64,000 nt of DNA, taken from NCBI RefSeq assembly GCF_041381155.1, contig NC_091134.1, forward strand, positions 6,128,255 through 6,192,254. Reading direction: 5' to 3'. The DNA comes from Argopecten irradians. Taxonomy: Eukaryota; Mollusca; Bivalvia; Pectinida; Pectinidae. Below the pieces are notes generated by a model that was given only the letters and a program-made list of their open reading frames with translations, ran no database searches and was not told where the DNA came from. The position numbers were made by a program, and so were the translations under genes. Below are positions 1 to 64,000 of this stretch, piece after piece (the first letter of the stretch is position 1; the number at the start of each line of letters is the position of its first letter).

Positions 1-19
1 AATTGAGCATCTTAGTCGC

Positions 20-1725
20 TGACGATCGAACGGCATCAGGTCGTTTCGGTAACAAGTCGTTTCGGTAACATAACTGAAGTGGTTTCGGTACATTGTACGG
101 TCGTTACGGGACACATAGAAAAGTCATTTTGGTACTTTTATGTAGTTTCCGTAGAGTTATTTTATGACGAAATAAAGTTATTTCTCCCAGAGATTTACAA
201 CAAACACATATTTATTTTTTCATTTTTTTTGTCTTTAGCAGTGAAATAGATTATAATATTTACCTGACTGCCTTTGGCACAATAGGAAAAATGTAGATTT
301 CTCTAGATCGGTTCATAGTTTTCACTGCGAATATATACTTGTGTTAAAAAAACTCGCTTCCCAAAAAATAATTATTTCATATTTAAGTAAAGATCGTCGG
401 TTATCTGTGATCTCTGAAAAAAATTAGCTTGGTAATAAATTACCTATTTCTCAAAAAGTACATAGACGAAAATTATGTAAATATTATGAGCTGAAAGTGT
501 AGACAATTTACTATAAGTACAACAAATCTGGTTGAAATCCGTTGATAGATGAGATCAGGAAAAATCAAAGAAAAAAGTATATACACAGAATATATAATGA
601 AAAATAATCATTACTAATACCAAGGATACGTCCTTGCGAATACTTTTGGCAGCTAGATGTTTTAATTGTAAAAGATGCATGGAATGTATTATGTTGTCGA
701 CAGACTTTAAAGACTAAATCCCAGTCTCAAGTACTAGTTTATCGGTAAGAGAATGCAAAATGCTTAAATTTCTTGATATCAGCGTTTTTAAAATAAATAG
801 ACTGTAATTCATTTTTCTGATAGTCCTATTAATAACTGGAATATTTGCAGCATATTGATCATCGTATCGCTATAGGTTTATAACAACAAGATTAAAAGGC
901 AGTGTATTTGACACGAACACATGCAATATTTGCGAGACGGTCGCCATGACCAGTATAATTGACAAGCACGCGACGATAGAGGCACGCCCCTGCCATATCA
1001 TTAGCTTTGATAATTTACATAAATCTCTTAAGTGTGGAGTTCCTAAGCTGTGAAAATTTAATCAAATTTGATCTTGTGTAGAAATACTCTTTGACATATA
1101 ATTTTCTATGGTAAAAAACAAACACTTTAATAAATACATTTGTAGTGACATTGGTGTCGCAATAAGTACAAATAATGCATATTAATCCATCCATCTGTTT
1201 CCACAATGAAGTATTGTTACAAGTGCTAAATTTGCACATCAAAGTTCTGTCGCTGCCAAGTTTTGACACGTTCCGTGGACATCCCTTTGATGAAGAGTGT
1301 GGATTCAGGTATAATTGACGGGCACGCAACGCTAGATTTCTCCACTTTCAAAACATCATTGGCAATCGTCATCTAAGTCCCATGAGTACATGCATAGAGT
1401 ATAGTACATGCTTATGAGCCAGTTTCACAAGATGCGTTGTAAAATTATCTAGATTGTTTTTTTTTATCCCGAATGGTTGAAATTGATTACACAGTACATA
1501 TTGAATTAACATTAATGCCATTTGTTGATGCAAAGAAGGTCGCTAATATGCCATGAAAACACAAATAAATGAAAACATGTTCCGTAAAACCACTAAAAAG
1601 TTCGCACTGAACATTTTTATAGCTATGTACCGAAAAATCTCGCATATGTACCGAAACGACCGCAAGACTTTTCGGAACTCCCGAAACGACTTATTACCGA
1701 AACGTCTAGAATTCCGATCGAACCG
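20..1725. mobile_element. DNA-transposon-like element with inverted ends, no coding capacity
   Basis: Both ends carry clustered copies of a TTTCGGTA-type motif in opposite orientation. At the left (about 38-95) the motif GTCGTTTCGGTAAC occurs twice in succession. At the right (about 1630-1715) its reverse complement recurs, with TTACCGAAACG and CCGAAACGAC. A GATCGAAC-like box lies outside both clusters. The AT-rich interior has no long reading frame. This arrangement fits a non-autonomous element with subterminal inverted repeats. No target duplication was identified, so the exact borders are approximate. Confidence 0.5.
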
Positions 1726-1861
1726 ATCCAGTATAACCTAAAGACTCGACACACACCAGGTTTCGGTGTCCCCTGCTAAGCATACACTACAGTACATACC
1801 ATATAATTTTGAAACAGGGTTTGGTCACAGGCACCAAATGTATTGATCTTCTTAGGAGCAT

Positions 1862-1991
1862 AAAAATGCACTGCAAGATCGGGATTCAAACCAAGGAGTC
1901 ACTTCAAATGAAGGCACCAGCTTGATTGGAGTGCATTAATCAATTGAGGTACCTGCTTGCTGCCGATCGACCTGATCCAGAACCATTACAA
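1862..1991 (-). mobile_element. SINE-like copy (tRNA-derived), degenerate
   Basis: On the minus strand there is a RNA polymerase III B-box-like GGTTTGAATCC (1882-1892) downstream of an A-box-like stretch. The distal edge, read on plus as CCTGATCCAGAACCATTACA at about 1971-1990, recurs almost identically at 7679-7698 beside another B-box. Two copies with the same edge and a pol III box support a SINE family. The copy is old and its borders are approximate. Confidence 0.35.
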
Positions 1992-2220
1992 TTATATTAA
2001 TTAAAATCTAACTGACTATACCATTACAAGCTTCTCATTGGACTGATCAGTCAGAAGGTGATATCTTTTCCACTACAACAGTAGCTATGGACTGATGAGA
2101 TTCCAGTGTCACATTCACTAGCATACAAATGTGGTTATTCATCCAAAAGGACTAAAAGGAGTCCATTGTTAACGTCACTAACTACCAGTATGATACACGA
2201 ATGCCAAACATTTCATCCCC

Positions 2221-2291
2221 AAATCGGCCCAGAGTGAAATCGGCCGGGCCAATTTTTAGTAAGTTAAATCGGCCCAGAGTGAAATCGGCCG
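2221..2291. repeat. 26-bp direct repeat rich in ATCGGCC
   Basis: Two identical 26-bp copies (2221-2246 and 2266-2291) begin AAATCGGCCCAGAG and end AAATCGGCCG. They are separated by 19 bp. Function is unknown. Confidence 0.6.
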
Positions 2292-2939
2292 ATAAGGTTA
2301 TACATGTATGTATCACCATATGTATGTGTGTTGTTTTGAGTACTGACTAACATTAGCAATATTTCTACTAATAGACGTAATCTAAATACATATTTTTGAA
2401 CATATATTAAAGAGTACAAAAATCAATTATATGTCTCAGTGTTGTTTTTTTACAAAGTTACTACTTGTGAATGTTAATTAACAACGCGGCAACATTTAAA
2501 TGGTATGCCCCGTGCAGGAATCATTCAGTCTCAATATTAATACTAATGCGATTTCAGTTTAATGTACTTAAACTTTAGATAACTATAATTACCTTTATAA
2601 AAACACCGTACTTGGTCCAGTTCAGAACCGCTCATTGTTGTTGTAACAGAGTAGCTCATATACTGAGTTACTCATTACCAACATTAAATAATTTACCCAT
2701 CGTGTAAATTTATTTTAATTAGATTATTGATAAAATATTCAATTTTCACATATTTCTATCTAATAATGCGATAAAATAAATACATTTTAAAGGCCCACTA
2801 TCTTCCCGAAATGGCTTTTATTTTTCAAAATGGGATATAGTAAAACGAGATCGATAATTTTGTAGAGTCACAATAGTTATTACCTTACCGTTAATACTAT
2901 TTGTATCATCACCTTATGAAAAATTTGATTAAAATTAAT

Positions 2940-4379
2940 ACAAGAGGCCCATGGGCCTTAACGGTCATCTGACTGTTAGTACAATACAACATAGTCGTTT
3001 AAAGATTTTAGCCTATTTGACCTCTGTGACCTTGATTGAAGGTCAAGGTAATTCATTTGAACAAACTTGGTAGCCCTTCATCCAAGCATGCTACATGCCC
3101 AATATCAGTAGCCTTGGCCTTCTAGTTCTTGAAAAGAAGTCATTTAAAGATTTTAGCCTATTTGACCCCTGTGACCTTAAATGAAGGTCAAGGTCATTTA
3201 TTTGAACAAACTTGGTATCCCTTCATCCCAGCATGCTACATGCCCAATATCAGTACCCTGGGCCTTCTGGTTCTTAAGAAGAAGTCATTTAAAGATTTTA
3301 GCCTATTTGACCCCTGTGACCTTGAATGAAGATCAAGGTCATTCATTTGAACAAACTTGGTAGCCCTTTATCCTAGCATGCCACAGCCTAATATCTGGTC
3401 TCTAGGCCTCTTAGTTATTCACAAGAATTTGTTTAAATGATTTTAGCCTATTTGACCCCTGTGACCTTGAATGAAAGTCAAGGTCATTTATTTGAACAAA
3501 CTTGGTAGCCCTTCATCCCAGCATCCTACCGGCCAAATATCAGTACCCTGGGCCTTCTGGTTCTTGAGAAGAAGTCGTTTAAATATTTTAGCCTTTTTGA
3601 CCCCCGTGACCTTGAATGAAGGTTAAGGTCATTCATTTGAACAAACTTGGTAGCCCTTCATCCAAGCATGCCACAGGCCTAATATCAGGTCTCTAGGCCT
3701 CTTAGTCATTCACAAGAAGTTGTTTAAAGGATTTTAGCCTATTTGACCCCTGTGACCTTGAATGAAGGTCAAGGTCATTTATTTGAACCAACTTGGTAGC
3801 CCTTCATCCCAGCATCCTACAGGCCAAATATCAGTACCCTGGGCCTTCTGGTTCCTGAGAAGAAGTTGTTTAAAGATTTAAGCCTTTTTGACCCTCGTGA
3901 CCTTGAATGAAGGTCAAGGTCATTTATTTGAACAAACTTGGTAGCCCTTCATCCCAGCATGCCACAGGCCTAATATCAGGTCTCTAGGCCTCTTAGTTAT
4001 TCACAAAAAGTTGTTTAAAGGATTTTAGCCTATTTGACCCCTGTGACCTTGAATGAAGGTCAAGGTCATTTATTTGAACAACCTTGGTAGCCCTTCATCC
4101 CAGCATCCTACAGGCCAAATATCAGTACCCTCGGCCTTCTGGTTTTTGAGAAGAAGTTGTTTAAAGATTTTAGCCTTGTTGACCCCTGTGACCTTGAATG
4201 AAGGTCAAGGTCATTCATTTGAACAAACTTGGTAGCCCTCCATCCCAGCAACCTACAGGCCAAATATGAGTACCCTGGGCCTTCCGGTTATTGAGAAGAA
4301 GTCGTTTGAATAAAAAGTTTACGCACGGCGCACGACGACGGACGGTGCATGATGACAATAGGTCAATCAGATGACCTAA
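2940..4379. mobile_element. Tandem-core non-autonomous element (ACAAGAGGCCC...GATGACCTAA), about 9 units
   Basis: The element opens with ACAAG followed by the palindrome AGGCCCATGGGCCT and GGTCATCTGA. It closes with TCAGATGACCTAA, the inverted partner of GGTCATCTGA. Just inside the right end is a CGACGACGGACGG-type stretch. The core is about nine head-to-tail units of about 146 bp, each with TGACCTTGAATGAAGG next to TCAAGGTCA. The same architecture recurs at 29239-31676. The small ORFs over it only reflect the repeat. Tandem-repeat-bearing Helitron/Helentron-like elements are known in bivalves; assigning this copy to them is inference. Confidence 0.75.
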
Positions 4380-5537
4380 AAATGTTAATTTCACAATGCG
4401 GGGTCGACGGCAAAGCAGCTAGATGACTCTCCACTGTTATATATCACGCAGGAATCTGTGTATATGTTTGGTGTTGTAGCCTCATCTTAGGTCATCGGTA
4501 TATATTTTCTGGTGACATTAATGTTTTTAAGAAACCTATATGTTATGCTCCGGAAAGTAGTGGGCCTTTAATAATATATTTTAAACAGTTTATGGATAGT
4601 CTGTATCTTAATATTTCTGTAATTCATGTATTGAATGGCTCTTATTGTTGAAATTATGTGATCTATTAGCATGATTTAGGGCCGAAATTAGGTTTGAAGT
4701 AATATTTCATATCTTTGCATATTATACGTTGGGCATAGATTTGAAATAAATTATTTCAAAATATTGCCAATCAATCTAGTATAGAGTAATTTTAATGTAA
4801 AATAAAGTTTTTTTTTGTTTGTAAATGTTTTGTTAGTCTTCACCGCAACGTCATTTTCCATTACCGAAATGAAATTCATTATCGTAACAGCAAATTTCGA
4901 CATTAATTTTACCCCAAATAATACTTCAATGATTCTCAAATTTGTGCTTTATTTTCTATATAGCGCTTCCAATATTCTCAAGGAATGGAAATTACTGTAT
5001 ACTTTGATGCAAACTCTCTATATTCAACCTTGTGAAATATCGAACAAACTTTTGCATTTAGTTGTTCCTACCTGAAGTTTATGTTACACTTGGTCGTAAA
5101 TGATAGTTCCTTTCATAATCATTGCAATGCAGCTATACAACTTTGTGATGATGTAAGAATAAACACGATCTGAATTCATTTTTCTTTCATTTCACTATAA
5201 AAAAATATTTTTAATCATGGTTGTGGAACTGACATATTGCTTTGGAACGGAGTCATTTTGGCTGCATATAAAGTAAAAAAAAAAATAAGAAGGAATGGAC
5301 ACTGCTAGAAACCAGTCCATTATAAAAAAAGTGATATAAACAAATTGCACCAAACTCTGGCGAATTCTAAACACAAAAATTAACATTTCTGGCGGACCCA
5401 AAATGTATCGTAATAGTAGAATGGCCCATAGTAGTTTACTATAAATGTACGTTAGAAGGCCAAAAGTAATGTATTGATAGGCAATCGCAAAGCTATACTT
5501 GCTAAACAGAAACTATGCAGTTGAAATGCCAAATAAT
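4380..5537. other. AT-rich intergenic stretch without recognised features
   Basis: I see no gene, RNA gene or clear repeat here. The short ORFs have no recognisable domain, no splice-site context and no similarity to known families. Confidence 0.4.
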
Positions 5538-6135
5538 AAGAGCGCAGCTCTCTGCGCGGCCGAAGGCCGCGTAGAGCGAAGCTCTACTAACCATAACACG
5601 TGTGTGAGCATATAGACCCCTTGGACTTTGAAACTGTGTCCGGCGGAAAAAGTCTCGCGCCTCCATGTAGGCAGCCATATTTTAATTCTCGTTATCAGCA
5701 CGACGAGATTTGAAATTTCTGTACTAGACTAAATGTGTTATCAGTATACGCTTTAAAATTACTGTAAGTAGTTTTAATTTACACATGTACAAGAGCAATG
5801 CAATAAATGTAGTTGTCTAATATGTACTGTGTATGTTCTCAAGCGCACGGCACCGTCAGCAGTGACGTCACAAAACCTGACGTCAAAGATGACGGCACAG
5901 ATTCGCGCGTATTTTTGATAGTATGGCATATCATGTTGCCAAGTTTTCTCTGCATCTGATAAAAACAAGATTGAAGTACGTGTATATTGAACTATTCCAT
6001 TTGGGTTGTTTTGAATTCTTTCTAACTATCGATAATATTTGCATGTCAGTGAAATATTCTATTGTTAGTCTCATAGAAAAATATAGACAATATAAAGTTA
6101 TGATGTTATAAGCTTTTACATGTAGCTGCGCTCTT
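5538..6135. mobile_element. 598-bp MITE-like element with 12-bp perfect terminal inverted repeats
   Basis: AAGAGCGCAGCT at 5538-5549 is matched exactly by AGCTGCGCTCTT at 6124-6135. Just inside the left end lie two GC-rich hairpins (GCGGCCGAAGGCCGC and AGAGCGAAGCTCT) in otherwise AT-rich DNA. No coding frame and no clear target duplication are seen. Confidence 0.5.
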
Positions 6136-6576
6136 GTGAGGCTTTGCCTTAAATTCATATTAATCACAACTTTTTAAAAACACCATGTGTGATTTATCAA
6201 TTCAATTAAGAACAGAAATGATGACTAATTTACGAATAAAGTTGATTTCGTGATATTTTCATGCATTACTTCCCTCACCTCGCCCGCCATCTTTGTTTTG
6301 AAACACTAATATGCGAATTGACAATAAAAAGACGAAAATATTTTGTATAATTTATATCATTAATGAGTCTAGTTTACCATCATACCTACATAAATACAAT
6401 TTTGTGTATTTAACTATGTGAAAAACAAATATAGAGCACTAAATTTTCTTTTTTGATTATTTAGATTGTTGTGCATTTCGTTTCTTTTAGATTTGCATTT
6501 TAAGTAACTTCCGGTGTTGTTTAGTTGACATTGGCAACAGTCGATTTCCCGTAGTACGAATGGTCGAGACACCAAA

Positions 6577-9444
6577 ATGGGTCGACCGAAGTATTTCACA
6601 CCATCTGAAGTCGCTGTACACAATACCGTAGATGACCTTTGGGTATCTTTTCTTGGGAAAGTGTATGATCTCACCCCGCTTTGCGAAAAATATAAAGGTA
6701 AGTAGACGAGCGTTCTCATAATGATGTCTACTCCAACAATGTTAGAGGTATAGCACGACGAGACACTTTTGGAACATTACGTCGTGTCGACAGTCAGCAA
6801 AATAACGTCCAATAAAAACACCCGGCTGACCAGTCGACTCTCATGTTATGGGAGTAAATGATGTCATATTTTTATAATCCAGTCAAGGCATTGTGAAGTC
6901 GGTACATACAACTTACAAGTAAACATTTCAAATACAAGGCTTTAAACAACTCAAAAACAAACTCAGTGTACAGATTGATACCTGCATGTTCACCTCACAA
7001 ATGACAAATTGGAATGGAGATTTATGTAAATTTATATAATTTACTATAGTAAGCGTACTTTATGCTCACGCCAATGAGGATATAACACGTGCTCCGAAAA
7101 GGAAAAGGCTGGAACATGGACAAAACTCCTAACGTTAAACGACTGAGATAATTTCGCCAAGTAGGTAATATTTGTCGTGGTGGTATGTAGGCCTAGATCT
7201 ACATATGTCCATGTGTGCATACAGATACGTTGGTTTTATCAGTTTAACATCATATTAATATAGCCATGGTCAAATAAGGACGTGCCAGGTTTGTTGTGGG
7301 AGGAAAGTCAGAGTACCCGGAGAAAAACACTGACAGCGGTCAGGACCTGGCAACTGCACCAAAAGGGATTCTATATCACGACCCAAAGTGGAGGGCTGAT
7401 GGTAATAATTATATGTTGAGACATCATAACCACTCCGCCACCACGGCCTCTACATGCAGACACATTGTGTCTAGATTAGTAATACGTTGTAGTATCTCAT
7501 ACTCTCATATTGAAACAAAAGCATCTATTTGTATAGTAAGCCAATATAAGAAGTGAGTGAACAGATCACATTGAGCAGGAATGAAAAAATGCCCTGCTAG
7601 TGCTAGATAGTGGTTCGAACCTGGGATCCTTCAATAAATAAACACTAGCTGGATGCTCAACTTGTTGCTGGCAATCAACCTGATTCAGAACCATTACAGC
7701 ATTACTGTTTCCGTTCCCCATAAGTCATGAGTGGTTATTTTCCCAATACATACTATCATACATGTACATTTTGCATTAAAATTATCATCTTTGTATTAAT
7801 TTTTAATTTTTTTCTTTAAATTTTTCTGATTTTATTAAAATGGATAGATTTAACCAAATTTTGCATAAAAATGTACTTAAAACATCTTCCGGTACTTTTT
7901 CATTTCATAATATGAATAATTTTCCTATATGTTTCATTTTTAAAATATCATTATTTTTGTACACCTCCTTTGTGGCGTTATTTCCTTCTTTGTTCTTCCC
8001 AATATGTTGATAAGAAATGTTCCTTGCTGTAAGACGTTAATAAGACCTGGTTTTCTCAAAAATCAGAAAAATTATAAGCTGGAATCTAATAGAATCGGGA
8101 AATTGTACTAGAACTGAATTTAAGGCTTTGATTAGTTTTTAGTGACTACCAAAATGTGAACATTGACTTTTACTCTTCACAGGTGATGTCCTCCTAAAGC
8201 CAATCATTCAATCAGCAGGAAAAGACATTTCACACTGGTTTAATCCAAAACTAAAAGACGTGAGTTTTCTACCCTCAAAATTGCATTTGTATATTTGTAT
8301 TATGAAAGGTATCATGGTGTCTAAAGGCGGAATCTTTTTGAACTTTGTGTATTCTATGGTGTAGAAAAGCCAAAGGTGTTAGTAATAATCCACCAACCAA
8401 AGATTTCCAAACATGAATTTCAAACTTGTGACTCAAAGGGCTAGTGGTAGAATGACATTATAAGATGAAATTTCTCATCAGACACTGTTACTGTATATAA
8501 AATCATGCAAATTTGTGTTGAAGTTTTTTTCTGTAAAATGTTAAAACTAATCATGCATGGTGTAAATTTATCAAAAAATTAATTATGTAATTGGACTTAC
8601 TTTCATTGTTTGCATTAACTAATTTAATTCCAATAAAGTTTTCACATTTTCAGAAACATAGAACTTTTTCAGATTTTATTCAAATTTGTTTCCTTTTATT
8701 CCAGATCCGTACCCATGTTGATCCACTCACTGGATGTGTGATTCCGTATTGTCCTAATGGACGATTTGTTCACATCCCTCCTCCCTATCCAGACAGCTTC
8801 TGGGCAAATGACTTTGGCCGCCCCTGGTGGAAAGATGACGGGTACCTCGTAGGAATATTGTCAAAGAAAACAAGATCCATCAAAATTATCAACACTTTAA
8901 CATCACAGGAGCAGGTTATAGAGGTGAGAATGTTGAGCAAAAAAAGCTTCATGCATTTAAAGACATGTGGTGTTGAATAGATTATTTTTTTGTTAATTTC
9001 AAAAACGTTTAACTCTGTTAACAGTCACTTCCAGGAACTCATAATATTGCATGATATATTCTGTGGCTCTGAAGTGGACTCTTTAAATGCAAGTATCATT
9101 GTACTTTTGTCAATGTATCTTTGTTATCTCTATATGCAGGTTTCATTGTAATTTGGGGAATGATGACCCTTTTAAAATTGCCTACACATTTAAACATTAT
9201 TTAATATTCACAGGTGTGTTCAGAAGAAATTATGACAGAAATTTTAGACAGATATGTCAAGTACAATGCACATGCAGCAAGCTACACATGGAAATACGAT
9301 GGCAGGAATCTGGACATGTCGATGACACTAGAGGATAACCAGATTCCCGATGAGGATGAGGAATTTTACAAACTTAGTATGAATGATGATACATTTTTAC
9401 AGGCCATTCATCTATTCTTCAACGACGACCTCACCGAGGCGTAG
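6577..9444 (+). CDS. CYB5D1: Cytochrome b5 domain-containing protein 1
   Basis: Four exons join in frame: 6577-6697, 8183-8259, 8705-8923 and 9214-9444, giving 215 residues. All introns are GT-AG (GTAAGT, GTGAGT and GTGAGA donors). I recognise the protein as the CYB5D1 family, whose vertebrate members are of similar length. The b5-like fold covers about residues 5-85 ([40 protein letters not shown]). The conserved tail follows: [35 protein letters not shown] and a C-terminal FFNDDLTEA. The usual HPGG haem loop is absent; His58 and His70 are candidate ligands by position only. In other animals the protein acts in motile cilia and has been linked to axonemal radial spokes. The start ATG is preceded by CAAA. 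An upstream ATG at 6560 is out of frame. Confidence 0.93.
7282..7451 (-). mobile_element. tRNA-derived SINE, antisense in CYB5D1 intron 1
   Basis: Read on the minus strand, the head is tRNA-like, with an A-box-like TGGCGGAGTGGTTATG (about 7424-7439). A degenerate B-box region follows near 7365-7380. The tail is the common molluscan SINE sequence that reads on plus as GCCAGGTTTGTTGTGGGAGG. The A-box resembles a Leu/Ser-type tRNA. The B-box is decayed, so this copy is old. Confidence 0.65.
7590..7700 (-). mobile_element. SINE-like copy in CYB5D1 intron 1
   Basis: A perfect B-box-like GGTTCGAACC lies at 7612-7621. An A-box-like AGCATCCAGCTAGTG lies upstream on the minus strand. The edge at 7679-7698 matches the copy at 1971-1990. 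Borders are approximate. Confidence 0.4.
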
Positions 9445-9635
9445 TGTCCATTTTAAGGGAGACGATGGTATATGTATATCATTACAAGTAATATAATACA
9501 GAACATTTTATAACAGATATGTGCTAAAACATTCCTGGAGAAACCACTAAAAGAATGGAAAAGATCAATCTGTCAATTAAGAAGGAGTTTTGAAGTGTAA
9601 AATACTTAATGTTTAAGAAGTTACTTAATGTAATG

Positions 9636-9641
9636 AATAAA
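9636..9641 (+). other. Polyadenylation signal of CYB5D1
   Basis: A canonical AATAAA lies 192 bp after the CYB5D1 stop codon, in AT-rich DNA. It is the first clear signal downstream of the gene. Confidence 0.55.
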
Positions 9642-9691
9642 AATGTATAATATGTTGCTTAAAAGACCTTTTTAAATCAGCAGCTCCTGTT

Positions 9692-10065
9692 TTTAAAGAT
9701 GCTCCAACGCCGACAGGGCATAAATGATATTCATCATTTGAAAAATAATTGGTGTTTAATTGTGTATATACAATGTATATATGTAATTAACACAAAAAAT
9801 AATATAAAATAATTTACTTCGCCTTTGGTGCATGCGCAATCAGTACTTCATTCCATGTAGGATATAGTGGCACAGAATTTTTTCGGGATGCAATTAATTA
9901 TTTTTTTATATTTTTAACGGGAAGTAAAAATTAGAAGCTAAAACTTTTCAATGATGGTAATGGTCTAAAGTAAGTAACTTTTGTATCTGAAGAAAAATAC
10001 TAAATCGTCTGCTCCTGTTTTTAATAGTGAAATAATACCATTTGTCAGCGGTGGAGCATCTTTAA
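9692..10065. mobile_element. MITE, copy 1 (TTTAAAGATGCTCC ends)
   Basis: The left end TTTAAAGATGCTCCAACGCC is matched by an inverted right end, read in reverse as TTTAAAGATGCTCCACCGCT. The inverted repeats extend about 30 bp. The interior is AT-rich. A shorter member of the family lies at 54634-54819. Confidence 0.7.
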
Positions 10066-10755
10066 AAAATCTATTGTGATCTTAGCTTTAGACGTTTACA
10101 TTGTACTGAATCTGCTATAGAACAATGATTTTAAGATGATGAATTTAAGTAATGTTCAGTCATGAGACTAAGTAACATGTAATAAATAGAATACTTCATT
10201 ACAAATCTATAGTAATACAAATGCATTGTAAATGTCTACTTTCAGAGAAATTGGGTAACTATTTCCATAATCTACCATAAGTGTAGTTAGATGATAGAGT
10301 TTATTGAAGTTCAATATTCATGTGTTAAATCTCTTCTCTAAACTGTGTTTTTGGTATTAGTTACTGCAATACTCTTTCTGGGTCAAAGCACCTAAACAAG
10401 TTGAAAATGTTTATACATTTTAATAATGTTAACATAGTACTAGTACCAGACAGTAATAAAGATAATGTTTCATGTATGAATTTCAAGCTCATGCATTCTA
10501 TTGTATGAAGACTTCAAATAAAACACAAAGTCTGACATACATAGCAGGAAATTTTTTTTATCAATTACTATGATCTATAAGCATTGTTAAATATGTGTTG
10601 CCTTAACAAATCTGCTCTGCACTGACAGCCTTTACTTGTCAACTTTTGTATATATTTTATCAATTTTGTAATATACATGCATTTGTAAATATGAAGTAAA
10701 TGACTATTGTCAATTTGTCATTTATCATTTTTGAATAGTTTTTCCTTATTGCATG
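10066..10755. other. AT-rich intergenic stretch without recognised features
   Basis: No coding frame, RNA gene or organised repeat was recognised here. Confidence 0.4.
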
Positions 10756-11254
10756 TAGGTCACCTGACCATAGGTCATGGTGACATATTGCGATACTCTT
10801 TTGTCCGACGTCGTGCGTCGTTCGTTAACATTTCCTTGTGAACACTATAACTTGAGTAAATATAAACCGAGCTTAATGAAACTTTGTATGTAGACTAACA
10901 TGGGAAAGATCTCAGATGAGTTTGAAAATCAGCTTGATTCAACAGTAATTTACGAAGTTATTGCCCTTTGCACTAATAATTAATATTGAACCTTGTGAAC
11001 GCGATAACTTTAGAAAATATAAACCGAACTTAATGAAATTTTGTGTGTATACTAACATTTGAAAGATCTTGAACGAGTGTAAAAATCAGCTTGATTCGAC
11101 AGAAATTTACTAAGTTATTGCCCTATGCACTAATAATTAATATTGGACCTTGTGAACGCGATAACTTTAGTAAACGGACGTAGCACGACGGACGACGATG
11201 GACAATTAAAAGACTATCGCAATAGGTCACCATGGCCTATGGTCAGGTGACCTA
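10756..11254. mobile_element. Element with about 40-bp inverted ends and tandem core
   Basis: The left end TAGGTCACCTGACCATAGG, continuing through a TATTGCGATA box, is repeated in inverse orientation at the right end (TATCGCAATA ... CCTATGGTCAGGTGACCTA). Inside are CGTCGTGCGTCG and CGACGGACGACG blocks and about 2.5 tandem units of about 145 bp beginning near CTTGTGAAC. It resembles the other tandem-core elements but has longer inverted ends. Confidence 0.75.
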
Positions 11255-12426
11255 AGAAATTGTTACATGTATTCTTTAATCATGACAACTAATATACACT
11301 GACACACAAGAGGCAATGCTAGAACCTCTTGCAAACCAAAGTATACACGCAACAAAGACAGGACATATCATTTCAAAATGTCTTCTTTTATTGCCCAAGT
11401 GTATTGTAAGTGAAGATACAAGTATAAATGCACTGATACAAGTATACTGATAACAATTATCACTATCTCATGGAAAACCATTTCATCCAATAATATGCTC
11501 TTTCAGGTGGGAAAGGGATAAAAAAATTCCAACAAAAATGTTCATCCACTTCTTCAACAAAACATGCTTTTTGGACTAATGCAATAGAAGCTTAAAAATG
11601 ATAACAATTTATGTAATAAATAGTGAATGAAAGCTTGAATGCCAACATCTTAAGCATTTAATTAAAAACAATAATAATTAAAAAGAAAAACAAACAAAAC
11701 CTAAGCCAGACTACAGCTAACAATTAAGAGCACAAAACCATCATTTATTTTATTAATCAATGACCAGCTTTGGTAATTTACAAACGATAATAGCAAGCTA
11801 ATACTGTACATCCATGTAGTATATATATCAACATATGCACTAATCTGCAAAGGAGCAGCATGCTGTTTCATTTGACACCAATTTTATATTGAAGTATAAA
11901 ATACAAAATAGGTAAAAGATGATAAATTAGGGAATACATAGCAAAAAAGCCATGTAAAAATGCATAGCTATTATAGATGTAACATTGCGACAGAAAAGTC
12001 AAATAATATCAGTATTCCTAACTAATGTAATAACAAAACATGTCTGGCTAATAGTTTGCTAGTTCTAGATCACATACTGACACAAGTCACTAATATATTT
12101 CTAATTTGTTTACAATTCCTATTAACATTATTTTAACATTGTAGTATATTACTGACATTGAAAATATTGATTTAAGATATGAATAGATGATATTTTATCA
12201 GTTTCAATCACAATAAAATTACAATGTAATAAAACCAGAAAATGACATGATCCAGCAACCAGAGACTGCGGTAGTGATCTATGATGTCTGATATATAAAA
12301 ATAAAATATCTTTTATGGGAATGTTGATGCCCATTTCATGATCTATAATATTTGGCAGATAAAAGATAGATCTTTTCTTTGCTATTTCCTTTTTTCAATA
12401 TTCTATGAAACATTTGATAAACTGAA
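11255..12426. other. AT-rich intergenic stretch without recognised features
   Basis: No exon, RNA gene or organised repeat was recognised. A 61-codon minus-strand ORF near 12149-12334 has no supporting feature. Confidence 0.4.
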
Positions 12427-13542
12427 ACAAGAGATCACAGAGGGATCTGCGCGCCCACCAAAGAATGATCTATGTCTGACAATGTAAAGAGGGATCTTTT
12501 CTCTGCTTTTCAAACTTTATCAAACATACTTCATATAAAATTTGAGACAGATCACTTCAGTACTTTCTGAGAAATAGCGGTAACAATCTCCAACTATCAA
12601 AATACAAGATGATGGCCTGTCGGCCATCTTGCTCACCGTTCAGTCCCAAAGTGCAATATGCAAAACTAAGGCCCTAGGGGAACCTAGATATGAAATTGGA
12701 GACAGATCTCTTCAGCACTTTCTGAGAAATAGTGGTAACAAACAACTTCAACAATCAAAATCCAAGATTGCGGCCTGTTGGCCATCTTGTTAACCGATCG
12801 GTTCCAAAACGCAATATGCTTAACTAGGGGAACCTACAAATGAAGTTTGAGACAGATCCCTTCAGTATTTTTTGAGAAATAGGGATAACAAACTTTAACT
12901 ATCAAAATCCAAGATGGCTGCTTGGCGGCCATCTTTTTGACCAATCAGTCTCAAATCGCAATATGAACAACTATGGTCCAAGGGGAACCTGGATATGAAA
13001 TTTGAGGGAGATCCCTTCAGCATTTTCTGAGAAATAGAAGTAACAAACTTCAACTATCAAAATCCAAGATGGCAGCCTGTCGGCCATCTTGTTGACCGAT
13101 CTGTCCCAAATTGTAAAATGCACAACTAGGGACCCTCGGGGAATCTATATATGAAATTTGAGAATGATCCCTTCAGTACTTTCTGAGAAATAGGGATAAC
13201 AAACTTTAATTATCAAATCCAAGATGGCTGACTGGCGGCCATCTTTTTGACCGATCGGTCCCAAAACGCAAAATGCACAACTAGGGTCCTAGGTGACTCT
13301 ACATATGAATTTTGAGAATGATCCCTTCTGTACTTTCATGAGAAATAGCTATAATTAACTTTAACTATCAAAATCCAAGATGGTCCCAAAATGCAATATG
13401 TAGAACTAGGGCCCTACGGGACTTTACATATGAATTTTGAGAATGATCCCTTCAGTGCTTTCTGAGAAATAGAGATATAAAGAAAAGGACCACAGGCGAA
13501 AAGCGATTTGAATAGCCCACCCATCTGATGATGGTGAGCTAA
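12427..13542. mobile_element. Tandem-core element (ACAAGAGATCACAGAGGGATC...GGTGAGCTAA)
   Basis: The element opens with ACAAGAGATCACAGAGG and ends in GGTGAGCTAA. The core is about five units of about 180 bp. Each unit holds a CAAAATCCAAGATGGC motif followed by an inverted GGCCATCTTG, and a conserved CCCTTCAGTACTTTCTGAG box. The terminal boxes match those of the ACAAGAGGCCC elements in this window, so it looks like a further subfamily. Confidence 0.65.
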
Positions 13543-14079
13543 AATTTAGATACAAAGTGTTTGTAGATCTCAATAGAATTCAATTATCAAAATCCAAGAT
13601 GGCAGCCAAGTTATTAGGCCTACAATATGGATACGCACAAAAGGAGCCTCCATATAGAATATAAGATCCCTTCAACGAGACTGTGTCTCAGGTGGCTAAC
13701 ATTAACATTTTATCATTTTGAACTGGAGTACCTACATCTCTCAAACTATTCCACATCTGACAGCTAAATGTGTTTGACCTTTTAAGCATTTTTATTGGTG
13801 TTACAGAGACATTTGTGACACAATCATTGACATTTCACTAAACTATATTCAGCAGTCGTGTAATTGATGATCATGTTTCAAAACTACAAATGGATGGGAA
13901 ATAATTATTTTATTTTCATTCAGTCAAACCTAAACTGATATATAAGTATAAGTGATGGATTTTGAACTAGATTATGATACCATCATGCTGCCATCATCTG
14001 ACAACTGTTAAAAAAAAAGAAAAAAAAAGCACCAAATGAAATAAACACAACATCTCATCTTATTTTGCTCCAAATGAGG

Positions 14080-14400
14080 TGTCCCTTGTAGTAGCTGGTG
14101 AATACATGAGATGCTAGCAATCCAATATGAGTCCTGTTCAATTTATGGAAATAGCCAAGGTAACCAATTTGGCTGCACCCCTTAGGTCCCCAGGGAAGTC
14201 AGCCCTAACATTTGTACAATTTTGAATTCCCGACTCATAGAGATGCTACCAATGTAATTTGAGTGCTATCTAACAATGCTTAGTTTCGGAGAAGACATTG
14301 TTTATGATTTTATGGAAATAGCCAGATTGACCCATTTCAGCCTCTCCCCTCAGGCCCTCCATGGGGGAGGGGGGGGTGAATTTTGTATTCCTAACCCATA
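14080..14400. repeat. Fragment of the 17938-type tandem-core repeat
   Basis: About two and a half diverged units are present. They contain GTCAGCCCTAACATTTGTAC, ATGCTACCAATG and GCTTAGTTTCGGAGAAGA boxes, the same order as in the units at 18150-19040. No termini remain on the left. The part from 13543 to 14079 shows nothing recognisable. Confidence 0.55.
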
Positions 14401-15660
14401 ACAAGAGGCTCATGGGCCTTAACCGTCACCTGAGTTCGGATACAGAATGAAGCAAAGACATATAAACACTATATATTGGCCCATCTCGCCCTTTAAGTCA
14501 GTCAGTTATTCTATAAATTTGCTTTTTAATCTATGAAGATTATTTGGTGCCATCAAATCTGTGAATTCAGTAGAAAGATTTTTGAAATTTTAGCCATTTT
14601 GACCCATTTTAGCCCCACCCCTATATGGCCCCTGGGCATCAGCCACGACCAATATGGATATGATGTTAAAATGCTATTTCAGGTTAATAATTCTAACTCA
14701 ATTTGACTAATTTCCTATGAAAACTATAAGCAAATAATGTTCATAAATGTGTTTTCTTATATAAACTATTATAGTAAACTTGACCCCCTCCCCAGGGAGA
14801 AACTTGAGACCCCAGGGTCATATAATTCACAATTTTTGTAAATGACCTTATGAACTTCATCTATGAAAAGAATTTGATTCTACCTGTTACAGAATTTCAG
14901 AAGAAGATTTTTGAAGTTTTAGCTAATTTGACACCTTTTGGCCCCGCCCCTAAGGCCCCTTGGGGTCAGTCATGGAAAATTTGTTAATAGGATTCAATGG
15001 CCATTTCATAAGGATAATTCTGACGTTTAACTAATTTCCTATTACAAATGACCAAATAATGCTCAAAGATGTGTTTTCACAATCTAAACTATAGTAAACT
15101 TAACCCCCTCCCCAGAGGAAAACCCGAGACCCCAGGGTCATATATAATTCACAATTGTAAGAGATCCTTGAGACCTTTATATCCATGAAGAGTATTTGAT
15201 TCTACCACATCTGTGAGTGGGGAAGAAGATTTTTGAAATTTTAGTTAATTTTACCCCTTTTGGCTCCTCCCACAGCACCCTGAGGGCTGGGTGTTTTGAT
15301 TGGCCTGATGCCTTAGAAGGTTTGTGCAAAATTTCATTGAAATTGCTTCAGCGGTTTGGAGAAGACGTCAAAAATGCAAACTGTTTATCTTTGCACGATG
15401 GACCGCGACAGCCCCACCATTTCTATAATATTGTATTCCTAACCCATAAAAATGCAACCAGTGCATGATATGAGTGCTATCCAATATGTTTTGTTTCAGA
15501 GAGGAAGACATTTATATGGAAATATCCTAATTGACCCATTTTAGCCCCAAAGTGAGTAAGCTTGACCATCAATACAACTTTAAGTCACCACTCCATAAAA
15601 TTATTACCAGTCAAATTTTGTTAAGTGGTTATGAAGAAGAAGTCAATTATTGACGGACAG
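14401..15660. mobile_element. Tandem-core element, ACAAGAGGCTC type, right end lost
   Basis: It begins ACAAGAGGCTCATGGGCC with CCGTCACCTGA. The core holds three to four diverged units of about 300 bp with GACCCCAGGGTCATAT and GAAGAAGATTTTTGAA boxes. A GACGGACAG remnant near 15650 marks the usual pre-terminal zone, but no GGTGAGCTAA end follows. The copy appears truncated. Confidence 0.55.
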
Positions 15661-16110
15661 ATGTCTGGCGCCACTGTGTCTCATTCACCACAAGTCCTGA
15701 AAAGACTTGAGCCTATTTTATCCCTGTGGCCTTAAGCTTGAGCCTATTTTATTCCTGTGGCCTTGAATGAAGGTCAAGGTCATTCATTGAACAATGTTGG
15801 AAGCCCATCATCTGAGCATGCTACACATCCCAAAAATATCAGGACTATAGGCCAACTAATCATTGTCAAGATCTTATTTTATTAGTTTGGCTTATTTGGA
15901 CTATGTGACCTGTAATGTAGGTCAAGGTCATTCACTCAAACAAATATGGAAGTCCTTCATCCAAACATGTTATAGATGTAATATCAGATCTATGGATTTC
16001 TTAATTTTGGATAAGACGTTGTTGAAAGAGAAAAGTTTACAAAAGATGGCTTGACAACACATTACAACATACCGGGTAAGTTCACTTGCTGTTTGGCTGG
16101 TGAGCTACCA
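15661..16110. repeat. Degenerate copy of the 146-bp GACCTTGAATGAAGGTCA repeat
   Basis: Two to three diverged units carry GAAGGTCAAGGTCATTCA and GTAGGTCAAGGTCATTCA. They match the units at 2940-4379 and 29239-31676. A GGTGAGCTA box lies at about 16099-16107. No intact element remains. Confidence 0.5.
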
Positions 16111-16593
16111 ATGATGAGTTATCAAAAACTCATCATAATTATACTCAATGAAAAAACATCTGGTGATATATCACAATTTATGCTTATAAAACTGTGTGTA
16201 TTTGTATTAATCATGAGAATCCCTTCCCCTATACAAACGGCTACAGTTCTCTATGGAGGTAGGGGCATTACACATCAAAGAATTTAGCTTGCTCACCATA
16301 GCTTAAATCAATCATTAACATTTATTTTTAATATTTCCAGATCCTAGATGACTATATATCAGTTTCTACTCTATGATGCTTTGTTAATTACCCATGTAAA
16401 ATACCAAAGGCGTCCTGGTTAACAATGAAGGCAAATAAAACCATGATTCAATATTCATGTTTCACAATAAATAAAGATGCAGATCTTCTCTAGATCAAAT
16501 TATTTGCCATTTCTGTATCTGATGTCTTTTGCTCTATTTTTACCATCCTGGTATCACAGATCCAGCATGACCAAATACTCCAATGGCCTGATG

Positions 16594-19500
16594 TTAACTC
16601 ATCTTGGCTTTGGCGGGTGATGGAGACAGGAAGTTGTCCATCGCTGTATCAGTGCCCAGAAACTTGTAAATCGGTAGTAAAATACTCTGTGGGAAAATTC
16701 TGTAATAAACAGAGAGATACAAAATAATAGCAAGATATTTCCTTATATGTACATGGCCATTACAATATACTTTAAGGTTATTTCCCTGTTAATGTGTGTG
16801 GCCCACTGTTGACTGAAATATCTGACAAATATTTGTATGAAGAATCATATGTGAGATTGATAATTTGTACAATTACATGTATTTGTAAATTGTAATTTTG
16901 AAGTTGCTGAAATTGGGGTCAATCATTCAGCAAAATGCTTGTTGCTGATTTGAATGTTGATGAGTAATTGCTATATATCTGATGATCCAGTCATACTGAG
17001 GTACATATTTGACCTTTGTGTGCCAGGACTGACCTCTGGGCTACAATGATAAGGTACATGATCCTAGGCATTATGATGAATGATGTATTTGTAAGGATGG
17101 CTCGAACAGTCCGTTCGGCGACATACTTCTCAGATAAGGCAGGAATTAGTCGAGGAAATCTGTAAAGAAATCAGATTTGTTATTATAATGACAATGCCAT
17201 ATACATTGTAGAACCTCAAAATATAGACCACCCACTATTTTCCTGGTTTTGGTAGAGAAAACATATCATTTTTCATTGATGCAGTGTCTTTAAGAAGACC
17301 CCTTTTACTCAGCCCTCTGGGTGGTGCTAATAGAGGGATCTTATTGAAGGTAATTAAATCTATAAGGTTTATAAATCTTACCTCAGCTGTAGTGATGAGA
17401 ACATGTCATTGGTCACTAAGTATGGATGAATCGTGGAGATAAAAATGCCCGAGTACTCCTCCACCTCCCAGTATAGAGACTCGGACAGTCCGGCTGTAGA
17501 AAACTTCGAGCTGCAGTAGTCGGAGAGACCCGCCATACTTATCATACTTAACACCGAGCTCATTGTCACGATGTGACCCCTACAAAGGTCAATCATATCA
17601 GGTAGGAATGCCTTCAGTGTCTGAAATACAAAGCATTAATTATATAGGGGTGTACAAAATTCCACTAGTGTGAGATTCTGCTTTCTCAATAATCACAATA
17701 GCAATCTGATTAAAACCAGATCTTCAATACGCTTACGCTATGAAAGTGTATTTAAGATCTGGTTTTAATCATATTGGTCACAATAGATATCTGTAATTTA
17801 CCTGTATGAAATGGCTATGTAAGCTACACAAGACTTTTACATGTTCTCAAAAATAATTAAATTGTACAACATAACTAACAATATGCCAGGACTTACTGAC
17901 AGCATGACAAAAATACAAAGATGTCACATTGATAATAACAAGAGGCCCAGAGGGCCTGTATCGCTCACCTGGTTTTTTGTTAGTAATTATCACAAGACTC
18001 TGACAATTAGAAAAATAAGCAAAATTGACTCCCAAAGTTTAATTTTGAATCACAACCATACAATGATGCTATTGATACCATACAAATATGCTATCCAATA
18101 CATAGGTTCAGAGACAAAGTAATTTATATGAAAGTAGTAGCCTAATTGACCTTTTTGACCTCGCATCTATTGCCGTCTAAGGCCCCTGGGGTCAGCCCTA
18201 TCATTTGTACAATTTCAAATCCCAACCCTATGAGGATGCTACCATTGCATTATAAGTGCTCTTCCATTCTTAGTTGCAGAGAAGAAGTCGTTTATATGGA
18301 AATAGCTAAATTAACCCCTTTTAATTGACCCCACCCTTCAGGCCCCCAGGAGGTCAGCCCCATCATTTGCAAAATTTTGAATCCAAACCCTATAAGGATG
18401 TAACCATTGCATTATGAGCGTAATCCCATGTTAAGTTGCAGAGAAAAAGTCATTTATATGGAAATTGACCACTTTTGACCCCGCCCCTCAGGCCCCCGGG
18501 GGTCAGCCCTATCATTTGCACAATTTGGAATTCCCACCCTATAAGGATGCTACCATTGCATTATGGGTGCTATACCATGCTTAGTTGCAGAGAAGAAGTC
18601 ATTTATATGGAAAAAGCCAAATTGACCCCTTTTGACCCCGCCCTCAAGCCGGGGGTGGGGGGGAGGGGGGGTCGGGGGTCAGCTCTATTATTTGCACAAT
18701 TTTGAATCCCCACCCTATAAGGATGCTACCATTGCATTATGGGTGCTATACCATGCTTAGTTTCAGAGAAGAAGTCGTTTATATGGAAATAGCCAAATTG
18801 GCCCCTTTTGACCCCGCCCCTCAGGCCCCCGGGAGGTCAGCCCCATCATTTGTACAATTTTGAATCCCCACCCTATAAGGATGCTACCATTGCATTATGG
18901 GTGCTATCCCATGCTTGGTTTCAGAGAAGAAGTCGTTTATATGGAAATAGCCAAATTGACCCCTTTTAGCCCCGCCCCTCAGGCCCCCGGGGGATCAGCC
19001 CCATCATTTGTACAATTTTCAGTTAGTAGCCCATAAGGATGCTACCAGTCAAATTTTGTTGAAATCCGACTAGCGGTTATGGAGAAGAAGTCGATTGTTG
19101 ACGGACGCCGGACGCCGGATGCTGCGGTATCCCATAAGCTCACCTCGGTCCTTCGGACCAGGTGAGCTAATAATAATTAGGGATTTCCATTTAGGATGGA
19201 AATCCCTATTGTTATTGTTCTGTTTTTTCTTCTTATTATTAGGGATTTCCATTGAGGATGGAAATCCCTATTGTTATTGTTCTGTTTTTTCTTCTTATTC
19301 TTATTTTTCTTTTTTTTTCTTATTTCCACAAATCTTGTTAGCAGGATATCTCAGGAACGGAATAAGGTACGACGCTCAACTTTTGACATGTTATGAATGT
19401 ACATAAGATCTGGAAATGTACGTTCGATTTTTTACAAAAATGTTCAAGGTCAAGGTCACAGACGTAAAAAACAATTTTTTGGAACGAAGTTTAAACGCTC

Positions 19501-22500
19501 ATAACTTCATTACCGTACGCTGTACATCGTTCACGTTTTGTTATTCAGACAGATCGTGACATTGCGCGTGCTTTTCCCATGCCATGTTATCAGAGATTAT
19601 GTCAAGGTCAAGAGTTCGCTACGGGGTCAAACAAAGGTCAAAAACGAAATTTACCACAGAAAAAATTTGAAAGTTGAATATGAAAGGTCATGCCCTCAGA
19701 AATATATAATGACAAGTTTTAAGGTCATGAGATCCAAAATGGCGGAGATATAGGCCTTTGAAAAAAGGCTATTTTGGCGTTTTCCCGCCAAAAATTTTAA
19801 AGGTTTCAGCGCCTTTAATACTTAACATACATGCTTGAATTTTTGTATAGATATAGCATGGACGAATGTCTACAGAACTTATTCCTTTTTATTGACCTTG
19901 ACATTCATTCAAGGTCACAGGATTCAAAAAGCTTTAAATCTTTAAACGACTTCTTCTTTATAAATAAGAGGTGTAGAGCGCTGAAATTTGGACACGTTAT
20001 GTACGTACATGAGTGCTTGAAATGTGCGCTCGATTTTGGAGGATAACGTTCAAGGTCAAGGTCACAGACGTAAAAAACTGCTTTTTTCGAACGAACTTTA
20101 AACGCTCATAATTTCATAACCGTACGCTACACAACATGTACGTTTCATTCTCCATGTAGATCACGATAATTCACGTTTTTTTCTCATTACATGTTATCAG
20201 AAATTATGTCAAGGTCACGAGTTCACTAGGGGATTAAAAGAGGTCAAACAAAGGTCAAAAATGAACTTTACCATAGAAATGTTTCGAAGGGCGCATATGA
20301 AAGAGCATGTTCTCAGGCACATAAAATGACCAAATTCAAGGTCATATGATCCAAAATGGCGGAGATATAGGACATCAAAAATCGAAATTTTAGTTTATAT
20401 TTGCCCCTGCCCGAGACGTTTCAGCGCCTTAATACCTGTATGTACGGTGTTGATTTTTCATACCGCTATTGTATGAACTTTTGTTTTGAAAACAAATGAG
20501 TTGCAAGGGGTTATATAGAAAAATGGCGGAAATATAGCTCTCCAAATATGGCAATTTGTGTCATTTCCTTATTTTTGTCCCGTAATTTCTGAGCTCGTAG
20601 CACCTTTATCATTTATTGTAAGGTGTTGATTGTTTGTAAATATAGACATTGGCACATTCTCTGTACAGACTTTTAATTTCAAAGTCATGAATTTGAAAAT
20701 GGCGGAAATATAGCCCTCTGAATATGGCATTTCGTTCACTTTTTAACGTAAATTTTACCGTAATTTTTGAAATTTCAAAGAGAAATGTTTTGAATAGGAT
20801 GTGAAAGAGCATGCTCTAAGACACATAAAATGACCAATTTCAAGGTCATAAGATTCAAAATGGCGGAGATATAGGACATCAAAAATCGAAATTTTAGTTT
20901 ATATTTGTCCCTGCCCGAGACGTTTCAGCGCCTTAATACCTGTATGTACAGTGTTGATTTTTCATACCTATGTTGTATTAACTTTTGTCTTCACAAGTTA
21001 TTTATTTTTAAGGGGTTACATAGAAAAATGGCGGAAATATAGCTCTCCAAATATGGCAATTTGTTTCTTTTTCTTATTTTTGTCCGTTATTTGTGAGCTC
21101 GTAGGGCCTTTATCATCTCATTTAGAGTGTTGATTTTTTGTAAATGTAAGCTTTAGCCTATTGTCTGTACAGGTTTTTAATTTCAAAGACATGAATTTGA
21201 AAATGGCGGAAATATAGACCTCCGAATATGGCGTTTCGTTCATTTTTTAACGTAAATTTTAGGGTAATTCATGAAAATTCAAAGGTGAAATGTTTTGAAT
21301 CGGATGTGAAAGATCATGCTTTCAGACACATAAAATGACCAAGTTCAAGGTCATATGATTCAAAATGGCGGAGATATAGGACATCGAAAATCGAAATTTT
21401 AGTTTTTATTTGTCCTTGCACGAGACGTTTCAGCGCCTTTAAACCTGTATGTACAGTGTTGATTTTTCATACCTGTGTTGTATGAACTTTTGTCTTCAAA
21501 AGTTATTTATTTTTAAGGGGTTATATAGAAAAATGGCGGAAATATAGCTCTCCAAATATGGCAATTTGTTTCATTTTCTTATTTTTTTCCGTTATTTGTG
21601 AGCTCGTAGGGCCTTTATCATCTCATGTTGAGTGTTGAATTTTTGTAAATGTAAGCTTTAGCCTATTGTCTGTACAGGTTTTTAATTTCAAAGACATGAA
21701 TTTGAAAATGGCGGAAATATAGACCTCCGAATATGGCGTTTCGTTCATTTTTTAACGTAAATTTTAGGGTAATTCATGAAAATTCAAAGGTGAAATGTTT
21801 TGAATCGGATGTGAAAGATCATGCTTTCAGACACATAAAATGACCAATTTCAATGTCATATGATTCAAAATGGCGGAGGTATAGAACTTTCAGCGATTTT
21901 GAGTTGTGATTACATGATGTGGCATGTGGCCAAAGGGAGATAATCGGTATCTAATACTAAAACTCTAATCGTACGTGTTATTCCGCATTGGTCCAAGATC
22001 TTCATAAGATAAGGAGAATTTTTGCACTTTTAAAAAACCTGAAATTCTAATGTTTTTACCTATTCATTATCAAAATTGATATTTTGAACCTAAATCTCAA
22101 TCTGAATTTCCAAATTCATATCATGGTTATCAAGGAATAATTACATGTCAGAAAACATTTTTAATTTTGAAATTCATAATTAGCCAGCCAATCAGCGGCT
22201 GGGTTAAAATTCTGTCCTGGGCTCAATCTTCGGTACACAAGGGCCGTTTCGAATGTATTTTTACATTTAGTTTTCAATACTTTTCGGGATGTTTTAAGTG
22301 CTACTGTAATAGGGAGGGTTTTCCACAAGAGACCAGGAGGGGCGATCCGACTGTATCTCCCGTTATATGTATAAGTCCCAAATCGTGATCGTATAGTATT
22401 TTTAGTATACAACAGAGTCCACAGTCGTCACAAATCCTCTACGGATCCTGTTTCCTCCACAGGTTACAGGCCTGTATCTCAACAGGTTCGATCTCTAGGA

Positions 22501-25500
22501 TGTAGCGGAAGCACTGACACTAATCCAATAACTCAACTAGGTAAATACAGGTACAAATAACTATTTATTATATAAAAGACAAGTAGATTAAGTATTACAT
22601 AGAAGATTCACAATAGTGCCCGTTAAGACAGATAACAATAAGAGATATAAGTGCCGAAGCAGTTACAATGTATCCAAGATTAACTATAGCCAAACTTTAG
22701 GCCTAATTAGCTCAGTCCTGTGTGATTACCACGTTCCCTAAACAAAGCCTAACACCCTACGGAGCCAACTAGCTCTGCTCCCTACCTATTCCCTAAGTCA
22801 AGACCAAAGCTTCCTTAGAAGCAGCCCCTTTTATAACAACTCATCAACCCAGTACCCCAAAGTGACCACTGATTGGTCAATGTCCGGATGTCCGGACAGA
22901 GCACCATATTTAGGTGAAACCGCTGCTACAACAACCCACCTACACACTAAATATAACTTCCGCTTAAAACAGACAAGACTCAACTGACTGATAAACACCT
23001 CCCAAGTGTACCACACGTGTACTCCGGCCAGCGGTCATCATCGGGGTGATCATGAGGACAACTAGGTTGATGAATGTGACTGCTAAACAGCAAACACACC
23101 CTAGATAAGACCTGTTCTCACGGTGTTCCCCTGAATTTGGGTCAAATATACATAAACAGATCACTGAAGTGAAGACTTAGAAGAGTGCAATAACAAATAT
23201 ACATACTGTAGAAATAAATGCAACAATGATAGAAACCCGTTCTATCACACTACATATACACGTATATATGAACAATGTACACGTGTTTGCCTAAATACAC
23301 GTACATGTGTAACTACACCGCATACATGGGAGGCCGTCCTTACGTGACCCTAGCTGTTAATAGGACGTACATTTGAACAAACAAACAATAAAAGTAATGC
23401 ACAAACACAATAACTGACAGGTTTAAAAACCTTTTATGTGTGTGGCAGAGCCGTCACCTGTGACACCGGATGTTCAAACACAACCGGTGCTATTTTGAGA
23501 AACTACCCGGCCGTTTTGAGATCACAGAACCAAATAAATTCCCATAGAGGACCGTGTTAACGTTTGCTACTATTCAGGTTAAATGAAGTTATCAAAATTC
23601 GTTACAAATTTTACATCTACATGTATTGCCCGACCCACACATAAACCATTAACTGGTGTACCCTGAATATTCACCTCTCTATGAAATCTTGATTCCCCTA
23701 AATCTGTTTTTCAGTTGGACTAGATTACTTTCGTAAGAAACGCTGTCTGAATAATATTGAGTGAGATCGCCCGTTCGTTCAAGCAATCGTCTGTTCGCTA
23801 ACATTACTTATATCATTACATAGGTGGAAATCCCGTGTTTTGATCGCGATCAAATCTAGTTTTTCTTTCTTTTTCTTATTTCCACAAATCTTGTTCGCAG
23901 GATATCTCAGGAACGAAATAAGGTACGACGCTCAACTTTGGACACGTTATGAATGTACATAAGATCTTGAAATGTACGTTCGATTTTTTACAAAAATGTT
24001 CAAGGTCAAGGTCACAGACGTAAAAAACAATTTTTTGGAACGAAGTTTAAGCGCTCATAACTTCATTACCGTACGGTGTACATCGTTCACGTTTTGTTAT
24101 TCAGATAGATCTTGACATTGCGCGTGCTTTTCCCATGCCATGTTATCAGAGATTATGTCAAGGTCAAGAGTTCGCTACGGGGTCAAACAAAGGTCAAAAA
24201 CGAAATTCAACACAGAAAAGTTTTGAAAGTTGGATATGAAAGGGCATGCCCTCAGAAATATATAATGACACGTTTTAAGGTCATGAAATCCAAAATGGCG
24301 GAGATATAGGCCTTTGAAAAAAGGCTATTTTGGCGTTTTCCCGCCAAAAATTTTTAAGGTTTCAGCGCCTTTAATACTTAACACACATGCTTGATTTTTT
24401 GTATAGACATAGCATGGACGAATGTCTACAGAACTTATGCTGTTTTATTGACCTTGACATTCATTCAAGGTCACAGGGTTCAAAAAGCTTTAAATCTTTA
24501 AACGACTTCTTCGTAATAAATAAGAGGTGTAGAGCGCTGAAATTTGGAGACGTTATGTACGTACATGAGTTCTTAAAATGTACTCTCGATTTTGGAGGAT
24601 AACGTTCAAGGTCAAGGTCACAGACGTAAAACACTGCTTTTTTCGAACGAACTTTAAACGCTCATAATTTCATAACCGTACGCTACATAACATGTACGTT
24701 TCATTCTCCATGTAGATCACGATAATTCACGTTTTTTTCTCATTACATGTTATCAGAAATTATGTCAAGGTCACGAGTTCACTAGGGGGTCAAATGAGGT
24801 CAAACAAAGGTCAAAAATGAACTTTACCATAGAAATGTTTCGAAGGGCGCATATGAAAGAGCATGTTCTCAGGCACATAAAATGACCAAATTCAAGGTCA
24901 TATGATCCAAAATGGCGGAGATATAGGACATCAAAAATCGAAATTTTAGTTTATATTTGCCCCTGCCCGAGACGTTTCAGCGCCTTAATACCTGTATGTA
25001 CAGTGTTGATTTTTCATACCTATGTTGTATTAACTTTTGTCTTCACAAGTTATTTATTTTTAAGGGGTTATATAGAAAAATGGCGGAAATATAGCTCTCC
25101 AAATATGGCAATTTGTTTCTTTTTCTTATTTTTGTCCGTTATTTGTGAGCTCGTAGGGCCTTTATCATCTCATTTAGAGTGTTGATTTTTTGTAAATGTA
25201 AGCTTTAGCCTATTGTCTGTACAGGTTTTTAATTTCAAAGACATGAATTTGAAAATGGCGGAAATATAGACCTCCGAATATGGCGTTTCGTTCATTTTTT
25301 AACGTAAATTTTAGGGTAATTCATGAAAATTCAAAGGTGAAATGTTTTGAATTGGATGTGAAAGATCATGCTTTCAGACACATAAAATGACCAATTTCAA
25401 GGTCATAAGATTCAAAATGGCGGAGATATAGGACATCGAAAATCGAAATTTTAGTTTTTATTTGTCCTTGCACGAGACGTTTCAGCGCCTTTAAACCTGT

Positions 25501-28500
25501 ATGTACAGTGTTGATTTTTCATACCTGTGTTGTATGAACTTTTGTCTTCAAAAGTTATTTATTTTTAAGGGGTTATATAGAAAAATGGCGAATATATAGC
25601 TCTCCAAATATGGCAATTTGTTTCATTTTCTTATTTTTGTCCGTTATTTGTGAGCTCGTAGGGCCTTTATCGTCTCATATAGGGTGTTGATTTTTTGTAA
25701 ATGTTAGCTTTAGCCTATTGTCTGTACAGGTTTTTAATTTCAAAGACATGAATTTGAAAATGGCGGAAATATAGACCTCCGAATATGGCGTTTCGTTCAT
25801 TTTTTAACGTAAATTTTAGGGTAATTCATGAAAATTCAAAGGTGAAATGTTTTGAATTGGATGTGAAAGATCATGCTTTCAGACACATAAAATGACCAAT
25901 TTCAATGTCATATGATTCAAAATGGCGGAGGTATAGAACTTTCAGCGATTTTGAGTTGTGATTACATGATGTGGCATGTGGCCAAAGGGAGATAATCGGT
26001 ATCTAATACTAAAACTCTAATCGTACGTGTTATTCCGCATTGGTCCAAGATCTTCATAAGATAAGGAGAATTTTTGCACTTTTAAAAAAACCTGAAATTC
26101 TAATGTTTTTACCTATTCATTATCAAAATTGATATTTTGAACCTAAATCTCAATCTGAATTTCCAAATTCATATCATGGTTATCAAGGAATAATTACCTG
26201 TCAGAAAACATTTTTAATTTTGAAATTCATAATTAGCCAGCCAATCAGCGGCTGGGTTAAAATTCTGTCCTGGGCTCAATCTTCGGTACACAAGGGCCGT
26301 TTCGAATGTATTTTTACATCTAGTTTTCAATACTTTTCGGGATGTTTTAAGTGCTACTGTAATAGGGAGGGTTTTCCACAAGAGACCAGGAGGGGCGATC
26401 CGACTGTATCTCCCGTTATATGTATAAGTCCCAAATCGTGATCGTATAGTATTTTTAGTATACAACAGAGTCCACAGTCGTCACAAATCCTCTACGGATC
26501 CTGTTTCCTCCACAGGTTACAGGCCTGTATCTCAACAGGTTCGATCTCTAGGATGTAGCGGAAGCACTGACACTAATCCAATAACTCAACTAGGTAAATA
26601 CAGGTACAAATAACTATTTATTATATAAAAGACAAGTAGATTAAGTATTACATAGAAGATTCACAATAGTGCCCGTTAAGACAGATAACAATAAGAGATA
26701 TAAGTGCCGAAGCAGTTACAATGTATCCAAGATTAACTATAGCCAAACTTTAGGCCTAATTAGCTCAGTCCTGTGTGATTACCACGTTCCCTAAACAAAG
26801 CCTAACACCCTACGGAGCCAACTAGCTCTGCTCCCTACCTATTCCCTAAGTCAAGACCAAAGCTTCTTGATTGATTGATGGGGCTTAACGTCCTTGTTCC
26901 GGTTATAACCGAGCCTAGGACACTAAAGCTTCCTTAGAAGCAGCTCCTTTTATAACAACTCATCAACCCAGTACCCCAAAGTGACCACTGATTGGTCAAT
27001 GTCCGGATGTCCGGACAGAGCACCATATTTAGGTGAAACCGCTGCTACAACAACCCACCTACACACTAAATATAACTTCCGCTTAAAACAGACAAGACTC
27101 AACTGACTGATAAACACCTCCCAAGTGTACCACACGTGTACTCCGGCCAGCGGTCATCATCGGGGTGAACATGAGGACAACTAGGTTGATGAATGTGACT
27201 GCTAAACAGCAAACACACCCTAGATAAGACCTGTTCTCACGGTGTTCCCCTGAATTTGGGTCAAATATACATAAACAGATCACTGAAGTGAAGACTTAGA
27301 AGAGTGCAATAACAAATATACATACTGTAGAAATAAATGCAACAATGATAGAAACCCGTTCTATCACACTACATATACACGTATATATGAACAATGTACA
27401 CGTGTTTGCCTAAATACACGTACATGTGTAACTACACCGCATACATGGGAGGCCGTCCTTACGTGACCCTAGCTGTTAATAGGACGTACATTTGAACAAA
27501 CAAACAATAAAAGTAATGCACAAACATAATGACTGACAGGTTTAAAAACCTTTTATGTGTGTGGCAGAGCCGTCACCTGTGACACCGGATGTTCAAACAC
27601 AACCGGTGCTATTTTGAGAAACTACCCGGCCGTTTTGAGATCACAGAACCAAATAAATTCCCATAGAGGACCGTGTTAACGTTTGCTACTATTCAGGTTA
27701 AATGAAGTTATCAAAATTCTTTACAAATTTTACATCTACATGTATTGTCCGACCCACACATAAACCATTAACTGGTGTACCCTGAATATATCCAATCAGC
27801 AGGCTCCTATATATTCACCTCTCTATGAAATCTTCTGCCCAAAGGGGGATTCCCCTAAATCTGTTTTTCGGTTGAACCAGACTGCTTTCGTAAGAAACGC
27901 TCTCTGATTAATATTGAGTGAGATCGTCCGTTCGTTCAACCAATCGTCTGTTCGCTAACATTACTTATATCATTACATAGGTGGAAATCCCGTGTTTTGA
28001 TCGCGATCAAATCTAGTTGACTTTATTTTTATTCAATTGCACATTGAGTCAAAGACTCTTCTCACATGTGGTAGAACATTTAAAATGTACAGTATTTACA
28101 GCATTTGATGACAATGATCAAGCCCCCTTTAATTAACGAACACACTAATATTACATTATTATAAACATTGTTTGTAGTTAACAGGAAAAGAGATTAACGA
28201 TAATTCACCTAATTCATCCTTTGGGGTAAAACAGAAGAATGTGCATTAAAATTGTTTATGTCATTATTGATTGTGGTTGTCTAATGTAAAGTTATGATGT
28301 TAAGCTATTGTGAGACCTATTGTATACTTATTAACTTAGGGATAGCTAGGGTATCCTTATCAAGTATGTGAGTAAATGAAACTAATAGATTTAGAATCCA
28401 GATTTCACCAATCTACCGGTTTGTAGGTAGCTAGAAAAGACAAAACATTTATATACTCACCCACATATGAGCCAATGTGTTGACAGCAATAGTAGCTTCT

Positions 28501-31500
28501 AATTCCTCATCCACACTGTCGACAATCTTACGTCCCGTCACCATCCCTGCGTTGTTAACCAATATTGACACAGGCCCTATTGTATCCTTGATCTCCTGTG
28601 CCTAAAACAGCCATTATATGATCCTTTGAAATGTTTTAATTTGATGTTTGATTCGTTTGTTTTGGGTTTTTTTCTCCTCTTTTTTTTTTTGTAAATAATT
28701 ATCATTATAGTTCAAATTGCTGTTAACTTTCCTTCATTCGAGGATTGTTTACAAAAAATGAAATCAGGAAAAGTGATATTTCTTTTATAAATTACTTTTG
28801 TTTCTCTAATGTTTTGTGAACAAAGCAAATGTGGTTTAATTCGCTTCTTGACAAACATTGGAAAATGGTGTCTGGCATAATAAGAATGACCCTAGAATAG
28901 ACTACCCGTACTAAACAATTCAAAGTTATCCCCCATTATACCTGCCATTTAGACCTGCTTTATGAAAATAACAAGAAAACTAATTTGGTTAGTCATCCAG
29001 ATTCCTTGATGGCCATTTGTTATTTTTTACCTCAATCTTATAACCACTTTGTTCAATAGAGGATCTGACAACATCTCATAAGGGGTCGTGTTTGGGTGAC
29101 CTTTAATTTATGCCACCTGTACCTCAGATTAAATGTATTTTCTACACCTTCCTACTTCAATTGAAAATGCCATTTCATCCCAGCATACATAAACATTTAG
29201 CTTTGTTGCGCTCTTTGGGCAAGATGACTTTGTACACAACAAGAGGCCCATGGGCCTTTACAGTCATCTGACTATTAGCGCAACACAATGTAGTAGTTTA
29301 AAGATTTAAACCTTTTTAACCCCTGTGACCTTGAATGAAGGTCAAGGTCATTCATTTGAACAAACTTGGTAGCCCTTCATCCCAGCATGTCATAGGCCCA
29401 ATATCAGGTCTCTAGGCCTCCTAGTTATTCTCAAGAAGTCGATTCAAGATTTTAACCTTTTTGACCCCTGTGACCTTGAATGAAGATCAAGGTCATTCAT
29501 TTGAACAAACTTGGTAGCCCTTCATCCAAGCATACTACATGCCCAATATCAGTACCCTGGGCCTTTCCATTCTTGAGAAGAAGTCGTTTAAAGATTTTAG
29601 CCTTTTTGACCCCTGTGACCTTGAATGAATGTAAAGTTCATTCATTTTATCAAACTTGGTAGCCCTTCATCCAAGCATGCTGCAAGCCAAATATGAGTAT
29701 TCTGGGCCATTTGGTTCTTGAGAAGAAGTCGTTTAAAGATTTCAGATTTTTGACCCCTGTGACCTTGAATGAAGGTCAAGGTCATTTATTTTAACAAACT
29801 TGGTAGCACTCCATCCCAGCATGCTGCAGGCCCAATATCAGGTCTCTAGGCCTCTTAGTTATTCACAAGAAGTTGTTCAAAGGATTTTTAGCCTATTTGA
29901 CCCCTGTGACCTTGAATGAAGGTCAAGGTCATTTATTTGAAAAAACTAGGTAGCACTCCATCCCAGCATGTTGCAGGCCCAATATCAGGTCTCTAGGCCT
30001 CTTAGTTATTCACAAGAAGTTGTTTAAAGGTTTTTTAGCCTATTTGACCTTTGTGACATTGAATGAAGGTCATGGTCATTCATTTGAACAAACTTGGTAG
30101 CCCTTCATCCAAGCATGTTACAGGCCTAATATCAGGTCTCTATGCCTTTTAGTTATTCACAAGAAGTTGTTTAAAGGCTTTTTAGCCTATTTGACCTTTG
30201 TGACATTGAATTAAGGTCATGGTCATTCATTTGAACAAACTTGGTAGCCTTTCATCCCAGCATGGTACAGGCCAAATATCAGTATCCTGGGCCTTCTGGG
30301 TCTTGAGAAGAAGTCGTTTAAAGATTTTAACCTTTTTGACCCCTGTGACCTTGAATGAAGGTCAAGGTCATTCATTTGAACAAACTTGGTAGGCCTTCAT
30401 CCCAGCATACTCCATGCCCAATATCAGTACCCTGGGCCTTTTGGTTCTTGAGAAGAAGTCGTTTAAAGATTTTAGCCTTTTTGACCCCTGTGACCTTGAA
30501 TGAAGGTCAAGGTCATTCATTTTAACAAACTTGGTAGGCCTTTATCCCAGCATACTACATGCCCAATATCAGTACCCTGGGCCTTTCCGTTCTTGAGAAG
30601 AAGTTGTTTAAAGATTATAGCCTTTTTGACCCCTATCAAGGTCATTCATTTGAACAAACTTGATAGCCCTTCATCCAAGCATGTTACGGGCCCAATATCA
30701 AGTCTCTATGCCTCTTAGTTATTCACAAGAATTTGTTTAAAGGTTTTTTAGCCTATTTGACCCCTGTGACATTGAATGAAGGTCATGGTCATTCATTTGA
30801 ACAAACTTGGCCTGGTAGCCCTTCATCCCAGCATGCTACAGGCCAAATATCAGTATACTGGGCCTTCTGGGTCTTGAGAAGAAGTCGTTTAAAGATTTTA
30901 GCCTTTTTGACCCCTGTGACCTTGAATGAAGGTCAAGGTCATTCATTTGAACAAACTTGGTAGCCCTTCATCCCAGCATACTACATGCCCAATATCAGTA
31001 CCCTGGGCCTTTCCATTCTTGAGAAGAAGTCGTTTAAAGATTTTAGCCTTTTTGACCCCTGTGACCTTGAATGAAGGTCAAGGTCATTCATTTTAACAAA
31101 CTTGGTAGCCCTTCATCCCAGCATACTACATGCCCAATATCAGTACCCTGGGCCTTTTGGTTCTTGAGAAGAAGTCGTTTAAAGATTTTAGCCTATTTGA
31201 CCCCTGTGACCTTGAATGAAGATCAAGGTCATTCATTTGAACAAACTTGATAGCCCTTCATCCAAGCATGTTACGGGCTCAATATCAGGTCTCTAGGTCT
31301 CTAGGCCTTTTAGTTATTCACGAGAAGTTGTTTAAAGGATTTTAGCCTATTTGACCCCTGTGACCTTGAATGAAGGTCAAGGTCATTTATTTGAATAAAC
31401 TTGGTAGCCCTTCATCCCAGCATGCTAAAGGCCAAATATCAGTATCCTGGGCCTTCTGGGTCTTGAGAAGAAGTCGTTTAAAGATTTTAGCCTTTTTTAC

Positions 31501-34500
31501 CCCTGTGACCTTGAATAAAGGTCAAGGTCATTCATTTGAACAAACTTGGTAGCCCTTTATCCCAGCATGCTACAGGCCAAATATCAGTACCCTGGGCCTT
31601 TAGGTTATTGAGAAGAAGTCGTTTGAATGAAAAGTTTACGCACGGCGCACGACGACGGACGGCGCAGATGACCTTAAAATAATTCTGACAGCTTTTTCAA
31701 ACTTTTTCATTCCCATCTCAGTTTCTGAAGGTAGCAATTTGATTACATCATTTTCAAAGGTCACCCCTGATGGGATGTTGTCAGATCTGTATTTCAATCA
31801 GATTGTGTTTTAACTAGGAAACTAATTTAGTTAGTCATCCCTGGTGACCATTTGGTATGATTTACCTTTGCATATATCTGTTCTTTGGCACCAACATCAC
31901 AAGACATGTAAGAACACTTGGTACCAAGGCTTCGCACATCAGCTGCTGTCTTCTCCAGAGAGGCCAACTCTCTACCCCATAGCACAATCTAACAAATTAT
32001 TGAAATACCCTTATTTTTTTTTATAGCTTACTACTTTTAAGTGTATTAGCTATATTTAAACATGTTATTTTTGCAAAAATATTAACTTTAAACATTTCAT
32101 TGTGGTCCGATAGGTTTTTCAGATTAAGGTAATATAATATACATGATTTTAGAAAACATGAAAATCAATTCATATATTCAAAATCTGGAAATGTATTTTC
32201 TTTTATTGATATAATGTTAAAATATATTTTTTCTTCTCAAAAATTAAACCAACTAAAAAATATTGAAATATTATAAACATAACATCTAAAACTAAGGAGA
32301 ATAAAGACCCCTAGGCACATAAATGTATACAGGCGTACATCTGTTGATCATACTGATGAAGCTGACAATCTCTCTTGTCTAATATACAGCAGCTGTGGTT
32401 CTGTTCTGACAGTGTTTATAATAATGTATACTTTTAATCATATACAACTATCATTTAAACCGAAATATAGTTCATATGATGCACATTTACATTCTGTTGT
32501 AAAAGACTTTAAACAAGAGGCCCAGAGGGCCTGTATCGCTCACCTGGTTTGTAATGCCAAGTAATGTTCTAAATACAGGTTCATTGTTTCTTTTCTGAAG
32601 GAATTCGAATATTTACCTCTAATTCTCCTATTGGGCCCCATCCCTCCTGCCCCCGGGGGGTCAGAGCCAAAATTTATACAAGTTCTGTTTCCCTTCCCCG
32701 ATGGATGTTTGTGGCTAAATTTGGTTACAATCCATGCAGAACTCTAGGACAAGTAGCGATTTATAGGATTTACCTCTAATTCCCCTATTGGGCCCCATCC
32801 CTCCTGCCCCCGGGGGGTCAGAGCCAAAATTTATACAAGTTCTGTTCCCCTTCCCCTATGGATGTTTGTGGCCAAATTTGGTTACAATCCATGCAGAACT
32901 CTAGGACAAGCAGCGATTTATAGGAATTACCTCTATTTCCCCTATTGGGCCGCGCGCCCCTTCTGCCCCCGAGTGGTCAGAGCCAAAATTTATACAAGTT
33001 CTGTTCCCCTTCCACAAAGGATGTTTGTGGCAACATTTGGTTACAATTCATGTCGAACTCTAGGACAAGTAGCGATTTATAGGATTTACCTTTATTTGCC
33101 CTTTTGGGCCCTGCCCCTCCTACCCCCGGGGGGGTTAGAGCCAAAATTTATACAAGTTCTGTTCCCCTTCTCCCAAGGGTGTTTGTGGCCAAATTTGGTT
33201 ACAATCCATGCAGAACTCTAGGACAAGTAGCGATTTAAAGGAAATGTTGACGGACGGACGAGGGACGCACGGACGGACGACGGACGCCGCGCCATGACAT
33301 AAACTCACCAGCCCTTCGAATTCGAGCCAGGTGAGCTAAAAATGCTACTTGAAGTTGAAAGATGTAATAATAAGCTGACGCTGAAGACATATGAAAAGGG
33401 TACATTATGTATGTGCATGGAATACAGATCTTGTGTCAAGATTTTTGTAACTTTCTTTTTCGAAATCAAATAATGCTGGCTCAAACATATCAAGTACCCT
33501 TGAAGGACCAATATTCGTCAGGGTAATCAAATCTTCCGTATACCAGTATCAACAAACCAGAAAGAAATAAAATGTACCAATTTTATCAACACAAATATAT
33601 AATATTTTGTCTTACTTGTACAACAGGTTGTCTATCAATTCGTTATTTATTTATCGCGATACGGAAGATTTCTACCTGCCGTTGGCTCAGTGATGGCCAA
33701 CACAATAGGGACCTATTTTCGTCAGGGGTGCTGTTTCGCTTATTATGAAAATCGAGATCATTCCAAATAAATGATGAGCAGAAGGCACTTGTGAGATCGG
33801 GTTTAAGCTGAAAATTTCCTATAGTTACATCGTTATTTATTTATCACGATACTGAAGATTTCTAACAGCCGGTCGCTGGGTGATGGCCAACACAATAGGG
33901 ACCTATTTTCGTCAGGGGTGCTGTTTCGCTTATTATGAAAATTGAGATCATTCCAAATAAATGATGAGCAGAAGGCACTTGTAAGATCGGGTTTAAGCTG
34001 AAAATTTCCTATAGTTACATTGATTTTAAATCTTTAAACCTATTGGTCATGGAAAGTGGCGAAAACCTCTGTTTACATAAAATAACTTTTATGTTTTCAA
34101 CAGTACCGCACCAAAAATTTCGGGTAAGTTGAATCGCCAAAATAATTTGTAATAACCCAAAATCTGGGCTATGAATCACATGATCAGACACGTGACTTCC
34201 GGTACTTTGTTGACATTCTGCTGATCAGTGCACATGGACAGTCAAACGCTGACGGTAGGGTTTTAAAGTTTCATTTAAAATACCTTCATTTTGGGGTATA
34301 TTGCTACATCGTTTTTATAAAATCACTTGGTTATAGCACACAATCTTTTTTAAGCAAGACAAATTTTCCTTTTAAATCAAATCTGATTTGGCAGACGACA
34401 CTCCTTATGAAATCACGCGATAGTTCATGAGATATAAGCAAAATTGAAAACATGACGAAAACAGGTCCCTGACGAATTAAGGGCACTTGACCATAGCTGT

Positions 34501-34988
34501 CGACACCAACACCAAACATCTACCTGGTGCAATGTTTTTTACTAAGCCTTAATAAGTCTTCGTTACATCTCTCACTCTAGGAGTGCCTGGTCTAATATAG
34601 CAGTGGTTTGCTTCAAGGATCTCCATGAATGAATCATGATACCGTTTAAGTCAATTTAGGTTTCTAAATCTTAGAATTGTGTTTTTGTTAAGAAGTCAGT
34701 ATTTTTTCGAGAAAAAATACTCACATGCTCCGGTCTGTATTTCGTCAGTTCTAGTGCAAGCTGTCGTCCTATTCCACGACTTCCACCGGTTATCAAGACA
34801 ATATCATTAGAAATATCTTTTAACTTTGCAGGATATAAACTAAAAACAAAAGATCTACAACACATAAATGGGATTTTTAAAACGAGAAAAGCTAGTCTCA
34901 ATAAATATTTGTACGTGTCCGTCCGTTTGTTTACGTCTTGATCCTCCATGCTGAACTTTGAACTTTCGCGCCCAACTTCACATTTCAA
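16594..34988 (-). CDS. Short-chain dehydrogenase/reductase, RDH10/SDR16C-like retinol dehydrogenase
   Basis: Six minus-strand exons join in frame: 34988-34725, 31988-31866, 28601-28461, 17620-17382, 17159-17034 and 16699-16594 (stop TAA), giving 332 residues. All introns are GT-AG. A hydrophobic segment at about residues 28-52 suggests membrane anchoring. The Rossmann NAD(P) motif TGGSRGIG is at 67-74, CDVG near 119-122 and NNAG at 145-148. The catalytic set is Ser198, Tyr211 and Lys215 (YCSSK), followed by HPYLV. The C-terminus has PRIMYL and YKFLGTDTAMDNF, which resemble RDH10 and the SDR16C enzymes in sequence and length. Members oxidise retinol or related lipid alcohols at the ER or lipid droplets; the substrate here is inferred. 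Met14 is an alternative start. It is head to head with SCLY. Confidence 0.9.
17702..17777. mobile_element. 76-bp hairpin MITE with 9-bp target duplication
   Basis: The element begins CAATCTGATTAAAACCAG and its other half is an almost perfect inverted copy, so it can fold end to end. It is flanked by identical TCACAATAG at 17693-17701 and 17778-17786. A 9-bp duplication is characteristic of Mutator-like transposons. Its ends match those of the larger element at 51175-53768. It lies in SDR intron 4, close to exon 4. Confidence 0.8.
17938..19170. mobile_element. Tandem-core element (ACAAGAGGCCCAGAGGGCC...GGTGAGCTAA)
   Basis: It opens ACAAGAGGCCCAGAGGGCC with ATCGCTCACCTGG. It ends with a GACGGACGCCGGACG stretch and a hairpin (CACCTCGGTCC / GGACCAGGTG) running into GGTGAGCTAA. 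The core is about seven units of about 150 bp, each with a GACCCCGCCC box and GATGCTACCATTGCATTA. A G-rich insert near 18648-18675 is specific to one unit. It lies in SDR intron 4, where no coding frame is expected. Confidence 0.75.
19178..23859. mobile_element. 4.7-kb Helitron-like repeat, copy 1 of a head-to-tail pair
   Basis: The head has two successive copies of a short hairpin block (GGGATTTCCAT, 5-nt loop, ATGGAAATCCC). The tail has GGTGGAAATCCC, the perfect palindrome TTTGATCGCGATCAAA, then TCTAG. A palindrome just before CTAG resembles a rolling-circle (Helitron) 3' end. The body holds three subrepeats of about 504 bp, starting near 20371, 20875 and 21379, with many AAAATGGCGG motifs. 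A non-repetitive 2-kb part follows (21.9-23.8 kb). There is no transposase or helicase frame. Minus-strand ORFs of 60-83 codons repeat identically in copy 2 but have no recognisable domain. Confidence 0.7.
23860..28016. mobile_element. 4.2-kb Helitron-like repeat, copy 2
   Basis: This copy follows the CTAG end of copy 1 directly, resumes at the T-rich block near copy 1 position 19300, and ends with the same palindrome and CTAG at 28013-28016. It is nearly identical over the shared length. It has two of the 504-bp subrepeats instead of three. It carries an extra segment of about 70 bp at about 26866-26935 (TTGATTGATTGATGGGGC) and small insertions near 27787 and 27833. It lacks the head hairpin. 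The 28017-28460 stretch beyond it holds nothing recognised. Confidence 0.7.
29035..31805. mobile_element. Mutator-like MITE split by a tandem-core element
   Basis: The left part (29035-29110) has TTATAACCACTT, TAGAGGATCTGACAACATC and AAGGGGTCG. The right part (about 31757-31805) reads inversely as CAATCTGATTGAAATACAG and GATCTGACAACATCCCAT. Both match the inverted ends of the element at 51175-53768. No 9-bp duplication was confirmed, so the left border is uncertain. Confidence 0.5.
29239..31676. mobile_element. Tandem-core element, about 16 units, in SDR intron 2
   Basis: It opens ACAAGAGGCCCATGGGCC with CAGTCATCTGA and ends with CGCACGACGACGGACGG and GATGACCTTAA. About 16 units of about 147 bp lie between. 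They alternate between two subtypes, one with ATATCAGTACCCTGGGCC and one with ATATCAGGTCTCTAGGCC. Nine or so units carry a perfect AGGTCAAGGTCA. The ORFs of 60-76 codons over it are repeat translations. Confidence 0.78.
32513..33339. mobile_element. Tandem-core element (ACAAGAGGCCCAGAGGGCC...GGTGAGCTAA), four units, in SDR intron 1
   Basis: The 5' end is the same as that of the 17938 element. The core has four units of about 147 bp with TTTATACAAGTTCTGTTCCC and GCAGAACTCTAGGACAAG boxes. The end has GACGGACGACGGACGCC, then CTCACC and its inverse GGTGAGCTAA around a short loop. The 119-codon plus-strand ORF is a repeat translation. Confidence 0.75.
33641..34020. repeat. Tandem duplication, two 190-bp copies
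   Basis: Copies 33641-33830 and 33831-34020 are nearly identical. Both begin CGTTATTTATTTATC and end TTTCCTATAGTTACAT. A few substitutions separate them (for example CGCGATACGG against CACGATACTG), so the duplication is recent. It lies in SDR intron 1. The 34021-34720 stretch beyond it shows nothing recognised. Confidence 0.85.
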
Positions 34989-35291
34989 ACACTATATGAC
35001 TTGGTCCTATCAGCATTCCACATTGCCTTTAGTATTTTAACAACCTATCAAAATTATTCAGAACATTCCTTTGTTAGCATTAGCTGAAATTAAAGATGCG
35101 TATTCACGTTTTGCTGTTAAAATGAATGGGACGATATGTCCCACTTCTTTCCCCGAAAAGAGAACTCTTCTATGTGTGAGATTAAGTGGTTATTGTTCGG
35201 AACGTCTCGTGACTTTTCTTATAAATTGACCTAAAAGTATACTTTTCATTCGTATGTCAGCAGCTGAAGCGAGCAAGGAACACCTCTCCAC
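34989..35291. promoter_or_regulatory. Shared intergenic region between divergent SDR and SCLY genes
   Basis: The SDR start codon (34988, minus) and the first candidate SCLY ATG codons (35254 and 35292, plus) are about 265-300 bp apart, so both promoters must lie here or overlap. A TATAAA at 35220-35225 sits about 25 bp before a CATTCG stretch and suits the SCLY side. No CpG-rich island is seen. Confidence 0.55.
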
Positions 35292-38200
35292 ATGGATCAA
35301 GAAAAGTATTGTTTCAACTGTCTCTTGCATTGTATTCCGTTCAAATTAGATACCATAATCTATCATAATGCTAAGCAGAGGTTTTGGAAACCATGCATAT
35401 ATTTTGTTATCCTACATTCTCCAGGTTCTTATATTTCAGTATGCTACCGGCCAGTTACTCTATCAACATCGATATTATAATCACATATATATATTTTGCT
35501 TCATCACAATGCCGGATGCTATATATTTTTGCTGAAGTTATCTTCAATTTTATATTGATTGACAATACTAGAAAAAGAAAAGAAAAAAAATACAAGGCTT
35601 AAAAGTTTCTCAACGTTATACATGTACATCTTTTAATATTGGAGAATAATTTTAGTATGCACAGTTGCATTAGTGTTGGTAGGCCTATTCCATTTAAAAA
35701 TAATTATTGTGATGTTTTATATATATAAACTTTAGGATTTACCTGGACTACAATGCAACAACTCCATTGGAACCTGATGTTCTTGGGGCAATTTCTACAG
35801 CACTGTCGGACGCCTGGGGTAACCCAAGTAGTTCCCATGAGGCCGGTAATTTATCAGATAGATTCAGATGTTAAATTGGATTTCTTAAAATTGGTTATGT
35901 AATTCTAAGAAGCCATATAAAAGTGATTTACAATTATTTCAATAAAAGAAAAAAGAAAGAAAAGGGAAAAAATGTGCTAGATCACCATTAATTTGAAATA
36001 ATTGTTTGCATGACAGATGTTGTCAAAATTATTTCATATTGAAACTGCCTTTTTCGAGTTTTTCAGTTGATATGAATTGTGGATTTGACATTTAAAATGC
36101 TTAAAGATGCCTTGATCTGATTTGAATCACCTCTATTGAAGGTGTGAAGGCCAAAGCGGTGATAGATGGTGCGAGGAGCAATGTGGCTGCCATGATTGGG
36201 GCCAAATCATCAGGTAAAATATTCAACATTTATTCAATATTTAAAAATGGAACAGATATAGAACATTATTTACTATGGCCATAGGAAAATATTTTTTTCT
36301 CACAAAAATTCAAAGTTATTTCAAAACATCAAAATTACAAATCCTAGTTAAGAAGTGTACCAGTAAGAGTGTACAGCTATATTAAAGATACTAGTTCACC
36401 AAGGGATCCTACAAATCAAACAATTGGAGAGAAGATACTGTATAGGTGGTTGGACCAAAAACAAGGAAAATTCAATTTTAGGGAATCAAAATTTTTTCAA
36501 TTTTGCTTCAAGGGTATACATAAGTCAACCAATTCTTCTTATTTTAATGATTAAGATTTCACGGTCTTGCATGTCATGACTTGTGAAATCGTAAAAATAT
36601 CATCTGCACGATAATAGCCAGTTATATGGTATCTCTATAGCCAAGCTGTACATACATATATTACAACTTGTATTCACTAGAGTTATCTGTTAATCAAATA
36701 CGTCTTTGTTGATTAAAGAATAAAACATTATATCAACAACTATAATTATATCAACAACAGTTAGTTAATCAGATATATTATGTTGGTTTAGTCAGATATT
36801 CTTTTCACATCAGGAGGAACAGAGGTAAGTAATCATGGTTTAGTATGAAGTCTGTGTACTACTACATCAAGAGGAACAGAGGTAAGTAATCATGGTTTAG
36901 TATGAAGTCTGTGTACTACTACACCAAGAGGAACAGAGGTAAGTAATCATGGTTTAGTATGAAGTCTGTGTACTACTACACTAAGAGGAACAGAGGTAAG
37001 TAATCATGGTTTAGTATGAAGTCTGTGTACTACTACATCAAGAGGAACAGAGGTAAGTAATCATGGTTTAGTATGAAGTCTGTGTATTGCTACACTAAGA
37101 GGAACAGAGGTAAGTAATCATGGTTTAGTATGAAGTCTGTGTACTACTACACTAAGAGGAACAGAGGTAAGTAATCATGGTTTAGTATGAAGTCTGTGTA
37201 CTACTACACTAAGAGGAACAGAGGTAAGTAATCATGGTTTAGTATGAAGTCTGTGTACTACTACACTAAGAGGAACAGAGGTAAGTAATCATGGTTTAGT
37301 ATGAAGTCTGTGTCTTACTACATCAAGAGGAACAGAGGTAAGTAATCATGGTTTAGTATGAAGTCTGTGTACTACTACACTAAGAGGAACAGAGGTAAGT
37401 AATCATGGTTTAGTATGAAGTCTGTGTACTACTACACTAAGAGGAACAGAGGTAAGTAATCATGGTTTAGTATGAAGTCTGTGTACTACTACACTAAGAG
37501 GAACAGAGGTAAGTAATCATGGTTTAGTATGAAGTCTGTGTACTACTACACTAAGAGGAACAGAGGTAAGTAATCATGGTTTAGTATGAAGTCTGTGTAC
37601 TACTACACTAAGAGGAACAGAGGTAAGTAATCATGGTTTAGTATGAAGTCTGTGTACTACTACACTAAGAGGAACAGAGGTAAGTAATCATGGTTTAGTA
37701 TGAAGTCTGTGTCTACTACACAAGAGGAACAGAGTAAGTAATCATGGTTTAGTATGAAGTCTGTGTCTACTACACTAAGAGGAACAGAGGTAAGTAATCA
37801 TGGTTTAGTATGAAGTCTGTGTACTACTACACTAAGAGGAACAGAGTAAGTAATCATGGTTTAGTATGAAGTCTGTGTACTACTACACTAAGAGGAACAG
37901 AGGTAAGTAATCATGGTTTAGTATGAAGTCTGTGTACTACTACACTAAGAGGAACAGAGGTAAGTAATCATGGTTTAGTATGAAGTCTGTGTACTACTAC
38001 ACTAAGAGGAACAGAGGTAAGTAATCATGGTTTAGTATGAAGTCTGTGTACTACTACACTAAGAGGAACAGAGGTAAGTAATCATGGTTTAGTATGAAGT
38101 CTGTGTACTACTACACTAAGAGGAACAGAGGTAAGTAATCATGGTTTAGTATGAAGTCTGTGTACTACTACACTAAGAGGAACAGAGGTAAGTAATCATG

Positions 38201-41200
38201 GTTAGTATGAAGTCTGTGTACTACTACACTAAGAGGAACAGAGGTAAGTAATCATGGTTTAGTATGAAGTCTGTGTACTACTACACTAAGAGGAACAGAG
38301 GTAAGTAATCATGGTTTAGTATGAAGTCTGTGTACTACTACACTAAGAGGAACAGAGGTAAGTAATCATGGTTTAGTATGAAGTCTGTGTACTACTACAC
38401 TAAGAGGAACAGAGGTAAGTAATCATGGTTTAGTATGAAGTCTGTGTACTACTACACTAAGAGGAACAGAGGTAAGTAATCATGGTTTAGTATGAAGCTG
38501 TGTACTACTATACTAAGAGGAACAGAGGTAAGTAATCATGGTTTAGTATGAAGTCTGTGTACTACTACACTAAGAGGAACAGAGGTAAGTAATCATGGTT
38601 TAGTATGAAGTCTGTGTACTACTACACTAAGAGGAACAGAGGTAAGTAATCATGGTTTAGTATACTGTGTACTACTACACTAAGAGGAACAGAGGAAGAG
38701 TAATCATGGTTTAGTATGAAGTCTGTGTACTACTACACTAAGAGGAACAGAGGTAAGTAATCATGGTTTAGTATGAAGTCTGTGTACTACTACACTAAGA
38801 GGAACAGAGGTAAGTAATCATGGTTTAGTATGAAGTCTGTGTACTACTACACTAAGAGGAACAGAGGTAAGTAATCATGGTTTAGTATGAAGTCTGTGTA
38901 CTACTACACTAAGAGGAACAGAGGTAAGTAATCATGGTTTAGTATGAAGTCTGTGTACTACTACACTAAGAGGAACAGAGTAAGTAATCATATTTAGTAT
39001 GAAATCTGACTGTTGTTACTGTGTACTACTACACTAAGAGGAACAGAGGTAAGTAATCATGGTTTAGTATGAAGTCTGTGTACTACTACACTAAGAGGAA
39101 CAGAGGTAAGTAATCATGGTTAAGTATGAAGACTGTGTACTACTACACCAAGAGGAACAGAGATAAGTAATCATGATTTAGTATGAAGTCTGTGTGCTAC
39201 ACTACACTAAGAGGAACAGAGGTAAGTAATCATGGTTTAGTATGAAGACTGTGTACTACTACACACCTAAGAGGAACAGAGGATAAGTAATCATGATTTA
39301 GTATGAAGTCTGTGTACTACTATACACTAAGAGGAACAGAGGTAAGTAATCATGGTTTAGTATGAAGACTGTGTACTACTACACTAAGAGGAACAGAGAT
39401 AAGTAATCATGGTTTAGTATGAAGTCTGTGTACTACTACACTAAGAGGAACAGAGGTAAGTATAGTTAGTAGAAGCTGTGTACTACTACACTAAGAGGTA
39501 AGTAATCATGGTTTAGTATGAAGTCTGTGTACTACTACACTAAGAGGAACAGAGGTAAGTAATCATGGTTTAGTATGAAGTCTGTGTACTACTACACTAA
39601 GAGGAACAGAGGTAAGTAATCATGGTTTTAGTATGAAGTCTGTGTACTACTACACTAAGAGGAACAGAGGTAAGTAATCATGGTTTAGTATGAAGACTGT
39701 GTACTACTACACTAAGAGGAACAGAGGTAAGTAATCATGGTTTAGTATGAAGACTGTGTACTACTACACTAAGAGGAACAGAGGTAAGTAATCATGGTTT
39801 AGTATGAAGTCTGTGTACTACTACACTAAGAGGAACAGAGGTAAGTAATCATGGTTTAGTATGAAGTCTGTGTACTACTACACTAAGAGGAACAGAGGTA
39901 AGTAATCATGGTTTAGTATGAAGACTGTGTACTACTACACTAAGAGGAACAGAGGTAAGTAATCATGGTTTAGTATGAAGACTGTGTACTACTACACTAA
40001 GAGGAACAGAGGTAAGTAATCATGGTTTAGTATGAAGTCTGTGTACTACTACACTAAGAGGAACAGAGGTAAGTAATCATGGTTTAGTATGAAGTCTGTG
40101 TACTACTACACTAAGAGGAACAGAGGTAAGTAATCATGGTTTAGTATGAAGTCTGTGTACTACTACACTAAGAGGAACAGAGGTAAGTAATCATGGTTTA
40201 GTATGAAGACTGTGTACTACTACACCAAGAGGAACAGAACAGGTAAGTAATCATGGAGTATGAAGAATCTGTGTACTACTACACCAAGAGGAACAGAGGT
40301 AAGTAATCATGGTTTAGTATGAAGTCTGTGTACTACTACACTAAGAGGAACAGAGGTAAGTAATCATGGTTTAGTATGAAGACTGTGTACTACTACATCA
40401 AGAGGAACAGAGGTAAGTAATCATGGTTTAGTATGAAGACTGTGTACTACTACACTAAGAGGAACAGAGGTAAGTAATCATGGTTTAGTATGAAGCTGTG
40501 TACTACTACACTAAGAGGAACAGAGGTAAGTAATCATGGTTTAGTATGAAGTCTGTGTGCTACTACTACTAACACTGAAGACTGTGAACAGAGGTAAGTA
40601 ATCATGGTTTAGTATGAAGTCTGTGTACTACTACACTAAGAGGAACAGAGGTAAGTAATCATGGTTTAGTATGAAGACTGTGTACTACTACACTAAGAGG
40701 AACAGAGGTAAGTAATCATGGTTTAGTATGAAGTCTGTGTACTACTACACTAAGAGGAACAGAGGTAAGTAATCATGGTTTAGTATGAAGACTGTGTACT
40801 ACTACACCAAGAGGAACAGAGGTAAGTAATCATGGTTTCGTATGAAGACTGTGTACTACTACACTAAGAGGAACAGAGGTAAGTAATCATGGTTTAGTAT
40901 GAAGTCTGTGTCTACTACACTAAGAGGAACAGAGGTAAGTAATCATGGTTTAGTATGAAGTCTGTGTACTACTACACTAAGAGGAACAGAGGTAAGTAAT
41001 CATGGTTTAGTATGAAGTCTGTGTACTACTACACTAAGAGGAACAGAGGTAAGTAATCATGGTTTAGTATGAAGTCTGTGTACTACTACACTAAGAGGAA
41101 CAGAGGTAAGTAATCATGGTTTAGTATGAAGTCTGTGTACTACTACACTAAGAGGAACAGAGAGTAAGTAATCATGGTTTGTATGAAGTCTGTGTACTAC

Positions 41201-44200
41201 TATACTAAGAGGAACAGAGGTAAGTAATCATGGTTAAGTATGAAGACTGTGTACTACTACACTAAGAGGAACAGAGGTAAGTAATCATGGTTTAGTATGA
41301 AGTCTGTGTACTACTACACTAAGAGGAACAGAGGTAAGTAATCATGGTTTAGTATGAAGACTGTGTACTACTACTACACTAAGAGGAACAGAGGTAAGTA
41401 ATCATGGTTTAGTATGAAGACTGTGTACTACTACACTAAGAGGAACAGAGGTAAGTAATCATGGTTTAGTATGAAGACTGTGTACTACTACACTAAGAGG
41501 AACAGAGGTAAGTAATCATGGTTTAGTATGAAGTCTGTGTACTACTACACTAAGAGGAACAGAGGTAAGTAATCATGGTTTAGTATGAAGTCTGTGTACT
41601 ACTACACTAAGAGGAACAGAGGTAAGTAATCATGGTTTAGTATGAAGACTGTGTACTACTACACTAAGAGGAACAGAGGTAAGTAATCATGGTTTAGTAT
41701 GAAGACTGTGTACTACTACACTAAGAGGAACAGAGGTAAGTAATCAGTAATACATGGTTTAGTATGAAGTCTGTGTACTACTACACTAAGAGGAACAGAG
41801 GTAAGTAATCATGGTTTAGTATGAACTGTGTACTACTACACTAAGAGGAACAGAGGTAAGTAATCATGGTTTAGTATGAAGACTGTGTACTACTACACTA
41901 AGAGGAACAGAGGTAAGTAATCATGGTTTAGTATGAAGACTGTGTACTACTACACTAAGAGGAACAGAGGTAAGTAATCATGGTTTAGTATGAAGTCTGT
42001 GTACTACTACACCAAGAGGAACAGAGGTAAGTAATCATGGTTAAGTATGAAGTCTGTGTACTACTACACAAGAGGAACAGAGGTAAGTAATCATGGTTTA
42101 GTATGAAGTCTGTGTACTACTACACTAAGAGGAACAGAGGTAAGTAATCATGGTTTAGTATGAAGTCTGTGTACTACTACATCAAGAGGAACAGAGGTAA
42201 GTAATCATGGTCTCGTATGAAGACTGTGTACTACTACACTAAGAGGAACAGAGATAAGTAATCATGGTTTAGTATGAAGTCTGTGTCTTACTACATCAAG
42301 AGGAACAGAGGTAAGTAATCATGGTTTTGTATGAAGACTGTGTGCTACTACATCAAGAAGAACAGAGGTAAGTAATCATGGTCTCGTATGAAGACTGTGT
42401 ACTACTACACTAAGAGGAACAGAGGTAAGTAATCATGGTTTAGTATGAAGTCTGTGTGCTACTACACTAAGAGGAACAGAGGTAAGTAATCATGGTTTAG
42501 TATGAAGTCTGTGTACTACTACACTAAGAGGAACAGAGGTAAGTAATCATGGTTTAGTATGAAGTCTGTGTGCTACTACACTAAGAGGAACAGAGGTAAG
42601 TAATCATGGTTTAGTATGAAGTCTGTGTACTACTACACTAAGAGGAACAGAGGTAAGTAATCATGGTTTAGTATGAAGTCTGTGTACTACTACACTAAGA
42701 GGAACAGAGGTAAGTAATCATGGTTTAGTATGAAGTCTGTGTCTACTACACTAAGAGGAACAGAGGTAAGTAATCATGGTTTAGTATGAAGTCTGTGTAC
42801 TACTACACTAAGAGGAACAGAGGTAAGTAATCATGGTTTAGTATGAAGTCTGTGTGTACTACTACACTAAGAGGAACAGAGGTAAGTAATCATGGTTTAG
42901 TATGAAGTCTGTGTACTACTACACTAAGAGGAACAGAGGTAAGTAATATCATGGTTTAGTATGAAGTCTGTGTTACTACTACACTAAGAGGAACAGAGGT
43001 AAGTAATCATGGTTTAGTATGAAGTCTGTGTACTACTACACTAAGAGGAACAGAGGTAAGTAATCATGGTTTAGTATGAAGTCTGTGTACTACTACACTA
43101 AGAGGAACAGAGGTAAGTAATCATGGTTTAGTATGAAGTCTGTGTACTACTACACTAAGAGGAACAGAGGTAAGTAATCATGGTTTAGTATGAAGTCTGT
43201 GTACTACTACACTAAGAGGAACAGAGGTAAGTAATCATGGTTTAGTATGAAGTCTGTGTACTACTACACTAAGAGGAACAGAGGTAAGTAATCATGGTTT
43301 AGTATGAAGTCTGTGTACTACTACACTAAGAGGAACAGAGGTAAGTAATCATGGTTTAGTATGAAGTCTGTGTGCTACTACACTAAGAGGAACAGAGGTA
43401 AGTAATCATGGTTTAGTATGAAGTCTGTGTACTACTACACTAAGAGGAACAGAGGTAAGTAATCATGGTTTAGTATGAAGTCTGTGTACTACTACACTAA
43501 GAGGAACAGAGGTAAGTAATCATGGTTTAGTATGAAGTCTGTGTACTCTACACTAAGAGGAACAGAGGTAAGTAATCATGGTTTAGTATGAAGTCTGTGT
43601 ACTACTACACTAAGAGGAACAGAGTAAGTAATCATGGTTTAGTATGAAGTCTGTGTACTACTACACTAAGAGGAACAGAGGTAAGTAATCATGGTTTAGT
43701 ATGAGTCTGTGTACTGCTACACTAAGAGGAACAGACGTAAGTAATCATGGTTTCGTATGAAGTCTGTGTACTACTACACTAAGAGGAACAGAGGTAAGTA
43801 ATCATGGTTTAGTATGAAGACTGTGTACTACTACACTAAGAGGAACAGAGGTAAGTAATCATGGTTTAGTATGAAGTCTGTGTACTACTACACTAAGAGG
43901 AACAGAGGTAAGTAATCATGGTTTAGTATGAAGTCTGTGTACTACTTCACTAAGAGGAACAGAGGTAAGTAATCATGGTTTAGTAGATGTCTGTGTACTG
44001 CTACACTAAGAGGAAAAGAGGTAAGTAATCATGGTTAAGTATGAAGTCTGTGTACTGCTACACTTTAGTATGAGGTCTGTACTACTCCTACTACACAATA
44101 CTCCATGGTTTAGTATGAGGTCTGTGCTACTCCTACTACACAATACTCCATAGTTTAGTATGAGGTCTGTACTACTCCTACTACACAAGACTCCATCGTT

Positions 44201-47200
44201 TAGTATGAGGTCTGTGTGCTACTCCTACTACACAAGACTCCATGGTTTAGTATGAGGTCTGTGTGCTACTCCTACTACACAAGACTCCATGGTTTAATAT
44301 GAGGTCTCTGTACTACTCCTACTACACAAGACTCCATGGTTTAGTATGAGGTCTGTGCTACTCCTACTACACAAGACTCCATGGTGTAGTATAAGGTCTG
44401 TGTGCTACTCCTACTACACAAGACTCCATGGTTTAGTATGAGGTCTGTGTGCTACTCCTTCTACACAAGACTCCATGGTTTAGTATGAGGTCTGTGTGCT
44501 ACTACTACTACACAAGACTCCATGGTTTAGTATGAGGTCTGTGTGCTACTCCTACTACACAAGACTCCATGGTTAAGTATGAGGTCTGTGTGCTACTACT
44601 ACTACACAAGACTCCATGGTTTAGTATGATGTCTCTGTGCTACTCCTACTACTACACAAGACTCCATGGTTTAGTATGAGGTCTGTGTGCTACTCCTACG
44701 ACACAAGACTCCATGGTTTAGTATGAGGTCTGTGTGCTACTCCTACTACACAAGACTCCATGGTTTAGTATGATGTCTCTGTGCTACTCCTACTACACAA
44801 GACTCCATGGTTTAGTATGAGGTCTGTGTGCTACTCCTACTACACAAGACTCCATGGTTTAGTATGAGGTCTGTGTGCTACTACTACTACACAAGACTCC
44901 ATGGTTTAGTATGATGTCTCTGTGCTACTCCTACTACACAAGACTCCATGGTTTAGTATGAGGTCTGTGTGCTACTCCTACTACACAAGACTCCATGGTT
45001 TAGTATGAGGTCTGTGTGCTACTCCTACTACACAAGACTCCATGGTTTAGTATGAGGTCTGTGTGCTACTCCTACTACACAAGACTCCATGGTTTAGTAT
45101 GAGGTCTGTGCTACTCCTACTACACAAGACTCCATGGTTTAGTATGAAGTCTGTGTGCTACTCCTACTACACAAGACTCCATGGTTTAGTATGAGGTCTG
45201 TGTGCTACTCCTACTACACAAGACTCCATGGTTTAGTATGAGGTCTGTGTGCTACTCCTACTACACAAGACTCCATGGTTTAGTATGAGGTCTGTGCTAC
45301 TCCTACTACACAAGACTCCATGGTTTAGTATGAGGTCTGTGTGCTACTCCTACTACACAAGACTCCATGGTTTAGTATGAGGTCTGTGCTACTCCTACTA
45401 CACAAGAATCCATGGTTTTGTATGAGGTCTGTGCCATGGTTTAGTATGAGGTCTGTGTGCTATTACACAAGACTCCATGGTTAAGAATGAAGTCGAACAA
45501 GTGTCACCACGAACCTACCTCAGGGTCACTATTGTGAGGCTGTCTTTGGAGAGGGGGATGGGGGGTGTTGGTGGCAGTCAGGCACAAGCCATATTGGTCA
45601 GTGCTTTATATATTTGTAATTCCATTTTGTAGAGACCCTATATTGATGAATCTGATGAATCATAATTTACCAAACCAGATATTCTGACAATATATAATTA
45701 TTAAACCAAGTGAGAAATTCTACTTCTTATAAAATAAACCAAATACCGCTATCCATTTACTTGTTTAGTAACTTGACTGCTATATGGAGTTTTATCTCTT
45801 TTTTATTTAATTCTGCATTCATTCTTATACAACATATATTCTTTACTTCTGTTATGACAGGCAAACAATATGATCCTACAGACAGCTCTTAAACACTTCC
45901 ACCTCTGTCATGAAATCACGAATGGGACTGACAGTAGGGGAGATAACTCTGACCAGCTGCCACACTTCATTACATCCAATATGGAGCATGACTCGGTGAA
46001 GCTTGTTCTGGAGAACTTGGCTGAGGAAGGAATAGCTAGTGTGTATTATCATAGTCATCCTCAAAAACTACTGCAACTTTAGACTTAGTGCCATAATAAT
46101 ACTCAAACAGCCTTTTTAACCCAATGTAAAATATAAAAGTTTAATGCTATATTATCCTCATACAGTGGACCCTCGATAATCCAGACACCTTGGTTCCCAG
46201 CCTAAACCGTCCAGATTACGAGTTTTCCGGACTGCCGAATGCCGTGTTCTTAGTCAATTAAATTGTCACGTACGAGTTACTCCCCTTGACCTTGTAATCG
46301 ATGGTAGGCTTTTATGTAACATACGTGTATTATAATTAATACTTTGCTTGTTATGTTTTATATGTATTCTTATATCATTACGTTAAGAATAATAAATAAA
46401 CGTATTTCTTTTTCAAAATACGAAACATTTATAGCCATCATTAATTGTGTACTATGTATGCATATAACTACGTATCCCACTCTTGATCTGTCGTACGGCA
46501 AATTGCCTAACCAAGGATCAATATCATCTACGTTCTTGGCATAAAAAAACTATGATAACAAATAGTTGTGAACATTTGATGAACTCATATGATTGTTATT
46601 TTGTATAATGTGTGTTTTTTATAACCATTTCCACAAGTCTTTGTTTTCTGACTTACAGACGTGTGAAACAACCACGCGCCCGTTCACGTCTAACTTCGTG
46701 CACAATGTCACACACGTGTAAATGGCATGTGCAGTAGCCTTTATATCTTATACCACAGACGATGAATTCGAATAGATTCACATACATTTAAAATTCTTAT
46801 TAATTTTGTGAGTATTATCTCACTTTATTGTATCTGATACTCATAGCGATATATTCTGCATGCGAAACAAGTAAGGTATCTACAACATACGTACCCGTAC
46901 TCAAACTCAAACTGCATGTTTAAAAGCGTGTGGTTAAAAATATATTGCGTATCTGAAGTTTGATCTCCTATAGAAAACCAATGAACCGTTACATGACTGC
47001 ATGTACCCGTGTGAAAGGTGTTCAGGTAAACGCCCCTGGCTATGACCTGGCAGCCGTTGTTATGACAACACACACTAACTAGTGTTATTTAGCAGTGTGT
47101 ATTTTACACATGACTAGCTGACCTTGGATTTTCTCGGCACGTGGCGACAACAAATTGTCCGGATTATTGCGGGAATTTATTAACGTAAATTACATTCCGT

Positions 47201-50200
47201 TCCCAAAATGGAGTTCCGGATTCGGAATACGAATTTCCGGACAAGTGAGTATAAATAACGTTACGGAAATCCGTTCCCTGACATTTCCGTCCGGATTGTG
47301 AGTTTTCCGGACTATCGGCGTCCGGATTATCGCGGGTCCACTGTACATGTATATAAATTAACATTTTCACTGTAACCTCTCTATGTAATCTCACAAAATG
47401 CTGTTGGTGTTTTTTAGCATATGAACTACCATCTACTTATTTTGACGTAATTATCATTGTGACAGAAATGTTGAAGAACTGGTTACCATAACTTTACATT
47501 TACTAACAACACAAAACAGTCCAGAAAATTTGTAATTCAGACGGTTTAGGATTATCAAGGGTACATTGTACTTCTGTAGATAATTTTGATGTTCATTTTA
47601 CAGGTGTAACATTTGTACCTGCCTCTCAGAAAACTGGTTGTGTTATGAAGGAGGATGTGATAGCTGCTGTCCGTCCATCCACATGTATGATAACTATAAT
47701 GTTGGCTAACAATGAGACAGGCGTAATACAGGTAAACATCTCATTTCCCCCACATCTCAGCTGTGTAGTAATACAGGTAAACATCTCATCTCCTGTACAT
47801 CTCAGCTGTGTAGTAATACAGGTAAACATCTCATCTCCTGTACATTTCAGCTGTGTATTAATACAGGTAAACATCTCATCTCCTGTACATTTCAGCTGTG
47901 TAGTAATACAGGTAAACTCATCTCCTGTACATTTCAGCTGTGTAGTAATACAGGTAAACATCTCATCTCCTGTACATCTCAGCTGTGTAGTAATACAGGT
48001 AAACATCTCATCTTCTGTACATCTCAGCTGTGTAGTAATACAGGTAAACATCTCATCTTCTGTACATCTCAGCTGTGTAGTAATACAGGTAAACATCTCA
48101 TCTCCTGTACATTTCAGCTGTGTAGTAATACAGGTAAACATCTCATCTCCTGTACATCTCAGCTGTGTAGTAATACAGGTAAACATCTCATCTCCTGTAC
48201 ATCTCAGCTGTGTAGTAATACAGGTAAACATCTCATCTTCTGTACATCTCAGCTGTGTAGTAATACAGGTAAACATATCATCTTCTCTACATCTCAGCTG
48301 TGTAGTAATACAGGTAAACATATCATTTTCCCCACATCTCAGCTGTGTAGTAATACAGGTAAACATCTCATCTCCTGTACATCTCAGCTGTGTAGTAATA
48401 CAGGTAAACATCTCATTTCCCCTACATCTCAGCTGTGTAGTAATACAGGTAAACATTTCATCTCCTGTACATCTTAGCTGTGTAGTAATACAGGTCAACA
48501 TCTCATCTCCTGTACATCTCAGCTGTGTAGTAATACAGGTAAATATCTCATCTCCTGTACATCTCAGCTGTGTAGTAATACAGGTAAACATCTCATCTCC
48601 TGTACATCTCAGCTGTGTAGTAATACAGGTAAACATCTCATCTCCTGTACATCTCAGCTGTGTAGTAATACAGGTAAACATCTCATTTCCCCCACATCTC
48701 AGCTGTGTAGTAATACAGGTAAACATTTCATCTCCTGTACATCTCAGCTGTGTAGTAATATAGGTAAACATCTCATCTCCTGTACATCTCAGCTGTGTAG
48801 TAATACAGGTAAACATATCATCTTCTGTACATCTCGGCTGTGTAGTAATACAGGTAAACATATCATCTTCTGTACATCTCAGCTGTGTAGTAATACAGGT
48901 AAACATCTCATCTTCTGTACATCTCAGCTGTGTAGTAATACACGTAAACATATCATCTCCTGTACATCTCAGCTGTGTAGTAATACAGGTAAACATCTCA
49001 TCTCCTGTACATCTCAGCTGTGTAGTAATACAGGTAAACATCTCATCTCCTGTACATCTCAGCTGTGTAGTAATACAGGTAAACATCTCATCTCCTGTAC
49101 ATCTCAGCTGTGTAGTAATACAGGTAAACATCTCATCTCCTGTACATCTCAGCTGTGTAGTAATACAGGTAAACATCTCATCTTCTGTACATCTCAGCTG
49201 TGTAGTAATACAGGTAAACATCTCATCTCCTGTACATCTCAGCTGTGTAGTAATACAGGTAAACATCTCATCTCCTGTACATCTCAGCTGTGTAGTAATA
49301 CAGGTAAACATCTCATCTCCTGTACACCTCAGCTGTGTATTGATACATGTAAACATCTCATCTCCTGTACATCTCGGCTGTGTAGTAATACAGGTAAACA
49401 TCTCATCTCCCATACAACTGAGCTTTACTAAGACAGGTGTAATACAGGTAAACATCTCATCTCCTGTACATCTCAGCTGTGTAGTAATACAGGTAAACAT
49501 CTCATCTCCCATACAACTCAGCTTTACTAAGACAGGTGTAATACAGGTAAACATTTCATCTCCTGTACTTCTCAGCTTTACTAACACAGGTGTAATACAG
49601 GTAAACATTTCATCTCCTGTACATCTCAGCTTTACTAAGACAGGTGTAATACAGGTAAACATTTCATCTCCTGTACATCTCAGCTTTACTAACACAGGTG
49701 TAATACAGGTAAACATTTCATCTCCTGTACATCTCAGCTTTACTAACACAGGTGTAATACAGGTAAACATTTCATCTCATGTACATCTCAGCTTTACTAA
49801 GACAGGTGTAATACAGGTAAACATTTCATCTCCTGTACATCTCAGCTTTACTAACACAGGTGTAATACAGATAAACATTTCATCTCCTGTACATCTCAGC
49901 TTTACTAAGACAGGTGTAATACAGGTAAACATTTCATCTCCTGTACTTCTCAGCTTTACTAAGACAGGTGTAATACAGGTAAACATTTCATCTCCTGTAC
50001 ATCTCAGCTTTACTAAGACAGGTGTAATACAGGTAAACATTTCATCTCCTGTACATCTCAGCTGTACTAAGACAGGTGTAATACAGGTAAACATTTCATC
50101 TCCTGTACATCTCAGCTTTACTAAGACAGGTGTAATACAGGTAAACATTTCATCTCCTGTACATCTCAGCTTTACTAAGACAGGTGTAATACAGGTAAAC

Positions 50201-53200
50201 ATTTCATCTCCTGTACATCTCAGCTTTACTAAGACAGGTGTAATACAGGTAAACATTTCATCTCCTGTACATCTCAGCTGTACTAAGACAGGTGTAATAC
50301 AGGTAAACATTTCATCTCCTTTACATCTCAGCTTTACTAACACAGGTGTAATACAGGTAAACATCTCTTCTCTTGTACATCTCAGCTGTACTAAGACAGG
50401 TGTAATAAAGGAAATCATATCTCATCTCCTGTACATCTCAGCTGTGTAGTATAGTACTGATGCTTATGTTTTTGCAAAGTTTTTCTGCTATGTCAGTCTA
50501 TTTAAAGCCATAACCTCTATTACTGTGAACATTAAATTAATGTGTTAAACTTTAAGAAACAAAATGATCATCATTCTTCATTTGCTATCCATCATCCAAT
50601 TTTCACTGTCAACTTTTCACTATTCAAACCTCCATTTCCATCAATGAGATTGAGCTGACACTGAGACAGTCTTTATCAATTAATGTTATTCTTTTGAATT
50701 GGTCAGAAATCAAAGGTGGAAACTCATATCTTAAATTCTAAATTTTCATTTTTTGCTGAACAAAAGTAGGGATGTAAATGAAGAGCTGCCAATAAAGGTT
50801 TTGTTATTTCTTGGCCTCAAAATCAGCTTTCCATCATTGACCCTTTTGTCAATATATATACATAAAATCCTACTACCAGTTAGGAATTACGTTACCTAGT
50901 TATTGTATCCGAGACAAAAGCTAATATATCATGTGAAAACATTTGTTAGTGACTGATTTTATAATTTGTTTCCAGCCGATAAAAGAAATATTTGAGAGTA
51001 TCCGTCATATCAATGCGAGTCGGAGGAACATGCCACGTATCCTACTACACACGGATGCAGCCCAGGCCATTGGTAAGATTGAGGTGGATGTCGTGGAGCT
51101 AGACGTGGACTATCTCACCATAGTTGGCCATAAGGTAACTACCGCCCATTCTGGCTGTTCAGTTGGTATGTCTGCAATCTGATTAAAATCCAGATCCTTA
51201 TTATCACTATGACTGATTAGAGGATCTGACAACATCCCATTAGGGGTCACGTCCAGATGACTTTTGGAAATGGCCAATCAAATTGGCACTGCCAAAATCT
51301 TGACTGGGGACGAAACAGTTTGAAAAAGCTGTCCAAATTATTTTCATGTACATGTACAATGTACCTAGTCATCTCTCCCAAAGAGCAAAATAAAGCAGAA
51401 TATATATTTATACTGTGACGAAATGGGGTTATCAATTGATGTAGCAATGTATAGAAAATGCATGTGATCTGTAATGTTCATACAATCTGTGGTAAGTTTC
51501 AGGTTGTAGCTGGTTGCACGTTCAATGACTTGACGTAGTATTTTGTCATGTTCCTCAATATTCTTTCCTGCGATAAGAATGTCATCGACTATTGCGAACG
51601 CGCCGTTTATTCCTTCAACCATAGTGTCCATGATCTTCTTGTAAATCTCTGGAGCGGACTTGATTCCGAATGGTAGACGTAACCAACGATAACGCCCTAT
51701 AGGTGTGTTGAAAGTTGTGAGATAAGATGACGCCTCATCCAGTTGTATTTGAAGGAAGCCTGATTTTGCATCCAGAACTGAGAATATCTTGGCATCAGGG
51801 ATGTCTGTAATGACCTCGTCAATAGTTTTCATAGGGTGGTGTTGTCACAGTATGGCCCTATTAAGATCCTGTGGGTCTATACATATGCGGATCTTGTCTC
51901 CTCTCACATTGACTACCATTGAACTGACCCATTCAGTCAGCTTGTCGACTCGGGTAATGTAACCATTTTCCTCCATTTCCCTTAGCTTTTCAATAGCTTT
52001 GGGCTTAATGGCAGCTGGAAGTTTACGTGCTGGGTGTATGATTCCTGTCGCTGTTTTGTCAATAGATAGACTGTATGTACCTGGTAATGTCCCAGTAGTT
52101 TTGACTAAATCAGGTAATGTCCCAGTAGTTTTGACTAAATCAGGAAAGTCTCTAATAAGTTCATCCTCAGCAGGTGTTGAACATGAATTCTGACTTACTG
52201 AGTAAGTATTCAAGGGGTTTTCAGGTGCAGAGAGCAAGTTGAGTGCTATGGCTGAATCACCACTGATTATGTTCTCCTGCTCAATGTCAACAATCTCAAA
52301 GTCTGTTTCCCTTGTATGACTCCCATGTGACACATTTAGTCTAACTGCTCCAATAGGTTTAATTTTGTGGTTACTGAATGACTTCAGCATTCTATGAGAT
52401 TCGGCTATGTATACTTCTCCAGGCAGTTCTTCAACTTCTGTCCTTGTTAATATACTAACCCTTGCTCCAGTGCGAAACTTCACATCTTTCCCATTTATGT
52501 TCAAATGAGTGACCCATTTATCATCAACAGCCTTTATATCTGTAACAGTTGTACTGTTAATTGTCAATAGTTCATCTTCTGATACATCCTCACATGAGCT
52601 ATATCCAGGTTGTATGCTGTGTACTTTGTTTTTCATTGTTTTCCTACACATCTTTTTCCAGTGATCCTGACCTTTGCAATAATTACAGGTGGTTCCCTTG
52701 GCAGGACATTTGCCATAGTCATGAGTAAACCCACATTTCCCACAAGTGTTACTTGTCGACTTTGCCTTGTAGTTCTTGTTATGGTCATGCTGTACATGTG
52801 ATGTAGACGATTTGGATGTTTGTTTTGGTTTTGTTGTTGTGTAATTTCTCCTATTTTGTATTGAAGAATTTACTTTCAGAACTTCCTCACCTCTCATCAT
52901 TTTGACCTGTGCCTGTGAAAGCTCGAATTGCTGACCAATCTGTATAGCTTTATTGATAGTAATGTCCTGACCCTGGTCTAGCAACCTTTCTTGAACTTTC
53001 TTTTGCCTGACCCCGGCAATTATTAGGTCTATCAATACATCATTTGTATTTGTGTATTCACAATCCATGGCTAGAAGTTTCAGATCTTTGACAAAATTAT
53101 CAAATGTCTCTGTATCTGTCTGTTTTCTCTGATGTAGCTTGAAACGCGCAATTCTTTTATTTTTCTTGGGCCTAATGTACGCATCAAATTTGTCTAGAAT

Positions 53201-56200
53201 TTTATCTGGGTCATTTTTATCAGTGTCGTCTTCCCAAGTGAGTGTTTTGAACACTTCCCTACCTTCCTGGCCAATCCACATTCCGATCCATCCGGATTTA
53301 TCAGCAGCCTCTGATTTAGCGAGCGGGCCTTTGAAACAGAACTCCACGTGTTGTCTGAAGCGGAGAAATTCCTGATACTGATCTCCTGCTCCCCAATCCA
53401 AACGCGGTTGATCGAAGGCAATACCTGACATGATGGGTTCAAATCATCAATTTTCTGACACCATGTAATGTTCATACAATCTGTGGTAAGACAGACTGTT
53501 TCAGATTTAGACTGAACACCGACACATGTGTTTGTGCAGCCGACATGTTTTATTCAACTGTGCATATCATCAGGTTCACAGAGACGCTTTACATACATTT
53601 AGGTAAAGGGGAACAACTCGTGACACCTTATAATAGTTATACCATTACATTACATGATCTGAAGTACACATGGTAAAAAGGTCAATTGAACATGACCCTG
53701 TATGGGATGTTCGCAGATCCTCTATTTAACGAAGTGGTTATAAGGATCTGTATTTTAAAATCAGATTGGTATGTCTGAAAAATATTAAGTGTAAAATTCT
53801 TTCTATGCATATTTCAGAGTTATCTGTCCTTGATAGTAGGTATTTTCATATTGTGAATTCATTCTTTTCTGAGCGAAACTTTTATTTTCTCGAAGATAAT
53901 ATGGCTTTATGCTTACTATGTCATAATCAATACCTATTTCCTTGTAGTTAGATATTGATTATGACGGCTTTAGTTTGTGTTTGAATTTTGTTTGACTTTT
54001 CTCTTAATTTAATGATTCACACACAGGAACAAATGACGCAACAATCCATTCACCAAATTAGATAATAGTTCAAAACAGAAGGACAAATTAAGTATGTATC
54101 AATGTTAAATAAGAGTAAAAAAACTCCTTATTTTAGTTCTATGGCCCTCGTATTGGAGCTGTATATGTACAAAACCTGGGCAGTAAGGAGGTTCCCATGT
54201 ATCCAATGTTGTACGGAGGGGGACAGGAGAGGAACTTTAGGCCAGGGTATGTAGCTAAATGTTTATGAAAATAACAGAGAAAATGTGGTTAAACTGAGGT
54301 TTAAATCTCAAACTATCAACATAGGACACATGCTCTCCCCAATAGAGTTACATTGTCTTTACTCCACTTCTATCACTTTCTGCTGCACTTTATCAAACTC
54401 TACACTAGAAAAGAGAAATTGTAACCAGACTGTGTATTGGGTAAAAATTCTGAGTTTTTTTTCATTCAGAACTTGCATTTTGTTATCAGCGGTTTTTTCC
54501 CATTTCAGGACAGAAAACACTGGTATGATAGCAGGCCTGGGGAAGGTAGGTTGTACCATCCTTATTGGTTTTATAAAGAAATATTAAATGAAAATAATTT
54601 TTTAAAGAAATACCTATATCACTGTGTTGACTGTTTAAAGATGCTCCACTGCTGACAAATGGTATTTTTCCTCTATCAAAAGCAGCAGCAGATATCGCGA
54701 TGATCATTTTATATTATTTTTTTGTTAATTAGACATATGTATAGGTACATGGTTAAACACCAATTACTGTTCAGATGATGAGTGTCATTTATGCTCTGAC
54801 GGCGATGGAGCATTTTTAACCAAAACTCTTAATCAAAATCAGGACATCCAGTTGACCCTTGACTTAATTTTAGCAGTGTTGGAAGTCAATCATCATTTCT
54901 CAGAAATCTGAAGAGTAGAAATCTATAACAAATAGACATTAGACTCAAATTGAAGAGTCAAATCTGATTTCTGAGAGTCAAAAACATACTGTCAGGGGTC
55001 TACTGGATGCAATGAAAATATGTTATTTTTGATAGTAATATTTTGTGTTATAGGCAGCAGAATTAGTTACCCAGTATCTGGATAGCTACAGGAAACACAT
55101 GACGACAGTTAGAGATTACCTAGAAACTAGGCTCCAGGTACGATGTCTCTACAATAGGGCCACCTTCAGTTATTGTAGTACAAAACAGAGTTTTTACAAA
55201 TGGCATTCTTTTTTCTTTTACAAACTCTGATGAAGCCTTTTAGGAATTGTATCAAAATTAACAAATTGTTTTGATATCTAACAGCAAATTTGTTTGTCTG
55301 CTAAGTAAACAGAACCTTAGAAATAGGAATATTGTACCAGCTCTTGCCAGCTTAATAAATCTGTAAAAAATGTTATATTTTCAATTACAGATCATTTCTT
55401 TTAAACACTTTTACTGAGATTTTTTCGATATATAACTTTTAGTACTATATCGGCGAGTAAAACTTCACATGTGAATAACGAAGTAATAATGCGAAAACAT
55501 CATCTGAATTTAGTTTTGTCCACATATAAGTCGAACTGGTGTATAGGCTGCACTCCTGATTTTCAGGAGTCATGAATTAACTCCAAAAAATATGGTATAT
55601 GTGTAGCATTGTCCACTCAATAATATGATGATGAATATTTACAGAAATTTTGTTATTATGCTAAAATCACATTGGAGGTCTTATGGTTGTTACGCATGTA
55701 TGTACATAAAATGACTTATGTGTTCTTTAAAAACTGTTTGTTTGGTACCCTTTCATTGAAGGAGGTGTTTGGGGACAGAATACACATCAATGGCAAGTTT
55801 GCTACAAGTGAGAGACTGCCGAACACATGTAATGTTTCTGTCTTAGGAAACGGATTATTTGGTACGTATTCAGTCTATAGTCAGAAATCCTTTCTAGATA
55901 TACCGGTGCATCAGAAGAATTTCTGATGATTTAAGTTTACTTTACAAGTCAAGTCAATGTAATAGTGATCATTGTCCATTTTATAAGTCAAGATGTTTAG
56001 AACTGACATGTTGACTACCTGCTAATGAAAAAGAACCTTGACATATTCTCAAGGTCACATGATCATTAATTTAATATCAAACTATAATTGCATGTCTTAT
56101 GAATCCTTCTAAAGATGATAGCTAACAAAATTTGCATAAAGAAATGATGGGAATACTTATTAAAATTTGCTGATACTGTAGGTTAAGGTCAGGTGATTTA

Positions 56201-56998
56201 TGAAAAAGCTGAGAATCATCACGTTTCCAAAGAATGTGCATCAAATAGGTTTATTTAGTCTCTTGATAAAAGATAACATTGTTAGAAATTTTTGTTTACA
56301 AAATACAATTTACAAATCTAGTTTGCCTAGAATGCCCATATGTGCTCTTTTGGTACCTAGGTGCTTTTGCATTATTTAGAATATTTTGGTAAATGTTATC
56401 CACAGTTTTGAACTGACAATCTGTATAAGCTGTCTGGTATTAAACCATACCTGCTGTTGTAGGTCGTTGTTGATTTGACAATCTGTATTAGCCGTCTGTA
56501 TTAAATTATACCTGCTGTTGTAGGTCATATGGTGTTGACTCATTGTGATAGACTACAAGCCAGTGTGGGTGCAGCATGTCACGCTCAGAACAGGTCAGTA
56601 ACCTCAGCAGATTTTCTTTATGAAGTTCAAATATTGATCAGATTTTATGGGACCATATCCAATAATTATCATGTACTTTGAGATGTTTTTTGGTGTCATC
56701 CTATTCTTCCCCAAATTCTGCATTTAGTTTCCCTTTTTCACCTCACCATGAAACATGATATGTATTGGTAAGTGTCTCTTGGCATCATAGGTTTTTTGTC
56801 ATCTCCATCTTTTTTTCCAGACCATCCCATATCCTGTTGGCTATTGGAATTCCGGAATCAGTGGCGAGAAATGCTCTGAGGTTATCAGTGGGAAGGGAGA
56901 CAACTCTGTCTGATATTGACATTGTTATTGAGGACCTAAAGCAGTCTGTAGAGTTTATAGAACACGACTCGCACACCACCGAAGCTATAACGTGCTGA
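35292..56998 (+). CDS. SCLY: Selenocysteine lyase
   Basis: Twelve exons are firm: 35736-35845, 36142-36213, 36796-36824, 45861-46038, 47604-47731, 50976-51134, 54137-54246, 54509-54545, 55054-55137, 55762-55861, 56524-56593 and 56821-56998 (TGA). All phases agree. A tentative first exon, 35292-35380, fits in phase and gives 447 residues, close to vertebrate SCLY, but its donor (GAG|GTTTTG) is poor. Motifs in order are [38 protein letters not shown] (PLP pocket), GHK with PLP-Lys255, [29 protein letters not shown] with catalytic Cys384, and RLSVGR. SVGAACH and the long ERNFRPGTEN region favour SCLY over the mitochondrial desulfurase NFS1. The enzyme is cytosolic and PLP-dependent. It splits selenocysteine to alanine and selenide, recycling selenium for selenophosphate synthesis. 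Introns 4 and 6 begin with splice-donor minisatellites. Confidence 0.93.
36807..44060 (+). repeat. 57-bp minisatellite seeded on the SCLY exon 4 splice donor, about 125 copies
   Basis: The first unit starts inside the 29-bp exon 4 (ACATCAGGAGGAACAGAG) and continues into intron 4 (GTAAGTAATCATGG). Every following unit repeats AGAGGAACAGAG and GTAAGTAATCATGG, then TTTAGTATGAAGTCTGTG and TACTACTACACTA. Most copies keep an intact GAG|GTAAGT donor; a few have ATAAGT or lose one G. Single-base indels are scattered through the array, unlike the 45- and 63-bp arrays. Reading on from exon 4 meets TGA in the first unit, so use of a later donor would truncate the protein. Confidence 0.95.
44061..45490 (+). 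repeat. 47-bp minisatellite derived from the 57-bp unit, donor-less
   Basis: About 30 units have the form GGTTTAGTATGAGGTCTG, TGTGCTACTCCTACTACAC and AAGACTCCAT. The TTTAGTATGA(A/G)GTCTGTG half is shared with the 57-bp unit. The exon-derived AACAGAG and the GTAAGT donor are gone, replaced by AAGACTCCAT. The change of unit occurs between about 44045 and 44090. It lies at the 3' side of intron 4. Confidence 0.9.
45491..45860 (+). other. Unique remainder of SCLY intron 4
   Basis: A G-rich run (GAGAGGGGGATGGGGGGTG) lies near 45550. The rest is AT-rich and leads to the exon 5 acceptor (TTATGACAG at 45852-45860). No other feature was recognised. Confidence 0.5.
46163..47343. mobile_element. pogo/Tigger-like (Tc1/mariner) element, non-coding, in SCLY intron 5
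   Basis: The ends are CAGTGGACCCTCGATAATCC and its inverse GGATTATCGCGGGTCCACTG, flanked by TA on both sides (46161-46162 and 47344-47345). Inside, TCCGGA-rich inverted segments extend the terminal repeats. TA duplication and a CAGTGGACCC start are typical of pogo-group elements. No transposase frame is present. Confidence 0.82.
47714..50445 (+). repeat. 45/54-bp minisatellite seeded on the SCLY exon 6 splice donor, about 57 copies
   Basis: Exon 6 ends GAGACAGGCGTAATACAG and intron 6 begins GTAAACATCTCAT. The array repeats this junction. About 37 units of 45 bp carry GTAATACAG|GTAAACATC, then TCATCTCCTGTACATCTCAG and CTGTGTA. From about 49387 the units become 54 bp (about 19 copies) and keep more exon sequence (AGACAGGTGTAATACAG|GTAAAC). 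Each unit also has a pyrimidine-rich stretch ending CTCAG, like a splice acceptor. Unit length is almost constant and divisible by 3; one unit lost 3 bp. The exon frame stays open except for a TAG at 48761-48763. The antisense frame is also largely open by composition. Confidence 0.95.
51497..53431 (-). pseudogene. gag-pol remnant (gag, zinc knuckles, protease, partial RT)
   Basis: The first open stretch runs from 53431 to an in-frame TGA at 51845-51847 (528 codons). The same frame continues past the stop. Gag occupies about residues 1-225. Two CCHC-type zinc knuckles lie at about 230-262. A retropepsin-like region lies near 300-400; the position before TGA in its active-site motif is Arg320 rather than Asp, so it should be inactive. 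The RT start follows ([17 protein letters not shown]). After the stop come [21 protein letters not shown] and the IVDD catalytic box. A 30-bp tandem duplication at about 52080-52143 repeats the peptide [10 protein letters not shown]. It runs antisense to SCLY and is not a host gene. Confidence 0.85.
53464..53625 (-). repeat. 162-bp LTR of the Gypsy-type element
   Basis: It starts TGTCACGAG and ends AACATTACA, with the usual TG...CA ends. An AATAAA-like signal lies near its middle (minus strand GTTGAATAAAAC). The primer-binding site follows immediately. The other LTR survives only as its last 27 bp. Confidence 0.75.
54634..54819. mobile_element. MITE, copy 2 (TTTAAAGATGCTCC ends), in SCLY intron 9
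   Basis: The left end TTTAAAGATGCTCCACTGCT is matched by an inverted right end, read in reverse as TTAAAAATGCTCCATCGCC. It is a shorter relative of the element at 9692-10065 and shares the ATAAATGA and ATTGGTGTTTAA boxes. Confidence 0.7.
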
Positions 56999-57232
56999 AT
57001 CTGTCAATCTCTACACACTTACTCTATCTGTAGCCAATCAAACGACTTCCAGTAAATATAGACATCCATTCTAATTATAAAGTGTGATTTTTGGCAGTGG
57101 TACTTGGGCTCCTTTTAGTTTATCTGATGTTAATCTAATTACCTGTATATATAATGGTACTGTCTCATTCTGGTTATATATACTAAGGTATATAGTTCAA
57201 ACAAAATAATTTGTCTTTCGGTGATGTTTTGT

Positions 57233-57238
57233 AATAAA
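57233..57238 (+). other. Polyadenylation signal of SCLY
   Basis: A canonical AATAAA lies 235 bp after the SCLY stop codon, at a plausible 3'UTR distance. Confidence 0.6.
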
Positions 57239-60090
57239 ACCATATTCTGTAAATCTATTGGAAGGGATAGCCATATTTTATCAATGAATGTGAAAATGAA
57301 CACAATTTAATCAAGTCATAGAAGTAAAGTAAATGTTTGAGTTTTCTGTGTTTGACTGTCACAGTACCCTAACAATGAAATCACGTATCAAAAACAAACT
57401 GCCACTGGTTTCTACAGGATTTTCTAATTGTGATATATACCCATATCATTTAACATATCTAAATCCAGAAAAGTTGTTAGATGTAACATCAAAAATAACC
57501 TTATTTGATAGACCTTACTTGGTAAGGTAGTGAATTCATGTCTATAAGATATCAAAACCATAGATTTAGAAATATTTTGAGTCCTTTATTATTGTATCAA
57601 TTTTATTTTCTTAAGATTTACGTAATGTTATTTTGTTTTCCCATTAACGTTCGTTGTGTGTGTCACATTCCAGTGATTTTACCCTCTCCTTTTTTATACA
57701 AGATTGTGTTCATGTCAGCCTAATGGGTCTGAAACAAATTGGCATTGCTTATTATTTACTTGGTAATATGACATATATTGACATTCTATTGTAGTAATGA
57801 TTACTGTCTCCCTAAAAATGATATTGTTAGTACAGTCAATCCTGGTTATTTTGAAATGGTATGTAAAAGCTTGAATGATATTTGCAATTTAGCTAAGAAA
57901 CAAGTAAAATGATATGTCAACAAGAATTATATGTCATATCAAATAAAACATTGAAGTTCAAATTCTGTGGTTGCCTAGTGACCTGGAGGTCCCAAGGGGG
58001 CTACCGATTGGTCGATACAGCTGTAGGTGTTGTTTCTATATACCAGATTTTATATCGCTCGTTAGGTTCAGTAATAAACTTTATGCTTAAGGTAATTGAT
58101 AAAGTCGTTGAAATCCAGTTGAGATATTGTATACTAGTAGATATTTGTATTCCTAACCTCAAACATTCAGCATTAGTTTCTCCTATTACCTCTCCTCAAC
58201 ATCTTCTTATAAACATTACGCATCACATGTGTTGTTCCTGCTGATTTCTTGTCATATTCAGATATTGTATGTCATTTCCATGACGATATAGAGTTTGATG
58301 CATTTTGCATATAAACATACCACAGTTATATATATTTTAAAAATAATGTTTAAAAAATTCCATGTCTTTAGACCTTTTATCTGAACATTGTTTACAGTAA
58401 AACTGTCGGCTTGGTTCCTACTATACAGGTGGAGCACATTTACAAGAGACAATTGTGATTTTTTTTCTCAATATTTATTCGTCCATATATGTACAATATT
58501 GATTATTATTGAAATCATATATGTTACATGCAAAGATTTGTTTCTGTATATATTTAATCATTATTCTTGTTTAAAAGTCGTAAGTGGTACTCTGAAGCGA
58601 GAGAAAAAAATGACAAGTTCAACTGTTAGGTTTTTATGGTTCATCAATAATTCATCGGGTGTAGGAACTAAAAGGAGGGAGTCTACCAAAGACATATGTA
58701 CACACTGGCTGGTTGCTGTTCATAATTCTTTGGTCAAATCTTTATCTATTTAATTATTTGAAATTGAGAAATGGAACTGAAGAAAAAGATGAGAAAGCAA
58801 ATTGTTGTCAAACCTTCTGTACATATGTCTTATTGGAAATCCCTACTTGAGAAGATCACTGACAAATATTGGCTTGTTGTTATATACTTTTACACATCCA
58901 TTGTGTTCATCTTTCTTATTAATGTTTTGATTGATATGAATTTGTGATATGTTGTTTTTTGGAGCTTTTTGAAATATGTTTGCTCAATCTTGAAATCATT
59001 TATTTAATAATTGAATTGCATTTTATTGGCACTTTTGAAAATAATATGATTTATTTTATCAGTACTTTTTACATTACTAATGTTTGTATATACTTTAATG
59101 TTTGATATTGTTGTACTTTATGTTAAGTCTAAACCTATTAGCTCATTAGAAGAACCTTGATATTGATTTAGTATGATTAGTCAAGGTCATGTTACAGGGT
59201 CAAGGTCATGTTACTGGGTCAAGGTCATGTTGCAAGGAACTGTCCCTTTCATGAGTACCCAGTATCTTGACAGGATCATTGTTACTGGTAAGTGTCCGCA
59301 AGGACTTAACTCATGGAGATGTTTACGTAAAGAGGAGATATGTATCACAAATTTTGGACATTTTTTCATGAGGGTTTTAAAAAACACTTTTGACCTCAAA
59401 TTGTATCTCATACCCATGAGGTGTGTTTCAGGTTGTGAGTATATAAAGGGTCAAGGTAATGAAAACATAATATTATGAACTTCATTGGTATGGCAAAGCA
59501 ATTCAGAAACTATATGACCATGAGTTGTGCAGCAAAACTAAAGCTTATTGTAAATTAACCAAAGGATTCAAATATATTTATAAATAATCAATAAGTTAAA
59601 TATTCCCTGGGGCTCATTTTTTATGAAGGAAGTGTTTGAGACTATATGTACATGACTTTAACCATTGACTGGTTGTCTACTGCTGATGTACTATGCTGTG
59701 CGAAAACTAGGTATGTGTTTGTTTAGTGTTGTATTTGTACAGATGCCATGTAATTCTATTCTACTTTTTCCGTTTCATTTCTCTATATCAGACGTTGGAA
59801 TCCCTTTCTGTATTGGTTATTTGATTCAGATTTCAACACTTCGAAATTAAAACTTATCATTATATATACTCAATTATAACTTCAGCATTAAGTTATAATA
59901 ATACAAAATAACCTTTACAGGACTGCCAAGTTCCTAACGGTGTGACAGTGAAAATATTAACCTTATAGTTCAATTAACATATCAAGACCAAAATCTGTAT
60001 ATATAAAGCTGAATTTTCTTATTTTTTTTAACCAGGTTATGATGGCGGGTACAGAGAGTTATTGTCTCTGAGTTTTATATTTACCATTAT
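57239..60090. other. AT-rich intergenic stretch, no gene recognised
   Basis: ORFs up to 121 codons occur but have no recognisable domain or splice context. The only organised sequence is a three-copy tandem of about 19 bp at 59179-59235, GGTCAAGGTCATGTTAC, which contains TCAAGGTCA. Confidence 0.45.
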
Positions 60091-63000
60091 CTATAGTGAT
60101 GGTACCACTGAAGTGTTAGGGATGACTGACTGATCTGTTGTTAGTCCATCAGTCTCCAGTGATGGTACCACTGCAGAGTTAGGGATGACTGACTGATCTG
60201 TTGTTAGTCCATCAGTCTCCAGTGATGGTACCTCTGAAGTGATAGAGATGACTGACTGATCTGTTGTAAGTCCATCAGTCCCCAGTGATGGTACCTCTGA
60301 AGTGATAGAGATGACTGACTGATCTGTTGTTAGTCCATCAGTCCCCAGTGATGGTACCTCTGAAGTGATAGGGATGACTGACTGATCTGTTGTTAGTCCA
60401 TCAGTCCCCAGTGATGGTACCTCTGTAGTGATAGAGATGACTGACTGATCTGTTGTTAGTCCATCAGTCCCCAGTGATGGTACCTCTGTAGTGATAGAGA
60501 TGATTGACTGATCTGTTGTTAGTCCATCAGTCTCCAGTGATGGTACCTCTGAAGTGATAGAGATGACTGACTGATCTGTTGTTAGTCCATCAGTCTCAAG
60601 TGATGGTACCTCTGAAGTAAAAGAGATGACTGACTGATCTGTTGTTAGTCCATCAGTCCTCAGTGATGGTACCTCTGAAGTGTTAGGGATGACTGACTGA
60701 TCTGTTGTTAGTCCATCAGTCTCCAGTGATGGTATCTCTGAAGTGATAGAGATGACTGACTGATCTGTTGTTAGTCCATCAGTCCCCAGTGATGGTACCA
60801 CTGAAGTGATAGGGATGACTGACTGATCTGTTGTTAGTCCATCAGTCTCCAGTGATGGTACCACTGCAGTGTTAGGGATGACTGACTGATCTGTTGTTAG
60901 TCCATCAGTCTCCAGTGATGGTACCTCTGTAGTGATAGAGATGACTGACTGATCTGTTGTTAGTCCATCAGTCTCCAGTGATGGTACCTCTGAAGTGATA
61001 GAGATGACTGACTGATCTGTTGTTAGTCCATCAGTCTCAAGTGATGGTACCTCTGAAGTAAAAGAGATGACTGACTGATCTGTTGTTAGTCCATCAGTCC
61101 CCAGTGATGGTACCTCTGAAGTGATAGAGATGACTGACTGATCTGTTGTTAGTCCATCAGTCCCCAGTGATGGTACCTCTGTAGTGATAGAGATGACTGA
61201 CTGATCTGTTGTTAGTCCAGCAGTCTCCAGTGATGGTACCTCTGAAGTGATAGAGATGACTGACTGATCTGTTGTTAGTCCATCAGTCTCAAGTGATGGT
61301 ACCTCTGAAGTGATAGGGATGACTGACTGATCTGTTGTTAGTCCATCAGTCCCCAGTGATGGTACCTCTGAAGTGTTAGGGATGACTGACTGATCTGTTG
61401 TTAGTCCACCAGTCTCCAGTGATGATATCTCTGAAGTGATAGAGATGACTGACTGATTTGTTGTTAGTCCATCAGTCCCCAGTGATGGTACCTCTGAAGT
61501 GATAGAGATGACTGACTGATCTGTTGTTAGTCCATCAGTCTCCACTGATGGTACCTCTGAAGTGATAGGGATGACTGACTGATCTGTTGTTAGTCCATCA
61601 GTCCCCAGTGATGGTACCTCTGAAGTGATAGGGATGACTGACTGATCTGTTGTTAGTCCATCAGTCTCCAGTGATGGTACCTCTGAAGTAATAGAGATGA
61701 CTGACTGATCTGTTGTTAGTCCATCAGTCTCCAGTGATGGTCCCTCTGAAGTGGTAGAGATGACTGACTGATCTGTTGTTAGTCCATCAGTCTCCAGTGA
61801 TGGTCCCTCTGAAGTGATAGAGATGACTGACTGATCTGTTGTTAGTCCATCAGTCTCCAGTGATGGTATCTCTGAAGTGATAGGGATGACTGACTGATCT
61901 GTTGTTAGTCCATAAGTCCCCAGTGATGGTACCTCTGAAGTGTTAGGGATGACTGACTGATTTGTTGTTAGTCCATCAGTCCCCAGTGATGGTACCTCTG
62001 AAGTGATAGAGATGACTGACTGATCTGTTGTTAGTCCATCAGTCTCCACTGATGGTACCTCTGAAGTGATAGGGATGACTGACTGATCTGTTGTTAGTCC
62101 ATCAGTCCCCAGTGATGGTACCTCTGAAGTGATAGGGATGACTGACTGATCTGTTGTTAGTCCATCAGTCTCCAGTGATGGTACCTCTGAAGTAATAGAG
62201 ATGACTGACTGATCTGTTGTTAGTCCATCAGTCTCCAGTGATGGTCCCTCTGAAGTGGTAGAGATGACTGACTGATCTGTTGTTAGTCCATCAGTCTCCA
62301 GTGATGGTCCCTCTGAAGTGATAGAGATGACTGACTGATCTGTTGTTAGTCCATCAGTCTCCAGTGATGGTATCTCTGAAGTGATAGGGATGACTGACTG
62401 ATCTGTTGTTAGTCCATAAGTCCCCAGTGATGGTACCTCTGAAGTGTTAGGGATGACTGACTGATTTGTTGTTAGTCCATCAGTCCCCAGTGATGGTACC
62501 TCTGAAGTGATAGAGATGACTGACTGATCTGTTGTTAGTCCATCAGTCCCCAGTGATGGTACCTCTGAAGTGATAGAGATGACTGACTGATCTGTTGTTA
62601 GTCCATCAGTCTCAAGTGATGGTACCTCTGAAGTAAAAGAGATGACTGACTGATCTGTTGTTAGTCCATCAGTCCCCAGTGATGGTACCTCTGAAGTGAT
62701 AGAGATGACTGACTGATCTGTTGTTAGTCCATCAGTCCCCAGTGATGGTACCTCTGTAGTGATAGAGATGACTGACTGATCTGTTGTTAGTCCATCAGTC
62801 TCCAGTGATGGTACCTCTGAAGTGATAGAGATGACTGACTGATCTGTTGTTAGTCCATCAGTCTCAAGTGATGGTACCTCTGAAGTGATAGGGATGACTG
62901 ACTGATCTGTTGTTAGTCCATCAGTCCCCAGTGATGGTACCTCTGAAGTGTTAGGGATGACTGACTGATCTGTTGTTAGTCCACCAGTCTCCAGTGATGA

Positions 63001-64000
63001 TATCTCTGAAGTGATAGAGATGACTGACTGATTTGTTGTTAGTCCATCAGTCCCCAGTGATGGTACCTCTGAAGTGATAGAGATGACTGACTGATCTGTT
63101 GTTAGTCCATCAGTCTCCACTGATGGTACCTCTGAAGTGATAGGGATGACTGACTGATCTGTTGTTAGTCCATCAGTCCCCAGTGATGGTACCTCTGAAG
63201 TGATAGGGATGACTGACTGATCTGTTGTTAGTCCATCAGTCTCCAGTGATGGTACCTCTGAAGTAATAGAGATGACTGACTGATCTGTTGTTAGTCCATC
63301 AGTCTCCAGTGATGGTCCCTCTGAAGTGGTAGAGATGACTGACTGATCTGTTGTTAGTCCATCAGTCTCCAGTGATGGTCCCTCTGAAGTGATAGAGATG
63401 ACTGACTGATCTGTTGTTAGTCCATCAGTCTCCAGTGATGGTATCTCTGAAGTGATAGAGATGACTGACTGATCTGTTGTTAGTCCATAAGTCCCCAGTG
63501 ATGGTACCTCTGAAGTGTTAGGGATGACTGACTGATTTGTTGTTAGTCCATCAGTCCCCAGTGATGGTACCTCTGAAGTGATAGAGATGACTGACTGATC
63601 TGTTGTTAGTCCATCAGTCCCCAGTGATGGTACCTCTGAAGTGATAGAGATGACTGACTGATCTGTTGTTAGTCCATCAGTCCCCAGTGATGGTACCTCT
63701 GAAGTGATAGAGATGACTGACTGAACTGTTGTTAGTCCATCAGTCTCCAGTGATGGTACCTCTGAAGTGATAGAGATGACTGACTGATCTGTTGTTAGTC
63801 CATCAGTCTCCAGTGATGGAACCTCTGTAGTGATAGAGATGACTGACTGATCTGTTGTTAGTCCATCAGTCTCCAGTGATGGTACCTCTGAAGTGATAGA
63901 GATGACTGACTGATCTGTTGTTAGTCCATCAGTCCCCAGTGATGGTACCTCTGAAGTGATAGAGATGACTGACTGATCTGTTGTTAGTCCATCAGTCTCC
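60091..64000 (-). CDS. Thr/Ser-rich tandem-repeat protein (mucin-like), 3' part, runs off the window
   Basis: A single minus-strand frame is open from the window edge to a TAG at 60093-60091, at least 1,303 codons. It consists of 62 units of 21 residues of the form LTTDQSVISITSEVPSLETD, with changes at a few positions (S/P, I/N, E/V/G, E/G). Every unit is exactly 63 bp and none carries a stop. The composition (Thr, Ser, Asp, Glu, no Cys) fits an extracellular O-glycosylated repeat region, but no known domain is visible. There is no in-frame ATG in the array, so the N-terminus lies upstream of the window. It may instead be a non-coding minisatellite that is open by chance of unit length. Confidence 0.5.
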   Translation of the reverse strand, partial: ETDGLTTDQSVISITSEVPSLGTDGLTTDQSVISITSEVPSLETDGLTTDQSVISITTEVPSLETDGLTTDQSVISITSEVPSLETDGLTTVQSVISITSEVPSLGTDGLTTDQSVISITSEVPSLGTDGLTTDQSVISITSEVPSLGTDGLTTNQSVIPNTSEVPSLGTYGLTTDQSVISITSEIPSLETDGLTTDQSVISITSEGPSLETDGLTTDQSVISTTSEGPSLETDGLTTDQSVISITSEVPSLETDGLTTDQSVIPITSEVPSLGTDGLTTDQSVIPITSEVPSVETDGLTTDQSVISITSEVPSLGTDGLTTNQSVISITSEISSLETGGLTTDQSVIPNTSEVPSLGTDGLTTDQSVIPITSEVPSLETDGLTTDQSVISITSEVPSLETDGLTTDQSVISITTEVPSLGTDGLTTDQSVISITSEVPSLGTDGLTTDQSVISFTSEVPSLETDGLTTDQSVISITSEVPSLGTDGLTTDQSVISITSEVPSLGTDGLTTNQSVIPNTSEVPSLGTYGLTTDQSVIPITSEIPSLETDGLTTDQSVISITSEGPSLETDGLTTDQSVISTTSEGPSLETDGLTTDQSVISITSEVPSLETDGLTTDQSVIPITSEVPSLGTDGLTTDQSVIPITSEVPSVETDGLTTDQSVISITSEVPSLGTDGLTTNQSVIPNTSEVPSLGTYGLTTDQSVIPITSEIPSLETDGLTTDQSVISITSEGPSLETDGLTTDQSVISTTSEGPSLETDGLTTDQSVISITSEVPSLETDGLTTDQSVIPITSEVPSLGTDGLTTDQSVIPITSEVPSVETDGLTTDQSVISITSEVPSLGTDGLTTNQSVISITSEISSLETGGLTTDQSVIPNTSEVPSLGTDGLTTDQSVIPITSEVPSLETDGLTTDQSVISITSEVPSLETAGLTTDQSVISITTEVPSLGTDGLTTDQSVISITSEVPSLGTDGLTTDQSVISFTSEVPSLETDGLTTDQSVISITSEVPSLETDGLTTDQSVISITTEVPSLETDGLTTDQSVIPNTAVVPSLETDGLTTDQSVIPITSVVPSLGTDGLTTDQSVISITSEIPSLETDGLTTDQSVIPNTSEVPSLRTDGLTTDQSVISFTSEVPSLETDGLTTDQSVISITSEVPSLETDGLTTDQSIISITTEVPSLGTDGLTTDQSVISITTEVPSLGTDGLTTDQSVIPITSEVPSLGTDGLTTDQSVISITSEVPSLGTDGLTTDQSVISITSEVPSLETDGLTTDQSVIPNSAVVPSLETDGLTTDQSVIPNTSVVPSL
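60091..64000 (-). repeat. 63-bp minisatellite with higher-order structure, 62 units
   Basis: Unit variants recur in blocks. A rare CATAAGTCC variant occurs near 61911, 62415 and 63486, and a rare CCACCAGTC variant near 61407 and 62981. The spacings are 504 bp (8 units), 1,071 bp (17 units) and about 1,575 bp (25 units). This shows duplication of whole blocks as well as of single units. Confidence 0.9.

Follow-up and report, generated by a model that had tools for sequence, protein, structure and literature searches.

Tandem arrays of the 5' splice site in two introns of a scallop selenocysteine lyase gene, with similar arrays at other genes

Two introns of the selenocysteine lyase (SCLY) gene of the scallop Argopecten irradians begin with long tandem arrays, whose units repeat the end of the preceding exon together with its 5' splice site. 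We consider it probable (about 0.83) that both arrays are minisatellites of the type known as "mirages" which formed in place, that the exon-proximal donor is the one that is spliced, and that arrays of the same class occur at other genes.

Two Donor Arrays in the SCLY Gene

The gene was traced by protein homology in the window, i.e., the whole 64-kb stretch of DNA that was analyzed (Table 1); the first exon was not found by this tracing. The gene showed 88% identity to SCLY of Pecten maximus, and the joined exon peptides matched SCLY from the PDB with an E value of 2.9e-105. The alignments to human and rat SCLY also ran across the joined exons. Exon 4 was matched by the P. maximus protein as a short piece (E 0.030 when taken alone), and the same protein also matched the exon starting at 45861 (E 3.9e-34). 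The database protein of P. maximus is unbroken across both array junctions (GGTE/ANN and GVIQ/PIKE). Together, the arrays account for about 53% of the gene as traced. An Rfam scan of the window gave no match at the gathering cut-offs.

Table 1. Features of the SCLY locus, with positions in the window (slash in donors, exon-intron boundary).
Feature	Position	Strand	Basis
SCLY (selenocysteine lyase) gene	35734..56995	+	tblastn of Pecten maximus SCLY on the window; 12 exons traced (e2-e13)
Exon 4, 29 bp, donor GAG/GTAAGT	36796..36824	+	tblastn and sequence
Array 1, about 127 copies of a 57-bp unit, copy 1 is the exon 4 end	36814..44064	+	TRF, wrap-around alignment
Array 1b, donor-free 47-bp relative of the array 1 unit, about 29 copies	44064..45457	+	TRF; 0 GTAAGT inside
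Non-array part of intron 4, with 3' splice site	45458..45860	+	sequence
Exon 5	45861..46038	+	tblastn; ends placed by reading
Exon 6, donor CAG/GTAAAC	47604..47731	+	tblastn; start placed by reading
Array 2, units of 45 bp followed by units of 54 bp, each carrying the end of exon 6 and a GTAAAC donor	47723..50443	+	TRF, alignment
Non-array 3' part of intron 6	50444..50975	+	sequence
Exon 7	50976..51134	+	tblastn

An initial annotation of this DNA had proposed a minisatellite built from the end of exon 4 and its own 5' splice site, with about 125 copies at 36807..44060. This proposal was confirmed, as the exon is backed by homology and the genome matches are confined to the array. All 59 of 59 matches of a two-unit query lay inside array 1 (C1:6165065-6172318), the search skipping very common words and its counts being lower bounds. 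Within these limits of the search, the 57-bp unit is of local origin and neither a dispersed satellite nor a transposon-borne repeat. The size of the array was also correct: TRF found 127.0 copies with a period of 57 and 93% matches, and wrap-around alignment about 128 units. The end had been set too early, since the donor-free 47-bp relative of the unit continues to 45457. Intron 4 has a length of 9036 bp, of which 8633 bp are array. The alignment replaced an anchor-based splitting into units, which was biased and from which only the direct motif counts were used.

The donor was readable in 127 of the aligned units of array 1. It showed the state GAGGTAAGT in 118 units, GA-GTAAGT in 4, GAGATAAGT in 3, and GAGGAAAGT and GACGTAAGT in 1 each. 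Unbroken GAGGTAAGT (GAG/GTAAGT) was present 115 times, in agreement with the donor assigned before; the remaining 3 of the 118 presumably carry an insertion. The 12-15 exon bases per unit of the initial annotation need correction: the consensus unit has 11 exon 4 bases in common, all exact. Units keeping ACATCAAG have 18 exon bases in common with one mismatch. This applied to 6 of the 121 labelled units, 3 of them within the first ten past exon 4.

For array 2 at the end of exon 6, TRF gave two rows that overlap, one with 55.9 copies of 45 bp and one with 19.7 copies of 54 bp. The alignment resulted in about 57 units (37 + 20), with 50 exact CAGGTAAAC donors. The 45-bp form contains 9 bases of exon 6, and the 54-bp form 16 with one change. 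Both SCLY arrays are thus minisatellite-like tandem repeats in which every unit spans a single authentic boundary and contains exon as well as intron sequence, as is the case for mirages.

Donor Arrays at Other Genes

Donor-bearing arrays were present genome-wide and also at other genes, and loci unrelated to SCLY showed the same array anatomy. The view of a single case was therefore incomplete, since it had missed the second array at exon 6 as well as the further genes of this genome that are affected.

In a genome rich in minisatellites some arrays may have begun on donors by chance, with no role of the donor in their birth or survival. We regard such a coincidence as unlikely, although the 29 TRF rows for the window, some of them overlapping, are in line with it. 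In both SCLY introns with an array of at least 10 copies the array begins at the donor, which argues against chance; a two-copy repeat at 52083 does not. Chance is also difficult to reconcile with the excess of donor triples over the reversed motifs, which was 4-13 fold (4-8 fold for AGGTAAGT) compared to 1.2-1.7 fold for single motifs. The AGGTAAGT motif formed 7320 triples in the genome versus 966 for the reversed motif, 8252 versus 1019 at longer spacing, and 1802 versus 428 with unequal gaps; for AGGTGAGT with unequal gaps the numbers were 910 and 72. As single motifs, AGGTAAGT occurred 52563 times versus 45462 reversed (1.16-fold) and AGGTGAGT 27765 times versus 16647. The counts are made per triple and are hence weighted to large arrays. 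Permutation of the motif also yielded many triples, which fits coincidence: 1971 for the permuted control and 4629 for its reverse, so that the excess of AGGTAAGT over the three control motifs spans 1.6 to 7.6. Since the permuted motifs also reach the thousands, the number of triples was not accepted as sufficient proof.

Inspection of the array starts also argued against chance. At 17 of 27 inspected donor arrays the start was judged to be an exon end, with strong homology in three cases (sepiapterin reductase, E 2.1e-10; SMARCAD1-type SNF2 helicase, E 1.5e-8; XPB, E 7e-12) and weak homology in three others. By comparison, only 1 of 7 AGGTRAGT sites outside arrays lay at an exon end, and none of the 5 control arrays or of the 6 acceptor-like arrays did (one-sided Fisher test, 0.029, 0.015 and 0.007, respectively). 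No clear exon was present at the other 10 of the 27 donor arrays, in line with coincidence. A mechanical exon test (10 of 15 pyrimidines, YAG and an open frame) was passed by 8 of the 27 donor arrays and 1 of the 5 control arrays, compared to 17.7% of 3471 GT sites in the window (P 0.09). This test was insensitive and was dropped, as it missed SCLY exon 4, the XPB exon and the SNF2 exon, which are all backed by homology; consequently, 11 of the 17 exon-end calls rest on unblinded reading of translations. Most of the short array-start exon peptides had no or only weak matches in Pfam (E up to 0.1, in one set up to 1), and the peptide at locus L087 had no related PDB chain. At loci L037 and L067 the exon-proximal donor is GTTAGT and later units have GTAAGT, so the first donor there looks weaker than its copies.

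The comparison of donors with acceptors depended on the acceptor motif chosen. Triples of TTTTGCAG were rare (82 versus 820 reversed), while those of TTTTNCAG were not depleted (1539 versus 1031 reversed). The acceptor-like arrays in the Fisher test comprise six inspected array ends of the seven TTTTNCAG arrays listed. Acceptor-side arrays do exist, as in one chosen TTTTGCAG example with a tetraspanin-like exon on C15, but they seem to be rarer than donor-side arrays. We tentatively propose, at somewhat less than even odds, that minisatellites in this lineage of scallops arise preferentially at the 5' splice junction, perhaps in hundreds of introns, that acceptors are mostly spared, and that splicing reliably picks the first donor even where up to about 120 equal ones are present. 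Donor-side arrays may be tolerated because additional donors do no harm as long as the first one is used.

Use and Conservation of the Repeated Donors

Probably, the donor adjoining the authentic exon is spliced to the exon downstream, while the roughly one hundred equivalent donors behind it are removed with the intron. The SCLY gene would still work for this reason. It is improbable, in our view, that the extra donors are useful, either by producing in-frame isoforms of exon 6 or as a long platform for the U1 snRNP that acts against premature polyadenylation or tunes splicing. The 115 and 50 exact donors in the two arrays would suit such a function, and transcripts of human IFI6 do take downstream repeat units as donors according to the account in PMC4526556. 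Moreover, both unit lengths of array 2 (45 and 54 bp) are divisible by three, and the reading frame from exon 6 is open through 23 units of array 2 up to a stop at 48761. An open frame is, however, expected from the copying of one open unit, and the reverse strand of array 2 is likewise open (716 aa). The expected place of an insert is directly after the conserved NNETG stretch, and none of the five bivalve SCLY proteins compared has one there. In array 1, extended exons had been predicted to meet TGA at once; an in-frame TGA does end the read-through, but as the 8th codon past exon 4.

Selection on the donor copies of the SCLY arrays was not clearly visible. Substitutions per site in array 1 were 0.002 for the exon part and 0.005 for the donor versus 0.015, and deletions in the exon part were not fewer (0.0072 versus 0.0063). 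The donor ranked 10th among the 57 six-base windows of the array 1 unit and 20th among the 45 windows of the 45-bp units of array 2.

Origin of the Arrays

The anatomy of the units suggests that a short tandem duplication captured the last exon bases, the 5' splice site and some intron sequence, and that unequal exchange or slippage may then have expanded the duplicated segment into the intron. Alternatively, the introns themselves could have been born when an AGGT segment within an exon was duplicated in tandem. A duplication of this kind is required by the published model (PMC4974935), and such an origin was proposed for amphioxus globins. We consider it very improbable here: each intron has a unique 3' part of its own, 403 or 532 bp long and including the acceptor, and most of each SCLY unit is derived from the intron, so the introns probably existed before the arrays.

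Copy numbers given here are those of the assembly, and the genome search found one copy of the SCLY array locus, hence no second haplotype for comparison, yet inflation or misassembly is very improbable, as unrelated loci have arrays of the same anatomy and the units of array 1 are not uniform (63 of its 126 full units are identical to the consensus).

Relation to Known Systems

The initial annotation knew of no described case of a splice donor amplified to such a copy number inside its own intron. This view is not supported, as several reports describe related systems. Amphioxus mirages are tandem repeats over exon-intron boundaries in the Adh3, globin, TnC and PGBD5 genes, with units of 10-160 bp and many copies with AG/GT signals, and regular splicing is reportedly undisturbed (PMC3087553, PMC3902484). 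The SCLY arrays resemble them, including those of the globins BflGb6 and BflGb9, in that tandem copies span an authentic boundary of a protein gene. They differ by their host, which is a scallop and no cephalochordate, and by the presence of two donor-side arrays in one gene. Their size is also different, with about 127 and 57 units compared to 6 and 3 in the two haplotypes of BflGb6 and a 108-bp triplication in PGBD5. The scallop shows an apparent excess on the donor side, whereas both sides are represented in the amphioxus globins as described.

In human IFI6 (6-16, G1P3), a minisatellite gives multiple splice donors, a finding credited to Turri 1995 (PMC4526556, PMC2572611). Its repeat units carry splice donors of the gene as in the scallop; IFI6 is described as using downstream units, whereas the inner scallop donors are predicted from sequence. 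In the model of PMC4974935, a tandem duplication across an exon-intron boundary copies splice signals, and a new intron arises from one duplication. The duplication over the boundary is shared, but the scallop intron was lengthened by many donor copies. Intron repeats of earthworm metallothionein (PMC12783039) and MSY2 of DDX3Y (PMC3039753) were rejected as parallels, as the passages on these repeats describe no donor arrays.

Our literature search found mirages only in amphioxus or lancelet genes and, among the papers listed and judged by title, no bivalve case of donor arrays. As far as searched, the scallop host is new, as are the presence of two arrays within a single gene and the apparent bias to donors, and mirages would then not be peculiar to cephalochordates.

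Implications

Studies of how the spliceosome chooses between equivalent 5' splice sites usually employ two or three competitors. Introns of an enzyme gene in which the donor is present in 50-115 exact copies from the start of the intron would extend tests of proximity and first-come rules to far higher numbers. If the junction is indeed a favored birthplace, the genome would represent a natural experiment on 5' splice site choice. The duplications might then be promoted by transcription or by the binding of U1 at the junction, or selection might remove all copies except those on the donor side. The bias of donors over acceptors, if upheld in a full census, would help to tell mutation from selection as the cause. 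Such introns probably also cause errors in gene prediction and in the mapping of short reads.

Donor arrays in the SCLY gene

By tblastn of the Pecten protein against the window, 12 exons of the selenocysteine lyase gene SCLY were located at 35734-56995, two short ones being weak when taken alone (E 0.030 and 0.013). Their numbering (e2-e13) adopts exon 4 of the initial annotation as reference. The joined exons were closest to the Pecten maximus selenocysteine lyase (88% identical across 87% of the query), followed by Ylistrum balloti (86%) and then mussels and others, which places the host among the scallops or their near relatives. Exon 5 with its flank gave a single match in the genome search. 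Arrays 1 and 2 made up 53% of the traced gene span. On the minus strand of an SCLY intron (51365-53443) we recognized by eye what are presumably retroelement frames, zinc-knuckle and reverse-transcriptase-like.

Positions of the SCLY exons with donor arrays and of the adjoining arrays
Feature	Position	Strand	Description
SCLY exon 4	36796-36824	+	29 bp; ends GAG|GTAAGT
Array 1	36814-44064	+	57-bp repeat, 127 copies (TRF)
Array 1b	44064-45457	+	47-bp relative of the 57-bp unit, without donor
SCLY exon 6	ends 47731	+	exon end is the start unit of array 2
Array 2	47723-50443	+	about 37 45-bp units, then about 20 54-bp units

The repeat unit combines the exon end, the donor and the intron start, and its first copy belongs to the exon itself. 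The proposal that array 1 stems from exon 4's own donor was thus borne out: the exon end is the first unit, and the unit was found only at this locus, as all 59 matches of a two-unit genome query fell inside array 1 (a lower bound, common words being skipped). The copy number of about 125 also held in the assembly, with about 128 units by wrap-around alignment. The end, previously set at 44060, had to be moved slightly, and the donor-free relative follows it. The unit had been said to repeat the last 12-15 exon bases. The consensus shares 11 exact bases with exon 4, and units retaining ACATCAAG share 18 with one mismatch; the latter account for 6 of 121 labelled units, three of them among the first ten after the exon. 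Readable donors aligned as GAGGTAAGT in 118 of 127 copies, this sequence occurred uninterrupted 115 times, and 63 of 126 full units were identical to the consensus. The non-array part of the 9036 bp intron 4 comprises 403 bp adjoining the acceptor. Between array 1 and the acceptor, the 57-bp unit probably lost its donor and was then amplified a second time to give the 47-bp array.

A second donor array, absent from the initial annotation, starts at the end of exon 6. The exon 6 donor is repeated in each unit (50 exact copies of CAGGTAAAC) together with part of the exon end: 9 bases in the 45-bp units, and 16 bases, one of them altered, in the 54-bp units. Array 2 fills the 5' part of intron 6, and the unique 3' part measures 532 bp. 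Both unit lengths, 45 and 54, are divisible by three and the unit is stop-free in frame, so the exon 6 frame stays open through 23 units, to 48761. Since the reverse strand is likewise open, the open frame alone carries no meaning.

Donor arrays at other exons

We scanned the assembly (846 Mb, 1508 contigs; the window is C1:6128255-6192254) for three successive donor motifs, counting matches per triple and not per array. For AGGTAAGT, triples numbered 7320 versus 966 for the reversed motif at gaps of 14-44, 8252 versus 1019 at gaps of 45-75, and 1802 versus 428 at unequal gaps (12-27 and 34-54). For AGGTGAGT at unequal gaps, the numbers were 910 versus 72. Single motifs differed less from their own reversal than triples did (AGGTAAGT, 52563 versus 45462; AGGTGAGT, 27765 versus 16647). 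A permuted motif of the same letters reached 1971 triples and its reverse 4629, so the size of the donor excess depends on the control. Among the matches listed in the unequal-gap scans, 6 array places lay within 44 Mb (AGGTAAGT) and 21 within about 328 Mb (AGGTGAGT), which scales crudely to about 115 and 54 places in the whole genome, a figure restricted to these two motifs and a single spacing rule.

Other exons of this genome also carry donor arrays. Every distinct array among the matches listed at gaps of 14-44 and at unequal gaps was taken (8 with AGGTAAGT, 21 with AGGTGAGT); omission of L079 and L083, copies of L078 and L082, left 27, all read in donor orientation. At L091 and L108 the sequence read ahead of the first donor was limited to about 115-145 bases. 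A further array among the matches listed at long spacing (C1:3789185) is outside this set. The array start coincided with the end of an open frame judged to be an exon in 17 of 27 cases (7/8 for AGGTAAGT, 10/19 for AGGTGAGT). Strong homology was found for sepiapterin reductase (L037), a SMARCAD1-type SNF2 helicase (L049) and XPB (L084), and weak homology for a LIM domain (L068; Pfam E 0.011, below cut-off; PDB E 0.022), a glucose transporter (L076; E 0.1) and perlecan (L047; E 0.21). The open frame was the sole basis in 11 of the 17 (L010, L046, L067, L075, L077, L078, L082, L085, L087, L091, L109). No clear exon was seen at the start of the other ten (L007, L080, L081, L088, L089, L090, L093, L094, L107, L108; L089 and L108 ambiguous).

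The units of the 17 arrays and both SCLY arrays contain 5-49 exon-end and 3-46 intron bases. At L068 (C1:27402500-27404500) a 52-bp unit has 49 bases in common with the exon end and only about 3 intronic bases. Some donor arrays lie within duplicated stretches, inverted at L078/L079 (C1:30128460 and C1:30361783, about 233 kb apart) or direct at L082/L083 (C1:71300327 and C1:71337480, about 37 kb apart), an opportunity for dating array growth.

Comparison sets

Of seven AGGTRAGT sites outside arrays, six judged by eye and one window site by script alone, one (L114) was at an exon, which we take to be enolase-like. Six permuted-motif arrays were taken and five starts reached; none of the five was at an exon by reading. 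For the acceptor-like motif TTTTNCAG, seven arrays were among the matches listed on C1, and none of the six 3' ends read was at an exon; L103 had an exon-like frame about 70 bases past the array. One-sided Fisher tests of the donor arrays gave 0.029 against non-array sites, 0.015 against control arrays and 0.007 against acceptor-like arrays, for small sets judged by one unblinded reader. A mechanical criterion (10 of 15 pyrimidines, YAG, open frame) was passed by 8/27 donor arrays and 1/5 permuted-motif arrays; 17.7% of the 3471 GT sites of the window pass it (P 0.09 for the donor arrays), and it missed homology-supported exons. An acceptor-side array, the mirror case, lies at a tetraspanin-like exon (L106, C15:14293580-14294400; Pfam E 1.5e-4, below cut-off, peptide partly joined).

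Origin of the arrays and donor choice

The arrays were probably born by a short tandem duplication across the exon-intron junction and probably grew by unequal exchange or slippage. Splicing would take the first donor. In array 1 its sequence is no better than that of the following hundred, and at L037 and L067 the exon-proximal donor is GTTAGT and the copies are GTAAGT. The distinction of the first donor is its position adjoining the exon. If it is used, selection by exon proximity or by earliest synthesis must be highly reliable. Acceptor-side arrays seem scarce, on thin evidence; extra acceptors altering the message more easily would account for this. We give somewhat less than even odds (roughly 0.43) to the reading that the 5' splice junction is a preferred birthplace of minisatellites in this lineage, with acceptors mostly spared and the first of up to about 120 equal donors reliably picked. 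The smaller AGGTAAGT excess at unequal gaps weighs slightly against it, as do the weaker exon-proximal donors at L037 and L067.

The initial annotation knew of no described case of a donor amplified to this copy number within its own intron; that no such case is described was not supported. In the parts of the sources covered, amphioxus "mirages" are length-unstable tandem repeats of 10-160 bp across exon-intron boundaries that reportedly leave regular splicing undisturbed (PMC3087553; PMC3902484), and human IFI6 is a minisatellite case with several usable donors (PMC4526556). The kind is therefore already known. The literature searched held no mollusc case, and the source passages covered held no comparable copy number.

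Other repeats in the window

A 63-bp minisatellite 3' of SCLY (60095-64000; 62 copies within the window) continues to the window end, and its consensus unit is without a AGGTAAGT-type donor. A direct duplication of at least 2 kb (19819-22427 and 24375-26480) carries near-identical open frames 4.05-4.56 kb apart, and arrays of near-identical 145-bp units occupy two places (2993-4307 and 29292-31624).
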